This document shows, in pieces, positions 1-64,000 of a stretch of 64,000 nt of DNA (positions are counted from its first letter, which is position 1; each line of letters starts with the position of its first letter). The notes beneath the pieces were generated by a model that was not told the DNA's origin, did not search any database, and saw only the letters and a program-made list of their open reading frames with translations. This DNA comes from Agrocybe praecox. Lineage: Eukaryota; Basidiomycota; Agaricomycetes; Agaricales; Agrocybaceae. Made by a program: the position numbers and the translations under genes. The stretch spans positions 806,001 to 870,000 of the forward strand of contig OZ024842.1 of the NCBI GenBank assembly GCA_964017145.1, written 5' to 3'.

Positions 1-383
1 ACCATTACACATATGTTCTTCATCATCGGGATCTCCGGACATACTGTTTGGATTGGTAACGTAATATTTAGGTGTTTAGTTGTATGGATAGGTTCTTTAG
101 TTTGCGGTTTACTCCTCGTATTATCATTCCTCCTGCTTTGCAGACTGGGGAGCTGGTTGAGAGGTAGTTTTCAGCCGGACATCGATCCTTCTCTAGAAAA
201 TAAAGCTTGAATATTATTATTTTATAGAGATAGCGTACTCTTGTTAGCATCGTATTTCGTATACTCTTTAACACACGGAAATTGTACACTGAATTATTAT
301 GGAGGCCAAACTTGAAATTCTTGAATCATGTGATGTAAAAATAGATATTTTTCCCAAGTGGAATGAAAAAGAGTAAAAATAAA
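1..383. other. Left edge, no confident gene
   Basis: A 65-codon open frame on + (13-210) encodes a hydrophobic stretch ending in a Lys-Ala stop. It could be the last exon of a gene entering from the left, but no family is recognisable and splice-like sites inside it allow other readings. Nothing else in this stretch can be supported. Confidence 0.3.
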
Positions 384-501
384 AACCACAGCACCCAGGA
401 TTCCCGCGTGGTCCCCCACCGTGGTACTAACTAGGCGGCACTCTGCTTAACTTCGCAGATCGGACGGGATGCGGTGCTTTCAGAGTCCTATGGCCGTGGA
501 T
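384..501 (-). rRNA. 5S ribosomal RNA gene, copy 1
   Basis: This is a 118-nt sequence read on the minus strand, starting ATCCACGGCC and ending GGTGCTGTGGTT, the usual length and ends of fungal 5S rRNA. It contains the internal control region (AGTTAAGCAGAGTGCC) used by TFIIIA and RNA polymerase III. An A-rich stretch on the plus strand gives T runs just after the 3' end as a terminator. The upstream flank carries TTTCAGATAT followed by the gene start, shared with most other copies in this window. Confidence 0.97.
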
Positions 502-627
502 ATCTGAAACTATCGGATTTCGACCAGGTTACAAGTCTTGAAGCTTGGACAGTTCCTCATCTATATTTAAAGACAAAATAAGATGTTAAGAGAGTACTAT
601 TAGTGTCAAAAAAAATACAGCCCATTA

Positions 628-2228
628 TCACGGGAATGACACCTTCCCGGCCTTTGCCGCAATCTTTGCCAAGAACAAGTTCGTCCCCCCTAAAATCACT
701 AAGCGCCCATCTCCGGCAAACACCATATTAGCGACTGTGGCCCCCGTGAAGAATTTCCCAAGGAGTACACCTTGCGGAGACCATACATTGACGCCGTCTG
801 AGCATCCGGCATACACATTGCCATTGGCATCGAGCTCTATGCCATCTGGAATACCTGCATCTACGTACGCGAATACACGCCTGTTTGAGAACGCTTGAGT
901 GTTGACGTCGACATCGAACTGGTAGCTGTTTTTTATGGAAGAGGGATTGTTAGTTTATACCGAGTCATTTTCAAGTAGTGAGTGTGCGTACATGACAGCG
1001 GTTTTCGTTTGATCTATCCCTAGCGAAGTGGTAGTAGTTGAATTAGGAGTTGAAGTAGAAGCAATAAGAGCGCCAGTGTCTGATCTACAAGTTTGCATGT
1101 AGAATTTAGTAAAATGGTCCAAACATAATCTGTCGGCCCACAGTTGAAACGACGTACACATAGGCTGTTTTCCCATCCCGGGAAAAGGCGATTCCATTGC
1201 ATAGCTGGAAGTCTGTAGCGACGACCCGGACTGCACCCGTTTTTGTGTCGAGCCGATATACTTGGTTAGGAAGCTGCGGTGGTGGACGCGTCTGGAGGAG
1301 GGCTCCAAATCTAATCAAATTCGGATATACATACAATACAGTGAGCTCAGAAGAATCCTTTAAAATCATGAGAACTTATCACTCACTCAACGTCTGTAAA
1401 AAATATTGCTCCAGACACTGGATGAATCTTCACGTCATCGAGAGAGTTAAACTGGCGCCCAAAGAAATTGTCTAACAAGACAGTCACGTTATACGGCGGC
1501 TTAGGGTTCAACAGAACAACAGATGGGGGGAGTCGATCGAACCCAACCGTAACAAATACGAGCGATGACTGGGGGCCAAAAGGTCCAGCGCCGCCAGCGA
1601 CTTGTACGACAGTGTCGGGGGTGGGTATCTGAAAGGTTTATTGGTTAATACAGCAATATTGGCACATACTTTCTGTATCGAGAGAAAACGCTTACCGTCG
1701 TTGGCGGAACGTTTACAGTACCGTTCGTACCGTTAACGCTTCTCAGGGCGTGTTCGATGGCTGACATACTAATCTTGCCCAGCGAGTTTAAAGAAACGCT
1801 AGAAAAGAATACTTCGTCTGTTTGTGGTACATAAACTGGCGCTTCACGAAAAGCTGATGGATTTGTGTTATTGGTGGACACTATATTGAATGAAGGATTT
1901 GGGCCAAGAATGTCGAGAAATGCACGATCAAAGACTTGGAAAAATGGTGGTGTGGTGGAAGTTGGGTTGAATAGGTCCGTAAATGAGGAATTCCGGAAAT
2001 TAAAATTTGGCCCTAAGACGTTAATGGAAAGTGGGTCAATGAACTGGAAAGAGAGAATTAATTTTTAGGTGTGTTCGGACTAATAGTCGTAGGACGTACG
2101 ACTGATTGGGGTGGAAGGCTCCCTGGAATCCTGGAAGAATTACGAGACTCAGATTGTGCTGCTACTGCGTTGTGATCATACCACACAAAGGCAATGGCAA
2201 GTTTCACGAAGAAAGGAAAACGCATCAT
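628..2228 (-). CDS. Secreted SMP-30/gluconolactonase-like lactonohydrolase
   Basis: Six exons on the minus strand (2228-2100, 2043-1696, 1628-1387, 1310-1158, 1084-961, 918-628) join in frame to 428 aa. The N-terminus is a signal peptide (MMRFPFFVKL to AVAAQ). The body shows features of the fungal lactonohydrolase beta-propeller: an early FIDPLSINVLGPNF segment, then QFNSLDDVKIHP followed by IFFTD, then LPNQVYRLD, CNGIAFSRDG, NRRVFAYVDAG and a late DGIELDANGNVYAG metal-site-like strand. Family members hydrolyse sugar or aldonate lactones with a divalent metal. A TATA-like element lies about 35 bp before the ATG. The last intron is only 42 nt and its acceptor is the least certain boundary. Substrate cannot be told from sequence. 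Confidence 0.85.
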
Positions 2229-4056
2229 GGTTGGAGCTTGGGTCCTAACGAATAATAGGTACCTTTATATGCAAGCAATCCGGCCGAGCACTCCCCCCAA
2301 ACAAAAAAAGCCAATCCGCGATAAGCGGCCCTTCGAGCCCCCTATCTTAGAATAAGATGCTCAGGAAGGAAGAATGAGGCCCTTCTTGGGTCGCTCCTTC
2401 GAATCTTCATTAGCGCCCCTAACATCTTTAATTTAGCAATAAATATCCAACCTCGAAATTTCCTCTCATCTCGTCGCTCTTTCCTGCTCCTCGAATGCGA
2501 AAAAAATCCCCGCTCGTCTTATCGCTTTCTTGCTACTCTCGGGATCTGACAAAAAAAACGTGCCTTTCTGTGCTCCTTTACAATGTTTTTCCGGAAACCA
2601 CGGCCACTCTGCGGCTCGCTACGCCAGGTTTCATTAGTATATTGCGCCACTACGAAACACGGCGGTGAGTACTCGCTAATCTGGGGGTGTTCACGTTAAA
2701 TGGTGATTTTATCATACATATATATATATTGTCACATTTAATATGCTCAATCTCTGAAGCTGCAGGAAGGATACTTCAAGACCCTGGCCGCTCATTGGTG
2801 CGTTGAGCGGCACAGGTACAATAGTCAATTGCAATCAATGAGAAAAATAGGTCTCTATTTTGAAGCTTACGCCCAGCAGGAATGCTCACAGTATATCCTC
2901 CGTCTCTCTCTCTATTTTGAATGGTTTGTGAGCCGGTGCTCAGGAACATGGTGTGTCTCTCGCCGTCAAACTCGGGAGGCCCCTGTTTCTCCGTTATCGT
3001 CGTTCTCTCCAATATATTATTGCCATTCAAAATATTGTTTATGAGCAGCTCAATTGAGATTATAATACCGTAAACATCTTCAAGTGTTACTGTATATTGC
3101 ATTTGTTCAATAAATTCCCTGTATCTGGATATCTACGTCGAAAACCTTGGGAAAAATAAAGTAAGAGATTAGGCATCGAGTTTGTTTTCAGGTCTGATTC
3201 GTAAAGAGGGTAGCACTGGCCAGTAACGGTCCAGATTCCAGAACAGGGAACTGTTTTCAGAGAATCTATCGTGTATCAAGGGCTGAGGGGGGCTCACTCC
3301 CGGAATTCTCTCTCGTCGTCACCGGTAAGAGAATATCCTTTTACACATCTCATCCTGGATTAATCCGAGAGTGACTACCAGCCCACATGTTTTTATTCCT
3401 AAGAGATTGGATTTATTATGGAAAAATGTGGGTATTGTAGGAAATGAGGGACATGGGGCTAGTCAACTGGTTATTGCTGTTTGCATAGTTGGCACGACTC
3501 GTAAGCGGGGGTTTCGAGCCTGGAATGGTGGCCACAGCACCACGCATGAGATCCGTTAGTTCATGAGCCGAAACCAAAAAATCCAGTCGCGGGTGAGCTG
3601 GCATCTTCCAACCCTCGTAGCACGCTCATTTTTTGCCGTATCTTGACGACTTTTATATGTTTGGAATTGTCTTAACGTGTGGTTTCTGGAAATATATATA
3701 CAAACTCTCGATAACGTAGGGTAACCAAACCCCCATCAAATAAGTGTGCTGACGAAGGAAAGGCTGGCAGGGTCCTGGCCATTTGTTCTGCTCTACTGTC
3801 ATCTAAGTTACATCTTCGTTGTGCAGAAGAGGGTGACTATATCTCCTCAAATGAGAAAATCTGTTAATTTTATCTGCCTATCAGCTACCCACACACCAGG
3901 TGAGATCCGAGAAATTGGCACTGCGATTATAAGCAATGAATTATTGAAACATTACTCGAGTATAGCGGCGGAGGACTCCGATAATCTATAAATAATATAG
4001 CCAATAAAAATAGATTTCCTGCTTGAAGTTGGATGGGAAAATGATTAAGAATAAAA
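2229..4056. other. AT-rich intergenic stretch with one unidentified open frame
   Basis: The first 60 bp hold the lactonohydrolase promoter. A minus-strand open frame at 3102-2776 (about 108 codons) has a protein-like section (GPPEFDGERHTMF, then GGYTVSIPAG) that runs into a GTAAGC donor, so it may be one exon of an unknown gene or of a relic. No start, partner exon or family could be established. The remainder (3110-4056) shows no coding pattern. Confidence 0.3.
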
Positions 4057-4174
4057 AACCACAGCACCCAGGATTCCCGCGTGGTCCCCCACCGTGGTAC
4101 TAACTAGGCGGCACTCTGCTTAACTTCGCAGATCGGACGGGATGCGGTGCTTTCAGAGTCCTATGGCCGTGGAT
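4057..4174 (-). rRNA. 5S ribosomal RNA gene, copy 2
   Basis: A 118-nt minus-strand copy identical to copy 1 by eye. Its 3' flank (plus-strand 4005-4056) resembles that of copy 4, with a shared TTGAAGTT.GATGGGAAAA stretch. Its 5' flank resembles that of copies 1 and 3. Confidence 0.97.
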
Positions 4175-4385
4175 ACCTGAAACTATCAGATTTCGACCAG
4201 ATCCTAACATGTTACATGTTACAAGTCGAGTAATTGCTACAGTAAAGCCTACTGAAAACATTTAGATCCTGAAGGCCTGAATTGGCACTTGAACTTGATG
4301 TTTGAGAATCTTATTTTTCGATAATATGGAAATTCAACAAATATTCGGTCGTCACGTGCTAGATATTGGGGTGGGAAAAAGTTTC

Positions 4386-5345
4386 AGCAATTTCAACTTA
4401 CCACAACAAAGCATTTCTTTTTCTTCGTTTATTCCATTCTTTGTTCGTCCATTTTTGCCCACTCTCGTCTCGAGCCTCATGTTCATGCCAACTCCTAAGT
4501 TGAGCCAGACTAGGGTTACGAATACTACTGCTATAGGGGTTTCTATCAATCTCGGGAATAATCTGGTCGTTCCTATTGGTTCTTGGCCTGTGCAATCTCA
4601 AGGGCTGACGTCCCGGGAACTCTCCATACGCCATGTGGCTCGAGAAGGTCTCTTTCTGTGGGAATGAAGTCAAACATCCATTGTATAGGCGCTGATGCTA
4701 CTGTCAAACGACACAGATTTTCAGTCTAGGACTCGCGTTTTCATACTCCTGAATGTCGTGTATCTGAGTTTCGTCGGTAATGTCTGTGAACAGTTTCTTC
4801 CGTCGATAGCCTGTATGGATCACATCGTTCTCAAAGATCTATCCTCTAAGTTCCGAGGACCTTTTGGACGATGGACCTGCGCTGCAAATTACTTAGAATC
4901 GAGGACAAGAGCAGAGTCCTCCCGCATTACACGCGTATTTGGGCATTGATCTGTGGTCTAAAAGGATTACAGACTCTTCGTATGAGGCTCTTTCTAACGA
5001 CGGCTAGCATGTAGAAGGGAAAATATGCCTTCTTAAATCAGTGTAGAATGATCGATCGTGAGAAATAAAGCAAGTTGACTTGTACTTTAAACCTCGAAGG
5101 CTTCCGTGACATAACCCCTAGAACATAATCTGAATTGTCGTCGTGTAGGGGGTGCGAGGCTCTTTGTATTAGTCTTCCTGTTCTATTCACATCATCTGCC
5201 CAAGAGGGAGGCACTGCGCTATTTTTGTAGGCCTCCGGACTCTTTCGTGTGTCTATGTTTCTACTCTTTGGTGAAGGACTAAGCTCCTGAACTATGGTTT
5301 TTCGATATTGAAAGAGGGAAATAAACAGATCGTCAAGTATATAAG
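4386..5345 (-). pseudogene. Unidentified minus-strand coding traces, probable gene remnant
   Basis: Several open segments on the minus strand read like protein but do not join cleanly. One is about 95 codons just left of the peroxidase promoter (5345-5060, no ATG; includes SWADDVNRTGRLIQRASHP). Others are near 4840-4710 (HTGYRRKKLFTDITDE), near 4680-4590 (DFIPTERDLLEPHGVW) and a hydrophobic segment near 4550-4400 (TPIAVVFVTLVWLNLGV). Stops and phase breaks between them suggest a decayed or 5'-truncated multi-exon membrane protein. I do not recognise the family. Confidence 0.3.
5338..5345 (+). promoter_or_regulatory. TATA box of the peroxidase gene
   Basis: TATATAAG about 70 bp before the ATG at 5412. 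Confidence 0.6.
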
Positions 5346-5411
5346 CTCGTAATTTTCATCGAGTTGAAGAACAAGTCCTCCTTGACTTTTTACCAAGCTC
5401 TCTACGGTGAC

Positions 5412-7125
<1,714 letters not shown>

Positions 7126-7462
7126 ATTGACAAAGCTGAGGCGGCTTGATTTTGGATGATGCCAATAATCGGTTTTCGTTATTGATATATAAACCCGTGG
7201 ATTAGAGATTGCTACTATGTATACCTGTCAGGTTTCTTTTTGAATGAAATATTGAATCTAATTTTCTCTACGAACTTATTTCATTGAAGAGCTGGAAATG
7301 TATGTTTCTTTTTGCTTGGGTTGAGGAAGTGTAAGTATTGTGAGTGCGCTTATCACTCGAAGCCGACTTGAGTCATTGTCTGCATACAGTCTATGCTACT
7401 ACTATAGAGTAGAAAAAATCTCCAAAAGATTGGAACCTGATTGAAATCCGATATTTTCAGGT
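7126..7462. other. Peroxidase 3' flank and 5S upstream flank
   Basis: No gene seen. The right end (about 7425-7462) contains the motif CGATATTTTCAG directly before the 5S start, part of the flank conserved with 5S copies 1 and 2. Confidence 0.5.
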
Positions 7463-7580
7463 ATCCACGGCCATAGGACTTTGAAAGCACCGCATCCCGT
7501 CTGATCTGCGAAGTTAAGCAGAGTGCCGCCCAGTTAGTACCACGGTGGGGGACCACGCGGGAATCCTGGGTGCTGTGGTT
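7463..7580 (+). rRNA. 5S ribosomal RNA gene, copy 3 (variant)
   Basis: A 118-nt plus-strand copy that differs from the other copies at three places I can see: GGACTTTGAAAGC for GGACTCTGAAAGC, CGTCTGATC for CGTCCGATC, and GCCGCCCAGTT for GCCGCCTAGTT (the last shared with copy 6). It is followed at once by a T run, the expected Pol III terminator. The substitutions may mark a diverging or less used copy. Confidence 0.95.
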
Positions 7581-8194
7581 TTTATTTTTATGAGCCCTTC
7601 AATTTTACTTCCTGTTTTTTTTTTCTTTCTTTTTCGCACGTGTGCTATTTTTAGATCATCACAAAGTACTATATTCTTTTTCTATCATATACATCGGAGT
7701 CAAAAACGGAAGGATCAAGTAGAAACACTTATGTTGTCTCTGCAGTAAATGTGTACAGATAAATCTTTCTGCCCTTCGGTCACTTTCCGTTGACTTTCTG
7801 ACTGTCCTGGTCTAACTCGAGTGGCTGTGCACCTGACGTGACTTACCCTTTACCGCCATGCCCACGTGCGTTGATCCTATGTTGTTCACCAAACATAGAT
7901 TTGTTCCTGGTGTTCCTGGCCGTCTATGTATTACTCCCGGCCGAAGGACTAATAGAGCCGCTGAACTCGAGCTGCAGTTTCATTCTCTTTGTTCAACAAC
8001 TTTGTTCATCTTTCCTGGGGTTACAAAAGGGACTATTTGAAGTTTCTGTGAGTCTCGCTCTTTCATATGGGTTAAGTCTGTTCTCACGTATCTATGTAGA
8101 TAGTCATTGCCCAACTCTGAGCAGCGAGCGGGTCAGGGCCACTGGCCAGGACTCTTTTTGAGGTTACTTTTTGCCAGCGACGATTTGGTCACCG
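7581..8194. other. Promoter region of the acyltransferase-like gene
   Basis: About 600 bp between a 5S gene and a membrane-protein gene. Open frames here (7838-8161 and 7858-8040) are low in coding character and overlap each other; I see no supported gene. Confidence 0.4.
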
Positions 8195-11100
8195 ATGCAT
8201 GAGGTTGTTGGTATTCACGATGTTTTGAAGGTCATCGATGAACAAGAAGAATGGGAGCAATCACGCATAGTTACAGCTCACTCCGGTGTAAAGGGAATCA
8301 ACGGGGAAGAAGATGGCGAATGGGTGGCCAGAATGGACCAGAAGCACGATGGATTGAAAAAACGATATTCGCCTCAAAGCCGGGGACCAGAACTAGATAA
8401 CCTGCGCAACATCATGATCATAATCCTTATTTTCCACAACTCGATCCTCGAAACTATCACCAGCTATTCAGAAGATGTCGAAAAGAAATATCCCAAACAA
8501 TTCGTCTTTCTTTCTCTCGTTTCAGGCGTCTACCGCACCGTTGCTGTCAGCTTGTTCTTCTACATATCTGGTCAGGCTTCGTGGATCTGCCTCGTTATCC
8601 ACGCCAGCTCGACTCACCAGTTCCTCCTAAAGAAGATTTGGAGAACAATGTGGTTCTCAGCGAGCTGTTACGCGGTCTCACTAGGCACGCAGTACGTGTA
8701 TGGACCATGGCCGACAGAATTGACAAATTCAGGAATGTCATATTATGCCACCCAAGCTGGGAAGAATTTAATGCTGCAGGGACCCATCTACTACGCTGGA
8801 GCGCTTCTGCTTTTTGATTTCTCCTTCATACTTTGCAGATACCTCCACAGACGCTACTGGCGCGTCAACCTCGTCGAAAGGTTCATTGGTACCGAAACTC
8901 GATTCAAAACCGTGGATTGGATCATACTCGTATTCCTCATATCATTCGTAATGTTCGTCCTATCAGGGATGATTAACCCACCCGCTCGACTCACCTATAT
9001 CCCAGTTGACGCACATTTTCCTTTCACTTACATCCTCGCCTATGCTGCTGCCGTTAATAACTCCGTTCTACAGAAAGTTTGGTTGAAGACCCACCTGCGA
9101 CGAGCCAGCCCGCGCATTTTCGTATTATTAGTCGTCTGGAGTCTTTTTTTCGCATTCGGGACACTCTTTGTGCTTTATCGATACTTCCCCACCCTCGTGT
9201 TGGGATACATTTCCGTCAAGTCGGCACCCCACCAAACTATGGAGGTTTTAACGCCTCCCGCTCTGTCAATGGCCACCAGACTCTTTGCCATGTGGATAAT
9301 AAACACTCATAACACGGTCTTGAAGGTGGTCGTTTCTTGCATGTACACTGGACTTAAGTGGATTATGAAGAAGGACTTTGGGATTCTTTCAGCGTATATG
9401 TATCTGCAAACTATGATTCACATGTTCTTCGTCATTGGATTTGCACGACATTCGTCCTGGACTGGCGGTCCCATTATGCGGTTCGTTTTCGTAGGGTCGA
9501 GTTCTATCCTTTGTGGATGGATTGTTACCCTGGTGCCGGTAATAATCTGGAGACTTATCACCATGAAGGATATTCCGTCTGAGGGCGAAGAGAAGCAACA
9601 GTTGACGGAGGAGACAGCGAGCAGTGAGAACAAAACCGAGCATGGGAAAGTGGTCGATTCAGAGTCGACTGTAACTGAACTGCAAACTTATTCGGTCGAT
9701 GGCGTCGTCGTATCAGAAAAGCCTGTAATTGTCATGGAGTCTGTGGAGACAGCGACGCTACCCGCAAATGTGCAGGAACCTCCAGAGCAGGGCATCCCAA
9801 GAGTCAAAGATTCGAGAGCATTGTCATCGGAGGGACCTCGTCTTGAGGATCACAACAGAGTATCAGAGAAAAAGGGTCTGGACGTAGCGCAAGACTATCC
9901 GAAGCCGGATGAAGGGGAAGCTGACGCCCGTGGCGAAGGCTCAGAAGATAGCGAACAACAGGAACCACTACTTGAAGGCAAAAGATCCGAGGGACACGAC
10001 GTCGCCCATGGAGAAAAGCGGGCTCTCATCCTCGACGTCACGCGGGCTTTCTTCATAATGATTTTAATTTTGCAGACCACAATCGCACGCATCGACGGGA
10101 GCATCGCAGAAGGTGGTATGAAAACCACGTCACCAAAGTTGTTCGTAGCTTTGTCCTTCTTCAAAGCTTTCTATCAGACTGTCTCCATCCCCTCGTTTTA
10201 CCTGATTTCTGGCGTTTCATCGTACATCTGCATGTCCACGGATCACAGGAAGACACCCTCTCGTTTCATTTGGAAGAGGATATTGCAGTTGTTTTTGGTG
10301 ACGTATGTTGGGATGAACATGGATTGGGCTGCACGTCGGTTCAATGGAATGTCGCCTGTGGAAGGACCCAAAGGTGCTCGTGCAGAAAGGGGGGGCGAGA
10401 AATTAACGCTGTTCCCAGCCATCACCTACTTGATGTTGCTCGTCCCACTCGACTTTGGCTATTGGCTCCTGCGAACAGCAACCCATAAATCGCAGTACCT
10501 AACACGACTTTTCGTATCGCGCAAACGCTATTTCACAATTCAAGTGATGTTATTAGTTGTCCAACTCGTCTATGCCTCGTTTACACTAGGAGGTCATGAT
10601 TTCTTCATGGCGGCGACATGGAACCTCGATGCTCAGTTCCCTCTGTCATATATCATTGCGTATAGTGTGGGTGTGAATATTTCATACCTTGCACCATACC
10701 TCGCTCGCTCGAGACGAAGGATCGTCATAACAGCGATACTGCGCGTTCTCGTTACGTCCGCAGCGCTCTCCGTTCTTTACTTCCGCATCTCTCCCGTCCA
10801 ACTTCCAGAATACCTCAGTCCAACTTCCCTCCCGCACCGTATAATGGACGCAGGAGCATCTAGAGACAGCCGTGTCGCCGTATTCTTATTCGAATGTTGG
10901 TCCATGGCTACATTCTTATTGCTCGCCGAGAGCGTAGCATCTTTCCTGCTGTCGACGGACCAATCAGAACTACTATCCGGATACCCGCAATGGCTGCTGT
11001 TTCTCGTGCGCAACGCGAAATGGTTCTCGTTCATCCATGCCTCGTTTGTCGTTGTTCTGGTTTATCACACCAGCAGCATTGGCGACCTTTCCGTTAGGAT

Positions 11101-11251
11101 TCCATTTGTAGCTGTCGGTTCGGTTGTTTGCGTCTCGGTGGTGATGCTTCTCGTTTCGTGGATTCTTGCTTTGCAGCGTACGAAGGCGGTGCTGAATTGG
11201 ATTGTGGAGAAATTGATAGGTCGCCATGTTGCGCGTATTTTCATGGTTTAA
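8195..11251 (+). CDS. Double-domain acyltransferase-3-like multi-pass membrane protein
   Basis: Single-exon gene of 1018 aa. The open frame extends to a TTG at 8171, but the first ATG is at 8195 (MHEVVGIHDVL). It has two similar membrane halves, roughly residues 65-460 and 620-1010, joined by a charged, Glu-rich cytosolic-type linker. Each half resembles the AT3 family (OafA/OpgC type). The first has LRNIMIIILIFHN (Arg to His, one residue shorter than the bacterial R-X10-H signature), LFFYISGQAS and FLLKKIWRTMW. The second has DVTRAFFIMILILQT, FYLISGVSSY and FIWKRILQLF. In the second half the catalytic-type His is Gln, so it may be non-catalytic. AT3 proteins move acyl groups onto carbohydrates or lipids across a membrane; substrate unknown. 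It is a close paralogue of the transposon-interrupted gene at 26.9-44.0 kb. Confidence 0.7.
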   Translation: MHEVVGIHDVLKVIDEQEEWEQSRIVTAHSGVKGINGEEDGEWVARMDQKHDGLKKRYSPQSRGPELDNLRNIMIIILIFHNSILETITSYSEDVEKKYPKQFVFLSLVSGVYRTVAVSLFFYISGQASWICLVIHASSTHQFLLKKIWRTMWFSASCYAVSLGTQYVYGPWPTELTNSGMSYYATQAGKNLMLQGPIYYAGALLLFDFSFILCRYLHRRYWRVNLVERFIGTETRFKTVDWIILVFLISFVMFVLSGMINPPARLTYIPVDAHFPFTYILAYAAAVNNSVLQKVWLKTHLRRASPRIFVLLVVWSLFFAFGTLFVLYRYFPTLVLGYISVKSAPHQTMEVLTPPALSMATRLFAMWIINTHNTVLKVVVSCMYTGLKWIMKKDFGILSAYMYLQTMIHMFFVIGFARHSSWTGGPIMRFVFVGSSSILCGWIVTLVPVIIWRLITMKDIPSEGEEKQQLTEETASSENKTEHGKVVDSESTVTELQTYSVDGVVVSEKPVIVMESVETATLPANVQEPPEQGIPRVKDSRALSSEGPRLEDHNRVSEKKGLDVAQDYPKPDEGEADARGEGSEDSEQQEPLLEGKRSEGHDVAHGEKRALILDVTRAFFIMILILQTTIARIDGSIAEGGMKTTSPKLFVALSFFKAFYQTVSIPSFYLISGVSSYICMSTDHRKTPSRFIWKRILQLFLVTYVGMNMDWAARRFNGMSPVEGPKGARAERGGEKLTLFPAITYLMLLVPLDFGYWLLRTATHKSQYLTRLFVSRKRYFTIQVMLLVVQLVYASFTLGGHDFFMAATWNLDAQFPLSYIIAYSVGVNISYLAPYLARSRRRIVITAILRVLVTSAALSVLYFRISPVQLPEYLSPTSLPHRIMDAGASRDSRVAVFLFECWSMATFLLLAESVASFLLSTDQSELLSGYPQWLLFLVRNAKWFSFIHASFVVVLVYHTSSIGDLSVRIPFVAVGSVVCVSVVMLLVSWILALQRTKAVLNWIVEKLIGRHVARIFMV

Positions 11252-11677
11252 TTGCTGCATCATAGAATTGTACTGTTCTTATTTTTTAAACATGTTTTAC
11301 CCCACGCTTTTTCGTTTTATTTATCACTTACTGTTATTTATACACCGATCGTTACTCATATATACCAATGTTGGGATTTTGACGAAATTCAATGGATTGA
11401 CGAAGGAGATCAGCTATGTCTGGTAATACTAGTCACAATATTCTTGCCCATATCATCGGCCGAACAACGATCCACGATTGACATGCTGGGCTTACACGGA
11501 GAGAGAATAAACATATTTACTGAGCTGTACGATTCCCTCTAGAACCACTGTATGAGACACATAAGTATATGATAGAAAATACCGATGTACTTCAAGTTCA
11601 CTATGTTCTAAACATAGTTTATTCAATAAAAATAGAACTCCCAGTTGAAGTTAGATGGGAAAAAAAGTAAGAATAAA
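11252..11677. other. 3' flank, no gene
   Basis: Untranslated tail of the acyltransferase-like gene followed by a stretch (11620-11677) similar to the 3' flank of 5S copy 2. No coding sequence supported. Confidence 0.4.
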
Positions 11678-11795
11678 AACCACAGCACCCAGGATTCCCG
11701 CGTGGTCCCCCACCGTGGTACTAACTAGGCGGCACTCTGCTTAACTTCGCAGATCGGACGGGATGCGGTGCTTTCAGAGTCCTATGGCCGTGGAT
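11678..11795 (-). rRNA. 5S ribosomal RNA gene, copy 4
   Basis: A 118-nt minus-strand copy with the same internal sequence as copies 1 and 2. Its upstream flank differs (no TTTCAGATAT before the start), unlike the other five copies. Confidence 0.97.
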
Positions 11796-12395
11796 ATGTG
11801 GAAGTATGCCATATGCTCTATATACTAATCTTTCAAAGTATTTTCTGTAGTAGTAGATATATCTTTAGTGCTCCAGAAGCATCACAGAAGAGTATCTATT
11901 GCATCTCTGCAAGCCAACTTCAGAAAGAGAGTTATTTTGGACATTTGGCTATATTTTTTGAGGTGGGTTCGTCGCTGTTCGTGTTCGCAGTTATTCGAAT
12001 TACCCGTCCCTCTATCTCATACTATCATTGGTGACAGAAAGAAGTAGTCGTATCCCTCGTCTACCGTGTCGCGTGCGTGCCACGATGCCTCTTTCAGTCA
12101 TGGCTTCCACCAACTTCGACAGTGCAACGACAGCAGTGCAGAAGAGAAAAATACTTAGTAGTCTGAGTCTTGGTCTGAGTACTGCCGCCCATCCATAAGT
12201 ACTGGTGTAAGTGGTAAACTTGGACCTAATTCTCTGATATTCTATGTAAAATCTGGACGCCATGAAGAGCAGGCAAACAGAGTGGTTTCCACTGTCGAGT
12301 CTCGACATCAATGACCGTGAGAAAAGGGCAATTACATATTTCTTTCACGTGACAGATCGATTTCCAATTATGACTCGTCGTGACCAAAAAACTTT
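11796..12395. other. Intergenic, upstream of lysyl-tRNA synthetase
   Basis: No supported gene. A 99-codon minus-strand frame (12311-12012) lacks recognisable features and looks like chance. The last 100 bp are presumably the promoter and 5' UTR of the synthetase gene. Confidence 0.35.
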
Positions 12396-14704
<2,309 letters not shown>

Positions 14705-15192
14705 ATCGCAAACCAGGAAAAGATTAAAAGTAGAAACGTACCTGTACTTGAATTCCGTTTAAATTCATATTTTTTCTTGTTTTATCATTTCTTTTTCATG
14801 AAAGCCTTGGAGCTCTTATTCTCGCTTATTTACTGGAGTCTCTTCCCAAACGAACCTTCTTCGGCGCATTATGTGAGCCGCGCGGGTAGTGTGTTGGATA
14901 TTGTATGGCGTTATATTGGCCTGATGGTCTAGTAGTTAGGGAGTTTATTCGGGGATTGAACCCGTTGTGCAGCGCCGTTAGGCCCGACTTAATTTTTTCT
15001 TGTGCTCTGGAAGTTTGAATAGATTGTTCTTTTGATAGTCCTGAAGGATTTGGGATTACGATAAAGTCAGAGCTTCGCTGCTCGTCGTAATTTGGCTTGC
15101 TATTTCATTCCTATGTACATCATGGTCACATAGTATACCCGGGCCTGGATAATTTATTTTCTGTTCTTTCTTCTTCCTGTGGTTTGATTGCA
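14705..15192. other. Gene gap containing a tRNA-like Pol III cassette (14918-14998)
   Basis: Most of this gap holds nothing supported. At 14918-14984 there is a 7-nt arm GGCCTGA that pairs with TTAGGCC at the other end, an A-box-like stretch GATGGTCTAGTAGTTAGG, and TTTTTT at 14993-14998. No T arm can be folded next to the 3' acceptor arm and the length (67 nt) is too short, so I do not call a functional tRNA. It may be a decayed tRNA or a tRNA-derived repeat. Confidence 0.25.
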
Positions 15193-15796
15193 CTAGCCGG
15201 AGTCATCTTCATCATTGCCTTCGTCATTAGAGGATTCTCCGTTAACGTAGTCCCAAGACACCTGAATCCTCCCTAAATCTTTGGACGCAAGACTCTCAAA
15301 TGCCGCTGGTGAGAGGTCAATATCGTATTGACCGCATCCCGGACAAGAATCCACAATAGTAGCATCGATAGTATTTTCTCCATCTAGTCGGTCATCGCTT
15401 TAATCGTGCATGTGTACTCGGAAAGTAAATTGACTTACAGGTAACTTTGATGTGTTGATTACAATGCGAGCCACCATTGTATTCTTCGGTAGAAAGAGCC
15501 ACGATGTAATCCGTACTGGAGCTTTCAGATCCACAGTTCCCGAGCTGACGTGGTTTGGATAATAAAATGATATAAACGCTCATGTATATAGGTCCAATGA
15601 ACCAGCCGATATCAGGACGTACCCCTGGTTCAAAGTATGTAGCTGATTTCATCGAGTAGATGATTGAGTATCTCCGATTAATAAGTGATAGACGAGGTGT
15701 AACGTGTAACATACCATCTCCGTCAAACGCCTGTATAGTCCACAACCTCCCCATTATTATAAGCATGGTGTAGAAAATACCAGAAAATAGCAGCAT
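15193..15796 (-). CDS. Secreted double-psi beta-barrel (RlpA/barwin-like) protein
   Basis: Four exons (15796-15715, 15642-15623, 15544-15439, 15383-15193) encode 132 aa. A hydrophobic signal region is followed by the fold's hallmarks: GDATYFEPG, LGNCG, a middle EEYNGGSHCNQ, then ATIVDSCPGCGQYDIDLSP with the conserved Asp, and IQVSWDYV. The C-terminus has an acidic tail (EGNDEDDSG) absent from the 46.9-kb paralogue. In the family this barrel binds or cleaves polysaccharides (expansins, barwins) or occurs in small secreted fungal proteins of unknown target. Middle exons of 20 and 106 nt match the paralogue exactly. A TATATAG box lies about 60 bp upstream, near 15851. Confidence 0.85.
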
Positions 15797-16352
15797 TTAT
15801 AGTTCAAGATGTGAGCGTGTGTGTATGCATGGTCTGTATCCTGAGGATACTATATAGGCAGAGGGTAAGTCTTCTGGGCTATTAACTAGGCTAGGAGGCG
15901 CAGCATAAAGCAATCTTATCTCGTCTATACTCACTAAGTGTTGATTCTGGCTGGTGTAAATGACCAATATAAAAGTTCGGAACTAAATCCTTTACACTAG
16001 CTTTATGGTCGTCAAATTGGGTCACGGAAATTTCGTGGCTTCTGACGGAACATCAATCGTTGCACGCACACCCTTCCAGCTCGGGATTAATATTTTAATG
16101 GGATTAAATTATTGCAAATAATCTGGCTTTCAAAATTTCGAGAGGGTGCAAAGTGGTCCGTGACCATGTCAAATTTATTTATTTTTGGATTACGGCGCTT
16201 AGAGAGATCACACGGGCACCTTGACAACCAAATCACGACGTTTTTTATGTATTGATTTACGACTATACAAACCCCCAGTACTTGATCTCCAACAACGACA
16301 TTGATCTCATGAGCATCCGACGGTATGATACCAATGCTGCGTGGCAACACAT
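15797..16352. other. Intergenic between secreted-protein genes
   Basis: Contains the promoter of the 15.2-kb gene (near 15797-15900) and the 3' flank of the next (-) gene. Nothing else supported. Confidence 0.4.
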
Positions 16353-16840
16353 TCAGCACTTGACGAAACCGTTGTGTTCGGGGGCGCCCTGGTGTGTCAT
16401 GCATCCGCAGAATGTGCTATAAGAAAACGAATCGAACGAATTAAAATCAAAATATATATAAAGTTATCGTAGCTCACTTTCCAGCGCCGTAGACAGAGCG
16501 GTCAAGTGCGCTGCCGTTCAGAATCCATCGTTCCAAAGGCTTGGGACAGTGGGGGAAGAGTTTCTCAAAGTCAGAGTAATAGGCGGGGTTGCTTTTGGAT
16601 TGTTAGGATATCGCTACGAGTCGCAGTAAGAAACACATACCTGGATTGTTTGAAAACATCACTGTAGTACCTGCCCTCTGTTTACCACGATTGTATATAA
16701 GTAAAACCCGGAGGTCAATAGAGAAGCGTTCACTACTTACTGCAAGTGCAAGTGTCGACGAGAGCATCGTCTGTGACTGGAGTAGCTGCTACCATCGAAA
16801 CGAGATGGATAGCAAGGATGCAGGCGGCGAAGAGCTTCAT
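16353..16840 (-). CDS. Small Cys-rich secreted protein, paralogue 1
   Basis: Four exons (16840-16741, 16677-16641, 16591-16478, 16416-16353) encode 104 aa. A clear signal peptide (MKLFAACILAIHLVSMVAA) precedes a short mature protein with six cysteines: DTCTC, PHC, TFCGC and a C-terminal FVKC. Conserved blocks across the three local paralogues are ALVDTCTC, YSDFE, RWIL followed by LDRSVY, and FCGC followed by MTHQGAP. I recognise no named family; the pattern suggests a disulfide-stabilised extracellular protein. A TATAAAAG box sits at 16911-16918, about 70 bp before the ATG, as in both paralogues. Confidence 0.75.
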
Positions 16841-18325
16841 GGTCAATGAAGAATCAAAGATTGGGTTGCACAAACTTGGTTGGGTGTTTTCGGATAGTCA
16901 TGAAATGGCGCTTTTATACAGTATGGGTATGGGGGACGCCTTTTAGTACGTAAGATGTACAAGCTCTTTTCCAACCGAAGACTCTACTCCTTTATCAATG
17001 TGCAGGGAGCTACTACGGAGGTTGGAGTATCTGATTGCTTGTATTCGTAATTTTCGACCCATTAATGGAGCACCGCGCCCTAGGTGATCGCACCAATATG
17101 ATGAGCGTATAGATACAAAAATTAGTATCGATAAATGATTTGGCCTTGCCAGTAGCACTGATTTAGTCATGAGTACTTGAGTTCGGATCCGAAGGCGTCG
17201 TATTTTTAGGCCACGTGCATCACAAGGAGGGTGAATCGTGATTCTGCTGTTTAAGAATCGTTATTTAATACTTTCAACTGGATTAAGCATGCTACTAGTA
17301 GAAGAGCAAGAAGTTAAACTCTATGGCTATCCCATACACAGAGTCGAACATCAAGTCCATGCATATCTTCACTGTGTCGTTATCAGTCTTCTACTAAGAA
17401 AAGACGTCTATGCAACACGTCACAGATGTCGTTAATAGAGACTGGAACGTCTTTCGATGCCAATACTTATACGATCGGAATTACTATATAGGCATCATTT
17501 ACCTTTTTCGAACCTGTACCTTTGGGTGCTCGCTGAGCATAATGAATCCAGTCGCCGAGGCCTGCACATTCCTTACTGGAAGTAGGAACCGCAGTAGGTG
17601 GAATGAAAGTCTATATCCATGGCAAATTTGAAGCCTCGGAGGAATGTAATCGTCGTGAATATTGTACTTATGCTCGGCAGTTTTGGGCGCACAATCACAG
17701 TATAAAGTGAGTGAATTTTGCGAAATACTTAATTGGTACTTACTTAAAAGAGGTCAGAAGGCAAGGAAGGATTTCTGGAATTATGCAGACTTGGAGGAAT
17801 CACAAAGGAATCAAGACTTTCGAGAGGTTGACGGTCGTGGGAACAAAATTACTTGACGCTGTTGATGGCCGCTCGGCTTTGGCTAGGGCACTGTTGGCGC
17901 CGATGTCCGTTTGTGCAAAAAACATATGTTAAGTTACACGTCTTGTGATTCTTTTTACTTGTTTCTAACACGAATAAATCAATAAATGCGTCGGGGATGC
18001 CAAATAAGGTATATTCGAGCCTCTGTTTGCACCGTTAAAACAGAAATTAAAAGAGGACGTGTGATTTATTACCTTTTTATCCAGTAAATAGCTATCGGCG
18101 TCAGGGGGGAGGGGGATCGGAGTTGTACTTGGTTTCAACTTCACGGACGTCGTGGGCACTTGATTCTAATTATGTCGAGATCAACAAAACGTTATGAACT
18201 TCGAAAACCGATAACAGTAATTGGGATCCTCTATTTATACTCTCATCACGGTAGATACTATATATCATGTTGACACGACATTCTGCACTAAAAGGAGAAC
18301 TCGAGCATATCATGTATATATACAT
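16841..18325. other. Intergenic, 1.5 kb
   Basis: Holds the promoter of paralogue 1 at its left end. Open frames on both strands (for example 17410-17631 and 17662-17856) lack splice-supported continuation or recognisable motifs. I see no gene. Confidence 0.35.
16911..16918 (-). promoter_or_regulatory. TATA box of secreted protein paralogue 1
   Basis: TATAAAAG on the minus strand about 70 bp before the ATG at 16840. The same octamer occurs before paralogues 2 and 3. Confidence 0.65.
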
Positions 18326-18851
18326 TTAGCACTTAACGAAACCATTGTGAGTAGGTGCGCCCTGGTGGGTCATACATCCGCAAAAATGGCTGCATTGCGA
18401 GAAAGAGTTCAGAAGCATGGTGTCAGAGGCGTGTATCACTCAACTAGAGTACTATGTAGTATACAACTCACTTTCCGCTGTAGACCGAACGGTCAAGTGG
18501 GCTGCCGTTCAGAATCCATCGTGTCAATGGCTTGGGGCAGTTTGGGAAGAGGTTCTCAAAGTCAGAGTAATGCGCAGAGTCGCTAGTAGTGAGGTGGTCG
18601 TGTCAGTATTATTGTGACGAAGTGTGCAGTCGAGAGAGCAAGCGTACTGTGATTGGTGGAATACATCGTTATAGTGCCGTCCTTCTACAGATCAAATGGC
18701 AGGCTATTAATTCATGCAATATCTAGGAGTGTCATGATTACTTACTGCAAGTGCAAGTATCCACGAGCGCTTCTTCGAAACCTGGACTAGCCGCCGTCAT
18801 TGAGACAAGCTGGAGAGCAACGACGCAAATGGTGAAGAGTTGTTTCAACAT
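18326..18851 (-). CDS. Small Cys-rich secreted protein, paralogue 2
   Basis: Four exons (18851-18746, 18684-18648, 18582-18472, 18389-18326) encode 105 aa with the same intron phases (1, 2, 2) as paralogue 1. The signal peptide is MLKQLFTICVVALQLVSM. The mature part has six cysteines in the same spacing and is the closest relative of paralogue 1 (identical YSDFE, PKPL, RWILNGS and FCGCMTHQGAP blocks). TATAAAAG lies at 18952-18959, about 100 bp upstream. No known domain; presumed secreted. Confidence 0.75.
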
Positions 18852-19949
18852 GTTGAGTATGTAGGGTGTATAAGAAAGGTGTATAAAGCTGTAAGGTCCA
18901 AAAACTGTTCGCAGACAATGAGATACTGTGAAGAGAGGTCTGGATATTGGGCTTTTATACTTGAATATTGCATTCCTTTAATTATGTAAAGCGCAGTTTC
19001 CGCCACAGTACTTGGCATTAAAATTTTAACTAATCACCGAAAGACGCATGACCCATGGGAAGTGTTTATTTTGTGCTAGTCGTTCATTTAGTTTGGCGCT
19101 ATGTCTAATCAAGGTGATTATGATCAGCTCCGAGCACGACGCTACGTAGAAATTCGCATCTTTGTGTGGCAGTGTTTAACTAAACATTTACTTACTCCCT
19201 TGAGCATCATTAGAAAGGTGGGTGGAGTTTTGGAGCAGCGTTCGCTTCTAAGTGAGGAGAGAGCGGAACGAACATCGGTAATTGGACAATCCATCGGATT
19301 GTTTAAACTTTACGTGCGCTGACTGCATATATCTCTAAGCGTCATTGATCCGTGCATAGACTCTCCGGTAATATCCGGTACCATAACACCCTCGATAAAA
19401 TTGGGCACATATTAGATTCATCCGTAGATATAAATACTAAGTACAAAATACTCAATGAGCGTCAAATTTATACCGTGGGTAGTAATAATGCACGTACAAG
19501 CGCTCATCAGAACAAATCATTCAATCCCTAAGTTCCGGAATAGATATCAATCAACGCTAGAAGGAAGTTGTGTAACCGGAAAACTGCAACAAATTGATGA
19601 TCAGGTAATAAATAGGTCTCGAGCTATCAAAAGGCAACTAGTGTTTACTTTAGTGCATAATTTAGCCTGTGTGTGAGACGGCCGGTATGTACGCAGATAT
19701 CATGATCAGACTGTCAGACATGCCATGATTCCGCTATGCAGCAATAACAGATGGCTACGGCGAAGTGCTTGTCAGTAGTACATACTAGTACGCATGACAA
19801 ATAGTTAGCAGCTGATACAAATTTACTTACCCATTGGTCTGACGGTGTTAGAAGCAAACCCAGCGGCCAGCCGGCCTCGGCGAACTGGTGAATCCTTGAA
19901 GTTGCTCTCTCAAGTCCGGCTGGCTCGTTGAGCTCTTGAACCATCGTTT
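18852..19949. other. Intergenic, 1.1 kb
   Basis: Promoter of paralogue 2 at the left end, no other supported feature. Plus-strand frames at 19101-19322 and 19455-19676 have no recognisable content. Confidence 0.35.
18952..18959 (-). promoter_or_regulatory. TATA box of secreted protein paralogue 2
   Basis: TATAAAAG about 100 bp before the ATG at 18851. Confidence 0.65.
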
Positions 19950-20550
19950 TCAGCACTTTACGAATCCATTGCAGGTCGCCGCATGCTGGTGGGTGATACA
20001 TCCACAGAAGTGACTGTACGAAAATGATGTAGTATAAGTATGAAGTAGTAAAAGTACCTTTGAAAGACAGCAGCAGCAGCAGCAGAAACAACAGTCGAGA
20101 CTCAAATCGGTTGAACTTACTTGCCGCTGTACACCGAACGATCAAGAGGACTCTTACGCAATACCCATCTCGTTAAAGGTTTGGAGCAGTGTGTCACGAG
20201 TCCTTCAAAGTCGGAGTAGTGCGATGGAGAGCTGCATGTGGAGAAGCCTGAGACATCAAGTAAGTCAGAGATGAGGCCTGAGGATGAGCAGGCGATTCAT
20301 CTCGGCAAATGCATACTGGGATTGAGCAAAAACATCAGCATAGTGTCTCCCATCTAAAATAATAATACGACTCAGCAAGTTGAATGAAACATAAAGTAGC
20401 TAGATAATGATAATGCTTACTGCATGTGCAAGTATCTACTAGCGCAGACTCTACGGCTGGATTAGCTGACACCACTACTACCATCGAGAGAAGATGTACA
20501 CCAATAATAACAAGGAAAGCGGTGTACCAACTGAAGAGCACTCGGTTCAT
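19950..20550 (-). CDS. Small Cys-rich secreted protein, paralogue 3
   Basis: Four exons (20550-20421, 20353-20317, 20231-20121, 20013-19950) encode 113 aa with the same exon plan as paralogues 1 and 2; exon 2 is 37 nt and exon 4 is 64 nt in all three. The N-terminus is longer and hydrophobic. It is the most divergent copy: LVTHC replaces LFPHC or LFPNC, RWVLRKS replaces RWILNGS, and an extra cysteine appears near the C-terminus (AATCNGFVKC), making seven. TATAAAAG is at 20634-20641. Function unknown. Confidence 0.72.
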
Positions 20551-20633
20551 GATAGACCGACAGAAAGCAAGTTCAATTGGGGTACTTATACTCTGGGATC
20601 TGTGTCTTCTCGAGAGAGCGAGAGCACGAAGAG

Positions 20634-20641
20634 CTTTTATA
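20634..20641 (-). promoter_or_regulatory. TATA box of secreted protein paralogue 3
   Basis: TATAAAAG about 85 bp before the ATG at 20550. Confidence 0.65.
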
Positions 20642-21722
20642 GGTCTGAAGTGAAGTGAAGTGACTAAACGATGTTCTAAGCAGCCGAGAAGGAATCATGC
20701 CAAACCATGCCACTGTCGTACTACCTAATGATGAAAGCGTACAAAACCCGGTCCGTCACTTTATATTAGTATTAGTCCAGATTCTGCACTTTCGGCATGT
20801 ACTACACATTCTGTTCAAATCCACAATGCATTACCGCCAGGTGAGGAACGCTGAACGCTGAAATGCCTGCAAAAGATGTAGGAGATAAGCGCCAAGTACT
20901 TTAAGTAAATAGTAATACTCTCCAAACTGCCTTTGTCCAGAGGAAGGGAAAAGTCGAAGATATTGATCTTCTAGTCAGATTTAGAAAATTATGTGATGTG
21001 ACGCGTAGATCCATTAATACGAGATTGTGGTGCGGAATGAGATCTAGTGATAACTAACAAAGGTGATGAGTAGTGTGGGTAGGATTGTGTACCCTACACA
21101 TGAAGAGCAGGAAGGTGGTGGTGGTGGGTATCTAGACTCTACTACATATGTAACAGATAACCGTCTGCCTTGCCGGCATCTGGACTATGCCAAACCAAAG
21201 TCCAAGAAAACCAACAAGTTGAATGCTCGTCAAATTATGTAAACGGTCAACACTACTAAGCCTAAGGTTTGTGATATATGTCATGACTCATAACTCATGA
21301 TGCATAATCAAATCAATCACGTCGGGCAAGCAAACCGAGAGACTAAAGTGAGAGGGTGCACGGACCACCATAGCTCTTACGAGTAGAGGCGGTGACCGTC
21401 AGACGAACGAATAAATTGAACATCACATGAACATGACCTACTATGAATGCAAGAAATACAAAAGGGACACTTAATATCGCTTCGGGAATGGCTACTCAGA
21501 ACTTAGACTTACTAGTCTACGACTCGGATCATCTTTGTACCTTTGCCAGTCTCGGGAGGACCATCTGGACTGTCCCAATTGACGGAACACCGGGTTTGCA
21601 TGAAAATGAAACACGTCTCGAGGTTGGTCCCGGCCCGCTGCCACCCAAGCTAGGAAGGTGGCAGATAGATCAGATAGGAAGTAGTAGTAGTACCCAGAAT
21701 AGATCTATAGAGTAAGCATGCA

Positions 21723-22060
21723 GTGATGACGTACTTTGAGGAATCGGATTCTGGGCTCCGCTTTAAATGCCCTTGTTTGATGAAGAGTCGGTCCTCAAAA
21801 AGTTTTGTCGGCTTTCCACGCTCGTTTCCTTGTACTTTCCCGTCGACAAGAACAATCGCACAAGGCTGGGGAAATTTTGACCAAAAAGACACTGGGCGAA
21901 CCCCATAGACCGCCCTCATTGTGCGTACTATTACAAGCCTAGTGTCAAAAGGAACGTTTCGCAGGTTTCCAAAAACGCGTTTGCTTCCATTTTGATCGGG
22001 GAATCCACAGCCAAGATGTGGCCCACGAGTATAGAACGGTAGCTTTCTTTAAGTCACCTA
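21723..22060 (+). repeat. Segmental repeat copy A
   Basis: Shares ordered blocks with 25335-25765: AAAAGTTTT followed by TTTCCACGCTC, then GAACAATCGCACAA.GCTGGG.AAATTTTGAC, a block ending CGCCCTCA, TTTCCAAAAACRC and CTTCCATTTTGATC, and CCCACGAGTATARAACGGT before AGCTTTCTTTAAGTCACCTA. The copies flank the multi-TM gene and its relics, indicating an old tandem duplication of the whole segment. Confidence 0.7.
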
Positions 22061-22338
22061 GACGTCACCTATGGTAACAAGGAGTACGTTTCAACAAAAT
22101 TCCCAACATTAAGCGATTAAATTTTATAGTGCCAACATAAAAGGGTGCGAAGAGATGCCTTTATACGTGGCGCAAGGAATAAATACAAGGCTAGAAATAA
22201 ATAGATAATGAAGGCGAACTTAAGTTACCTCAAGACAAACGAAAAATCGATATATCATCTCAATATTTTTTGTTTGATTTACAAATACGAACGCCTATGT
22301 ACCTCTTAGTAGAATGACCATTGACACTGTTTACACTA

Positions 22339-23533
22339 TTAAGCATTGGCATGTTGACTTAGATCTGACGTAACTACCATGTCTATAGTACTACATCTTT
22401 GGTCTTCCGGTGGATCACCCGCTTTTTCGAACCTTACGCCAAGGCTCTGAATTTCCGCAGTCTTGATGGATTGGGTGATGTCTCTGGACTCTGCGACACG
22501 GTAGATCAGGAGCAGAGCCGATAAGACCTATAGTTGTGCTATGTAAGAACAAATGTTTGTGTGATAGTATGCACAAGGAAGAAGACCCACGAAAATATGT
22601 GGTAAAATGTTGAACAACACTAGTGACAGTTTATTAGTAAAATCTAGAGTTAAACCTATCCGGTGATAGAATTCCACAATGGCCAACTTCATTGCTCCTC
22701 CTGAGTGCTTAGTGATCATGAATGGAATCTCAAAGACGAGGATGACTGCACATGATTCGACGCAAAGTGAGATGACTCGAGCGTAAAGGGATTTGTGTGC
22801 GTCTCCAAAATGTTGTCCAATGGACCTTTGGTAATAAATGATACGGCCGACAATGAGGGCGGTGAGAATAGCATTGAGCGCAATTGAGGTGGAAACAAGT
22901 GCGATCCCAAATTCTACCCAGAAATAATCTAGGCTAAAAACTGTGCGGATGACACCCATGACTATAAGAAACAAACGTGGTAGAATTTATTGAGAGGTAT
23001 TTCTGGGAGTTGCGACTTTTTTTTATCTTACCCACAATAGTCATGACCAGAATTCCCAAGAAACAACGCATCATGATGAAGAACTTCCCTCTTGGTAGGG
23101 AACTATATAACACATTGCATCGCCAAATCTGTATAAAGTTTGATGAGCTCGCAGAATAAATAGTTAATTGAGTATACTTTACCATGAACCCATCCGCACC
23201 CCAGAGGGCGAACGTCAGTGGAAAGGAAGAAGTTAAAAATCCCAAGTCTATGTTGTTGGTAGCTGTGCTCCCAGCAGCAAACATGCACACAGTTTGGGCG
23301 AAGGCTATAGTGCTTGCAATCATCATATATGTGGTGTACCCGAGGAGAGTCCATTGTTTCTTTTGCGAATATAGATGACTAGGTTTGAGTATTGCTTTGC
23401 AGCAACCGCAGTACAGGATGAACAATATTGTATAGGGAATTGCGCTCAAAGTCATAGCAACCCCATACAGATGGATTATTTCTATCCTGCCTAGAGTGAT
23501 TTCATCCAGAGAAAACGGGGCGCTTTGAGACAT
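22339..23533 (-). CDS. Seven-TM-like membrane protein of a mushroom-expanded family
   Basis: Minus-strand gene starting at the ATG at 23533 (MSQSAPFSLDEITLG). Exons I can join: 23533 to an intron after GADGFM, the exon IWRCNVLY to MTIV, the long exon starting VMGVIRTVFSLDY that ends with LPHIF at 22591, and the final exon 22527-22339 (VLSALLLIYRVAESRD). Hydrophobic segments are spaced as in the large Agaricomycete family of unnamed integral membrane proteins with an ADGFMIWRC motif, a CVES motif in a later helix and a closing LLLIYRVA. A short read-through stretch near 22630-22670 may hide one more intron. No function is known for the family. Decayed copies lie directly upstream. Confidence 0.72.
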
Positions 23534-23929
23534 GGTGATGAGCCCCAAAGTTGGAGGACGGGTATTTATGCCAGGGTGGGAACGGTAAAAATAGTTAGTG
23601 GAGTCACAGAGAACGGATGTACCCTCACTATGGAGATTCCCTAATGAATCGGAATCAGGTATCGTATTTTAAAAAACTAGAAAATCCATTCCGTTGTGCA
23701 GGAACGTTGAGGACGATATTGAGGGGCTGAAAATACACGTGTACGCTCGCTGATGTTCATATTAATAAGGACGCCCATCATTTCATAACTCGTTTCCATG
23801 TGCCAAGAGCCAAGAATGTTCGTCAACGTATGTCGGGTCATGCATCATGTTTGGCCACAGGTTTAGAAGCTTGACAGTCCGGGTTTTCATAATGTGGCGG
23901 CTAGGATACCAGATTTGATTCTATTTCTC

Positions 23930-24980
23930 GTTACTACTGGCAGTGTAGTACCTGCGTACAACGTAAATGCCTGCAATGGAACAAAGTATCGGAGGCCTTA
24001 CTGTCTTCGCCAAGCGTCCACGATGGTGCTAAGATAAGAAAACAAACAAGAAAGTTCTGGTATAAATTTAGCATAAATTCCAAGACACCGACGAGGAACG
24101 CAAGCTGTCTGGAGGACAAGACTTGAATGGGAGCGCACACGATTCAACGCAAAACACGATAACTTAGCAGTAGGATTCACAAGTAGATTCGAACGCCTGA
24201 GGACTTCACTGTCTTGTTCAGAGATGACTTCGCAAAGTTTGCTTTTGCTTTTCATTCCAGGGCTCATATGGACGCAAATCGATAGTAAAATTGAACCGAA
24301 CCTGAAAACGGTAATTATATTTTCTCAAATCCCAAATATGTACCTCTGAAAATGACTGGAGTTGAGGTACAAGTTGGTGACTGTTGATCATCAGCATATT
24401 AGTTCGACTCAACCGTATGACAGCTGACATTACGGCTTGAAATCTTCCGAAACTTTGGATTTCTGCAGTCTTGATTGATTGTCAATCGAATGTGGCATTA
24501 GAAGTTTCACACTTTACTTTTTTGGGATTGTGCAGCCCAAAAAAGCGGCTAAAGCCTAAAAGCTTTTTTGAAATCGAGAAATAAGCCAAAAGCGGCCAAG
24601 TAAGTTGTAAGGTTGCTGATAGCCTGTAACATCTCTACCCTCAGCGATGCGATATATCAGTAAAAGAGCTGATTGACCTACGCCACAGTGTGTTGAAATT
24701 GAAAATCGGAATGATGCCACAGACTGACTGACGAGGAATCAGGATATGAGGCAAAATGTTGGATAGCATGAGATCCGCAAATCTATGAGATTTGCCAACT
24801 ACACCATCCCTTACGTGGCCAGAGTTCTTCCTCTTTTGCTCCAACTTGGACATTACACTCCCACTCTCGCATACACCAAATTCTACCCAGCCCGCTGCCA
24901 CATTGGACAGCCAATTGACCAACGGTTCCACAAGCACTGCCGTCTCCTCGACTCCAGCAACCACCGGCAGTGCTCAATCT
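23930..24980 (-). pseudogene. Decayed tandem copies of the multi-TM family gene
   Basis: Fragments homologous to the 22.3-kb gene appear out of order and with stops. They include a WVEFG-like piece near 24880, ILPHIL near 24740, SALLLIYRIAEGRDVT near 24650-24610, TAEIQSFGRF near 24460, and a separate VIVFCVESCAL near 24160. Because a C-terminal piece precedes a middle piece on the coding strand, at least two broken copies are present. No full reading frame remains. Confidence 0.65.
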
Positions 24981-25334
24981 TCGCAAACACAAATTTCCAC
25001 CCAACTTGCGCAGCGTGGAGTAACGCCCGCTACCGCTAAGTTCGTCAACGGGTTGACCAACAAACTAGCATCGGCAGCCAATAAACCAACGTCAGCGACC
25101 AACAAACCAGCCCCAAACTGGAAAAACGCAGACTTTAACAGACTCACAACCAACGTCGAGGAAACGAAAGACGATGGACATTCAGCAAGACGTTAGAGCA
25201 GTTCAGGATGCAGCTGGATAGTGTAGCTGGGCTCCGAAGCGCGTCGAGCAGCCTCGCACGGTGGCGGTAGTGGTTGTATTTGGCTATGGACGCGTCTCAC
25301 TGTCACGGGCTCCGTTCTAAACGCCCGTTTGATG

Positions 25335-25765
25335 ATGATCGATGTCGATGAAGAGTCAGTCCCCCAAAAGTTTTATCAGCGTTTCCACGCTCATTTCCGT
25401 TTAATTTCTAGTTGATTGCACCTTGAAGCTTGATTAATTGATTATTTACCGGCTTAGATGAATAAGAACAAGAACAATCGCACAAAGCTGGGAAATTTTG
25501 ACAGAAAAGACACGAGGGCGATCTATAGAGATCGCCCTCACTGCACATATAACGCAGATTTCCAAAAACACTTTTACTTCCATTTTGATCCTAAAAAAAG
25601 ATACCTTACTTCTTCCTCAGTATTATCATCTCCTATCCTGAGTTAAGTTGAAGTTTTAACACATTTGTACAGGGACTTGCGATCACCGAAGAATGTCCAT
25701 AGTTGAAGTGTGCCCCACGAGTATAAAACGGTGAACCTTAAGCTTGAAAGCTTTCTTTAAGTCAC
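25335..25765 (+). repeat. Segmental repeat copy B
   Basis: Counterpart of 21723-22060 (same order of shared blocks, several indels). Together with the gene relics between, it marks a duplicated unit of about 3.6 kb whose second gene copy has decayed. Confidence 0.7.
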
Positions 25766-25944
25766 CTACTAGCACAAAGCCTTAATCGATTAATCCCTCC
25801 CTTACTCAGACATTCTTGATTCTCCACTCTTCAGCAAGTAGTATACACAGTACTCAGGCCTCACTCTCGAATAGAAAACAACCCCAAAGAAAAAACCGTT
25901 AACCATTAAGTTCAAGCGCTCATTTCAAGCATGACACATACACT

Positions 25945-26816
25945 CTATGCAACAGAAACATTAACGACTGCGCCTTTCGTCAACGCGCGGCTGTATGGGC
26001 AGAACTGTTTGTGTATAGAAGGGTGGTCAGTATCAGATATCAGATGGACTCGTTCGGAAGAAGGGAGAGGGTAGGGTGAAATAGAACGTCCAAACGACAG
26101 ACCAACTTTCAATGATTAGAAAGGTGAGCCAAGCTTCACCGGGCGCCAGCCAACCCATAGATCCCCATCTTCCACCTCTCGATTTCCGTCCTCCAGCACA
26201 TTTCGTGTTAACAGAAAAACACCAATACACAAACTGCAGAGACACGCAGGAAGATAAGACCACCCAAAACGACGACTAACCTCATGCGCAGCCTTCAACA
26301 ACGCCTCATCAATACCTTCCACCTTGATATCCACCCCAATCGCGAATCCCTTCATTTCATTAGGCTCGCCGAGGTGCACAGAGGCGGATACTTTGGCGAC
26401 TTTAGCTTGGGCTTGGTGAGCGGGGGACATGGAGCGCGCTACGGCTTGGATGGCGCCGAGGAGGCATGCTGGGAGGAAGTCGTCGGATGAGTGAGCAAGA
26501 AAGAAGACAGAAATCACACACCGGAATATCCCATAGCAAACAACTGCTCCGGGTTTTCGCCCTTCCCCGACCCGCCAATTTCCTTGGGAGTAGCGAGGTT
26601 GAGCTCGAGCCCGTTCGACGAGACGTGTCCGTTGCGCCCTGCGCCGTGTGCGGTGGCTGTTGCGGTGTACTGGTGGGGATTTCATGCAAAGTTACATAAA
26701 TGAGTGAGACAATAACAGCGTACTTTGACGTCTTTGAGTGTTACTACTGTTCTGACGCTTCCAAAGGTGGAGGATGGACGCGTGAGGACGCGACGGAGGG
26801 CGATTGGGGCGAACAT
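25945..26816 (-). CDS. Ohr/OsmC-family organic hydroperoxide reductase, probably mitochondrial
   Basis: Four exons (26816-26724, 26669-26522, 26468-26281, 26004-25945) encode 162 aa. The first 31 residues form an Arg-rich, acid-free presequence (MFAPIALRRVLTRP) typical of mitochondrial import. The core has the Ohr hallmarks: NPEQLFAMGYSACLLGAI with the peroxidatic Cys, and FCPYSRAL with the resolving Cys. Enzymes of this family reduce organic hydroperoxides with lipoylated protein partners. The third intron is long for this genome (276 nt) but both splice sites are good and the frame holds. Neighbour to the split acyltransferase-like gene, with no obvious functional link. Confidence 0.9.
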
Positions 26817-26925
26817 GGTGGTACGCGGGAAACCAAGAAGCGATGATCTAATGCAGGGTCCACACTTGTGCCGCTGATGGCCGAACAAATTGGTCTGTGC
26901 GCTGTTCATAGTACACTATATTTAC

Positions 26926-29642
26926 TCAACTACCATCCCCCCGTTCCATTTCCATCACAATCCTATCCCAAGCACCACAAAGCACCACCCAAGCCTGAGC
27001 GAATGAAGCCGCAAAATAAGCCGTAAGGGGGATGCTGACGAGCGGAAGTACGAAGAATCTGATAATGGTGAGGATATAACGACTGGCAATGGGGGACTCG
27101 TATGCTAGCAAAAATGACATAAACCTCAACAACAAATTAAAGCACACGTTCAAGTACAACGAAATGGAATCAGAGACGACTGGGTAGATGCTCGTAAACC
27201 ATATGGGGCTCGTGAGGAGGTAGGACTTCCAGCTTGGCTCTTCGAAGGAATTTGGCTGCACTCTCTCGGAGTTCAATGGATGGGATGCGGAGTCAGAGTG
27301 AAGGAACACGATGGACGCAGTAAAGTCTACGAAGACGACAAAAGCTGCGATTGACCATGCTACGTATAGGTACGTGGCCTGCAGTACCGCTGTATCCACT
27401 TTTACGTTTTCAGGATCGGATTTCCCTCAGCCTGCCGAGGTCAACTCCATTGGATCCCTTGTCGGATCGATGATATGTTTTGTGATATGTCCCGTAGAGC
27501 CTGTATGAAAAGAAAGAGCGTAAAGAACCGCTGTAAGTAATGAAACGCGCCAGATCGCCCCGAGAATGATATGATAGTATATGCCCCGTACCGAGCCCCG
27601 AGTTCTCGTTCTGTTATTTTTATAGAACCCCGCCATGGTACGTACGTTGACTCCCATAACGTACGCTAAGACACACAGAAGCGGGAACGTGTCGTTCTTG
27701 TCCGCGAGGGGGTTGGGTAGGAGTTCAAGTTTGTACTTCATCGGAACGAAGAGGGAATAGACGACTTGGGTGGAGAGGAGCGTTATTGAGGTAAGGATGA
27801 AGATAAATCTAGATCCAAATTCTTGGTTATCGCGTAGGGTGACCAAGTTCCCTTTCCAATGATGTCGATTGATATCTCTCCCGATTGCATACACGCAGTC
27901 GAACGAAATGAGCGCTGATATATAACGTATTGGGCCATACAGAAGGTTCATCCTTCCCTCTTCACTTGCCCAGTAAGCGTACCAAAGGTGGAATTCATGT
28001 TTTTCGGCATGACCCCATACTAAGCGACCAGACTCCCATCGAATAAACTGTGCAATCAAAAACATGCACGTCCCTGAATATATGGCCGTCCCGCACTTTC
28101 TGATGATAAAAGCCGGTGCATTCCTACTGTAGCACGTAGACGTAGACATGCATATATACGACGAGATGCCAGAGACGAAGAATAGTAACGGGATGATGCA
28201 CGCTCTGCGGAATGCGACGAGGAATGAGGCAGATATGAACAGTATGGGGGAGTTGGTTTTGCTGGTGTCATAGGGATTTTTTGGTAGTTGCACTACGGAA
28301 CTGGAGATTACTTGAGCCGTCGAGTCTTGAATGACTAGGAGAACGATTAGGATCGCTCGTGCAATGTCGAGGATTGGAACACGAAGTTTGTATGTGTCTT
28401 TAGGATCTTTGTCTTTATCTTTAGCCTTGTCTTGTGGTCCTTCGGATTCCTTTGTAGAAGCGCTCGTCGTCGTCGTCGTCGTCGTCGTAGGAGAAGTAGA
28501 AGTAGAAGTTCCAGGAGAAGTGCCTGCCAAAGTACTGCCACTCGCCATCTTATGAAGAACGTCCGACTGTGTATGTGCACTTCCCACTCCCACTGCCTCC
28601 TCATCAACATCTACCTGATCGTACGATCGGTGTCGCACTATCCTCCTTCGAGTTCGCCATAGAAGTATCAAAAGCGGAATGATACCCACAACCCAAGTAC
28701 CTATTACAGATCCGACCCCAACCACCACACATCTGCAAAGTAAACCCAACGTACCCGTCCACCGCGCCGAGAGGCACCCAAGGCTCAAAACGACAAACAT
28801 ATGTATCACAACGTGCATCTGCGCCAGATAACCCCACGCAAGAAGGCACCGTTTCCATTTCTTCCCGAATCGACTGGTATGACCATGACTTGGCACGCCG
28901 CTCAATATATTCGGTCCTCGAGTATAGAACAGTCTAAAGAGCATAGTGAGCAGCGTGTTGAAGGTGTACAGTGACCACAGCGTGTACAACACAGCTGCTG
29001 TGCCGGTCCACGGACTCGTCTCTATTTGCCTGGTGAGAGTCACTGGCATCACCACCGAAGCTCGGCGGCCAGTGGATCCCGTCGGTATGGCAAACGTCGT
29101 ATGACTCGTGTGAGGCGGAAGTTTGGGGCTGACGTACGAAGGAATGCAGGTGGGAAAATAGCGATAGAGCGGATAGAGCGTCCCAGAGCTAAGGAAGAGG
29201 TGTGTGGAAATCGGAAACCTTGGGGAAAGGATTCCTCTGATGGTTGGCTCCGCGAAATAGCGCGCAATGGTTTGAAAATTCACCCCTGTGAAATAAGCGA
29301 TCATGTAGAGGAAAGGAAAGTTTGCATCAGTGGGTAATATACCAGTAGGTATTCGGGCCCAAGCTGTGAAAGTTGCGCCGCCGCCGCCCGGAAATTTCAC
29401 GATGAATGGACTGATGCATTGGGTGAGAACGAGTATTGGGTAGATAATCCGCAGTGTGATTAGCGCGCGTCTGCTGATTGACGCGTAGCTGACTTTGTCC
29501 TCGATAAGCTTCCCAAGGATGTTCCCTCGACGCCGATTGTATTGACGGCCGATGTAATAGACGGTGTCAAGGATGAACTGGAAGACCGTATAGTATATCG
29601 GCGCGTATAGCAGGGACAGTTGGCCCGCTTGTGTGGCATAAT
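26926..29642 (-). pseudogene. 3' part of transposon-split acyltransferase-3-like gene
   Basis: Minus-strand open frame from the element edge to 26926, broken by one in-frame TGA at 27427-27429. It is homologous to the intact 8.2-kb gene from YATQAG onward. The rest of the first membrane half, a Ser/Thr-rich linker with a Thr run, the second half (DIARAILIVLLVIQDS, FVSGISSYICMS) and, past the stop, the last helices are all present. No splice sites around the TGA could remove it. As in the paralogue, the second half has Gln where the first has His. With the 43.4-44.0 kb fragment it would total 1110 codons. Confidence 0.85.
29640..29642. repeat. Left target-site duplication (AAT)
   Basis: AAT directly before the left terminus CACTGTGA; matched by AAT at 43369-43371 directly after the right terminus. 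Using one copy restores the host frame. Confidence 0.85.
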
Positions 29643-29657
29643 CACTGTGAACCCCGG
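29643..29657 (+). repeat. Left terminal inverted repeat
   Basis: CACTGTGAACCCCGG; pairs with the reverse complement of 43354-43368. Confidence 0.85.
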
Positions 29658-30271
29658 GCCCGGGTAAATACACTATGTAATAGGGTTAAAAAAGAAAAAT
29701 ACCATGTTAACGGGGCCGTAAATGGCAATCGTTCATTTTGTAGCACACCTAGGTATTAATACCATAAATTTACCAGTGGAAAGTTAAACTAAGTAAAATA
29801 GCTCGGATAACGCGCCAGGGGTAATATGCACAGTTTGACGAAGCATTATAACCCAATTCAAAACTGGTGAAAATCTAGTAAAAATATTACCCGGTAAGAA
29901 GTTGCGTTTAGCGGGTCATTCCGCAGAGTATTTAGTACCCTATGAAGCAGAGCATTTTACCGCGTAAAACCATCCAAAATAGAAGGAAACCATGTCATAT
30001 TATTGCCGGAATATCAAGGTAAAAACACTAAGTACAACAGGCCTAAAAAACCACGAAAATCAGGATAATATATTGAAGGGTATTTTACACCGGTTTACCG
30101 GCCAACCCCCAGAGGGCGAAATAGCCACGGAAATCAAGGCCGAGATTCAGGTATCAAGGCAATTTCAAAATCCGAATAGATAGGTTGTTATTGGTATAAA
30201 GAAATGTAGTTAATTTAGAATGAGCTCAGAATACATTGACAATACAGTAAATATGCAATAGATGTTGTAAG

Positions 30272-30353
30272 GTTGATATATAAATAACAGTAACTTTCGT
30301 ATTTCATTTGTCAACAAATGACGATAACTTCCGTCTTAGGATAAATAATTCAT
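30272..30353 (+). repeat. Internal 82-bp inverted repeat, left copy
   Basis: Contains CAGTAACTTTCGTA, the palindrome TTTGTCAACAAATGACG and ACTTCCGTCTTAGGATAAAT. It is near-identical to the reverse complement of 42200-42281. It sits just outside the left palindromic array. Confidence 0.85.
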
Positions 30354-30940
30354 CCCTCCCATGTGTATAATAAATCTCTGTGCACTTATCCATCCGTGTA
30401 TAATTATCCCTCCCATGTGTATAATAAATCTCCGTGTACTTATCCATCCATGTATAATTATTCATCCCGCGCATGGATAAATCGTCGCTGAATTTGTCCA
30501 TCCCGTGCATGGATAAATCGTCGCTGAATTTATCCATCCCATGCATGGATAAATAATCGCTGATATTATCCATCCCGCGCATGGATAAATCGTCGCTGGA
30601 TTTATCCATCCCATGCATGGATAAATAATCGCTGATATTATCCATCCCGCGCATGGATAAATCGTCGCTGAATTTATCCATCCCGCGCATGGATAAATCG
30701 TCGCTGGAATTATCCATCCCGTGCATGGATAAATCGACGCTGAATTTATCCATCCCGTGCATGTATAAAATCGCGCTGGAATTATCCATCCTGGGCATGG
30801 ATAAATCGTCGCTGGAATTATCCATCCCGTGCATGGATAAATTCGCGCTGAAAATATCCATCCCGCGCATGGATAAATTCGTGCTGGAATTATCCATCCC
30901 GTGCATGGATAAATCGTTGCCAAATTTATTCATTATTTAT
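30354..30940. repeat. Left minisatellite of 36-bp palindromic units
   Basis: About 13 clean copies (30463-30930) of a 36-bp unit made of the near-palindrome TTATCCATCCCGCGCATGGATAA plus a spacer ending in CGCTGAA or CGCTGGA, preceded by more diverged units from 30354. Because 36 is a multiple of three and the unit lacks stops in several frames, it creates long 12-residue-repeat open frames on both strands; these are not treated as genes. Confidence 0.92.
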
Positions 30941-31104
30941 CCATCGGCCTTGGATTAGTAAATTACGTGCGGCGCTTATTGATAGAAAGACGGGCATATA
31001 TTCATTTTCAGCGCTTACTAATGATTTGCAATGAATTATCATCCACAAATGTTATTCATTATGTATGTTTTTATCCGCCGACCCCATACCCACAGGTATT
31101 ACTA

Positions 31105-34076
31105 CTAGGTTCCCTTCGCTTTCTTTCCCCTTCCCTTTCCAGCGGATGGTTCACTTGCTTTGCGTTTCTTACTGGTAGTATCATCCCTTTCCGTCATCGT
31201 CTGCAAGCAAGCGGTCATATCCTCCACCGCACTCAACCACAGTCTTTGGTCATCCACGTTCGCCCACCATTTCAAGCCGATCAACACAGTGACTATTCCG
31301 GTCGGACCTCCCTTGTTTAGCATAGCGAGACTCACATCCTCAGCCTGGGATACTGGGATGGGTAATCCATTTTTGATTGTGGGGTTCCTTCTCCCAACCG
31401 GCTGTAGTGAGCTCCACCACGCCAACCACTCGTCTGAAAACCCTTTTTGGTTGGATATCTCGGGAATGCTGTGGTACTTGCGCGTAGAGACCCAACGGGA
31501 AAGAGCAGCGGGTCGACATTGGGCACCCATGCGGTGCTAGTTTCACGACTGTTAGTCCCATGTGTTACACCAGAAAATATTTGCTTACCGAGCTACTTTC
31601 AAATTGAGTCTTTCGCTCAAAGTCTATCCATGCCTTCACGCACGTAACCCAGGGCTGGGAGTCTATTTTTTCGATCAGGTACGCTTCGGCAGTTGTAATC
31701 CATTCGGGCATTGCAGTGGAATTGACTTGTTGCTTTTCGGTAAGTGGGACAACATCTTTAGGTGCCGCGCTTTTTCTGCTACGTCTTCCATCCAATATCA
31801 GAGAGGCGTCATTGTTCAAGTTATTGGCTCTGCCTCTAGTGCTTCCCTTGACCTTCAACTCGCTGCCTCCGAGTTGCGTTCCTGGTTCCGAGCCCAACAC
31901 CGACCCCGGAACGACTGGCGCTGAACTCGGATCACAAACCGGTGATGCTGACGAGCCCAACCCTGGCACCGGAACCGCTGGCTCCGAACTCGGATCACAA
32001 ACCGGTGATGCTGACACAGCTGAAGTAGGAATTGGCGCCACCGAATCAGTAGGTTCCGAGCCCAACGATGACATAGGAACTGCTGGCGCAGCACTTGAAC
32101 TCTGAGCTGGTGACGCCGACGCAGCAGAAGCGGGAACCAATGTTCCTAAACTTGGATCTGATACAGGTGGGGACATAACGGCAGACCGAGCGACGTTACT
32201 CTGGAATATGTCTGCCTGCACCTGCTGTACGAACTGGCCCTGGTACAATCCCGGTTGCTGTACATTGCTGTACCCATGTACTGACTGCTGCTGAGACTGG
32301 ACCACGTCTGCCTGCACCTGTTGTACCGGTACTGACTGGGGCTGATACAATCCCGGACCCGGTTGCTGTACGCCATTGTACCCATGGACTGACTGCTGCT
32401 GGGACTGGACCACGTCTGCCTGCACCTGTTTTACCGGTACGGACTGGGGCTGATACAATCCCGGATCCGATTGCTGTACAATATTGTAACTTTGGACTGA
32501 CTGCTGCTGTGACTGGAACACGTCTGTCTGTAGCTGCTGTAGAGGCTGTGATCCATATCTTAAGTCGGCAGTGGACCAAAAGTCGCCCTGATCGTCCTGA
32601 TCAAAGTTGGCGAGAAATTCATCCACGATTTCCTGATCCTCAGGTCCCAAACCAGTTGCTGCATGGCTCAAATCTGCGCGAACCCCATTTGGGAAAATGT
32701 CACTCCATGATAAATCTCCAGACCTTCGAAGACCATTGTTGGTGGTGTCAGGGAAGAGGGGTCTTATGTCGCCGTTAGGATTTGGAAAGATGGGTGCGAC
32801 ATTTCCAGTATGGATTGGCAAAAGAGGCATCCCTCCAGCACCGTTAGCGATTTCTCCAGGTCTGGGATTGACAACAGGTCCGGGATTAACAACCTCGTGG
32901 TTTGCCAGGGCCTTCGGTGGGGCGACATTTCCTGTATGGTCCGATACAAGAGGCGCCCCTCCAGCACCGTTAGCGACTGTTCTAGGTACGGGATTGACCA
33001 TATCGCAATTTGGCACTGATCCAGATGGTTGAAGGGGCGGTTCGGCCGTCTGTTCTGCTTTCTGCTCTTCTACGATGAACTTGGCGCGAGAAGCAGGATC
33101 TTTGAATACCGCGTTCGCAAAGTCGGTAAATGGTTGCATGATATCATCTTCATGGCGTGGGTGTGCGACGCGGAAGGATCGACCGTACTCGTCCTTGCCG
33201 ACATGTACCGAAATTTTGCTGATACCTCCTTTCAAAGTGTTGTCGGGACCAGCAGCATAAAAGCTACAGATCCATCCGGAGCGTATCTTAGTCGCCTCGC
33301 AGAACTCGGTTGCTGAGCCGGCGATTGAAGCTTGGCCGCTATTTAGGGAAAAACATCAACCATCAAAAGAGAAAAAATCAAGTGGTATACGTACATCAAA
33401 TATTGTTCTGGCGTAAGTTCATCATCCTTGGTAGCGCTCAGAATTACCTGATCATTGGTAACCGCTTCGATTTTCTTCTCCTCTTCCTGCTTTCGTAGTT
33501 TCCTTATCTCGTCCTTGATTTCATCGGTTTCGTCCCGGAATTTCTCGGCAGCAATCCGGTTTGTAATGGTAAGGCGTTTCTTTTTGTCAGCGTCAGGGTC
33601 CTTTTTAACTTCCTCGTCAACAAAAGGTTTGATGCGCTCGGCGTAGTATTTCTTCACGTAGAGATGGATCTCGGATGGTATGCGTGATGTCGACGGCTGC
33701 ATAGTAATTTTAACTTGCTTGGACTTGGCGCGGCGGTTCGCTTTTTCGAGTGAGTGGTTGTTGTACCAGTTCCGAATGTTCTGACCAAATAAAAATTAGT
33801 TGAATGGCGAATGGATTAGAAATTGACGGTAAGTACCTTCTTTCGTTCCTCGACCCACTTTTCATGTGTCAAATCTGCGACATTCTTGACTTTCTTCTCA
33901 CCGGCGACCCTTGATTCTAGCTCTGATTGAGCGTCCTTCCAGATTGTAAAAAACTCAGATTCTCTCTTCGGCCAGAAAAGCACCAGGGTCTTTGTAGTCT
34001 GCGCTTGCGAGAATTTTCCAAGACCATCTTGGAGAAATTTGATTTGGGCCGCGTTGGCCCAAGGAGGAGGAGGCAT
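31105..34076 (-). CDS. Transposon companion protein of 935 aa, Gln-rich, function unknown
   Basis: Four exons (34076-33837, 33780-33395, 33338-31589, 31536-31105) stay in frame for 935 aa. Residues 1-210 include WPKRESEFFTIW, a NIRNWYNNHS motif and a charged coiled-coil-like section (DEIKDEIRKLRKQEEEKK). A folded-looking section follows (IRSGWICSFYAAGPD, ISVHVGKDEYG). The centre is low complexity with three copies of a 36-residue Gln/Val-rich repeat (about 32200-32520), then Pro/Ser/Ala. The C-terminus has WLAWWSSLQP and ends in a basic nuclear-signal-like tail (KGRGKKAKG). This arrangement resembles unnamed proteins that accompany KDZ elements in basidiomycetes. I infer a role in DNA binding or transposition; no domain is named with confidence. 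Confidence 0.75.
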
Positions 34077-34525
34077 CTATAAGTAGGTTTCATTTAAGCG
34101 CGCGCCTGTGGGTATGATGAGCGACTTACCTTTTTTTTTATAGAGCCGCCGGGTATTTTCTGTGTAGTGTGTAGATTCAACAAAGGACGCTATACAAAGT
34201 TTTTGGATATTTTTTGGTCTCTTGGTACGTCTGTCTTCTTTGGTAGGGTCCAGAAACGCGGAGACGCGGAGACGTGCCATTATTAAACTTAAAAATCTTT
34301 TCCGCGCCTTCCCTTTGCTGCAAATGTCGCTTGCCGAACATCCTTGTTGTGTCCCGCTCCCTCAAACGTTTAATGCCGTCCATCCTCTCGAAGGAATGTT
34401 AAATTATCAACTGTATAGCTGGTCGTGTGGGTTCTCACGGCTCGCATACAAAAGGCGTACCTCCAACCAGCGACGGTTTCTTTCCATCGCATCTTGGCAT
34501 ATATCTCACAAAGCATTATATCAAC

Positions 34526-35275
34526 ATGACCTCTACCTTCCCCGACCTTGCCAGCAGTGCCTTCGGATCGAAGACCTTCCTTCAAGTGATTGAAGATTTT
34601 CGTTCCCTCGGTCTCGATGTCAAGGTCTCCATCAGTCCTCGCACCCCTGAGGCTGGAACTCAGGCAGCACCAACTCAGGCAGCACCAACTCAAGCAGCAC
34701 CTGCAGGTATGCATATCTCTGTGCCACCGCTCTCTTCTCTCGCTGACTCTCGCAACAGTCTCTGCTGCTTCTGCTGGTCCTAAGGAAGCACCGGCTGCTA
34801 ACGTCAATGCTATTCGCACGGTCGGTGTCACCAGCCGTAAGTCGTCATTTTTCCGCTGTATCCTTCGCCTCTGACATGATCTCTAGGCTCTCCCTGGGCT
34901 AGCGGTCCCGCCCCCGTTGAAGCCATCGTTGGTACCACCCCCGTCAATGTCAACGCAGACCATGGAGCCAACACAGTCGCTGTGGCCGACAACGACAGTA
35001 ACTCTTCCGAGCCTGCTACCTCCGATGATGACAAGACTGTTGCCCATTATGTCGTCTTTGCTGGAACCAAAGTTGGGGTTTTCCGCTGCAAGTAAGTTTT
35101 TCTTCTATTTTCTTTGTTGTCTATGGTCTTATCCAATTTCAATAACAGCAACGAAGCAAAGTCCTACATCTCTGGCGTATCTCATGCGTCCATGAAGCGC
35201 TTCCCATCGTTCAAGGAAGCCACCAAGGCCTTCCAGGATGTTGTTGCTGAAGGACTCGTTGTTGTCCTCCACTAA
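34526..35275 (+). CDS. RNase H1 N-terminal (viroplasmin-like) domain protein
   Basis: Four exons (34526-34706, 34759-34836, 34887-35091, 35149-35275) encode 196 aa. After a Ser/Ala/Pro/Thr-rich region with three copies of TQAAP, the C-terminal 50 residues match the hybrid-binding domain at the N-terminus of eukaryotic RNase H1. The match covers YVVFAGTKVGVFRC, then an AKSYISGVSHASMKRFPSF core and a closing EATKAF. There is no RNase H catalytic domain. Such stand-alone domains bind RNA-DNA hybrids or double-stranded RNA. Sited between two companion genes inside the transposon, it is probably element cargo. A basic guess is binding of transposition or R-loop intermediates. Confidence 0.72.
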
Positions 35276-35435
35276 AGGCCTACTGCCTACCGTCGCTCGT
35301 TTTCTTCCCCGTATTGCATTGTCTAACGCTCATCCCTTCTAAATTCCTCTATCTCCCCTTATATCACTGTATCTAACCTCCGCTGCTTGTACACGTAGAC
35401 TATTGCCGAGTTACAAAATATATTGTTGCCATTGT

Positions 35436-36122
35436 TTACTTTGCCTGATACATAAACTCCCCATTTTTATGAGTCTGCTGAAGTTCGTCCATCCCCAGAT
35501 GTGAATATACATATAACTCGTCAACCCAGTTCACTGCATCAAGAACCGCTTTTGTAATTTCCTTGATCTTTCTGTACGTGTCATTAATTCCCACAAGAGT
35601 AAGCACCTCGTCTTCGTAGCGATACATAGCGTTGCGCAATAGGTGAAGCGCGGAGAGTTGTTCGTCAATAAGATTCCTATCTTCATCTTGTACGTATTTC
35701 GAGTATAGCCCATCTAGATAATCAACAAGATTACCATTTGAGGCGCGTCTGTATAAGCGGTTCTGGACTCGTATCGCGCGCTCGAGCCAGACAGCGACTT
35801 GTCGGTCAACATCCGATACAAACGTCTCTTCGGAACGATTGGGAGGGTCGGTCACTTGAATATCCAAGTCTTCAGACCTTCAAATGTATATGAGAGGAAT
35901 ATTGTAACCCAAGGAAAAAATACACGCACTGAGAACATTGTTTGGCTAGCCCTCGTGCTTTCCTACGTCTAACAAGTAGAATATCTTTGACTCTGTTGAG
36001 AAAATTTAGTATGTAACAAAAGAATAAATACTTTCTGCATACTTGTCATAATGTCGTTTGCTTTTTGCTCGATTAGCCGCTGTTTTCTCTTCAGCAGTGT
36101 GGTATAAACGTGGGCAGCCCAT
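35436..36122 (-). CDS. Transposon companion protein of 194 aa with basic N-terminal motif
   Basis: Three exons (36122-36043, 35992-35930, 35877-35436) encode 194 aa. The N-terminus MGCPRLYHTAEEKTAANRAK is followed by a basic, helical segment (SKRHYDKK) and resembles short basic motifs common in unnamed mushroom proteins. The rest is helical and charged (VAVWLERAIRVQNRLYRR, LSALHLLRNAMYRYEDEV), without known domain. It runs opposite to the gene on its left, sharing the 160-bp gap 35276-35435. Likely nuclear and element-encoded; function unknown. Confidence 0.65.
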
Positions 36123-36630
36123 GATGATGGTTTAGGTTTACCTATGAAATCGTGTTCGACTCTGTGCGCATTTTGGCGCCATTCTGACTTTTACTCCCTC
36201 GTTTACTTATAGCCTTGATATGTATACCATACGAAAGGTATATTTTTTCTCCGTATTATGAGCTAGTTTTCTACATATATTATGCTGCAGATAATTTCCC
36301 GCAGAATTTTTCATGTTAACAGGTTGTATATATTTATTCTTATGCGGGACGCAGTATCCGGGCGCTTAAAAATCTGGCGTTGCCGTGCCGGCGGTAACTG
36401 GCAATCAAGATCTAGCCCTACAGTCTTAATTTAGGACATTCCTTCGCTATTTTGGATTCTAATTAAACATAATCACCACGACAACTTCCACAAAAATATG
36501 AATAAATGTCCATCATTTATTCATCGACTCACCTACCAATAAATCAACGTGGGTGGAGGTTAGTTTCGCGCTATTTTACCACTCCTCTCAACCTCCCACC
36601 AGTCTATCTCGGCGTGTGCTACGATAAACC
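36123..36630. other. AT-rich divergent promoter gap inside the element
   Basis: Lies between the (-) 194-aa gene and a (+) 174-aa gene. Contains two short runs of the ATCATTTATTCAT type near 36500-36540 that recall the minisatellite sequence. No gene seen. Confidence 0.4.
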
Positions 36631-37267
36631 ATGCCTTATGTGAGTTACACTTCCATACGTACGGCCGTATATTCACTTACTGATATGCCGAAGTTCTTAC
36701 ACTCTGCGCAAATTCTCCGCCCACACCCAGACGTGCGTCAGGCCCAGGTCGAACTCATCCTGGACATCGGACCATATTACAAGAAGGCCAAGGAGCTCAA
36801 AGAAGAAAAAGAATTCTTATCCAGACTGTGGACACTGTGGTTTATCCGTTGGAGACTCAAACCGGGCGATTTTGATGGTGACTTGGAGCTGTTAGAGTAT
36901 ACGCGAGGCCTTCTGAAGACAGTAAGTAACTAGTATGCGGTCTCTATGCCTTGAGTATACTTACGTTACCCTGAAGGCAATCAAGAAAGACCTCTTTTGG
37001 TCCGCATCGTACCAGCACAAATCGAAGGTTTCATGGTCGTGGCAGAAGTTTATGGACTGCTGCGAAGTTCGATGTGGGATGATTCCTTATGTGAGTACAT
37101 CGTTACACTTATGGCTTGGGGTTGTAACGCAAACCTTTAGAATTCAGAGGTTCAATAGACCGAAAGGAAAGCGCCGCATTGCCACGATGTCTACAGGAGG
37201 TTATCCTTTCCAAATTCCCCGGCATCGTTCTGTTACACGCCCCTTTGCGCCATTAGTACCTCAATGA
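36631..37267 (+). CDS. Small transposon-encoded protein of 174 aa, unknown
   Basis: Three exons (36631-36921, 36977-37090, 37148-37267) encode 174 aa. The second acceptor is at 37147; the nearer one at 37140 would run into a stop. The protein is helical and charged in the middle (KKAKELKEEKEFLSRLW) with a basic C-terminus (RPKGKRRIATMSTGG). It ends 88 bp before the transposase start on the same strand, so the two may share control. No family recognised. Confidence 0.6.
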
Positions 37268-37355
37268 TCACACGCTTTTTTGCCCTTATTATAAAGTACA
37301 GAGCTCTGTACTATTTGAAATAAATTACTATTTTCTTGGCCACCGTCCCACTTAA

Positions 37356-40300
37356 ATGCCTCCCAAGTCCAAAAAGCGACCCAGCAACGCAGATGTCTGT
37401 GACGTCAGCAATCATCGCACGCCTGCGGTATTTCGAGAACGAACAACGCACTACGAGAGCAACAGGCGTGCCATACGAATCTTCGGTGCGTTAGAGCATG
37501 AAGGCTCTACGTCTGACAACGTCATTCGTCCGAATGCTACAGAGATCCAGGCTCCTTTGCTGTCTCAAACCGAAAACATTTACCCTCGAGCTAATTCAAG
37601 TGCGGATCCTGTCGACGGAGCTGGTGACAACGATGAGGCTGACATTCATGACTCTCGAGCAATTGAACTCGAATCGATCGGCATTCGCGATCTTGGCGTT
37701 CGGAGTGTTGACGTCTCTCACGGAAAACACCCGAGGAAACGTACTCAAGCGGTGAGCTTACCATTACTATACCGTGACCTCCCATACTTAATTAAACTGG
37801 CAGGATAACCCTCTCCTATATTGGGTTCCGTATATTGACTCATACGTTGACGAGATTCTTAGGCTAGAAGGTCGGGGGGACCTAATTAATCAAACAGTAT
37901 GTGCTGGGTACCAGTGCACTCAAGTTCTCGATGCATTCCCGGTCATGGGGTTCAGATGCGACGATTGTCATGATATAAGAATGTTTTGCGGTAATTGTTT
38001 TCTGATAAAACATATGTCCAATCCTCTGCATCGTGTCAAGGCAAGTTCTTTGAATGTTTCTATGTTGGAATTGCTAAATAAAGAGATTTTTAGAAGTGGG
38101 ACGGAACTTCTTTCGAGAAAGTGACACTCGGATCAATGGGTCTTCGGATCCAACTTGGGCACCCAGCAACGAACATTTGTTCGGCACCAATGCCTTCCTA
38201 TCACGACGATTTCACAATAATCGACTCTAACGGAATACAGAAGGTACATCTGGACTACTGTGGTTGCCAGCAATCGATTCCAAAATACGCACAACTTCTC
38301 CGTGCAAAATTATTCCCGTCGACAGCTTCTGATCCGCGCACCGCTGCTACATTCAATGTTTTACAGACATTCCAGATGCTTACCTTTACGTCAAAGATAT
38401 CCGCATTCGAGTTTTATGCTTCGTTGGCACGAAGGACCAATAATACAGGTACTATGGAAATTCCGGTTAGTGCCCACTGCCCGCGGTCTCGTCATTTAAA
38501 AGACGGATGATTGATACATATTTTAGGAACGATATCATGCGTTTTTACGCATGGTACGCGAATGGAGGCATGTACGGTTATTAAAAAGAATGGGAAGAGG
38601 GCATTCCCCATCGGGAGTAAGTGGAACTCGCGAAGGAGAATGCGCTGTCATCTGTCCGGCTTGCCCTATACCGGGTATCAATAGCCCAGTGGATATGACA
38701 TCCATACCTCAAGCTGACCGGTGGGTTACGAACAATTTTTGTCATATTTATCATGCAATTAATTTCACAATAGATGGCTTCATACGCTTTTTATTGGGCT
38801 TGATGCTAATTTCCGCCTGAAGCGTTTGAATGTTTCCACGGAGGAACGTGATCCTGGACTAAATCACGGATATGCATATGTTGTGGAAGCTACTAAGTTT
38901 AAATCTTACCTTCAGACATACGACACCCTTGTCCCAGACGATAAAAGTACTTGCAACAACCATGACGCCATCAAGTCTGCTAGTATGCGAGGCGGGAAAG
39001 GAACGGCGGCATCTGGCTGTGGCACCGGGGGAGAGTGTATCCGTCATGACATGAAGCGGCCTGTGTCTGTCGGGGATCTACAAAAGGGAGAAAGGTATTC
39101 CAATTATTGCTATGATATATGGGGGAAATAAGATATACTCACCGGATTATATTTAGATATGTCAACATGGATTACTTTTTCCTTTCCAGTCTACGGCACT
39201 GGACTTTACCCCCGCGTCTCGTTGTCTCATATGACATTGCATGTCAATGGTCACGGAACATTGATAATCGTTGCAGTATCTATCCGCCAAACGTGATATC
39301 CGCAAAAACACTTGACGTGACGTATTTGGTTCCGAAATTCCATCTCCCTGCCCATATTTCCCAATGCCAGATCGATTTTTCGTTTAATCTAGTCCCCAAA
39401 GTTGGTAGAACAGATGGGGAGGCTCCTGAACGCGGGTGGGCAGATAGTGACAAGGTGGCCAGCAGCACGAAGGAAATGACTGCAGGAGGACGGCGAGATA
39501 CGTTGGACGATCATTTTGGAGATTACAACTGGCGAAAGGTGTCTGGGATAGGTAATAGTTAATAATTGCTCTCGTTCTCCGCATAAAGCAATACTGACTT
39601 CCCGGAATTAATCTTCCAGCGGATTCGCTGCTTCGCAAAGCCCTCGAGGCTCTAGAAGCCCGGAAAGAACACGTGGAAGGATTCCTGGAGTTCAACGCGG
39701 CCCTTCCAACTCAATTGACGTTGTCGTGGAGTCAGCTTTGCTGGGCCTGGGAGGAAGACAGGAGTCAGACAAATCCGTTTTTCAATCGGCGTGTTGGTAC
39801 GTTGTGTATTCATATCCGACAGCGTCTATTAATAGATATGTTAGTGTTATCCGACGCTCAAGTGCGCCTTCGATTAGCAAACGAAGATGCACGAGACCTG
39901 GCCGAGGCCAAAAAAACAGACAGCAGTAGAGCCCAGCTACACGATGAAGTTTCTCCAAGCATGCTAATCTATCAGGGCTTGGAATTTGAAGATCACCAGC
40001 AAGTATATTTGTATGTTTTTTTATAAATAATATCTGACATGTGTTCTAGGCGTCGTTTGGCTTTCGATATAAGTCAATTATCCTCAAACCCTACAGACTT
40101 AGCGCAAGCCAAGATAATTGAGCGCTCCAACTCTTTACGGCGACGAATTGAGGCATGGTTTGATATACAGAAGCTTTACATGCCTTCTGTTGCTTCATTA
40201 CGAGCCCGAAGCGATCGAGAAGGAGGCGGCACTCCTTGCGCAGTCGAGAACTTGGAACTCTATCTCCCCTCTGAGATATACGGACATGCAACTTGCGAAA

Positions 40301-41134
40301 TACGACTTATACGCCACGAATTTGATCTGCGGATTTCTCATGCCGAAAGTACCCTTAACGACTTGCGTGGGTTGCTTTTGATGCGTTCTCAAATGTGGAA
40401 GTCAAAGGAACGCTTTTCACGTGGCCAGCGCATGAACACGCGTAGTCAAGCCCTTCTTCAAAGTGTTTCAAAGCGGATCACGGAAATTGCACGAAAATAT
40501 CGCCGCATTCGAGATGCACTTGTTGTGCTTTCGGTTCCATTATTGGAATCCCAATGGTCTACCAGACTTCGCGAACTTCAAGACGATGACTTACAAGGTC
40601 TTACTTCAATGGATGATGATGGGAGAGAAGGCAGAAAGAAGCTGAAATGGATATGGACCGTCCATGGCTATGAGGACGGTGATACTCAAACCAATGATGG
40701 TAAGACTTAATTAAAGATTACCCCTCTGATCACTTAGCTTGGTTTTCAACATAGCATTGCGTATCGAATGGTGCAAAGCGCGGGCTCGAGCCCATCGATG
40801 GCAAGAGGAATGCCTCCTTCTCCGTGAGGAAATGGGACGCGTAATCAAAACGTTCCAGTATCAGGCAGCTGAATGGAAGACTCGTGCAGAAACTTATCAA
40901 GTCAGCAACGTTACGTCAAATCAGCAAAATCCTCGTCTCGCTGAGGCTGAAATAATTTCGAAGAATATCATATTTGAAGGAAAAAGAAGCTACGCGCTAC
41001 AGCAAATGCAGAGATGTAAGGATATGGGACTGCACTGTATGAAAAAGTGGCAGGGCTTTCCTGCAAGGCTTGTAGCAAAGATTGACGAGCGAGACTCAAG
41101 AGTGATGGTAGAAGGTCATACAAGGCCAGTCTAG
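37356..41134 (+). CDS. KDZ-superfamily transposase with CxC2-like N-terminal domain
   Basis: Ten exons (37356-37751, 37804-38040, 38094-38465, 38527-38720, 38774-39094, 39157-39551, 39620-39796, 39845-40010, 40050-40699, 40755-41134) keep frame for 1095 aa. A polar N-terminus is followed by the Cys-rich CxC2-like domain (GYQCTQVLDAFP, RCDDCHDIRMFCGNC, HLDYCGCQ), then GECAVICPACP. The RNase H-fold core shows the expected acidic residues in LFIGLDANFRLKR, VSYDIACQW and GRTDGEAPERGWA, with KFHLPAH between and RRDTLDDHFGDYNWRK after. A long charged helical tail follows. Intron 2 uses a GC donor (AG|GCAAGT). No frameshift or stop was found, so the enzyme is probably functional. It would cut and move the surrounding element. 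Confidence 0.93.
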
Positions 41135-41204
41135 AATGTATCAATCTTAGAATACGGAAAACAAACATGTATTGACACGGAGAAACATGAATGCATAGGG
41201 TTTA

Positions 41205-42135
41205 TTTATAGAACACTATTTTATCCATCGCGCATGGATAACTGCCCGCGGTTTTATCCATCACGCATGGATAAATGTGCGCCAGTTTTATCCATCACGC
41301 ATGGATAAATGTGCGCCAGTTTTATCCATCACGCACGGATAAATGCCCGTGCATTTTATTCATACGCCTGTCTATAAATAAATGTGCGCCAGTTTTATCC
41401 ATCATGCATGGATAAATGCCCGTATATTTTATGCATAGCGTATGAATAATTGTCCGTCTGTTTTATCCATCACGAATGGATAACTACCCGTGGTTTTATC
41501 CATTGTGCATGGATAACTGCCCGTCGGTTTTATCAATACGCTATGGATAAATGTGCGCCAGTTTTATCCATCACGTATGGATAATTGCCCGCCGTTTTAT
41601 CCATCGCGCATGGATAACTGCCCGCCAGTTTTATCCATCGCGCATGGATAACTACCCGCCAGTTTTATCCATTGCGCATGGATAAATGCCCGCCAGTTTT
41701 ATCCATCACGTATGGATAATTGCCCGCCGCTTTATCCATCGCGCATGGATAAATGCCCGCCAGTTTTATCAATACGCTATGGATAAATGTGCGCCAGTTT
41801 TATCCATCACGTATGGATAATTGCCCGCCGTTTTATCCATCGCGCATGGATAACTACCCGCCAGTTTTATCCATTGCGCATGGATAAATGCCCGCCAGTT
41901 TTATCCATCACGTATGGATAATTGCCCGCCGTTTTATCCATCGAGCATGGATAACTGCCCGCCAGTTTTATCCATGCGCTATGGATAAATGTGCGCCGGT
42001 TTTATTCATCACGTATGGATAACTGTACGCCTGTTTTCCATCGCGGGCTTTTTTATCCATGCGCCATGGATAAATGTGCGCCTGTTTTATCCATCGCGCA
42101 TGGATAAATGTGTGCTTGTTCGTCCATGAGCTATG
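41205..42135. repeat. Right minisatellite of 34-bp palindromic units
   Basis: About 27 copies of a 34-bp unit: near-palindrome TTATCCATCNCGCATGGATAA plus a spacer of the type ATGTGCGCCAGT or CTGCCCGCCGT. Higher-order blocks recur (for example 41545-41700 and 41775-41930), suggesting recent multi-unit duplication. Same palindromic core as the left array, different spacer and period. Confidence 0.92.
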
Positions 42136-42199
42136 GATGAGTCTCTAGTAGGAAGCGGGATGGATAATTACTGCTGGTATTTATTCAAAGGTACTGTAC

Positions 42200-42281
42200 A
42201 TGAATTATTTATCCTAAGACGGAAGTTATCGTGATTTGTTGACAAATCATTTACGGAAGTTACTGTACAATTGTATATCAA
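42200..42281 (-). repeat. Internal 82-bp inverted repeat, right copy
   Basis: Reverse-complement partner of 30272-30353, just outside the right palindromic array; about ten mismatches by eye. Confidence 0.85.
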
Positions 42282-43353
42282 AGGCACACAATCGCCTGAA
42301 ATATGTATGTGATAATTGAAGCGGAAATATACAAGTCCAAAGACGCGTCATAGGTTGAGTCACAATGTGACTTGTTCACTTGGGTTATAAATATAGTGCG
42401 CACAACAACATCATGACTCTTTCTTCCTTTCCACTCACTCCCCCTCTGCGACACCACAACACCATACCCTCTTGATTTTTCTTCGCTGCCTACCCTTCCG
42501 CTATTCTAGTCAGATTCAAAAGCAGGGCGCGGATCGCTCGAACAGTACGAGTTCTGGAAAGGTACATGATCTTGTGCTTGACTTTTGATACACATGCACT
42601 TAGTACTTACACTTGCTTATTTGCTGATTTAGAAGTCTCGCCCTGCATGTAAGCTTAATAAATGTATGTTTTTCTCCCCCGCCATATTGAAATCAAGCAC
42701 CTCTGACCGTGTCTCAATGATTCTGACTAGCTTCTCTGACCTGGCACCACGCCTGTAAGTCACCTCCATACTATATGAGTTGCCGCATATACTCACGTTA
42801 TATACCTCATTGTTATATCCCCCATTAGTCACGCTCAGTAGCTGCTGTAACTAATGTAATTCTTTTGTAACATTCGAATACATAGTTTTCTCGCACATAG
42901 GCATAATACCTGTTTATATACTCTCAAAATATACTCGTTCTTTCAGGGTTATAATACCCTCCTTTCTGAATGGCATTAATTACTCGAATATTGGGTGCTT
43001 TATCCCTACTTGATTCCCTTGTCTACCTGGTCTTTTCTGTACCCAGTTTACCCAGTAATTCTCAATGTTTTTTTTGCCTATTACAACAACTTAAAATTAC
43101 CACCCTTTCTACGCTTTTTAATGACTCGTTACAACGGTTCTATTTCTACTCTAACCTGGTTGCAAAATTACCCGTTTTGCATAGGCAATTCGGACATAAC
43201 CATGCTTTTTTTCACCATGTAATGTCGTACTTTTCCCCTGTTTGTCCCTACCCGTTTAACTGGTTGTGTCCAGTGTATCCGGTATTTTTTTCCGGTTCTT
43301 CCGGACTACTTGCTCCCTTTTCCGTGTCAAATACCGAGTAATTTTAACCCCCT
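42282..43353. other. Right subterminal arm of the transposon
   Basis: AT-rich with many TTACC/TACCCG/GTAA words (for example TTTACCCAGTAATT near 43045 and AATTACCCGTTTTGC near 43168), likely transposase-binding or replication-related repeats. Pyrimidine-rich, promoter-like sequence at 42415-42540. The 123-codon frame at 42970-43341 is low complexity and not supported as a gene. Confidence 0.5.
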
Positions 43354-43368
43354 CCTGGGCTCACAGTG
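43354..43368 (-). repeat. Right terminal inverted repeat
   Basis: Reverse complement reads CACTGTGAGCCCAGG, matching the left terminus at 13 of 15 positions. Confidence 0.85.
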
Positions 43369-43371
43369 AAT
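43369..43371. repeat. Right target-site duplication (AAT)
   Basis: AAT immediately right of the element; partner of 29640-29642. Confidence 0.85.
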
Positions 43372-43984
43372 ACGACTGTAAAGCTCCTTCATCTTCGAAC
43401 GTCTTACGCTGTCGTCCAGATTTCGGCCGTACTATCGGCTTTCTACCAAGCCCATAAAGGTATCCTACCATCCAAGCCCCAGCATACAATCGCAAGGAAA
43501 TAAAGATCGTGCGTCTCAATTTCTTCACCCAGAACTGGTAATCACTCTTCCCCTGGATCTCTTGTGAGACGGCGGTCGTGCACCCGGATGCGAAATACAT
43601 GATGGCAATGAAGACACTGCGATAAACTCCCATCCAAAGCGCAATGATCGTGAATTGGCTCGGCGACGTCCGCTCGATGTCCTTTGGAGAATTGGCGACA
43701 GTTACGAGCACCGAGTTGTGCAAGATGAGTATGGTGACAAGTATGGCACGCAAGTGGTTCAATTGAGTCACCCGAGCATGTTTATTTGCATAACTTGGAT
43801 TGCTAGGTGGTGGGATAAATGAGTCCGTTACTGGTCCCTTCCGACTCTTCTCCTTCTCGTGCGCTGTCTCGTCATCATGATCCAATTTGTCAATCTCTTC
43901 GAAAATCTCCTCCAGTGATAAATGGGTAAAGCGGACGTTAGGTAGGGGGGCACGCTCAGCTTGGTGCTCGCTGTTACCCGCCAT
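43372..43984 (-). pseudogene. 5' part of transposon-split acyltransferase-3-like gene
   Basis: The minus-strand frame begins with MAGNSEHQAERAPLPNVRF, an acidic N-terminus, and then the first helix (LNHLRAILVTILILHNS, with the Arg and His of the AT3-like signature). MYFASGCT and FWVKKLRRTIF follow, then the loop up to GALQSY. At the element edge the frame runs into the inverted repeat and stops in CACTGTGA (a TGA). The next residues of the protein (YATQAG) lie 13.7 kb away at 29640. The promoter and start appear intact, so a truncated protein of about 207 residues could still be made. Confidence 0.85.
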
Positions 43985-44611
43985 CGTGGTGGTGGTTATA
44001 CAAATGCGGTGATAGGTTGTGGGATAACGCTTTATATTGGCTTTATAACAATCAGTCTATTCTAATTATGATTCTATTCTATTTATAAGAGTGCCCACGT
44101 GAACAAATACAGTCATTCACACAAGTTAAAATCCAACCTAAATATAAGTGCATCGCATATTACAACTTACATACTTTCAGTCATGAACGAGTACTGATAT
44201 TTAAAATTGACATAAACACCGAAAATAAAAAACGTACAGAACGGAATTAGGGCATATTTCCCTACGCCAGAATCTCGAGTATGAGAGGCGCCGGAAGAGA
44301 TGTATGACTGACTCGGTTGTGACTGAGAGAAAGGTACGAGACGAGTAGCAAATCGCCCGACGCTGAGAGATGGACATCTAAAGTAAAGCAGCGCATGGCC
44401 CTGCCCCTGGCATTTCACATTTTAGTAACCGAAACTCTTACATAAGTCTTCTAGCTTAATGTGAAATTTTCTTGGCAACTTTGTAGGCGCTGTTTTGGGC
44501 ATCTCGTAATTTTAGTGCGGCGTTGACCCTGAATTATAATGGCTATAAAGATAGCCAACGTTAGGTTACGACGGCATTCGAAACTTTCCCCTTAACACCA
44601 CCGCCGTCACC
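43985..44611. other. Divergent promoter region
   Basis: Between the (-) split acyltransferase-like gene and the (+) wax-synthase-like gene. The minus-strand frame 44418-44167 is unsupported. The gap is long enough for two promoters. Confidence 0.4.
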
Positions 44612-46049
44612 ATGGCTAACTTGCTAGGCATTGGCAAGCCAGACAGTAAACCCACATTCCCTTATTTCCTTTGGTACCTCTTCGAAATACTCGCAATCTT
44701 ATCCTATGGCATTCGCGTCGACCGCTCATGCCACCAACACATTTATCTGTTTCTTGTCATTGCATCTGCGATCGTTTACTGTCTTTGTTTTACATGGATT
44801 GACGGGGAGATAATGCAACAAAAGGCCGCCAACACATCGTGGGGAATGGGGTGCAGATTATCGGGAATTCTACTGTACCTATCAGCGAACTTTGTATTAA
44901 CGGATCCATTGCGGGATATCAAGCTAGTCAAGGAGGGTAAGAAGGACAAAACAGACGAAGTTGGAAAGGTTTCGTTGGATATGTACGACAAACCCTTGCT
45001 CTCGCGCTTATGGTGGGGAGTTGTGGTGGCAGGAAACCCTCGCGGCGTCAATTTTCAATATGCAGGCTCCGAGCGACCAAAATCCATGGTCCGTCCGACG
45101 CACACATCACGCCTTTCTTTCATCATTTCTCAAATCAGATCGTTCGCCTTCCTCTTCATTCTGTACGACTTGAGCGATACCGTCAATCTGCTCAACCCGA
45201 ATTACACCTCGACGGAGCCATCCCCAGACGAGTTAGCTATTTTCGGATCGTATGTCCTGGGACGTCTGGTCTGGCCTGTAGCAAATCTGGCATACGGCAC
45301 ATCGATTTGGTTCATTCTAGATATGGAGTATATCATATTTAGCATCTTCGGTGTGGCTACTGGGATTTCGAAACCGCGAGATTGGCCGGATATGTTTGGA
45401 AACCTTTCGGATGCGTGGACACTGAGAGGCTTTTGGGGGTGAGCGAACGAACCGTTTTTCATTTATTTTTTCTCGCTAACTTGAAGCTCCACCTCTTCTC
45501 TAGTAGAATGTGGCATCAAATTTTCAGAAGAGTATGTGTAGTAATCTCTTTAGACTGTTTCTATGTTTATCGTCTGACGCCCGCCATTTTCTTTCATAGC
45601 CATCAATCGTTCTCGCAAATTTCTTCCTTCGGATTCTTGGATTCCCAATGTACCGTTCCACGTCGTCAAAGTTCCAGCGTCAATTCATTTGCACGTTCAT
45701 CCTGTTCACTGTCTTTTTTATCACTGGTCTCATTCATTACGTCGGAGACGCCGTGTGGATGCAAAACGTGAACATCTTTGACAAAAATGGACCAGGCGCA
45801 ATGCATTTCTACATGCTGCAACCTGTCGGAATAACATTGGAGGATTTGGTCATTTTGTTGTTTGGAGGCTTGCAGGATCGAACATCGCCTTCCACGAAAA
45901 CAAAAACATTGGGATACATTTGGGTGATTACCTGGATTTCGCTTACTCTTCCTCTATGGACCTATCCGCAGTATAGGCATGGTTTCAAGAATGATATGCC
46001 GCATCCGATGATTGTCTTACGGCTATTAGGTCTTCCGAAGGAACTATAA
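44612..46049 (+). CDS. Wax-synthase-like MBOAT-family acyltransferase
   Basis: Three exons (44612-45438, 45504-45531, 45600-46049) encode 434 aa with about eight hydrophobic segments. The tiny 28-nt second exon completes the family motif GFWGRMWHQIFRR, and TGLIHYVGD in the third exon holds the conserved membrane His of MBOAT enzymes. Family members join a fatty acyl-CoA to an alcohol (wax or sterol ester) or acylate secondary metabolites in fungi; the substrate here is unknown. It stands head to head with another acyltransferase-type gene, now broken, so the pair could once have shared a pathway (inference). A complete gene without defects. Confidence 0.85.
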
Positions 46050-46859
46050 GAGGCCCTTGAACAGCAAAGTGTGAAAACCTATATATTTATCGTAATGTAC
46101 CATAATGTATTTTAATTATTTAACAATTTCTCCAACTTGGCTGGTGTAGTTTGACCAGGTAAGCTAAAAATAGGCACCGACTAGAGAGTCGAAATGTCAT
46201 TTTGCTCACTTGCGCGTCGAGTCCTTCAAGCGCTCATTTAGGCCCATTAGCCGAGCAAAATTCTATGGTCTTCGGCGTCATTATCGGCATTGCATTAGTT
46301 TCATTCTAAAAATGGTCTGCATGCCAAATCACTGCTGTTCTGAGCACTGGCCAATAAGACACTTCGGTCTCAACTCATGTTGCGATTATGAGTGAAATAG
46401 TAGAATTCTAGTATATCTGATAGTACATACGGGATGGCAGGTTCCATACCGAAGGTCGACTATCTGGAAGTTGTCAACATTAAGGGACATTAAGAAATTC
46501 GCCTACCACGTACCTGTGTCATAGAAATCCACTCCTTACCTCACCAGAACTCTTGGAAGTCGGTATCTATTTATAGTTTGGTGTGGTACCAACGCTAAGC
46601 GCAGGGAATCGTGAGCTCGCATTTCGACATCAATTTCCCTCTAGCCGACTATGTAGCTCCACTTGGGGACTCACGGCACTTAGACCTAACTGATTACTTG
46701 TATTGTTTCGAGACCCTGCGGTCCGATTTTGACAACGAAAAAGCGTAAACAAAATTAGTCGCCCCGTATAAAGGTCGCACACTGCAACTTCAAGTAAGTG
46801 TCTAACATATTTGAATCAGAAAGTGGCAGATTCTTCCACTGGTACCTTTGTATGCACAA
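46050..46859. other. Intergenic, 0.8 kb
   Basis: No gene supported. A TATAAA box at 46767-46772 precedes the next gene by about 90 bp. Confidence 0.4.
46767..46772 (+). promoter_or_regulatory. TATA box of the double-psi barrel gene at 46.9 kb
   Basis: TATAAA followed by GG, about 90 bp before the ATG at 46860. Confidence 0.55.
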
Positions 46860-47422
46860 ATGCTGTTCCATATCGCAACTGTACTCTTCGTCTTTACTAC
46901 CTTTGTCCAGGCCGCGAAGAAACACCGAGGAGACGGTAAGTAGTCACGTACCTGAGATCTTTAATTCCCACCTTTCGCATCGTCAAACATATTAACTATA
47001 TCATCACCAGCCACGTTCTATGCTCCTGGGGTGAGTCAGCGGACCATGTTATTTATTTATTAATAGTCGCATTCTCACTTGGAAAGCAACATTTAGTTAG
47101 GAAATTGCGGGAAGACGAACGACGCAAGCCAGAGCGTCGTCGCATTATCTCAACAGGAATACCACAGCAAGGACCACTGCAACGAGAAAATTAAAATACA
47201 CTGTAAGATGCTTCCTCTTCCTCTCGCTTGCGTGGTCTGACTCCTATGTGGCTACTCTAATACAATGCCATAGACCAGGGAAAGACCGTCGTAGCGACCG
47301 TTGTTGACTCTTGCATGTCTTGCAAGCGGTACGATATAGACCTGTCCCCATCTGCTTTTGCTCAGCTCGCACCCAAAGAAGCTGGGAGAGTTAAGGTGAC
47401 TTGGGAATATATCGGAAAGTAA
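46860..47422 (+). CDS. Secreted double-psi beta-barrel (RlpA/barwin-like) protein
   Basis: Four exons (46860-46935, 47011-47030, 47097-47202, 47274-47422) encode 116 aa. The signal peptide MLFHIATVLFVFTTFVQA is followed by the barrel: GDATFYAPGLGNCG, HCNEKIKIHYQG, ATVVDSCMSCKRYDIDLSP with the conserved Asp, and VKVTWEYIGK at the end. Four cysteines form the expected pairs. It is a paralogue of the 15.2-kb gene, with identical lengths for exons 2 and 3, but lacks that gene's acidic tail. Likely extracellular; no catalytic activity can be assigned. Confidence 0.87.
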
Positions 47423-47541
47423 ATAGCAAAGAAATGAGATCGGTTGAGTAAATACAATAATTGCAACACGCTATAAATAAAAATGTACTACTCAAATGAC
47501 CAAAAATGTGGGTATAGAGCACATATGGAGCACTTTCAGAT

Positions 47542-47659
47542 ATCCACGGCCATAGGACTCTGAAAGCACCGCATCCCGTCCGATCTGCGAAGTTAAGCAG
47601 AGTGCCGCCTAGTTAGTACCACGGTGGGGGACCACGCGGGAATCCTGGGTGCTGTGGTT
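47542..47659 (+). rRNA. 5S ribosomal RNA gene, copy 5
   Basis: A 118-nt plus-strand copy with the majority sequence, preceded by CTTTCAGAT and followed by TTTTTCTATTTTT as terminator. Lies 120 bp after the double-psi barrel gene. Confidence 0.97.
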
Positions 47660-47983
47660 TTTCTATTTTTATGAACCTTGATTCTATTTTTATTTTGGGC
47701 CTGGTGTTGAACCTTAGACAATAAATACTGTCTTGTTCTTACGATTTACTCGATACATATCTCAATTTTTATCTTTTAATACGTCACTGAAGTTATTTAG
47801 AGTGTCTGCTGTCCAGTGTCCCTGGCAAATTATTAAACATGGCTGACTGCTTGTTGCTCGCGGTTGAGTTCTTTTAGCGCCGTTTAACAGGCCATGTATG
47901 AGGAAAAGAAAGGCATGAAAACGAGATATAACTACATGATCCAACAAGAAAGTAATAGGAACCAGTGATAAGTAAGAAAACAA

Positions 47984-50900
47984 TCAAAATTCATCCGCAC
48001 ATCTGCATTGACAGTCTGCAACGGGGCACACGCTATGCCTCCTTCTGCGCGGCCTCCTTCCTACAGGGCCCATGTTATCATCCCCTTCCCCGATGAACCA
48101 TTCGAGAATATGTGCAGCATGTCCTCCATGCCTACATGTTTGACAAATGACGATGGCATCGTCAACGGTATCTGTATGAGGTAGTGTTGTTAGTCACGAA
48201 TTCAAATTTTTTGAAAAAACGACCTACCTCGATTGTGTGTATGTCCAAGGTCCATTTCACGCGCCGCATCCGACATGATCGAAAGAGTCATCAAACATAC
48301 TGAGCAGCGAGGTAATTCTCGGCCACAATTTCCACATGTATAGATTGGCTGTACAGTAGCATGGTAAGCAGCTGTGGAAGTAAAAAAACATAAGGTCCTA
48401 CCTGTTCTCTCTGCTGCCTCCACGAACCTGACGAGCCATTGACGGATTTATTACAATAATGACATCTGATCAATATCTGCCTCGGTGCCCATTCTTCCTC
48501 CGCAACGTAGAAGCTTGCATTGTTCTTCACATCCCAGTGCTTAACCCTGCCATCAGCCAGGATATGACCGCGCTCGATATCAAATCCAACTCTGAGATGG
48601 AAGAGCTTGAAGCCGTCCAGAAGGTCCCTATATCCTTGTATCCACCTCTCGACCCATTTCTCAGTCACCGGAATCTTCCCTCTTGTTCCAAGCACACCCG
48701 GAGGTAGGTTTATGTCTCCTGCGCCTATTCGACCAGGAACGACATATGCACCAAGAATTGCTGCACTTTGCACATCTCCAGTTTTATCCACGTATCCTTG
48801 CAAGACTTGCATACCCAATGTCGAAGGAAGACCTGTAACTAGTAAAGAAGACAAGTTCCCAGAAGCACGGCCAGCGGTAGCAACGTGTAAAAGGTAAGAG
48901 GAAAGTGATGCATCGTCGAGAAGATGGAGAGCTATGGCAAGCCTCTCGCGAAAGGGAAGTTGAAGAAGCGATGTCGAGTCAGGAATAAGGATGGGACTCC
49001 AGCTAGAGGCCGTTAAATGGGTGAGGAGCGCTTGAAGATATGGATCTTGAAGACGAGGGATCAGGCGTGCGTAGTGCTCGCGTAGGTCATTGCTAACACT
49101 GTTGACTTTTTTGCTGGATGTCCCAGACTTTTGAGGCATAAGAGTTGCAATGGCTCCAGACATCATTTGGTGGGTTGCTTCTATAGAGAAAATACAATTA
49201 GTCGTGGTACGATAAAGTCCTGGATAAGATTTACCGTCGCTCCGTATAAGCAAGTCCATCGCTTTGGCATGCTGACCAGTGAATACAAGCCAACACGATG
49301 CTCTCGAAAGTTCGCCTTCTTTTTCCCACCTTTTGACATTTATATGGTAAGCGACGGACGAAGGAAACCCATATACCCGCGTACGAACCTCTTAATAGCA
49401 TCCTTCAGCTCTTCCTCTCTCAAGTTCCAGCCCACAAGCTGAAGACCTATCTGCCTTTGTAAGATTTTTGCGGTTGCGACACCTGGTGCTTTCCATATTC
49501 CTTGGCGTCCTTTGTCATCGTCACTGCTTCCTGACTGATTATTCCGACGACCAGCGAGTTCTGCGAGGGCAGCAGCCCAATTCGGGGTAGGTTGTCGGAA
49601 AGAGTCGTCTTCAGATGCTATGGCCGCTGGGGAGCGGCTCCTACGAGTAGTCATCGTACTGGTCGGGGTTGTCAAATTCGAGTTTATACTGATCGCATCC
49701 CCTCCTGTAGCTGATGACGACGTGCTTCCTCCTTCCCCGCTGTTGGAGAGATCACTGTTTCCGATACTAGTATAGGGTCTATTATTTGAATTGCCTAAGG
49801 TTCCCCCAATGCTCGCCGCAAAATGCGATGCATCGAGTACTAAGATCTCGTCATCCATAGCACCAGCAGCAGAGTAAAATGCAGTCGGGTTGGTAGTCGG
49901 ATTCAGGTCCGAGCCTGCGTTGGGCAACGATGTAGTTGCTGTTGCCGTCGAAGACGTCGAGCTTAGGCTCGAGGCTGCAACTTTTGAATAACTCAGGTTC
50001 GACTGCGTGGGGTTAGAGTTTGAAGTTGATGAAGCGGTTGAATAAAACGAAGAAGAATTACTGTTTTGTCCGGAGGAATCCAGTCCAATGTCAACTGTCG
50101 GTCCAAATCCTTCCCAGATTCCTAATAATCCGTGATATGAAAAGTCATAGCCATGCAGTCGTGGAGTAGGTATGCATAATATATCTTGGGAGTCTGAGCG
50201 ATCACATGAAAATGATTAAAGCAGAGAACGCGAAGGGAAAAAAAAACTGACGATATATCCAAGCCCACAGATCTGACAATTCGGATCGTTGTCCCGTTCC
50301 ATTGACATCGTTGTCTTCATCAGTGACAACATCTTCATAATCACCTTCTATCCCATACTTGAATTCGCTTGCAGTCACCGAAATATTATGATGCGGCTAG
50401 TTACAATTTAGTATTTAATATCGATGATAGTTCAGCAGGTGAAGCCTATGGAAAAGACATACCAAACTTAACCCATATCCAGCTTTCGCCCTCCTCCTGA
50501 TGACCATAGAGACGTCCCCCTGCACTAACCGCACCACATGACGAAACTTGATACTTCTGTCATGACCATCCTTGTCTTTCGTGAGCTTTGCCCTCGTATT
50601 GTCTCTCGATTTCGATTTTCTGTCCTTAGATTTGCCTCTGCTCCTTCCTCTGCCGCGTTTCTGTGGATTTCCTTGGCTAAAGGCATATCCATACCCATAA
50701 TCGAGTTGTCCGTATGTACGACGCGTATATAAATTATTTTTGTTATCGTAGTCGGCATCATCTCTGTCCGATTCGACCAATCTTTCATCCTGTTGATCAT
50801 CTAGGGCAAAGTCCCTGACACGCAAAGTATCTGTCCGGCTAGGAGATCTCTGTCCCTGTTTTTGCCCACGCGGGACTGAAGGATCTCTTGAGGATTCTCT

Positions 50901-53807
50901 ATACTTCCTGATAGAAGCAGGACTGTATGTCCTCTGCCTTCCTAAAGCTTTCGCTCGAGGTGTCTTGCCACCACCTAGTTCGCCTAATGATTCGATATTT
51001 TCATCCACCGGTCGCGTGGCAGCCAACCCAGTCGGACCAGTAGTAGCTGCTTTGCTGACAGGTCTTGCTGGCCCTTTCGTGTTTTTGGCTTGCCCTGGGT
51101 CTATGTCATTACTATTGCCTGAGACAGCAATATTCAGCGCGTTTGAAGGCTCCTCCGAAAGCGCTGTCAGTTCCGTAATAGCTTCGCTAATTTCTGTTTG
51201 TGCAGTACTGGGATTGATGCTAACTATTGGGAATGGCACACCACTAGAAATGCTTTTCCTTTTCGAAGTCGAGGTCCTTGTTGCGTTTATAGGTGCGACA
51301 GCGGGCGAAGGTGGTAGAGCCGGGAAACCATCTGCATCTCCCCTCCCAAAGAGCGGTGGCGGACTTGGTAGATTTGTGGTATCGACAGTAACATTGGTTG
51401 AAGCACCCGGTATGGGTCCAGGTGCCGAAGAAGTGTTGTTGGTGGTTGCGGTGAGATTCGTTATAAAGGGTTGACCCCCTGCGAGATTCGGAGTAGGAGT
51501 AGGAGTGGTCAAGTTGTTTGAACTGTTGAAATTAGGTATCTCAAGGTTGTTTCCTACTGCGGGCGTATCTTCGGCTACATCATCGATAGTATTCGATTGC
51601 GGATTGCGGGAACGACTTCGGGTGGGGGGACGAGAACGAGACGCGGACTTCGAACCGGGGTGAGTGTGTTTGGGATGACCATTGTGGTGGTGGTGGTGGT
51701 GGTGCTGATGGTGCTCCCGATTTTTTGGAGGTTCTCTAGACTCACGCCCTCGGCGTGATGCCGATCTTGACACATATCTTGAACCACTTCCTAATCTCCT
51801 ATCCTGACTTCTTGTCCTCGTCCTGCTGCGCGTATATTGATCGTTGGCCTGTTCATCTTCTGGCAATTCACCTTCAGTCGGAGCCATGGCCGTGTCTTCT
51901 CTGCCATAGCCTTCCACTACCCGCAAGCCAACACCAGCACCAATAGCCAAGTCCCCACGCGAGCTCCATGCAATTTGCTTTGTTGTGTCGTAAATCGCGT
52001 ATAGCTCAAGGTCACCTTCTTTATTGACCACCATAACATTTGAAGAAAGCGGATAATTATGGGTAAGAGAAACCGGGACAAGATTCGGTACCAAAGCAAA
52101 AGACGAGAGAGGGCGAGGAAAATGTTTGGCTGAAAATATAATAAAAATCAATATGTGTTAAGAGAGAACGAAATATAGAACAGTGAACTTACTTCGCCTT
52201 GTGTCAGCAAGGACGTGAACCAGTTGTCCAGCATCTATATCTTCTTCGTTCCGACTTGCACTAGCAATGTAACCTCTTTCCTGACCATGTCCTGTTGTCG
52301 GAGGGGCGGAGCCTGCCTGCCAGGAGAGTGTTGATGCCCAACTCCTTTTCGCAGTACGAGCCGTCGACGAGGAATCTCCATCTGACATCTTATCTCCACC
52401 AACAGGTGCCGCACCTTCCTGCCGCACCCTTGACTCTCGTATATCCCAGAATCTGACATATCCAGAATCTCTCTCCAGCGTTGCTACACATGATCGTCTC
52501 GTACTTGAAAACTCGATGTTGGTATATCCAAGTGTAGCACTCGCGTTTCCTCCAACACTCCCAGAGCCGCTCCCTCCTGTACCTACTCCGGCACCTCCTC
52601 GTCCGTGAGTAGTTCCCGTGCCCCCAACAGTCGCGCCTCCAGAAGATTTCGACCAACCACCATCTGCCAATGCATCCTTTTCAGAGAAGGTTAAAACGGG
52701 AACACCCATCTTCCTGGCATCCCATACAGTGACGACACCATCTCCAAAGCATGCCACCCTATTCGGTTCATACGGGTCCGTCGCGATACCTTGTACTTTG
52801 GCAGGGGCATTAGCAAACATTCCAGATGCTGTTCCAGCTCCTGCTGCCCAAGAGTTTGCGTGTCCTGTCCCTATACCCACACCGCTACCTGTCATATTCG
52901 AATGTGCCTGATTCATACGCAAGTCGAACAGTCTGAGCCATCTCTGCGAGATGCTCGTTATCAGAAGGTGAGTGGATCCTGGTAGAAATGCCAGGGAAGA
53001 AACAACTTCCGTAGCTGCATGTTGCTGGACAATCCTAGGATCGGCCCTGGCCTGGCCTTCAAAACGTGGTAAGAGAGGCTGGGGTCGTCGAGCCAATACG
53101 TGTAAGGAATGTAAAGAGCCTTGGTGTGCGTTCGAGTGGGTAAATCGGCCAGTTCCATGTATATCGATCTTCGGGTCTGGGTCGGTATCATCTGTGCCTA
53201 TCTTAAGCACCTCCTTGAATCCACTGATGTCCCAGAGTACCAGACTCCCGTCCCCTCGTACTTTATCCAATCCCACTGCCAGATAATTTGGGTCTACCGA
53301 ATTGAACGCAAGAGCGTTACACGCGCGAGAGTTCCGCACTGGAAGCGAGGCTGTTGGACCTGAAGAAAGCGCCAATCCATGACCGTAAGCTGAGCCGTAG
53401 TGTGATGGCGAACGTGAATGAGCTGGAGATGGTGAAACGGTGCGACGTGCTTGCTTTCCTGCCTCCAGTCGAATTAAATCGACCTTTCCCGTGCTAAGAC
53501 CTACTGCAAAGAGATCATCAAATACTGGGTCTGGAGACCAAGCGAAGCACTGTAACAAGGATTAATTCCGTTAACTTCACGGCATGCCATGTATTATCCT
53601 GAGAAAGATAACAAGAAAAACAAGACAAATAACACATACCTTCATGTAGTGCAAATCATGTCTCGAAGTAAGATGTCTAATCTCCGGAACTGAACTTTGA
53701 GAAGTGCCATGTTCGTATTCGTACAGAGCAATTTGTGATTGACCACCGACAACAAACTTGCTGGATCCTCGAGGGTGCCACAATAGACGCTTTTCAGGTT
53801 GAACCAT
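47984..53807 (-). CDS. SEA4: SEA/GATOR2 complex subunit (MIOS/Sea4 orthologue)
   Basis: A long multi-exon gene. Exon 1 is 53807-53640 ([12 protein letters not shown]), exon 2 is 53549-52193, exon 3 starts at 52129, and further exons run down to the stop at 47984. The N-terminal third is a WD40 propeller ([48 protein letters not shown]). The middle holds a long Ser/Arg/Asn-rich insertion with a His run near 51690, absent in animals. An alpha-solenoid follows ([16 protein letters not shown]). The C-terminus has the family's zinc ribbon and RING-like Cys/His pairs ([49 protein letters not shown]). In yeast and animals this subunit acts at the vacuole or lysosome to relieve TORC1 from its inhibitor in amino-acid signalling. 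Confidence 0.92.
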
Positions 53808-54342
53808 GCTGTGCTCCTTTATCAGTGAAAGTAGTCTCCTGCTTGTTTCGAAATTCCAGTACTGATATAACGTTCAAGACCCAGCTTGTCGACGCGAATT
53901 AGATCGATAGTCCAGTGAACAACTTCTTTGATAGTGTTGAATTGTGTTGAACAGCCTGGAGCCAAAAGTTGGTCGTACTTTTCAGAATCCAATGTCTGGT
54001 AAACCTAGTAGTCGATTTACATCCGTGGACTCCCCTCTTGAGAATTGTTGGCAATAAAAGTTTTAGTATTTAGTAAAAGAGCAACCCAAGAGCGATTACA
54101 GTTGTCGTGCGACGTGCTCGGACTGGGAGAGTCCAAATTGGAGCACGTGACCGACGCGACACCCCTATTTTCTAAGACTTTCTTCGATTATCCTACGGAT
54201 ATGGTGCATATGCTGTAAATTTTGTGAGCTGTGTTTTCAGGCGCTCATTCTGATAAGTTTTTGAAAGTTATTGTACAGATAAAGACTATGCCCAACACTA
54301 CGAACGCTAGATAAAAATAACTGATACGCAAAACCAAAATAA
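53808..54342. other. SEA4 promoter gap
   Basis: 5' flank of the SEA4-type gene and 3' flank of 5S copy 6. No gene seen. Confidence 0.4.
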
Positions 54343-54460
54343 AACCACAGCACCCAGGATTCCCGCGTGGTCCCCCACCGTGGTACTAACTGGGCGGCAC
54401 TCTGCTTAACTTCGCAGATCGGACGGGATGCGGTGCTTTCAGAGTCCTATGGCCGTGGAT
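54343..54460 (-). rRNA. 5S ribosomal RNA gene, copy 6
   Basis: A 118-nt minus-strand copy with a T-to-C change shared with copy 3 (CCGCCCAGTT). Upstream flank TTTCAGATAT is conserved. It ends 153 bp from the stop of the acyltransferase gene on the same strand. Confidence 0.97.
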
Positions 54461-54613
54461 ATCTGAAACAAACGTATTTCTTCTATATACCCACTTTTTT
54501 GGAACTGAGCTTCTATTTTCGACAGGATAAAATGCCATATAATTTTTGATGACTATCTATTTTTCTTTGGTTTCTATCTATATCCAGGTAAAACAGATAA
54601 CGACTCGCACAGA

Positions 54614-56274
54614 TTACCATAAACGACAGAGTTTGAAGAATCTCTCTCTTGGGTTGTGAAACAACACAGATCTTTTATACGGGAAGTCAATGACCTAGCA
54701 ATATAGTTTAGCTTTTCTGTCTTTGCTACAACAAACGGAACTGATTTACCGCCTGCATATGGAAACCAGAGTTATCGCACGCTCGGCGAATTCCAAGGTT
54801 TTCATGGTTTGGTTCGCCGACAATACAATCTGTCCGTGGGTCGACGAGGAACATATAGTGAATTAAAGACCTCAACCAGATTTCAGCTATAAAGTTTAAT
54901 GCCTATATCAGACATACGCGAATATTAAATGTGAAGAAATTACTCACTTCGTGCAGCTCCCAGGAACTTACTCTCGCCGACCAAAACGTGCATCCCTCGG
55001 TTCCAATCACCAGGAATGACATTGGTAGGATAATGTTGCGCAATATGGTCTTCCTTAGCGTACACAAGTTCGGCGTATCCTGCTAACTCGCCGTCCCAGC
55101 TGAACATACAGGGAAGAGTGTGAGGGTCAGCAAAAACACCCTCGACATATGTCCTGTGCATCTCTAAGCTGCCTCTTTCACCCCACGCTTTGTTAACGCG
55201 TTCATCATTGTGCCATTTATGGAATGCCGCCATATGTCTTGACAGACCATCCGGAGAACGAGACCCATCATGGACACCTTCCAGGTCGAAATAAGCGACT
55301 TCAATCATTTGATTGACCTGGGTACACCAGCGACGATACAAGATTTCGCCAGGTTGAGGTTTAGCAGGGCGCAGAGGATGGGAAGTAATGACTTTTTCAT
55401 TTCTCGTGAATGATGGTTGGCAGGGGAAGGGCTCTTTGGGGTTGAGCAACCAGCTTCGCCTGTGGAATCCGGTAGTTCCTGCTCCTTGCCAGAATCCACT
55501 ACGGGACAGGAATAGGACGTCTTTTGTGGCCACAACGTTTTTTGAAGTTGGCGAGTCCAATCCAGATCTTGGGTAAGTCCTTGCAAGGCCCGTCGTGAGC
55601 AAGTAGTCCTGTATCACGTTGGATTTGGGGAAAGACTCGAAGGTGAAGGGGATATGTTCATTTTCCTTGTAAAGCGTGAATAACGCGTAAATCGCCACCC
55701 AGAAATCTTGGACGGCGACTTCTTTTGGTCGGTCGGTGTTGGTGAGGGGTGCGCTGAGAGACAATAGAGGATATTTTGGAACATGCTCCGTAGCTCCATG
55801 ATAGCGTGTACCGACGGAGCTGATTTCCAGAGCGAACGACTGGGTCTCCGAGATAGCGTATGTCAAGATAACAGCGCCGTTGAGAATAATTTCATTTTTA
55901 TCACCGCCTACAGCTACGGGGCGATGACTGACTTTCCCTCCATCCGGGAGGACGAGAAGAAACGCGTCTTTGGAGGGATCTCTAGAAGGAGAAGAGGCGA
56001 CCCAAGCGGTGTGATTGGCGACGGCCTGAAGTCGACGTGTTGGGGTACCAGTTGCTTCCATTTCTCGTTGATTTTCGATGTAAGAGTATTGTTGATGTTT
56101 TCTCCAGGAAGAAATCAGTTTGAGGGCTATTTCCACTGCCAATGGGGTGGTGGAGAACGAAAGAAGAGAGGGTAAAGACATTAGGGGAAGGCTAATCTGA
56201 TAAGATTGATTTCGCATGTGGTTTTTATTTTTTTTATCAGATAAGACGAGCTGAGCACAAGGCTTGGCGACCAT
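54614..56274 (-). CDS. Siderophore-type N-acyltransferase (IucB/SidF-like GNAT)
   Basis: Three exons (56274-54948, 54886-54750, 54694-54614) encode 514 aa from the first ATG; a start at the Met at 56217 or 56181 is also possible. The C-terminal half carries the IucB/MbtK-like GNAT domain: FHKWHNDERVNKAWGERG, CMFSWDGELAGYAELVY, DWNRGMHVLVGESKFLG, SLIHYMFLVDPRT, EPNHEN and VIDFPYKRSVLFHNPRERFF. These enzymes acylate N5-hydroxyornithine or a related hydroxylated amine from acyl-CoA in hydroxamate siderophore synthesis. The N-terminal half is the family's less conserved extension. No NRPS or ornithine monooxygenase lies within this window, so pathway membership is inferred. Ordinary expectation would be iron-repressed expression. 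Confidence 0.85.
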
Positions 56275-57015
56275 TCCACCTGCACCCCGTCGTCCGATTA
56301 CATAGGAGTCGCCGACGATCCGACGACTGAAATTGAGCTTCAGTAAATACCTGATGCATAAGTATGGGAGAAGCTCGGTTCAACTGAGAAACTATAACAA
56401 TCCAGCCTAAAAACGTCCCAGTGTTGTGATCCTAGCTGTCCATCCTGAAGCTTGACCGGGACCCTCGAGTAGCACTGCTATTTACGCTCAAGAAAGTAGA
56501 CAGCCAAGTTCCAAGACACCACACTGCCAAAATATATTCTCTATAGAGAATAACACCGAATCTTGAACTTGTTCGCCCGAATAATTGCGTGAACAGTAAA
56601 TAAGTAATTCACGACCGTCATGGTCCACAAGCGTATCATTTCTTACTTGGGATCCTCGAATAGATTTGAAAGAGAACTGTGTCGCAAACATGGTTCCGTA
56701 CGAGTGTGGTGATTAAGACGCTTTTGCTGTAACACGCCGTCAAACTTCAACACTATATTCAAAAACGGTCAAGCTCAGTGAGGCTGAGTGACCCAAGAGC
56801 GCTGTGCTGCCAGCACATCAACCGGAGCTTAAACAGGCAATGCCACAGACCCGGCATATTTTTGCGGTCATTGACCTCCAAACCAAATAACATACAACAT
56901 CATGCTCGACGTTGAACACAGTGGACTCTGAACTTTAGCTTTAGCCCTCTGCTCGACCTCGCAAACCGCGAGAAATACCCCCTTAACTTGTTGCAATCTT
57001 TGGTGATTTGTGACG
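56275..57015. other. Divergent promoter region, 0.7 kb
   Basis: Separates the (-) acyltransferase from the (+) splicing-factor gene. Open frames here (56691-56488, 57107-56868) have no recognisable content. Confidence 0.4.
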
Positions 57016-60000
57016 ATGCACTTGTATAATCTAACTCTCCAACCCCCGACTGCAATATCGCAAGCTATTGTTGGTAACTTTTCAGGCGCTCGACAGCAAG
57101 AGATCATTGTTTCGCATGGAACGCGTCTAGGACTTTACCGACCAGATGCTCAGACAGGAAAAATAACGACAGTCATAGAGACGGATGTCTTTGGGTCCAT
57201 TCGTTCGCTTGCAGCCTTTCGTTTGACTGGTGGGACCAAGGGTGAGCAGCTGTACGTATCTCCCCATGTGCATGCTTATTTATTCCAAGTCTCTTAGACT
57301 ACGCAATAGTAGGGTCTGACTCCGGTCGCATTATCATTCTCGACTACGACCCAAAAACAAGCAGTTTTGTCAAGTTACATCAGGAAACATATGGAAAATC
57401 CGGCGCGCGACGTATCGTTCCTGGACAATATCTCGCGACGGATCCAAAAGGACGCAGTGTGATGATAGGTGCTATGGAAAAGTCGAAACTGGTGTACATC
57501 CTCAATCGCGACGCTGCCGCCAATCTCACCATTTCGTCGCCTCTGGAAGCGCACAAAAACGCAGCCATCATTCATTACATCGTCGGTCTCGATGTTGGCT
57601 TTGAGAACCCCATGTTTGCCGCTTTAGAGGTGGATTACACAGAGTCGGACCAAGACCCTACAGGAGAGGCATTCAACAACACCGAAAAGGTGCGTATTTG
57701 TGCCTTTCTGTCATTTTTCGGTCTTACCTTGTTCTACAGATGTTGACATACTACGAACTGGACTTGGGGCTGAACCATGTTGTGCGTAAATGGAGTGAGC
57801 CAACAGACCCTCGTGCCAATTTGCTTGTGCAAGTTCCAGGTGGGCAGCTTGCGTCTTCCGATCGTTACGATGGACCGTCTGGTGTCCTAGTTTGTTGCGA
57901 AGACCACATCATCTACCGACACTCTGACGTTCCTCAACACCGTGTTCCCATTCCACGACGCAAAAATCCGCTGGAGGATCCCAACAGAGGACTCATTATT
58001 ACTGCTGCCGTTATGCACAAGATGAAGGGCGCATTCTTCTTCTTGCTTCAGAGCGAGGATGGCGACCTATATAAAGTGACTATAGAACACGAAGAGGAAG
58101 AAGTCAAGTCCCTGAAAATCAAATATTTTGATACCGTCCCTGTTGCCTCGAGTTTGTGTATCCTGAAGTCCGGTTTCCTGTTTGTTGCAAGTGAATTCGG
58201 CAACCAGTACGTGCTTCTTTTCTCTGCTCGCCAGATTCTTGCTGACCCCAATGCAGTTATCTTTACCAATTCCAAAAGCTAGGCGACGATGATAACGAAC
58301 CTGAATTCAGTTCAACGTCATACCCGTCTTTTGGCATGGCTGACCCTAGCAGTCCCTTGCCACAAGCATTCTTCCGACCACGGCCTCTGGAAAACTTGGT
58401 CATTGCCGACGAAATCGAATCTTTGGATCCTATCATTGATTCCAAAGTTCTCAACTTGCTGCCTAATTCTGATACTCCTCAAATATTCACAGCTTGTGGA
58501 AGAGGTGCGCGAAGCACCTTCAGGACTTTGAGACACGGCTTGGAAGTAGAGGAATCCGTCAGCTCTGATCTTCCTGGTATCCCCAATGCGGTTTGGACCA
58601 CCAAGAAATCAGAAGATGGTATGTGCAATAATTTCAGCTTGACTGTGATACAACTGCTGAAGAACATTTGTAGACCCTTTCGATTCCTATATTATCCTTT
58701 CATTCGTCAATGGTACACTCGTCCTTTCAATAGGAGAGACTATTGAAGAAGTGCAAGACACTGGCTTCCTTTCTGCTGCCCCAACGCTTGCCGTACAGCA
58801 AATTGGGTCTGATGCCTTGCTTCAGGTTCACCCTCAAGGTATCAGACACGTTCTTGCTGACCGTCGCGTCAATGAGTGGAGAGTGCCTCAGGGCAAGACC
58901 ATCGTGTGCGCGACAACCAACAAGCGACAAGTTGTTGTGGCCTTGAGCTCTGCAGAACTAGTTTATTTCGAACTTGATTTAGAGGGTCAACTGAACGAGT
59001 ACCAAGATAGGAAGGCTATGGGAAGTACAGTTCTTGCTCTGAGTATTGCCGATGTTCCTGAAGGTCGCCAGCGGACCCCATATCTGGTGCGTTCATGTAT
59101 GACATATCCTTATCAAATATTGTTTTCTGATCTGTACGCGATACTAGGCCGTCGGATGCGAAGATCAGACTGTTCGAATTATTTCTCTGGATCCCGAAAG
59201 CACTCTTGAGACGATCAGTTTACAAGCCTTGACTGCGCCTCCTTCCTCAATTTGCATTGCCGATATGTTGGACGCAAGTATCAACAAAGCGCACCCAACC
59301 ATGTTCGTTAACATCGGTCTTCAAAATGGTGTCCTTCTGCGTACGGTGCTCGACCCCAATAACGGACAACTGACCGATACCCGAACACGGTATGTATAAT
59401 AAGCTCTTATGATTCTTTTGTCCCGTCTGACATATTATTTAACCGAAGGTTCTTGGGCACCCGTCCAGTTAAGCTCGTTCGTGTCCAAATCCACAAAAAT
59501 CCTGCCATCCTCGCTTTATCGTCACGATCATGGCTTAACTACACGCATCAAAATCTCATGCATTTCACCCCTCTAATTTACGATAATTTGGATTATGCCT
59601 GGAGTTTCTCTGCGGAATTAAGTCCTGAAGGTCTTATTGGTATTGCTGGCAGTGTTCTTCGGTATGCACACTAATTTATACTTTGAATTTCTAACAAATT
59701 CTGATTTTGAAATATTATCCTAGCATTTTCCAAGTACCAAGACTGGGCATGAAGCTGAAACAAGATACGATGCCGCTTTCTTATACTCCGCGCAAATTCA
59801 TCACACATCCGAATAACCATTACTTCTACATGATCGAAGGTGACCATCGCGTCTTGGGCGAGGATGCTGCTGCAAAGAAACTGCAACAACTTGTAAGTAT
59901 CCAACCCACTTCATATATCAATGCAATCATATGAATAGCATTGTCATTAGCGTCAACAAGGCAAGAAATTTGACGAGGAAGTCGTAAACCTTCCTTATGA

Positions 60001-61228
60001 TACTTTTGGACGACCAAAAGCGGCTGCCGGCAACTGGGGTTCATGCATCCGCATCATCGATCCAGTAGAAGCTAAAACCCTCAGCGTCATTAACCTAGAG
60101 GAGAATGAAGCTGCTTTCTCATTGGCCATCGTACCATTTTCTGCCCGAGGGGGCGAGCTTCATCTGGTCGTTGGGACAGCAGCTGATACCCACATTGCCC
60201 CAAGATCATGTTCCAGTGGATACCTAAGAACATACAAGTTTATTGATGACGGTGCAGGGTTGGAATTCCAGCACAAAGTACGTTGCGCAAATTCTGCTTG
60301 CTATTTGACTTGTCAATTTATGCATATATAATCACCAAACAGACCGAAGTCGATGATGTTCCTTTGGCTTTGATGGCATTCCAAGGACGACTAGCTGCTG
60401 GTGTTGGCAAAGCTTTGAGGATATACGACGTCGGTAAAAAAAAACTTCTGAGGAAGGTCGAGAACAAGGTATGAAATATATTTTGTTTGCTAATCTTGAG
60501 TATCACTCACAGTTGTGGTATAGACCTTCACTACAGCTATCGTTTCTCTTGCTACCCAGGGATCGCGTATCATCGTCGGTGACATGCAAGAATCCGTCCA
60601 GTTCGCTGTATATAAAGCACCAGAAAACCGTCTGCTAACATTTGCGGACGACTCCCAGCCACGGTGGGTATCTGCAATGACGATGGTGGATTATAACACT
60701 GTCGTTGCTGGAGATCGCTTCGGAAATGTCTTCGTCAATCGTCTCGACCCGAAAATTTCTGACCAGGTGGATGATGATCCCACTGGTGCAGGTATTCTTC
60801 ACGAGAAGGGTATTCTTATGGGTGCTCCTCATAAAACCAAGTTACTTGCCCATTTCCACGTTGGCGACTTGATAACATCCATCCATAAAGTATCCCTTGT
60901 TGCTGGTGGCCGTGAAGTCATGTTGTACACGGGTCTACATGGAACAATTGGTATCCTCATACCCTTTGTTTCGAAAGAAGATGTCGACTTCATCTCAACA
61001 TTGGAACAGCACATGAGGACGGAGCAAAGCAGCTTGGTTGGCCGCGACCAGCTCAGCTGGAGAGGATACTATGTGCCTGTAAAGGCTGTGGTGGATGGTG
61101 ATCTGTGCGAGACCTACGCCAGATTGCCAGGTTCGAAGCAGCAATCCATTGCTGGAGAACTTGACAGGACGGTGGGCGAGGTTCTAAAGAAATTGGAACA
61201 ACTGAGGGTCACGGCTAGTGGATTTTAA
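57016..61228 (+). CDS. RSE1: Splicing factor 3B subunit 3 (SF3B3/Rse1)
   Basis: A multi-exon gene from the ATG at 57016 ([18 protein letters not shown]) to the stop at 61226-61228. The reading follows the SF3B3/DDB1/CPSF160 family throughout. Examples are [35 protein letters not shown], the [16 protein letters not shown] block, [10 protein letters not shown], an RIHNP-like [17 protein letters not shown], the [18 protein letters not shown] block and [13 protein letters not shown]. The [20 protein letters not shown] segment near the end is highly characteristic. The protein is three beta-propellers that cradle SF3B1 in the U2 snRNP and help branch-site recognition. Introns are short and all checked junctions keep frame. 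Essential housekeeping gene; no damage seen. Confidence 0.95.
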
Positions 61229-61543
61229 AGATGTTTTGTGCTCTTTTTTTCTTTGTATCTGTACATGTACGTTTTTGCCAGTTCTTCGTCCCAAAGGCAT
61301 CTGGGTGCTTTAATATATATGTTGTCTCTCACTACTGCTTACATTACATCAGAGTGAAATATCGAGAAGCGAATATTCAAAGCAAAGTCTCTCAAGGCGC
61401 TTCTGAATCGACCCTTCATATGGAGGCTTGCAGCAGGTCTAGATGAAATCATTTCTGCGAAGCAAGGCGAATGCTTGTTCTACACATGCTTATATCCATT
61501 GAAATCAACAGAATGTAGAGATCTACTGTACATACACTAATTT
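61229..61543. other. Convergent 3' gap
   Basis: About 315 bp between the stops of the convergent RSE1 and UTP25 genes; contains their 3' UTRs only. Confidence 0.5.
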
Positions 61544-63956
61544 TTACGAAGACTTAATGAGCTCGATGGCACCCTCAGTGCCTGCGATCCTTTCGAGTCT
61601 GAATCGATCATACTTGGAGAATAACACCCTGCAAGTAACATCGGAAGGTTCCACTCCTTCATCGAGGAAAGGGAAAGACAAGAATTCACTGAAATATTGA
61701 GGGTGATCCGGTGGTCCATAGAATATCACGTTGCGGCTGCCACGAAGCTTGTACCGCTTGTAAAAGTGGAATCGCTCGCTGACTAGGAGGAAAGATTTTT
61801 CTCCTTTGAAAAAGGCTTGTCGAGCACGTGAGATATCTTGGTTGGTCGAGTATCTGGATTCATAAAAATGATTAGCATGTTGTAATTCGTGCAGGGACCA
61901 AAGAAAACCACGCGTCGACTTACTCTGATAGAACAGTGTATGTGACACCAGAATGTTTCCTGAAGTAGTTTTGGACGCGGATAAAATCAAAAGACGAAGG
62001 GATGAAAACAACTGTGTTCGTGCTTTGCACAGCGGATTTGAGAATGGATGGCAATAACTGTGTTGTAAAGTGGTGGAACCGCTTTTCAGGTTCGTCAACA
62101 GGGCTGACGCAGTCGAAATGCACGAAATTCTAGATGACGCATTGGTGAATCCGCCATTACCACAACTTATTTTCACTTACTGGTTCGACTCCAGCCGGGA
62201 CTTCGATCGGCTGATAGTTTTTCTCAGTCCGGATCTTTCCTTCAACATTTTTCAAGGTTTTGTTAAAGAGCGAACGTGTTTCTGCCGTCTCGTACGCCGA
62301 CAGGAGTATTGTCTGCCTCAGGTATTGAGCACTATTTTGTGCTCAGTATGGTATTTACCATCAAATAAAATTATTTAAACTCACTGTCCATCAAGGTACC
62401 AAGGCTTAATGCGAGAGAAATCTGTATCGTGTGATTCTTTTGGGAGTTTGTTCATATGAGACATGACGAACTATAAAACAAGTGGTTACAATAGATTTAC
62501 TTCAGAGCGACAGCGTTACTCACCTTGACATGCTCCCAATTCTGCATTGTCAAAGAATCCATTTGGTCAACGATGAGCATCTCTACGGAAGATAGATAGT
62601 CGGCGTTGCTGAATGTATGTGTAAGTATGTGCTACATTTTCATTCACTGGAGCGTACTTTTCTTTCTCTATCGACCTTCGGAGTCCTAAAGGACTGGCAA
62701 TAATGATGTCACATCCATAGAAATCCGCAAACATCTTCACAGTCTTCCGTGTCATTTTGATACCGACTCTGAAGTTATCGTCTACGTTTCCTTTGAAAGT
62801 GTCAACATGGTCGGGAGGGTATGTGCCCGGTTCGGCAGTAACAAGTTTATCGACCACTCCGTCAGGTAAACCATATTCTGAAAGGAAGCGGGATTGATTT
62901 TCGATCTGGTATGAAGGAGAAGGTGTGTGAGAAGTGATTGCTCGAAACCAATCCATAACAGAGGATCGGAAGGGGAGCAAAATAAGGACGGTCGGACGAG
63001 TGAATCCTTGGTCCTGGACATCTTCGAGAGGAGGGGCATCCGGATTCGCTTTCGCTGCACGAGTCAGACGTTCGTTATTTTTTAAGACACGCCGACGTTT
63101 TCTGTACAGAAATATGTCAGTCCCGAACGGAATGATTAGTTATAAATGTGCGTACTTCGTTACATGATTCAAAGCATACAAAGCAATGGCTTCCCTCGTT
63201 GGCCGCTTTGTTTCTAGAGGAGTCGAAGTAAAGTAAAGATCTTTTCGCGTGCACAGCGTGGAAAGAATGTCGTTTTGGAGATTTATGTGATCTAGAAAAT
63301 GGGTTAAAAAAGGGGGAAATAATTAGGATCGGCATTTGAGCGTACTTTTAGCCTGCTTAGCCTGCCGTGTTTCGAAGGGCGCCTTGAGTTGATCAAGAAT
63401 CTAAGAAAAATATATTAGAAAAGCTACATAGATACCATCGAAAGCCTTACGTCGATTTTTGAAATACATGTCGAAGTACTAGCTTCTGAATTTGAAGGTA
63501 CGGATACCACAGAAGTCCCCAGTCTGCCAGCTGCTTCCTTAGAGGTCGACCATGATCCACTGTCTACAGCTACTCTTGAAGATTCGTTCAGACATGAAGG
63601 GTTTAAGCCAAAATGTTTCTCGTAGCCGTCAGAGGGTGAAATAACTTCTGTACACAGTTATGGTAATTCGAGGTGTAGTACATTGATAGCATAGACATAC
63701 CTTCTGAATCCATGTCTATTTCTTCACCATCCTTCCCGGTTTCAGGGGTTTCCTTCTCTTCGATGGTTTTCCCTTCCATAACAATTGTCTTCTCTGGTGG
63801 TGTTTTCGTTTCGGAGGAGAAAGATATTGATTTGCGTTTATTCAGCTTTTCAGAAGGCACAAAATCGTCGTCAAATCGTTTCCTCTTTCCGATCTTGGTA
63901 GCAGAGACATTAAGCAATGTAAGAAGCTTTGTCGTAACTGAGTTTCCGTCGTCCAT
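61544..63956 (-). CDS. UTP25: U3 snoRNP-associated protein Utp25 (Def homologue)
   Basis: A multi-exon gene from the ATG at 63956 ([16 protein letters not shown]) to 61544. The N-terminus is charged and disordered ([12 protein letters not shown], then acidic stretches). The core follows the Utp25 family, an inactive DEAD-box-like fold: [123 protein letters not shown] split by the family spacing, and [17 protein letters not shown]. Utp25 acts in the nucleolus in early 18S rRNA processing within the small-subunit processome. The usual GKT nucleotide-binding motif is absent, as is normal here. The gene is complete within the window, with 44 bp of upstream sequence remaining. Confidence 0.93.
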
Positions 63957-64000
63957 TGAGATATTTTAATCGAAATAAATTCGAATTTTGAACGTCTCGC

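Follow-up and report, generated by a model that had tools for sequence, protein, structure and literature searches.

An insert of 13,726 bp (29643-43368) interrupts a protein-coding gene in the window, by which we mean the whole stretch of 64,000 nucleotides of Agrocybe praecox DNA analyzed here, and the question it raises is what kind of mobile element split the gene. A sequence-only reading had taken the insert for one complete 13.7-kb KDZ transposon that duplicates 3 bp of its target, with both borders placed at single-base precision. The results of our analysis indicate, almost with certainty, that the locus arose by two successive insertions, namely of a KDZ transposon now nested in a small CACTG element and of this small element in the host gene. 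The nesting, with its two pairs of borders and its two target duplications, is directly visible in the window.

The Interrupted Host Gene

The insert starts and finishes in inverted CACTGTGA, read as CACTGTGA at 29643-29650 and TCACAGTG at 43361-43368, and has AAT on either side (29640-29642 and 43369-43371), so the outer borders and repeats are exactly as had been claimed. The host gene lies on the minus strand; its 5' part (43369-43984) begins with the ATG at 43984, while its 3' part (27427-29642), which looks like a multi-pass membrane protein, is open to the stop codon and meets the 5' part at one AAT. Joining the flanks with a single AAT produces an open frame of 942 residues running from 43984 down to 27427, which aligns with the intact paralogue encoded on the plus strand at 8162-11251 (1,029 residues; BLASTP 8e-69, 27% identity). 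The junction sits within the aligned S-Y-Y-A-T-Q-A-G of the two proteins, in agreement with the earlier statement that rejoining restores the SYYAT motif that the paralogue carries.

The same reading had suggested a recent insertion. The disrupted host frame is indeed still open, which hints only weakly at recency, but the nearest genomic copies of both components are diverged: the closest copy of the outer element is 91% identical, that of the KDZ transposase gene 71%, and the short KDZ derivatives about 92% across the left few hundred bases.

A Small CACTG Element at the Outer Borders

The outer part of the insert consists of a left portion (29643-30255, plus strand), which matches 15 other places in the genome with 83-94% identity, and a right portion (42306-43368, plus strand). 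Once the KDZ transposon is excised at AAATATG, the two portions form an element of 1,676 bp, devoid of a transposase, that is 86-91% identical over its full length to 13 copies free of KDZ. Both ends recur 1,670-1,726 bp apart in these 13 other copies, which shows that the outer termini are not random. At least 13 CACTG copies in the genome are free of KDZ, a result contrary to the assignment of these termini to a KDZ transposon. All 14 copies read at both ends, window included, have CACTG..CAGTG ends of the CAC..GTG type, and 12 of them are flanked by an exact 3-bp duplication (11 of 13 when the window is left aside; L020 is best read as having 4 bp and L023 has one surplus base). Two of the 15 other places, L012 and L022, have an unreadable right end and were excluded from this count.

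The 3-bp duplication is therefore real but a property of the small element, and says nothing about KDZ. As to what moves this element, no copy bearing a transposase was found in the genome, and its driver is putative. Genome searches gave 24 matches to Transposase_21, 21 of them above the cut-off; CACTGTGA was absent from the only two of these regions that were read, L065 and L066, which are near-identical, and none of the 34 exact CACTGTGARCCC matches lies near a listed Transposase_21 place. The CAC..GTG ends and the 3-bp duplication are those of CACTA/EnSpm elements (Kojima 2025, PMC12730594), although the outer element differs from them in having no linked EnSpm transposase, as far as the two Transposase_21 regions read can tell. 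Most likely, the small element is moved in trans by a transposase of the EnSpm/CACTA type.

Borders and Relatives of the Inner KDZ Transposon

The inner KDZ transposon spans 12,043 bp (30256-42298, plus strand), has 5'-CA..TG-3' tips and is flanked by perfect copies of AAATATG (30249-30255 and 42299-42305). Since the small element has empty copies, these borders can be fixed to the base. Matching ends with their own 7-bp duplications are found in six relatives within the same genome, two of which are full-length (C65, 12,524 bp, flanked by CGCTGTT, and C6, 12,921 bp, flanked by GAAGAGT) and four are internal-deletion derivatives (1,829 bp, ACAGAAG; 2,527 bp, ACTTTGG; 2,465 bp, TCAAGAC; and 2,527 bp, CCTCGAA). 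Perfect 7-bp duplications and CA..TG tips thus characterize all seven KDZ-type elements read at both ends, window included, and the proposal of a 3-bp duplication for this KDZ lineage has to be abandoned. Copies that differ in their ends or in the length of their duplication had been named beforehand as evidence against that proposal, and the KDZ relatives are precisely such copies. In the stretches read around the six relatives, neither CACTGTGA nor TCACAGTG was found, except for one internal, non-terminal TCACAGTG in C6.

The left-end pattern was found at 24 places with at most one mismatch, versus 22 with a reversed control, which puts its one-mismatch matches mostly at chance level; we counted only places in which the right end was also read. 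A fortuitous 7-bp repeat was considered and rejected, given that the insertion site is set independently by alignment to the 13 empty copies and that a 7-bp duplication flanks each of the six other KDZ-type elements for which both ends were read. The left end (30256-30353, plus strand) comprises 31 poorly matched bases followed by a 67-bp inverted-repeat arm (30287-30353), while the right end (42200-42298, minus strand) comprises the other arm (42200-42266, 93% complementary) followed by 32 poorly matched bases. In the five elements aligned, an inner arm of about 70 bp is strongly inverted, with scores of 114-149 versus a shuffle maximum of 69, and the outer 31-32 bp match poorly.

Gene Content and Subterminal Arrays

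The KDZ transposase gene (37356-41134, plus strand) combines a CxC2 zinc cluster (PF18803, E-value 7.1e-42, with a weaker match to CxC1) with the transposase domain PF18758, found on two exons (3.6e-40 and 4.6e-18). A model with nine exons and eight introns gives a stop-free product of 1,109 residues, the top homologue of which comes from an agaric and is 68% identical. Accessory gene A (31105-34076, minus strand) is equally stop-free in a four-exon model of 935 residues and has no Pfam match; the introns of both genes were picked by hand from GT-AG candidates, and the models are predictions from sequence rather than from transcripts. The exons of gene A are kept in C65 and C6 with an excess of third-position changes. 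Protein searches with its leading 500 residues and with residues 1-310 found no homologue, the former query having 7,995 candidates with many repeat-derived words.

Two further genes show the same third-position excess within tentative exon limits: gene B (35436-36258, minus strand), in which the stretch 35439-35879 retains 51.7-60.6% amino acid identity in the relatives, and gene C (36628-37264, plus strand), the first exon of which retains 55-73%. A possible gene D (34403-35272, plus strand) is suggested by short conserved stretches at 34403-34780, weak against C65, and 35096-35272. Neither Pfam scans of the open reading frames nor a genome-wide Tet_JBP search revealed a TET/JBP gene in the inner element. 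The KDZ gene beside the single Tet_JBP place above cut-off in this genome (C12) is 27.7% identical over the core, and was discarded as a branch label for being too divergent.

Arrays of TTA(A)TCCAT lie near both ends of all three full-length KDZ elements. In the window, the left array (30345-30917) has a period of 54 bp at 30345-30468 and of 36 bp at 30456-30917, and the right array (41219-42138) has a period of 34. The KDZ part contains 70 occurrences of the motif, whereas the small element has none. Its orientation is opposed between the ends of C65 and C6, and both orientations are present at both ends of the window element. The arrays are retained in both deletion derivatives checked, out of four. 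Our literature search found no published description of such subterminal arrays for KDZ.

Alternative Readings and Proposed Mechanism

The view that the whole 13.7 kb is a single KDZ transposon, ending in CACTGTGA and duplicating 3 bp, describes the outer ends, the AAT repeats and the rejoining of the gene exactly, and there is a KDZ transposase inside. Nevertheless, it is refuted by the empty copies of the small element together with the KDZ relatives, which have their own ends and 7-bp duplications, and published duplications of KDZ elements are of 7-8 bp (PMC12730594) or 4-8 bp (PMC12810828); we give it practically no probability. What had been taken as one transposon does contain a KDZ element, but its outer borders belong to a separate, non-autonomous element of 1.68 kb. 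Hardly any credit is left, either, to the converse idea that the 1.68-kb elements are deletion derivatives of a 13.7-kb element with CACTG as its KDZ ends. Such derivatives would look like two outer ends brought together, as the small copies do, but in the window the part they lack lies between two perfect copies of a 7-bp repeat, and they hold one, somewhat diverged copy of it; moreover, the interior ends occur at the six other places with 7-bp duplications of their own and without CACTGTGA ends, which refutes this idea.

More serious is the possibility that KDZ travelled as cargo, having entered a small CACTG copy elsewhere before the 13.7-kb composite hopped into the host gene. The composite retains its CACTG termini on either side and is flanked by an exact AAT duplication, and giant elements of Ectocarpus are described as having kept transposing after other transposons nested inside them (PMC12477816). 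Yet a query spanning the left junction was matched in full at the window only, and two ordinary insertions are a more economical explanation than a hop of 13.7 kb, so that we regard cargo transport as improbable. Because no second composite was found in the genome, it is by parsimony that we judge whether the composite moved as a unit and infer the timing of KDZ entry relative to the host-gene insertion.

According to the preferred scheme of nested insertions, the non-autonomous 1.68-kb CACTG..CAGTG element would have entered the host gene, duplicating AAT, and the 12,043-bp KDZ element would have entered the small element, duplicating AAATATG, either later or before the last move of the small element. 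Most likely, the KDZ element is autonomous and of the cut-and-paste kind, with presumed activity and chemistry in which its CxC2-KDZ transposase, of the DDE type, would cut the two target strands at a distance of 7 bp and join them to the 5'-CA..TG-3' tips. The ends would be recognized via the inverted repeats, probably together with the subterminal arrays, to which a putative protein would bind.

Comparison with Known Systems and Implications

According to Kojima (2025, PMC12730594), Kyakuja elements have 7-bp duplications and CA..TG ends, whereas EnSpm elements have 3-bp duplications and CAC..GTG ends. The inner element, a candidate member of the Kyakuja branch, resembles it in its 7-bp duplication and 5'-CA..TG-3' ends (7/7), its KDZ transposase and its best homologues in mushrooms. 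It differs in that it has no TET/JBP match, whereas the families of Kojima were chosen for carrying TET. It may also differ in its inverted repeats, for Kojima describes 'no TIRs' (PMC12730594), and the inner element has poorly matched outer 31-32 bp followed by inverted arms about 70 bp long. Zisupton and Dileera are classed with Kyakuja as KDZ by their transposases, but the duplications reported there for them are of 8 bp (PMC12730594) versus 7 bp here. The KDZ1-KDZ3 elements of Cryptococcus neoformans, (PMC12810828) are similar in being 9-11 kb long, in inserting into a gene and in having a zinc-cluster domain adjoining the KDZ core; they differ in having CxC1, whereas the inner element has mainly CxC2, and in their TIRs (139-241 bp) and target duplications (4-8 bp).

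A further parallel is En/Spm, in which TNPD works with TNPA, the latter acting on subterminal repeats (PMC2613891). Likewise, the large KDZ element has extra genes beside the transposase and an array near each end, with a palindromic arrangement in the window element, although the transposase superfamily and the duplication length are different and an array-binding protein is only hypothetical in KDZ. It is conceivable, if rather unlikely, that large KDZ elements of agarics carry a conserved En/Spm-like module of transposase plus A, B, C and perhaps D, in which an accessory protein, bound to TTA(A)TCCAT arrays at either end, would assemble the transposase on the CA..TG tips, array and binder co-diverging between families. 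If true, this would represent a two-component mechanism of separate origin within the KDZ superfamily.

Taken at face value, the single-element reading would have assigned KDZ the wrong ends and a wrong duplication length of 3 bp. The nesting offers a better control of the borders than first hoped, with the KDZ ends confirmed at six other sites, and our results support the 7-bp duplication of Kyakuja given in the 2025 paper (PMC12730594). The arrays, which divergent KDZ elements have in common and which the derivatives checked retain, provide a testable entry to end recognition in a superfamily that is poorly studied.

Two Nested Elements in a Split Host Gene

The insertion that splits the host gene is genuine, but it is a nested insertion that had been misread as a single element. 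The bases, AAT flanks, inverted ends and 13,726-bp size described in the sequence-only reading are all present, the outer element starting with CACTGTGA (29643-29650) after the left AAT (29640-29642) and ending with TCACAGTG (43361-43368) before the right AAT (43369-43371). Joining the flanks through one AAT restores, as had been claimed, the host frame with S-Y-Y-A-T across the junction, namely an open frame of 942 codons on the minus strand, from 43984 down to 27427. This rejoined frame is 27% identical (E 8e-69) to the 1,029-aa frame at 8162-11251. Within the 13,726-bp stretch, a KDZ transposase domain is accompanied by a CxC2 cluster; the view of the whole as one KDZ transposon did not hold, since two nested elements are present instead.

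Used as query, the left 641 bp hit 15 further places in this genome besides the window itself, 14 of which were also matched by the right 1,099 bp. Both ends were readable in 13 copies other than the window's own; their length of 1,670-1,726 bp leaves no room for the KDZ part, and all 13 start with CACTGTGA and end with TCACAGTG. Exact 3-bp duplications of varied sequence flank 11 of them (12/14 counting the window's copy), the exceptions being locus L020, best read as having a 4-bp duplication GCAC, and locus L023, which has TGA with one additional base on the right. The twelve-base end pattern CACTGTGARCCC gave 34 matches in the genome versus eight for the reversed control, comprising 29 ends of known small copies and five solitary matches. 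None of the 34 lies near any listed Transposase_21 place, and this comparison within the same genome found no driver transposase for the small element. On this evidence, the small elements form a non-autonomous family whose ends are EnSpm-like.

The window's own copy looks mosaic, its left part (29643-30255) being nearest to locus L010 (93%) and its right part (42306-43368) to L016 (91%). Separately, loci on two sequences of this genome, L065 (C1) and L066 (C12), are 99.9% identical over 9.8 kb or more, a shared stretch that includes a Transposase_21 gene; this is a sign of recent duplication or transposition.

Borders of the KDZ Element

Compared with uninterrupted small copies, the window diverges at AATACAGT-AAATATG and resumes at AAATATG-TATGTGATAAT. 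Between the two AAATATG copies lies the inner element (30256-42298; 12,043 bp), which starts with CA and ends with TG, and excising it with one AAATATG kept leaves 1,676 bp that align with the 13 other small copies at 86-91% identity.

Searching the genome with the transposase gene as DNA query returned short pieces and two long related genes, at C6 (71% identical) and C65 (69%). Each belongs to a full-length element whose ends correspond to those in the window and whose 7-bp duplication is perfect: 12,921 bp and GAAGAGT for C6, 12,524 bp and CGCTGTT for C65. The left-end pattern matched 24 places at up to one mismatch (eight exact), versus 22 for the reversed control; together with the earlier DNA matches, it located short derivatives, four of which were readable at both ends (1,829 bp, duplication ACAGAAG; 2,527 bp, ACTTTGG; 2,465 bp, TCAAGAC; 2,527 bp, CCTCGAA). 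CA..TG ends and an exact 7-bp duplication are thus found in 7/7 KDZ elements read at both ends, the window's own included. In the stretches retrieved around the six KDZ relatives, CACTGTGA and TCACAGTG are absent except for one TCACAGTG inside the C6 element. The inner element is a KDZ transposon with its own borders, distinct from the small outer element.

Asymmetric Ends and Subterminal Arrays

Over about 100 bp, the two KDZ ends are imperfectly inverted copies of each other: the outermost 31-32 bp are unlike (left CAATAGAT or CACCAGAT; right CAGGCG, read inwards), and in the window element the 67-bp inner arm is 93% complementary. This asymmetry is common to five aligned KDZ elements, with scores of 114-149 versus a shuffle maximum of 69.

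Inward of the inverted repeats, both ends carry subterminal arrays with units of about 33-36 bp. Counted together with its complement, their core TTA(A)TCCAT reaches 70 copies in the window KDZ element; C65 has 29 and C6 has 44, where shuffles expect fewer than one. It is absent from the 50 kb of window outside the KDZ element and from the small element. All 11 copies in the left 1,100 bp of C65 share one orientation and all 14 in the right 1,300 bp the opposite one, with four between; the corresponding figures for C6 are 23, 20 and one. Either end of the window element carries both orientations, because its array units are palindromic. The arrays are kept at both ends in the two derivatives examined (of four), though these are far too short for the genes.

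In the window the arrays lie at 30345-30917 and 41219-42138, and L059-L062, L051, L041 and L056 are the other loci concerned. The three full-length KDZ elements are divergent; each carries arrays at either end, with opposed orientation in two.

Genes of the KDZ Element

Comparison with C6 and C65 gave stop-free models for two genes: the transposase (37356-41134; nine exons, 1,109 aa), and, on the opposite strand, accessory gene A (31105-34076; four exons, 935 aa). The same comparison indicated genes B, C and perhaps D, with less well defined limits. Third codon positions are the most divergent in every stretch counted as coding, which supports the strand and frame assigned; the opposite-strand stretch 35132-35329 has no such excess. 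Among the matches listed (120 of 2,169 passing), the nearest to the transposase protein, at 68% identity, is that of Phlegmacium, an agaric, which makes an agaric mushroom the most likely source of the genome. Gene A is conserved in two relatives within this genome, but neither Pfam nor protein database searches gave any match to it. None of the 11 Tet_JBP matches in the genome falls inside the window KDZ element; the only place above cut-off, L067 (C12:2715500-2722500), adjoins a different KDZ gene, 27.7% identical to the window transposase over the core.

Proposed Order of Events and Known Systems

The KDZ protein, a DDE-type enzyme, would excise the element and insert it with a 7-bp stagger, the arrays and inner repeats being putative recognition sites, while the small element may be mobilised in trans. 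Entry of the small element into the host gene, followed by that of the KDZ element into the small one, would be the simplest order.

By ends and duplication length, the inner element fits Kyakuja, which has 7-bp duplications and CA..TG ends, and the outer one fits EnSpm, with 3-bp duplications and CAC..GTG ends; Zisupton and Dileera have 8-bp duplications (Kojima 2025, PMC12730594). The internal inverted repeat of the window KDZ element is an exception to this fit; Kyakuja is reported to have no inverted repeats. For KDZ1-3 of Cryptococcus, repeats measure 139-241 bp and duplications 4-8 bp (PMC12810828), and in a Pleurotus genome the CxC2 region precedes all intact KDZ genes (PMC7641404). En/Spm provides a comparison system (PMC2613891). 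Terminal motifs of Marasmius KDZ elements are in a supplementary figure of PMC8290104; the available portions of this paper, PMC7473861 and PMC9297572 leave the picture unchanged. Our literature search found no description of subterminal arrays in KDZ elements; two papers pair Zisupton with the term subterminal.

Accessory genes and nested insertions have already been noted in large KDZ elements (PMC12477816), and the present nesting is ordinary in kind. Its usefulness lies in KDZ borders fixed to the base and also in the arrays.
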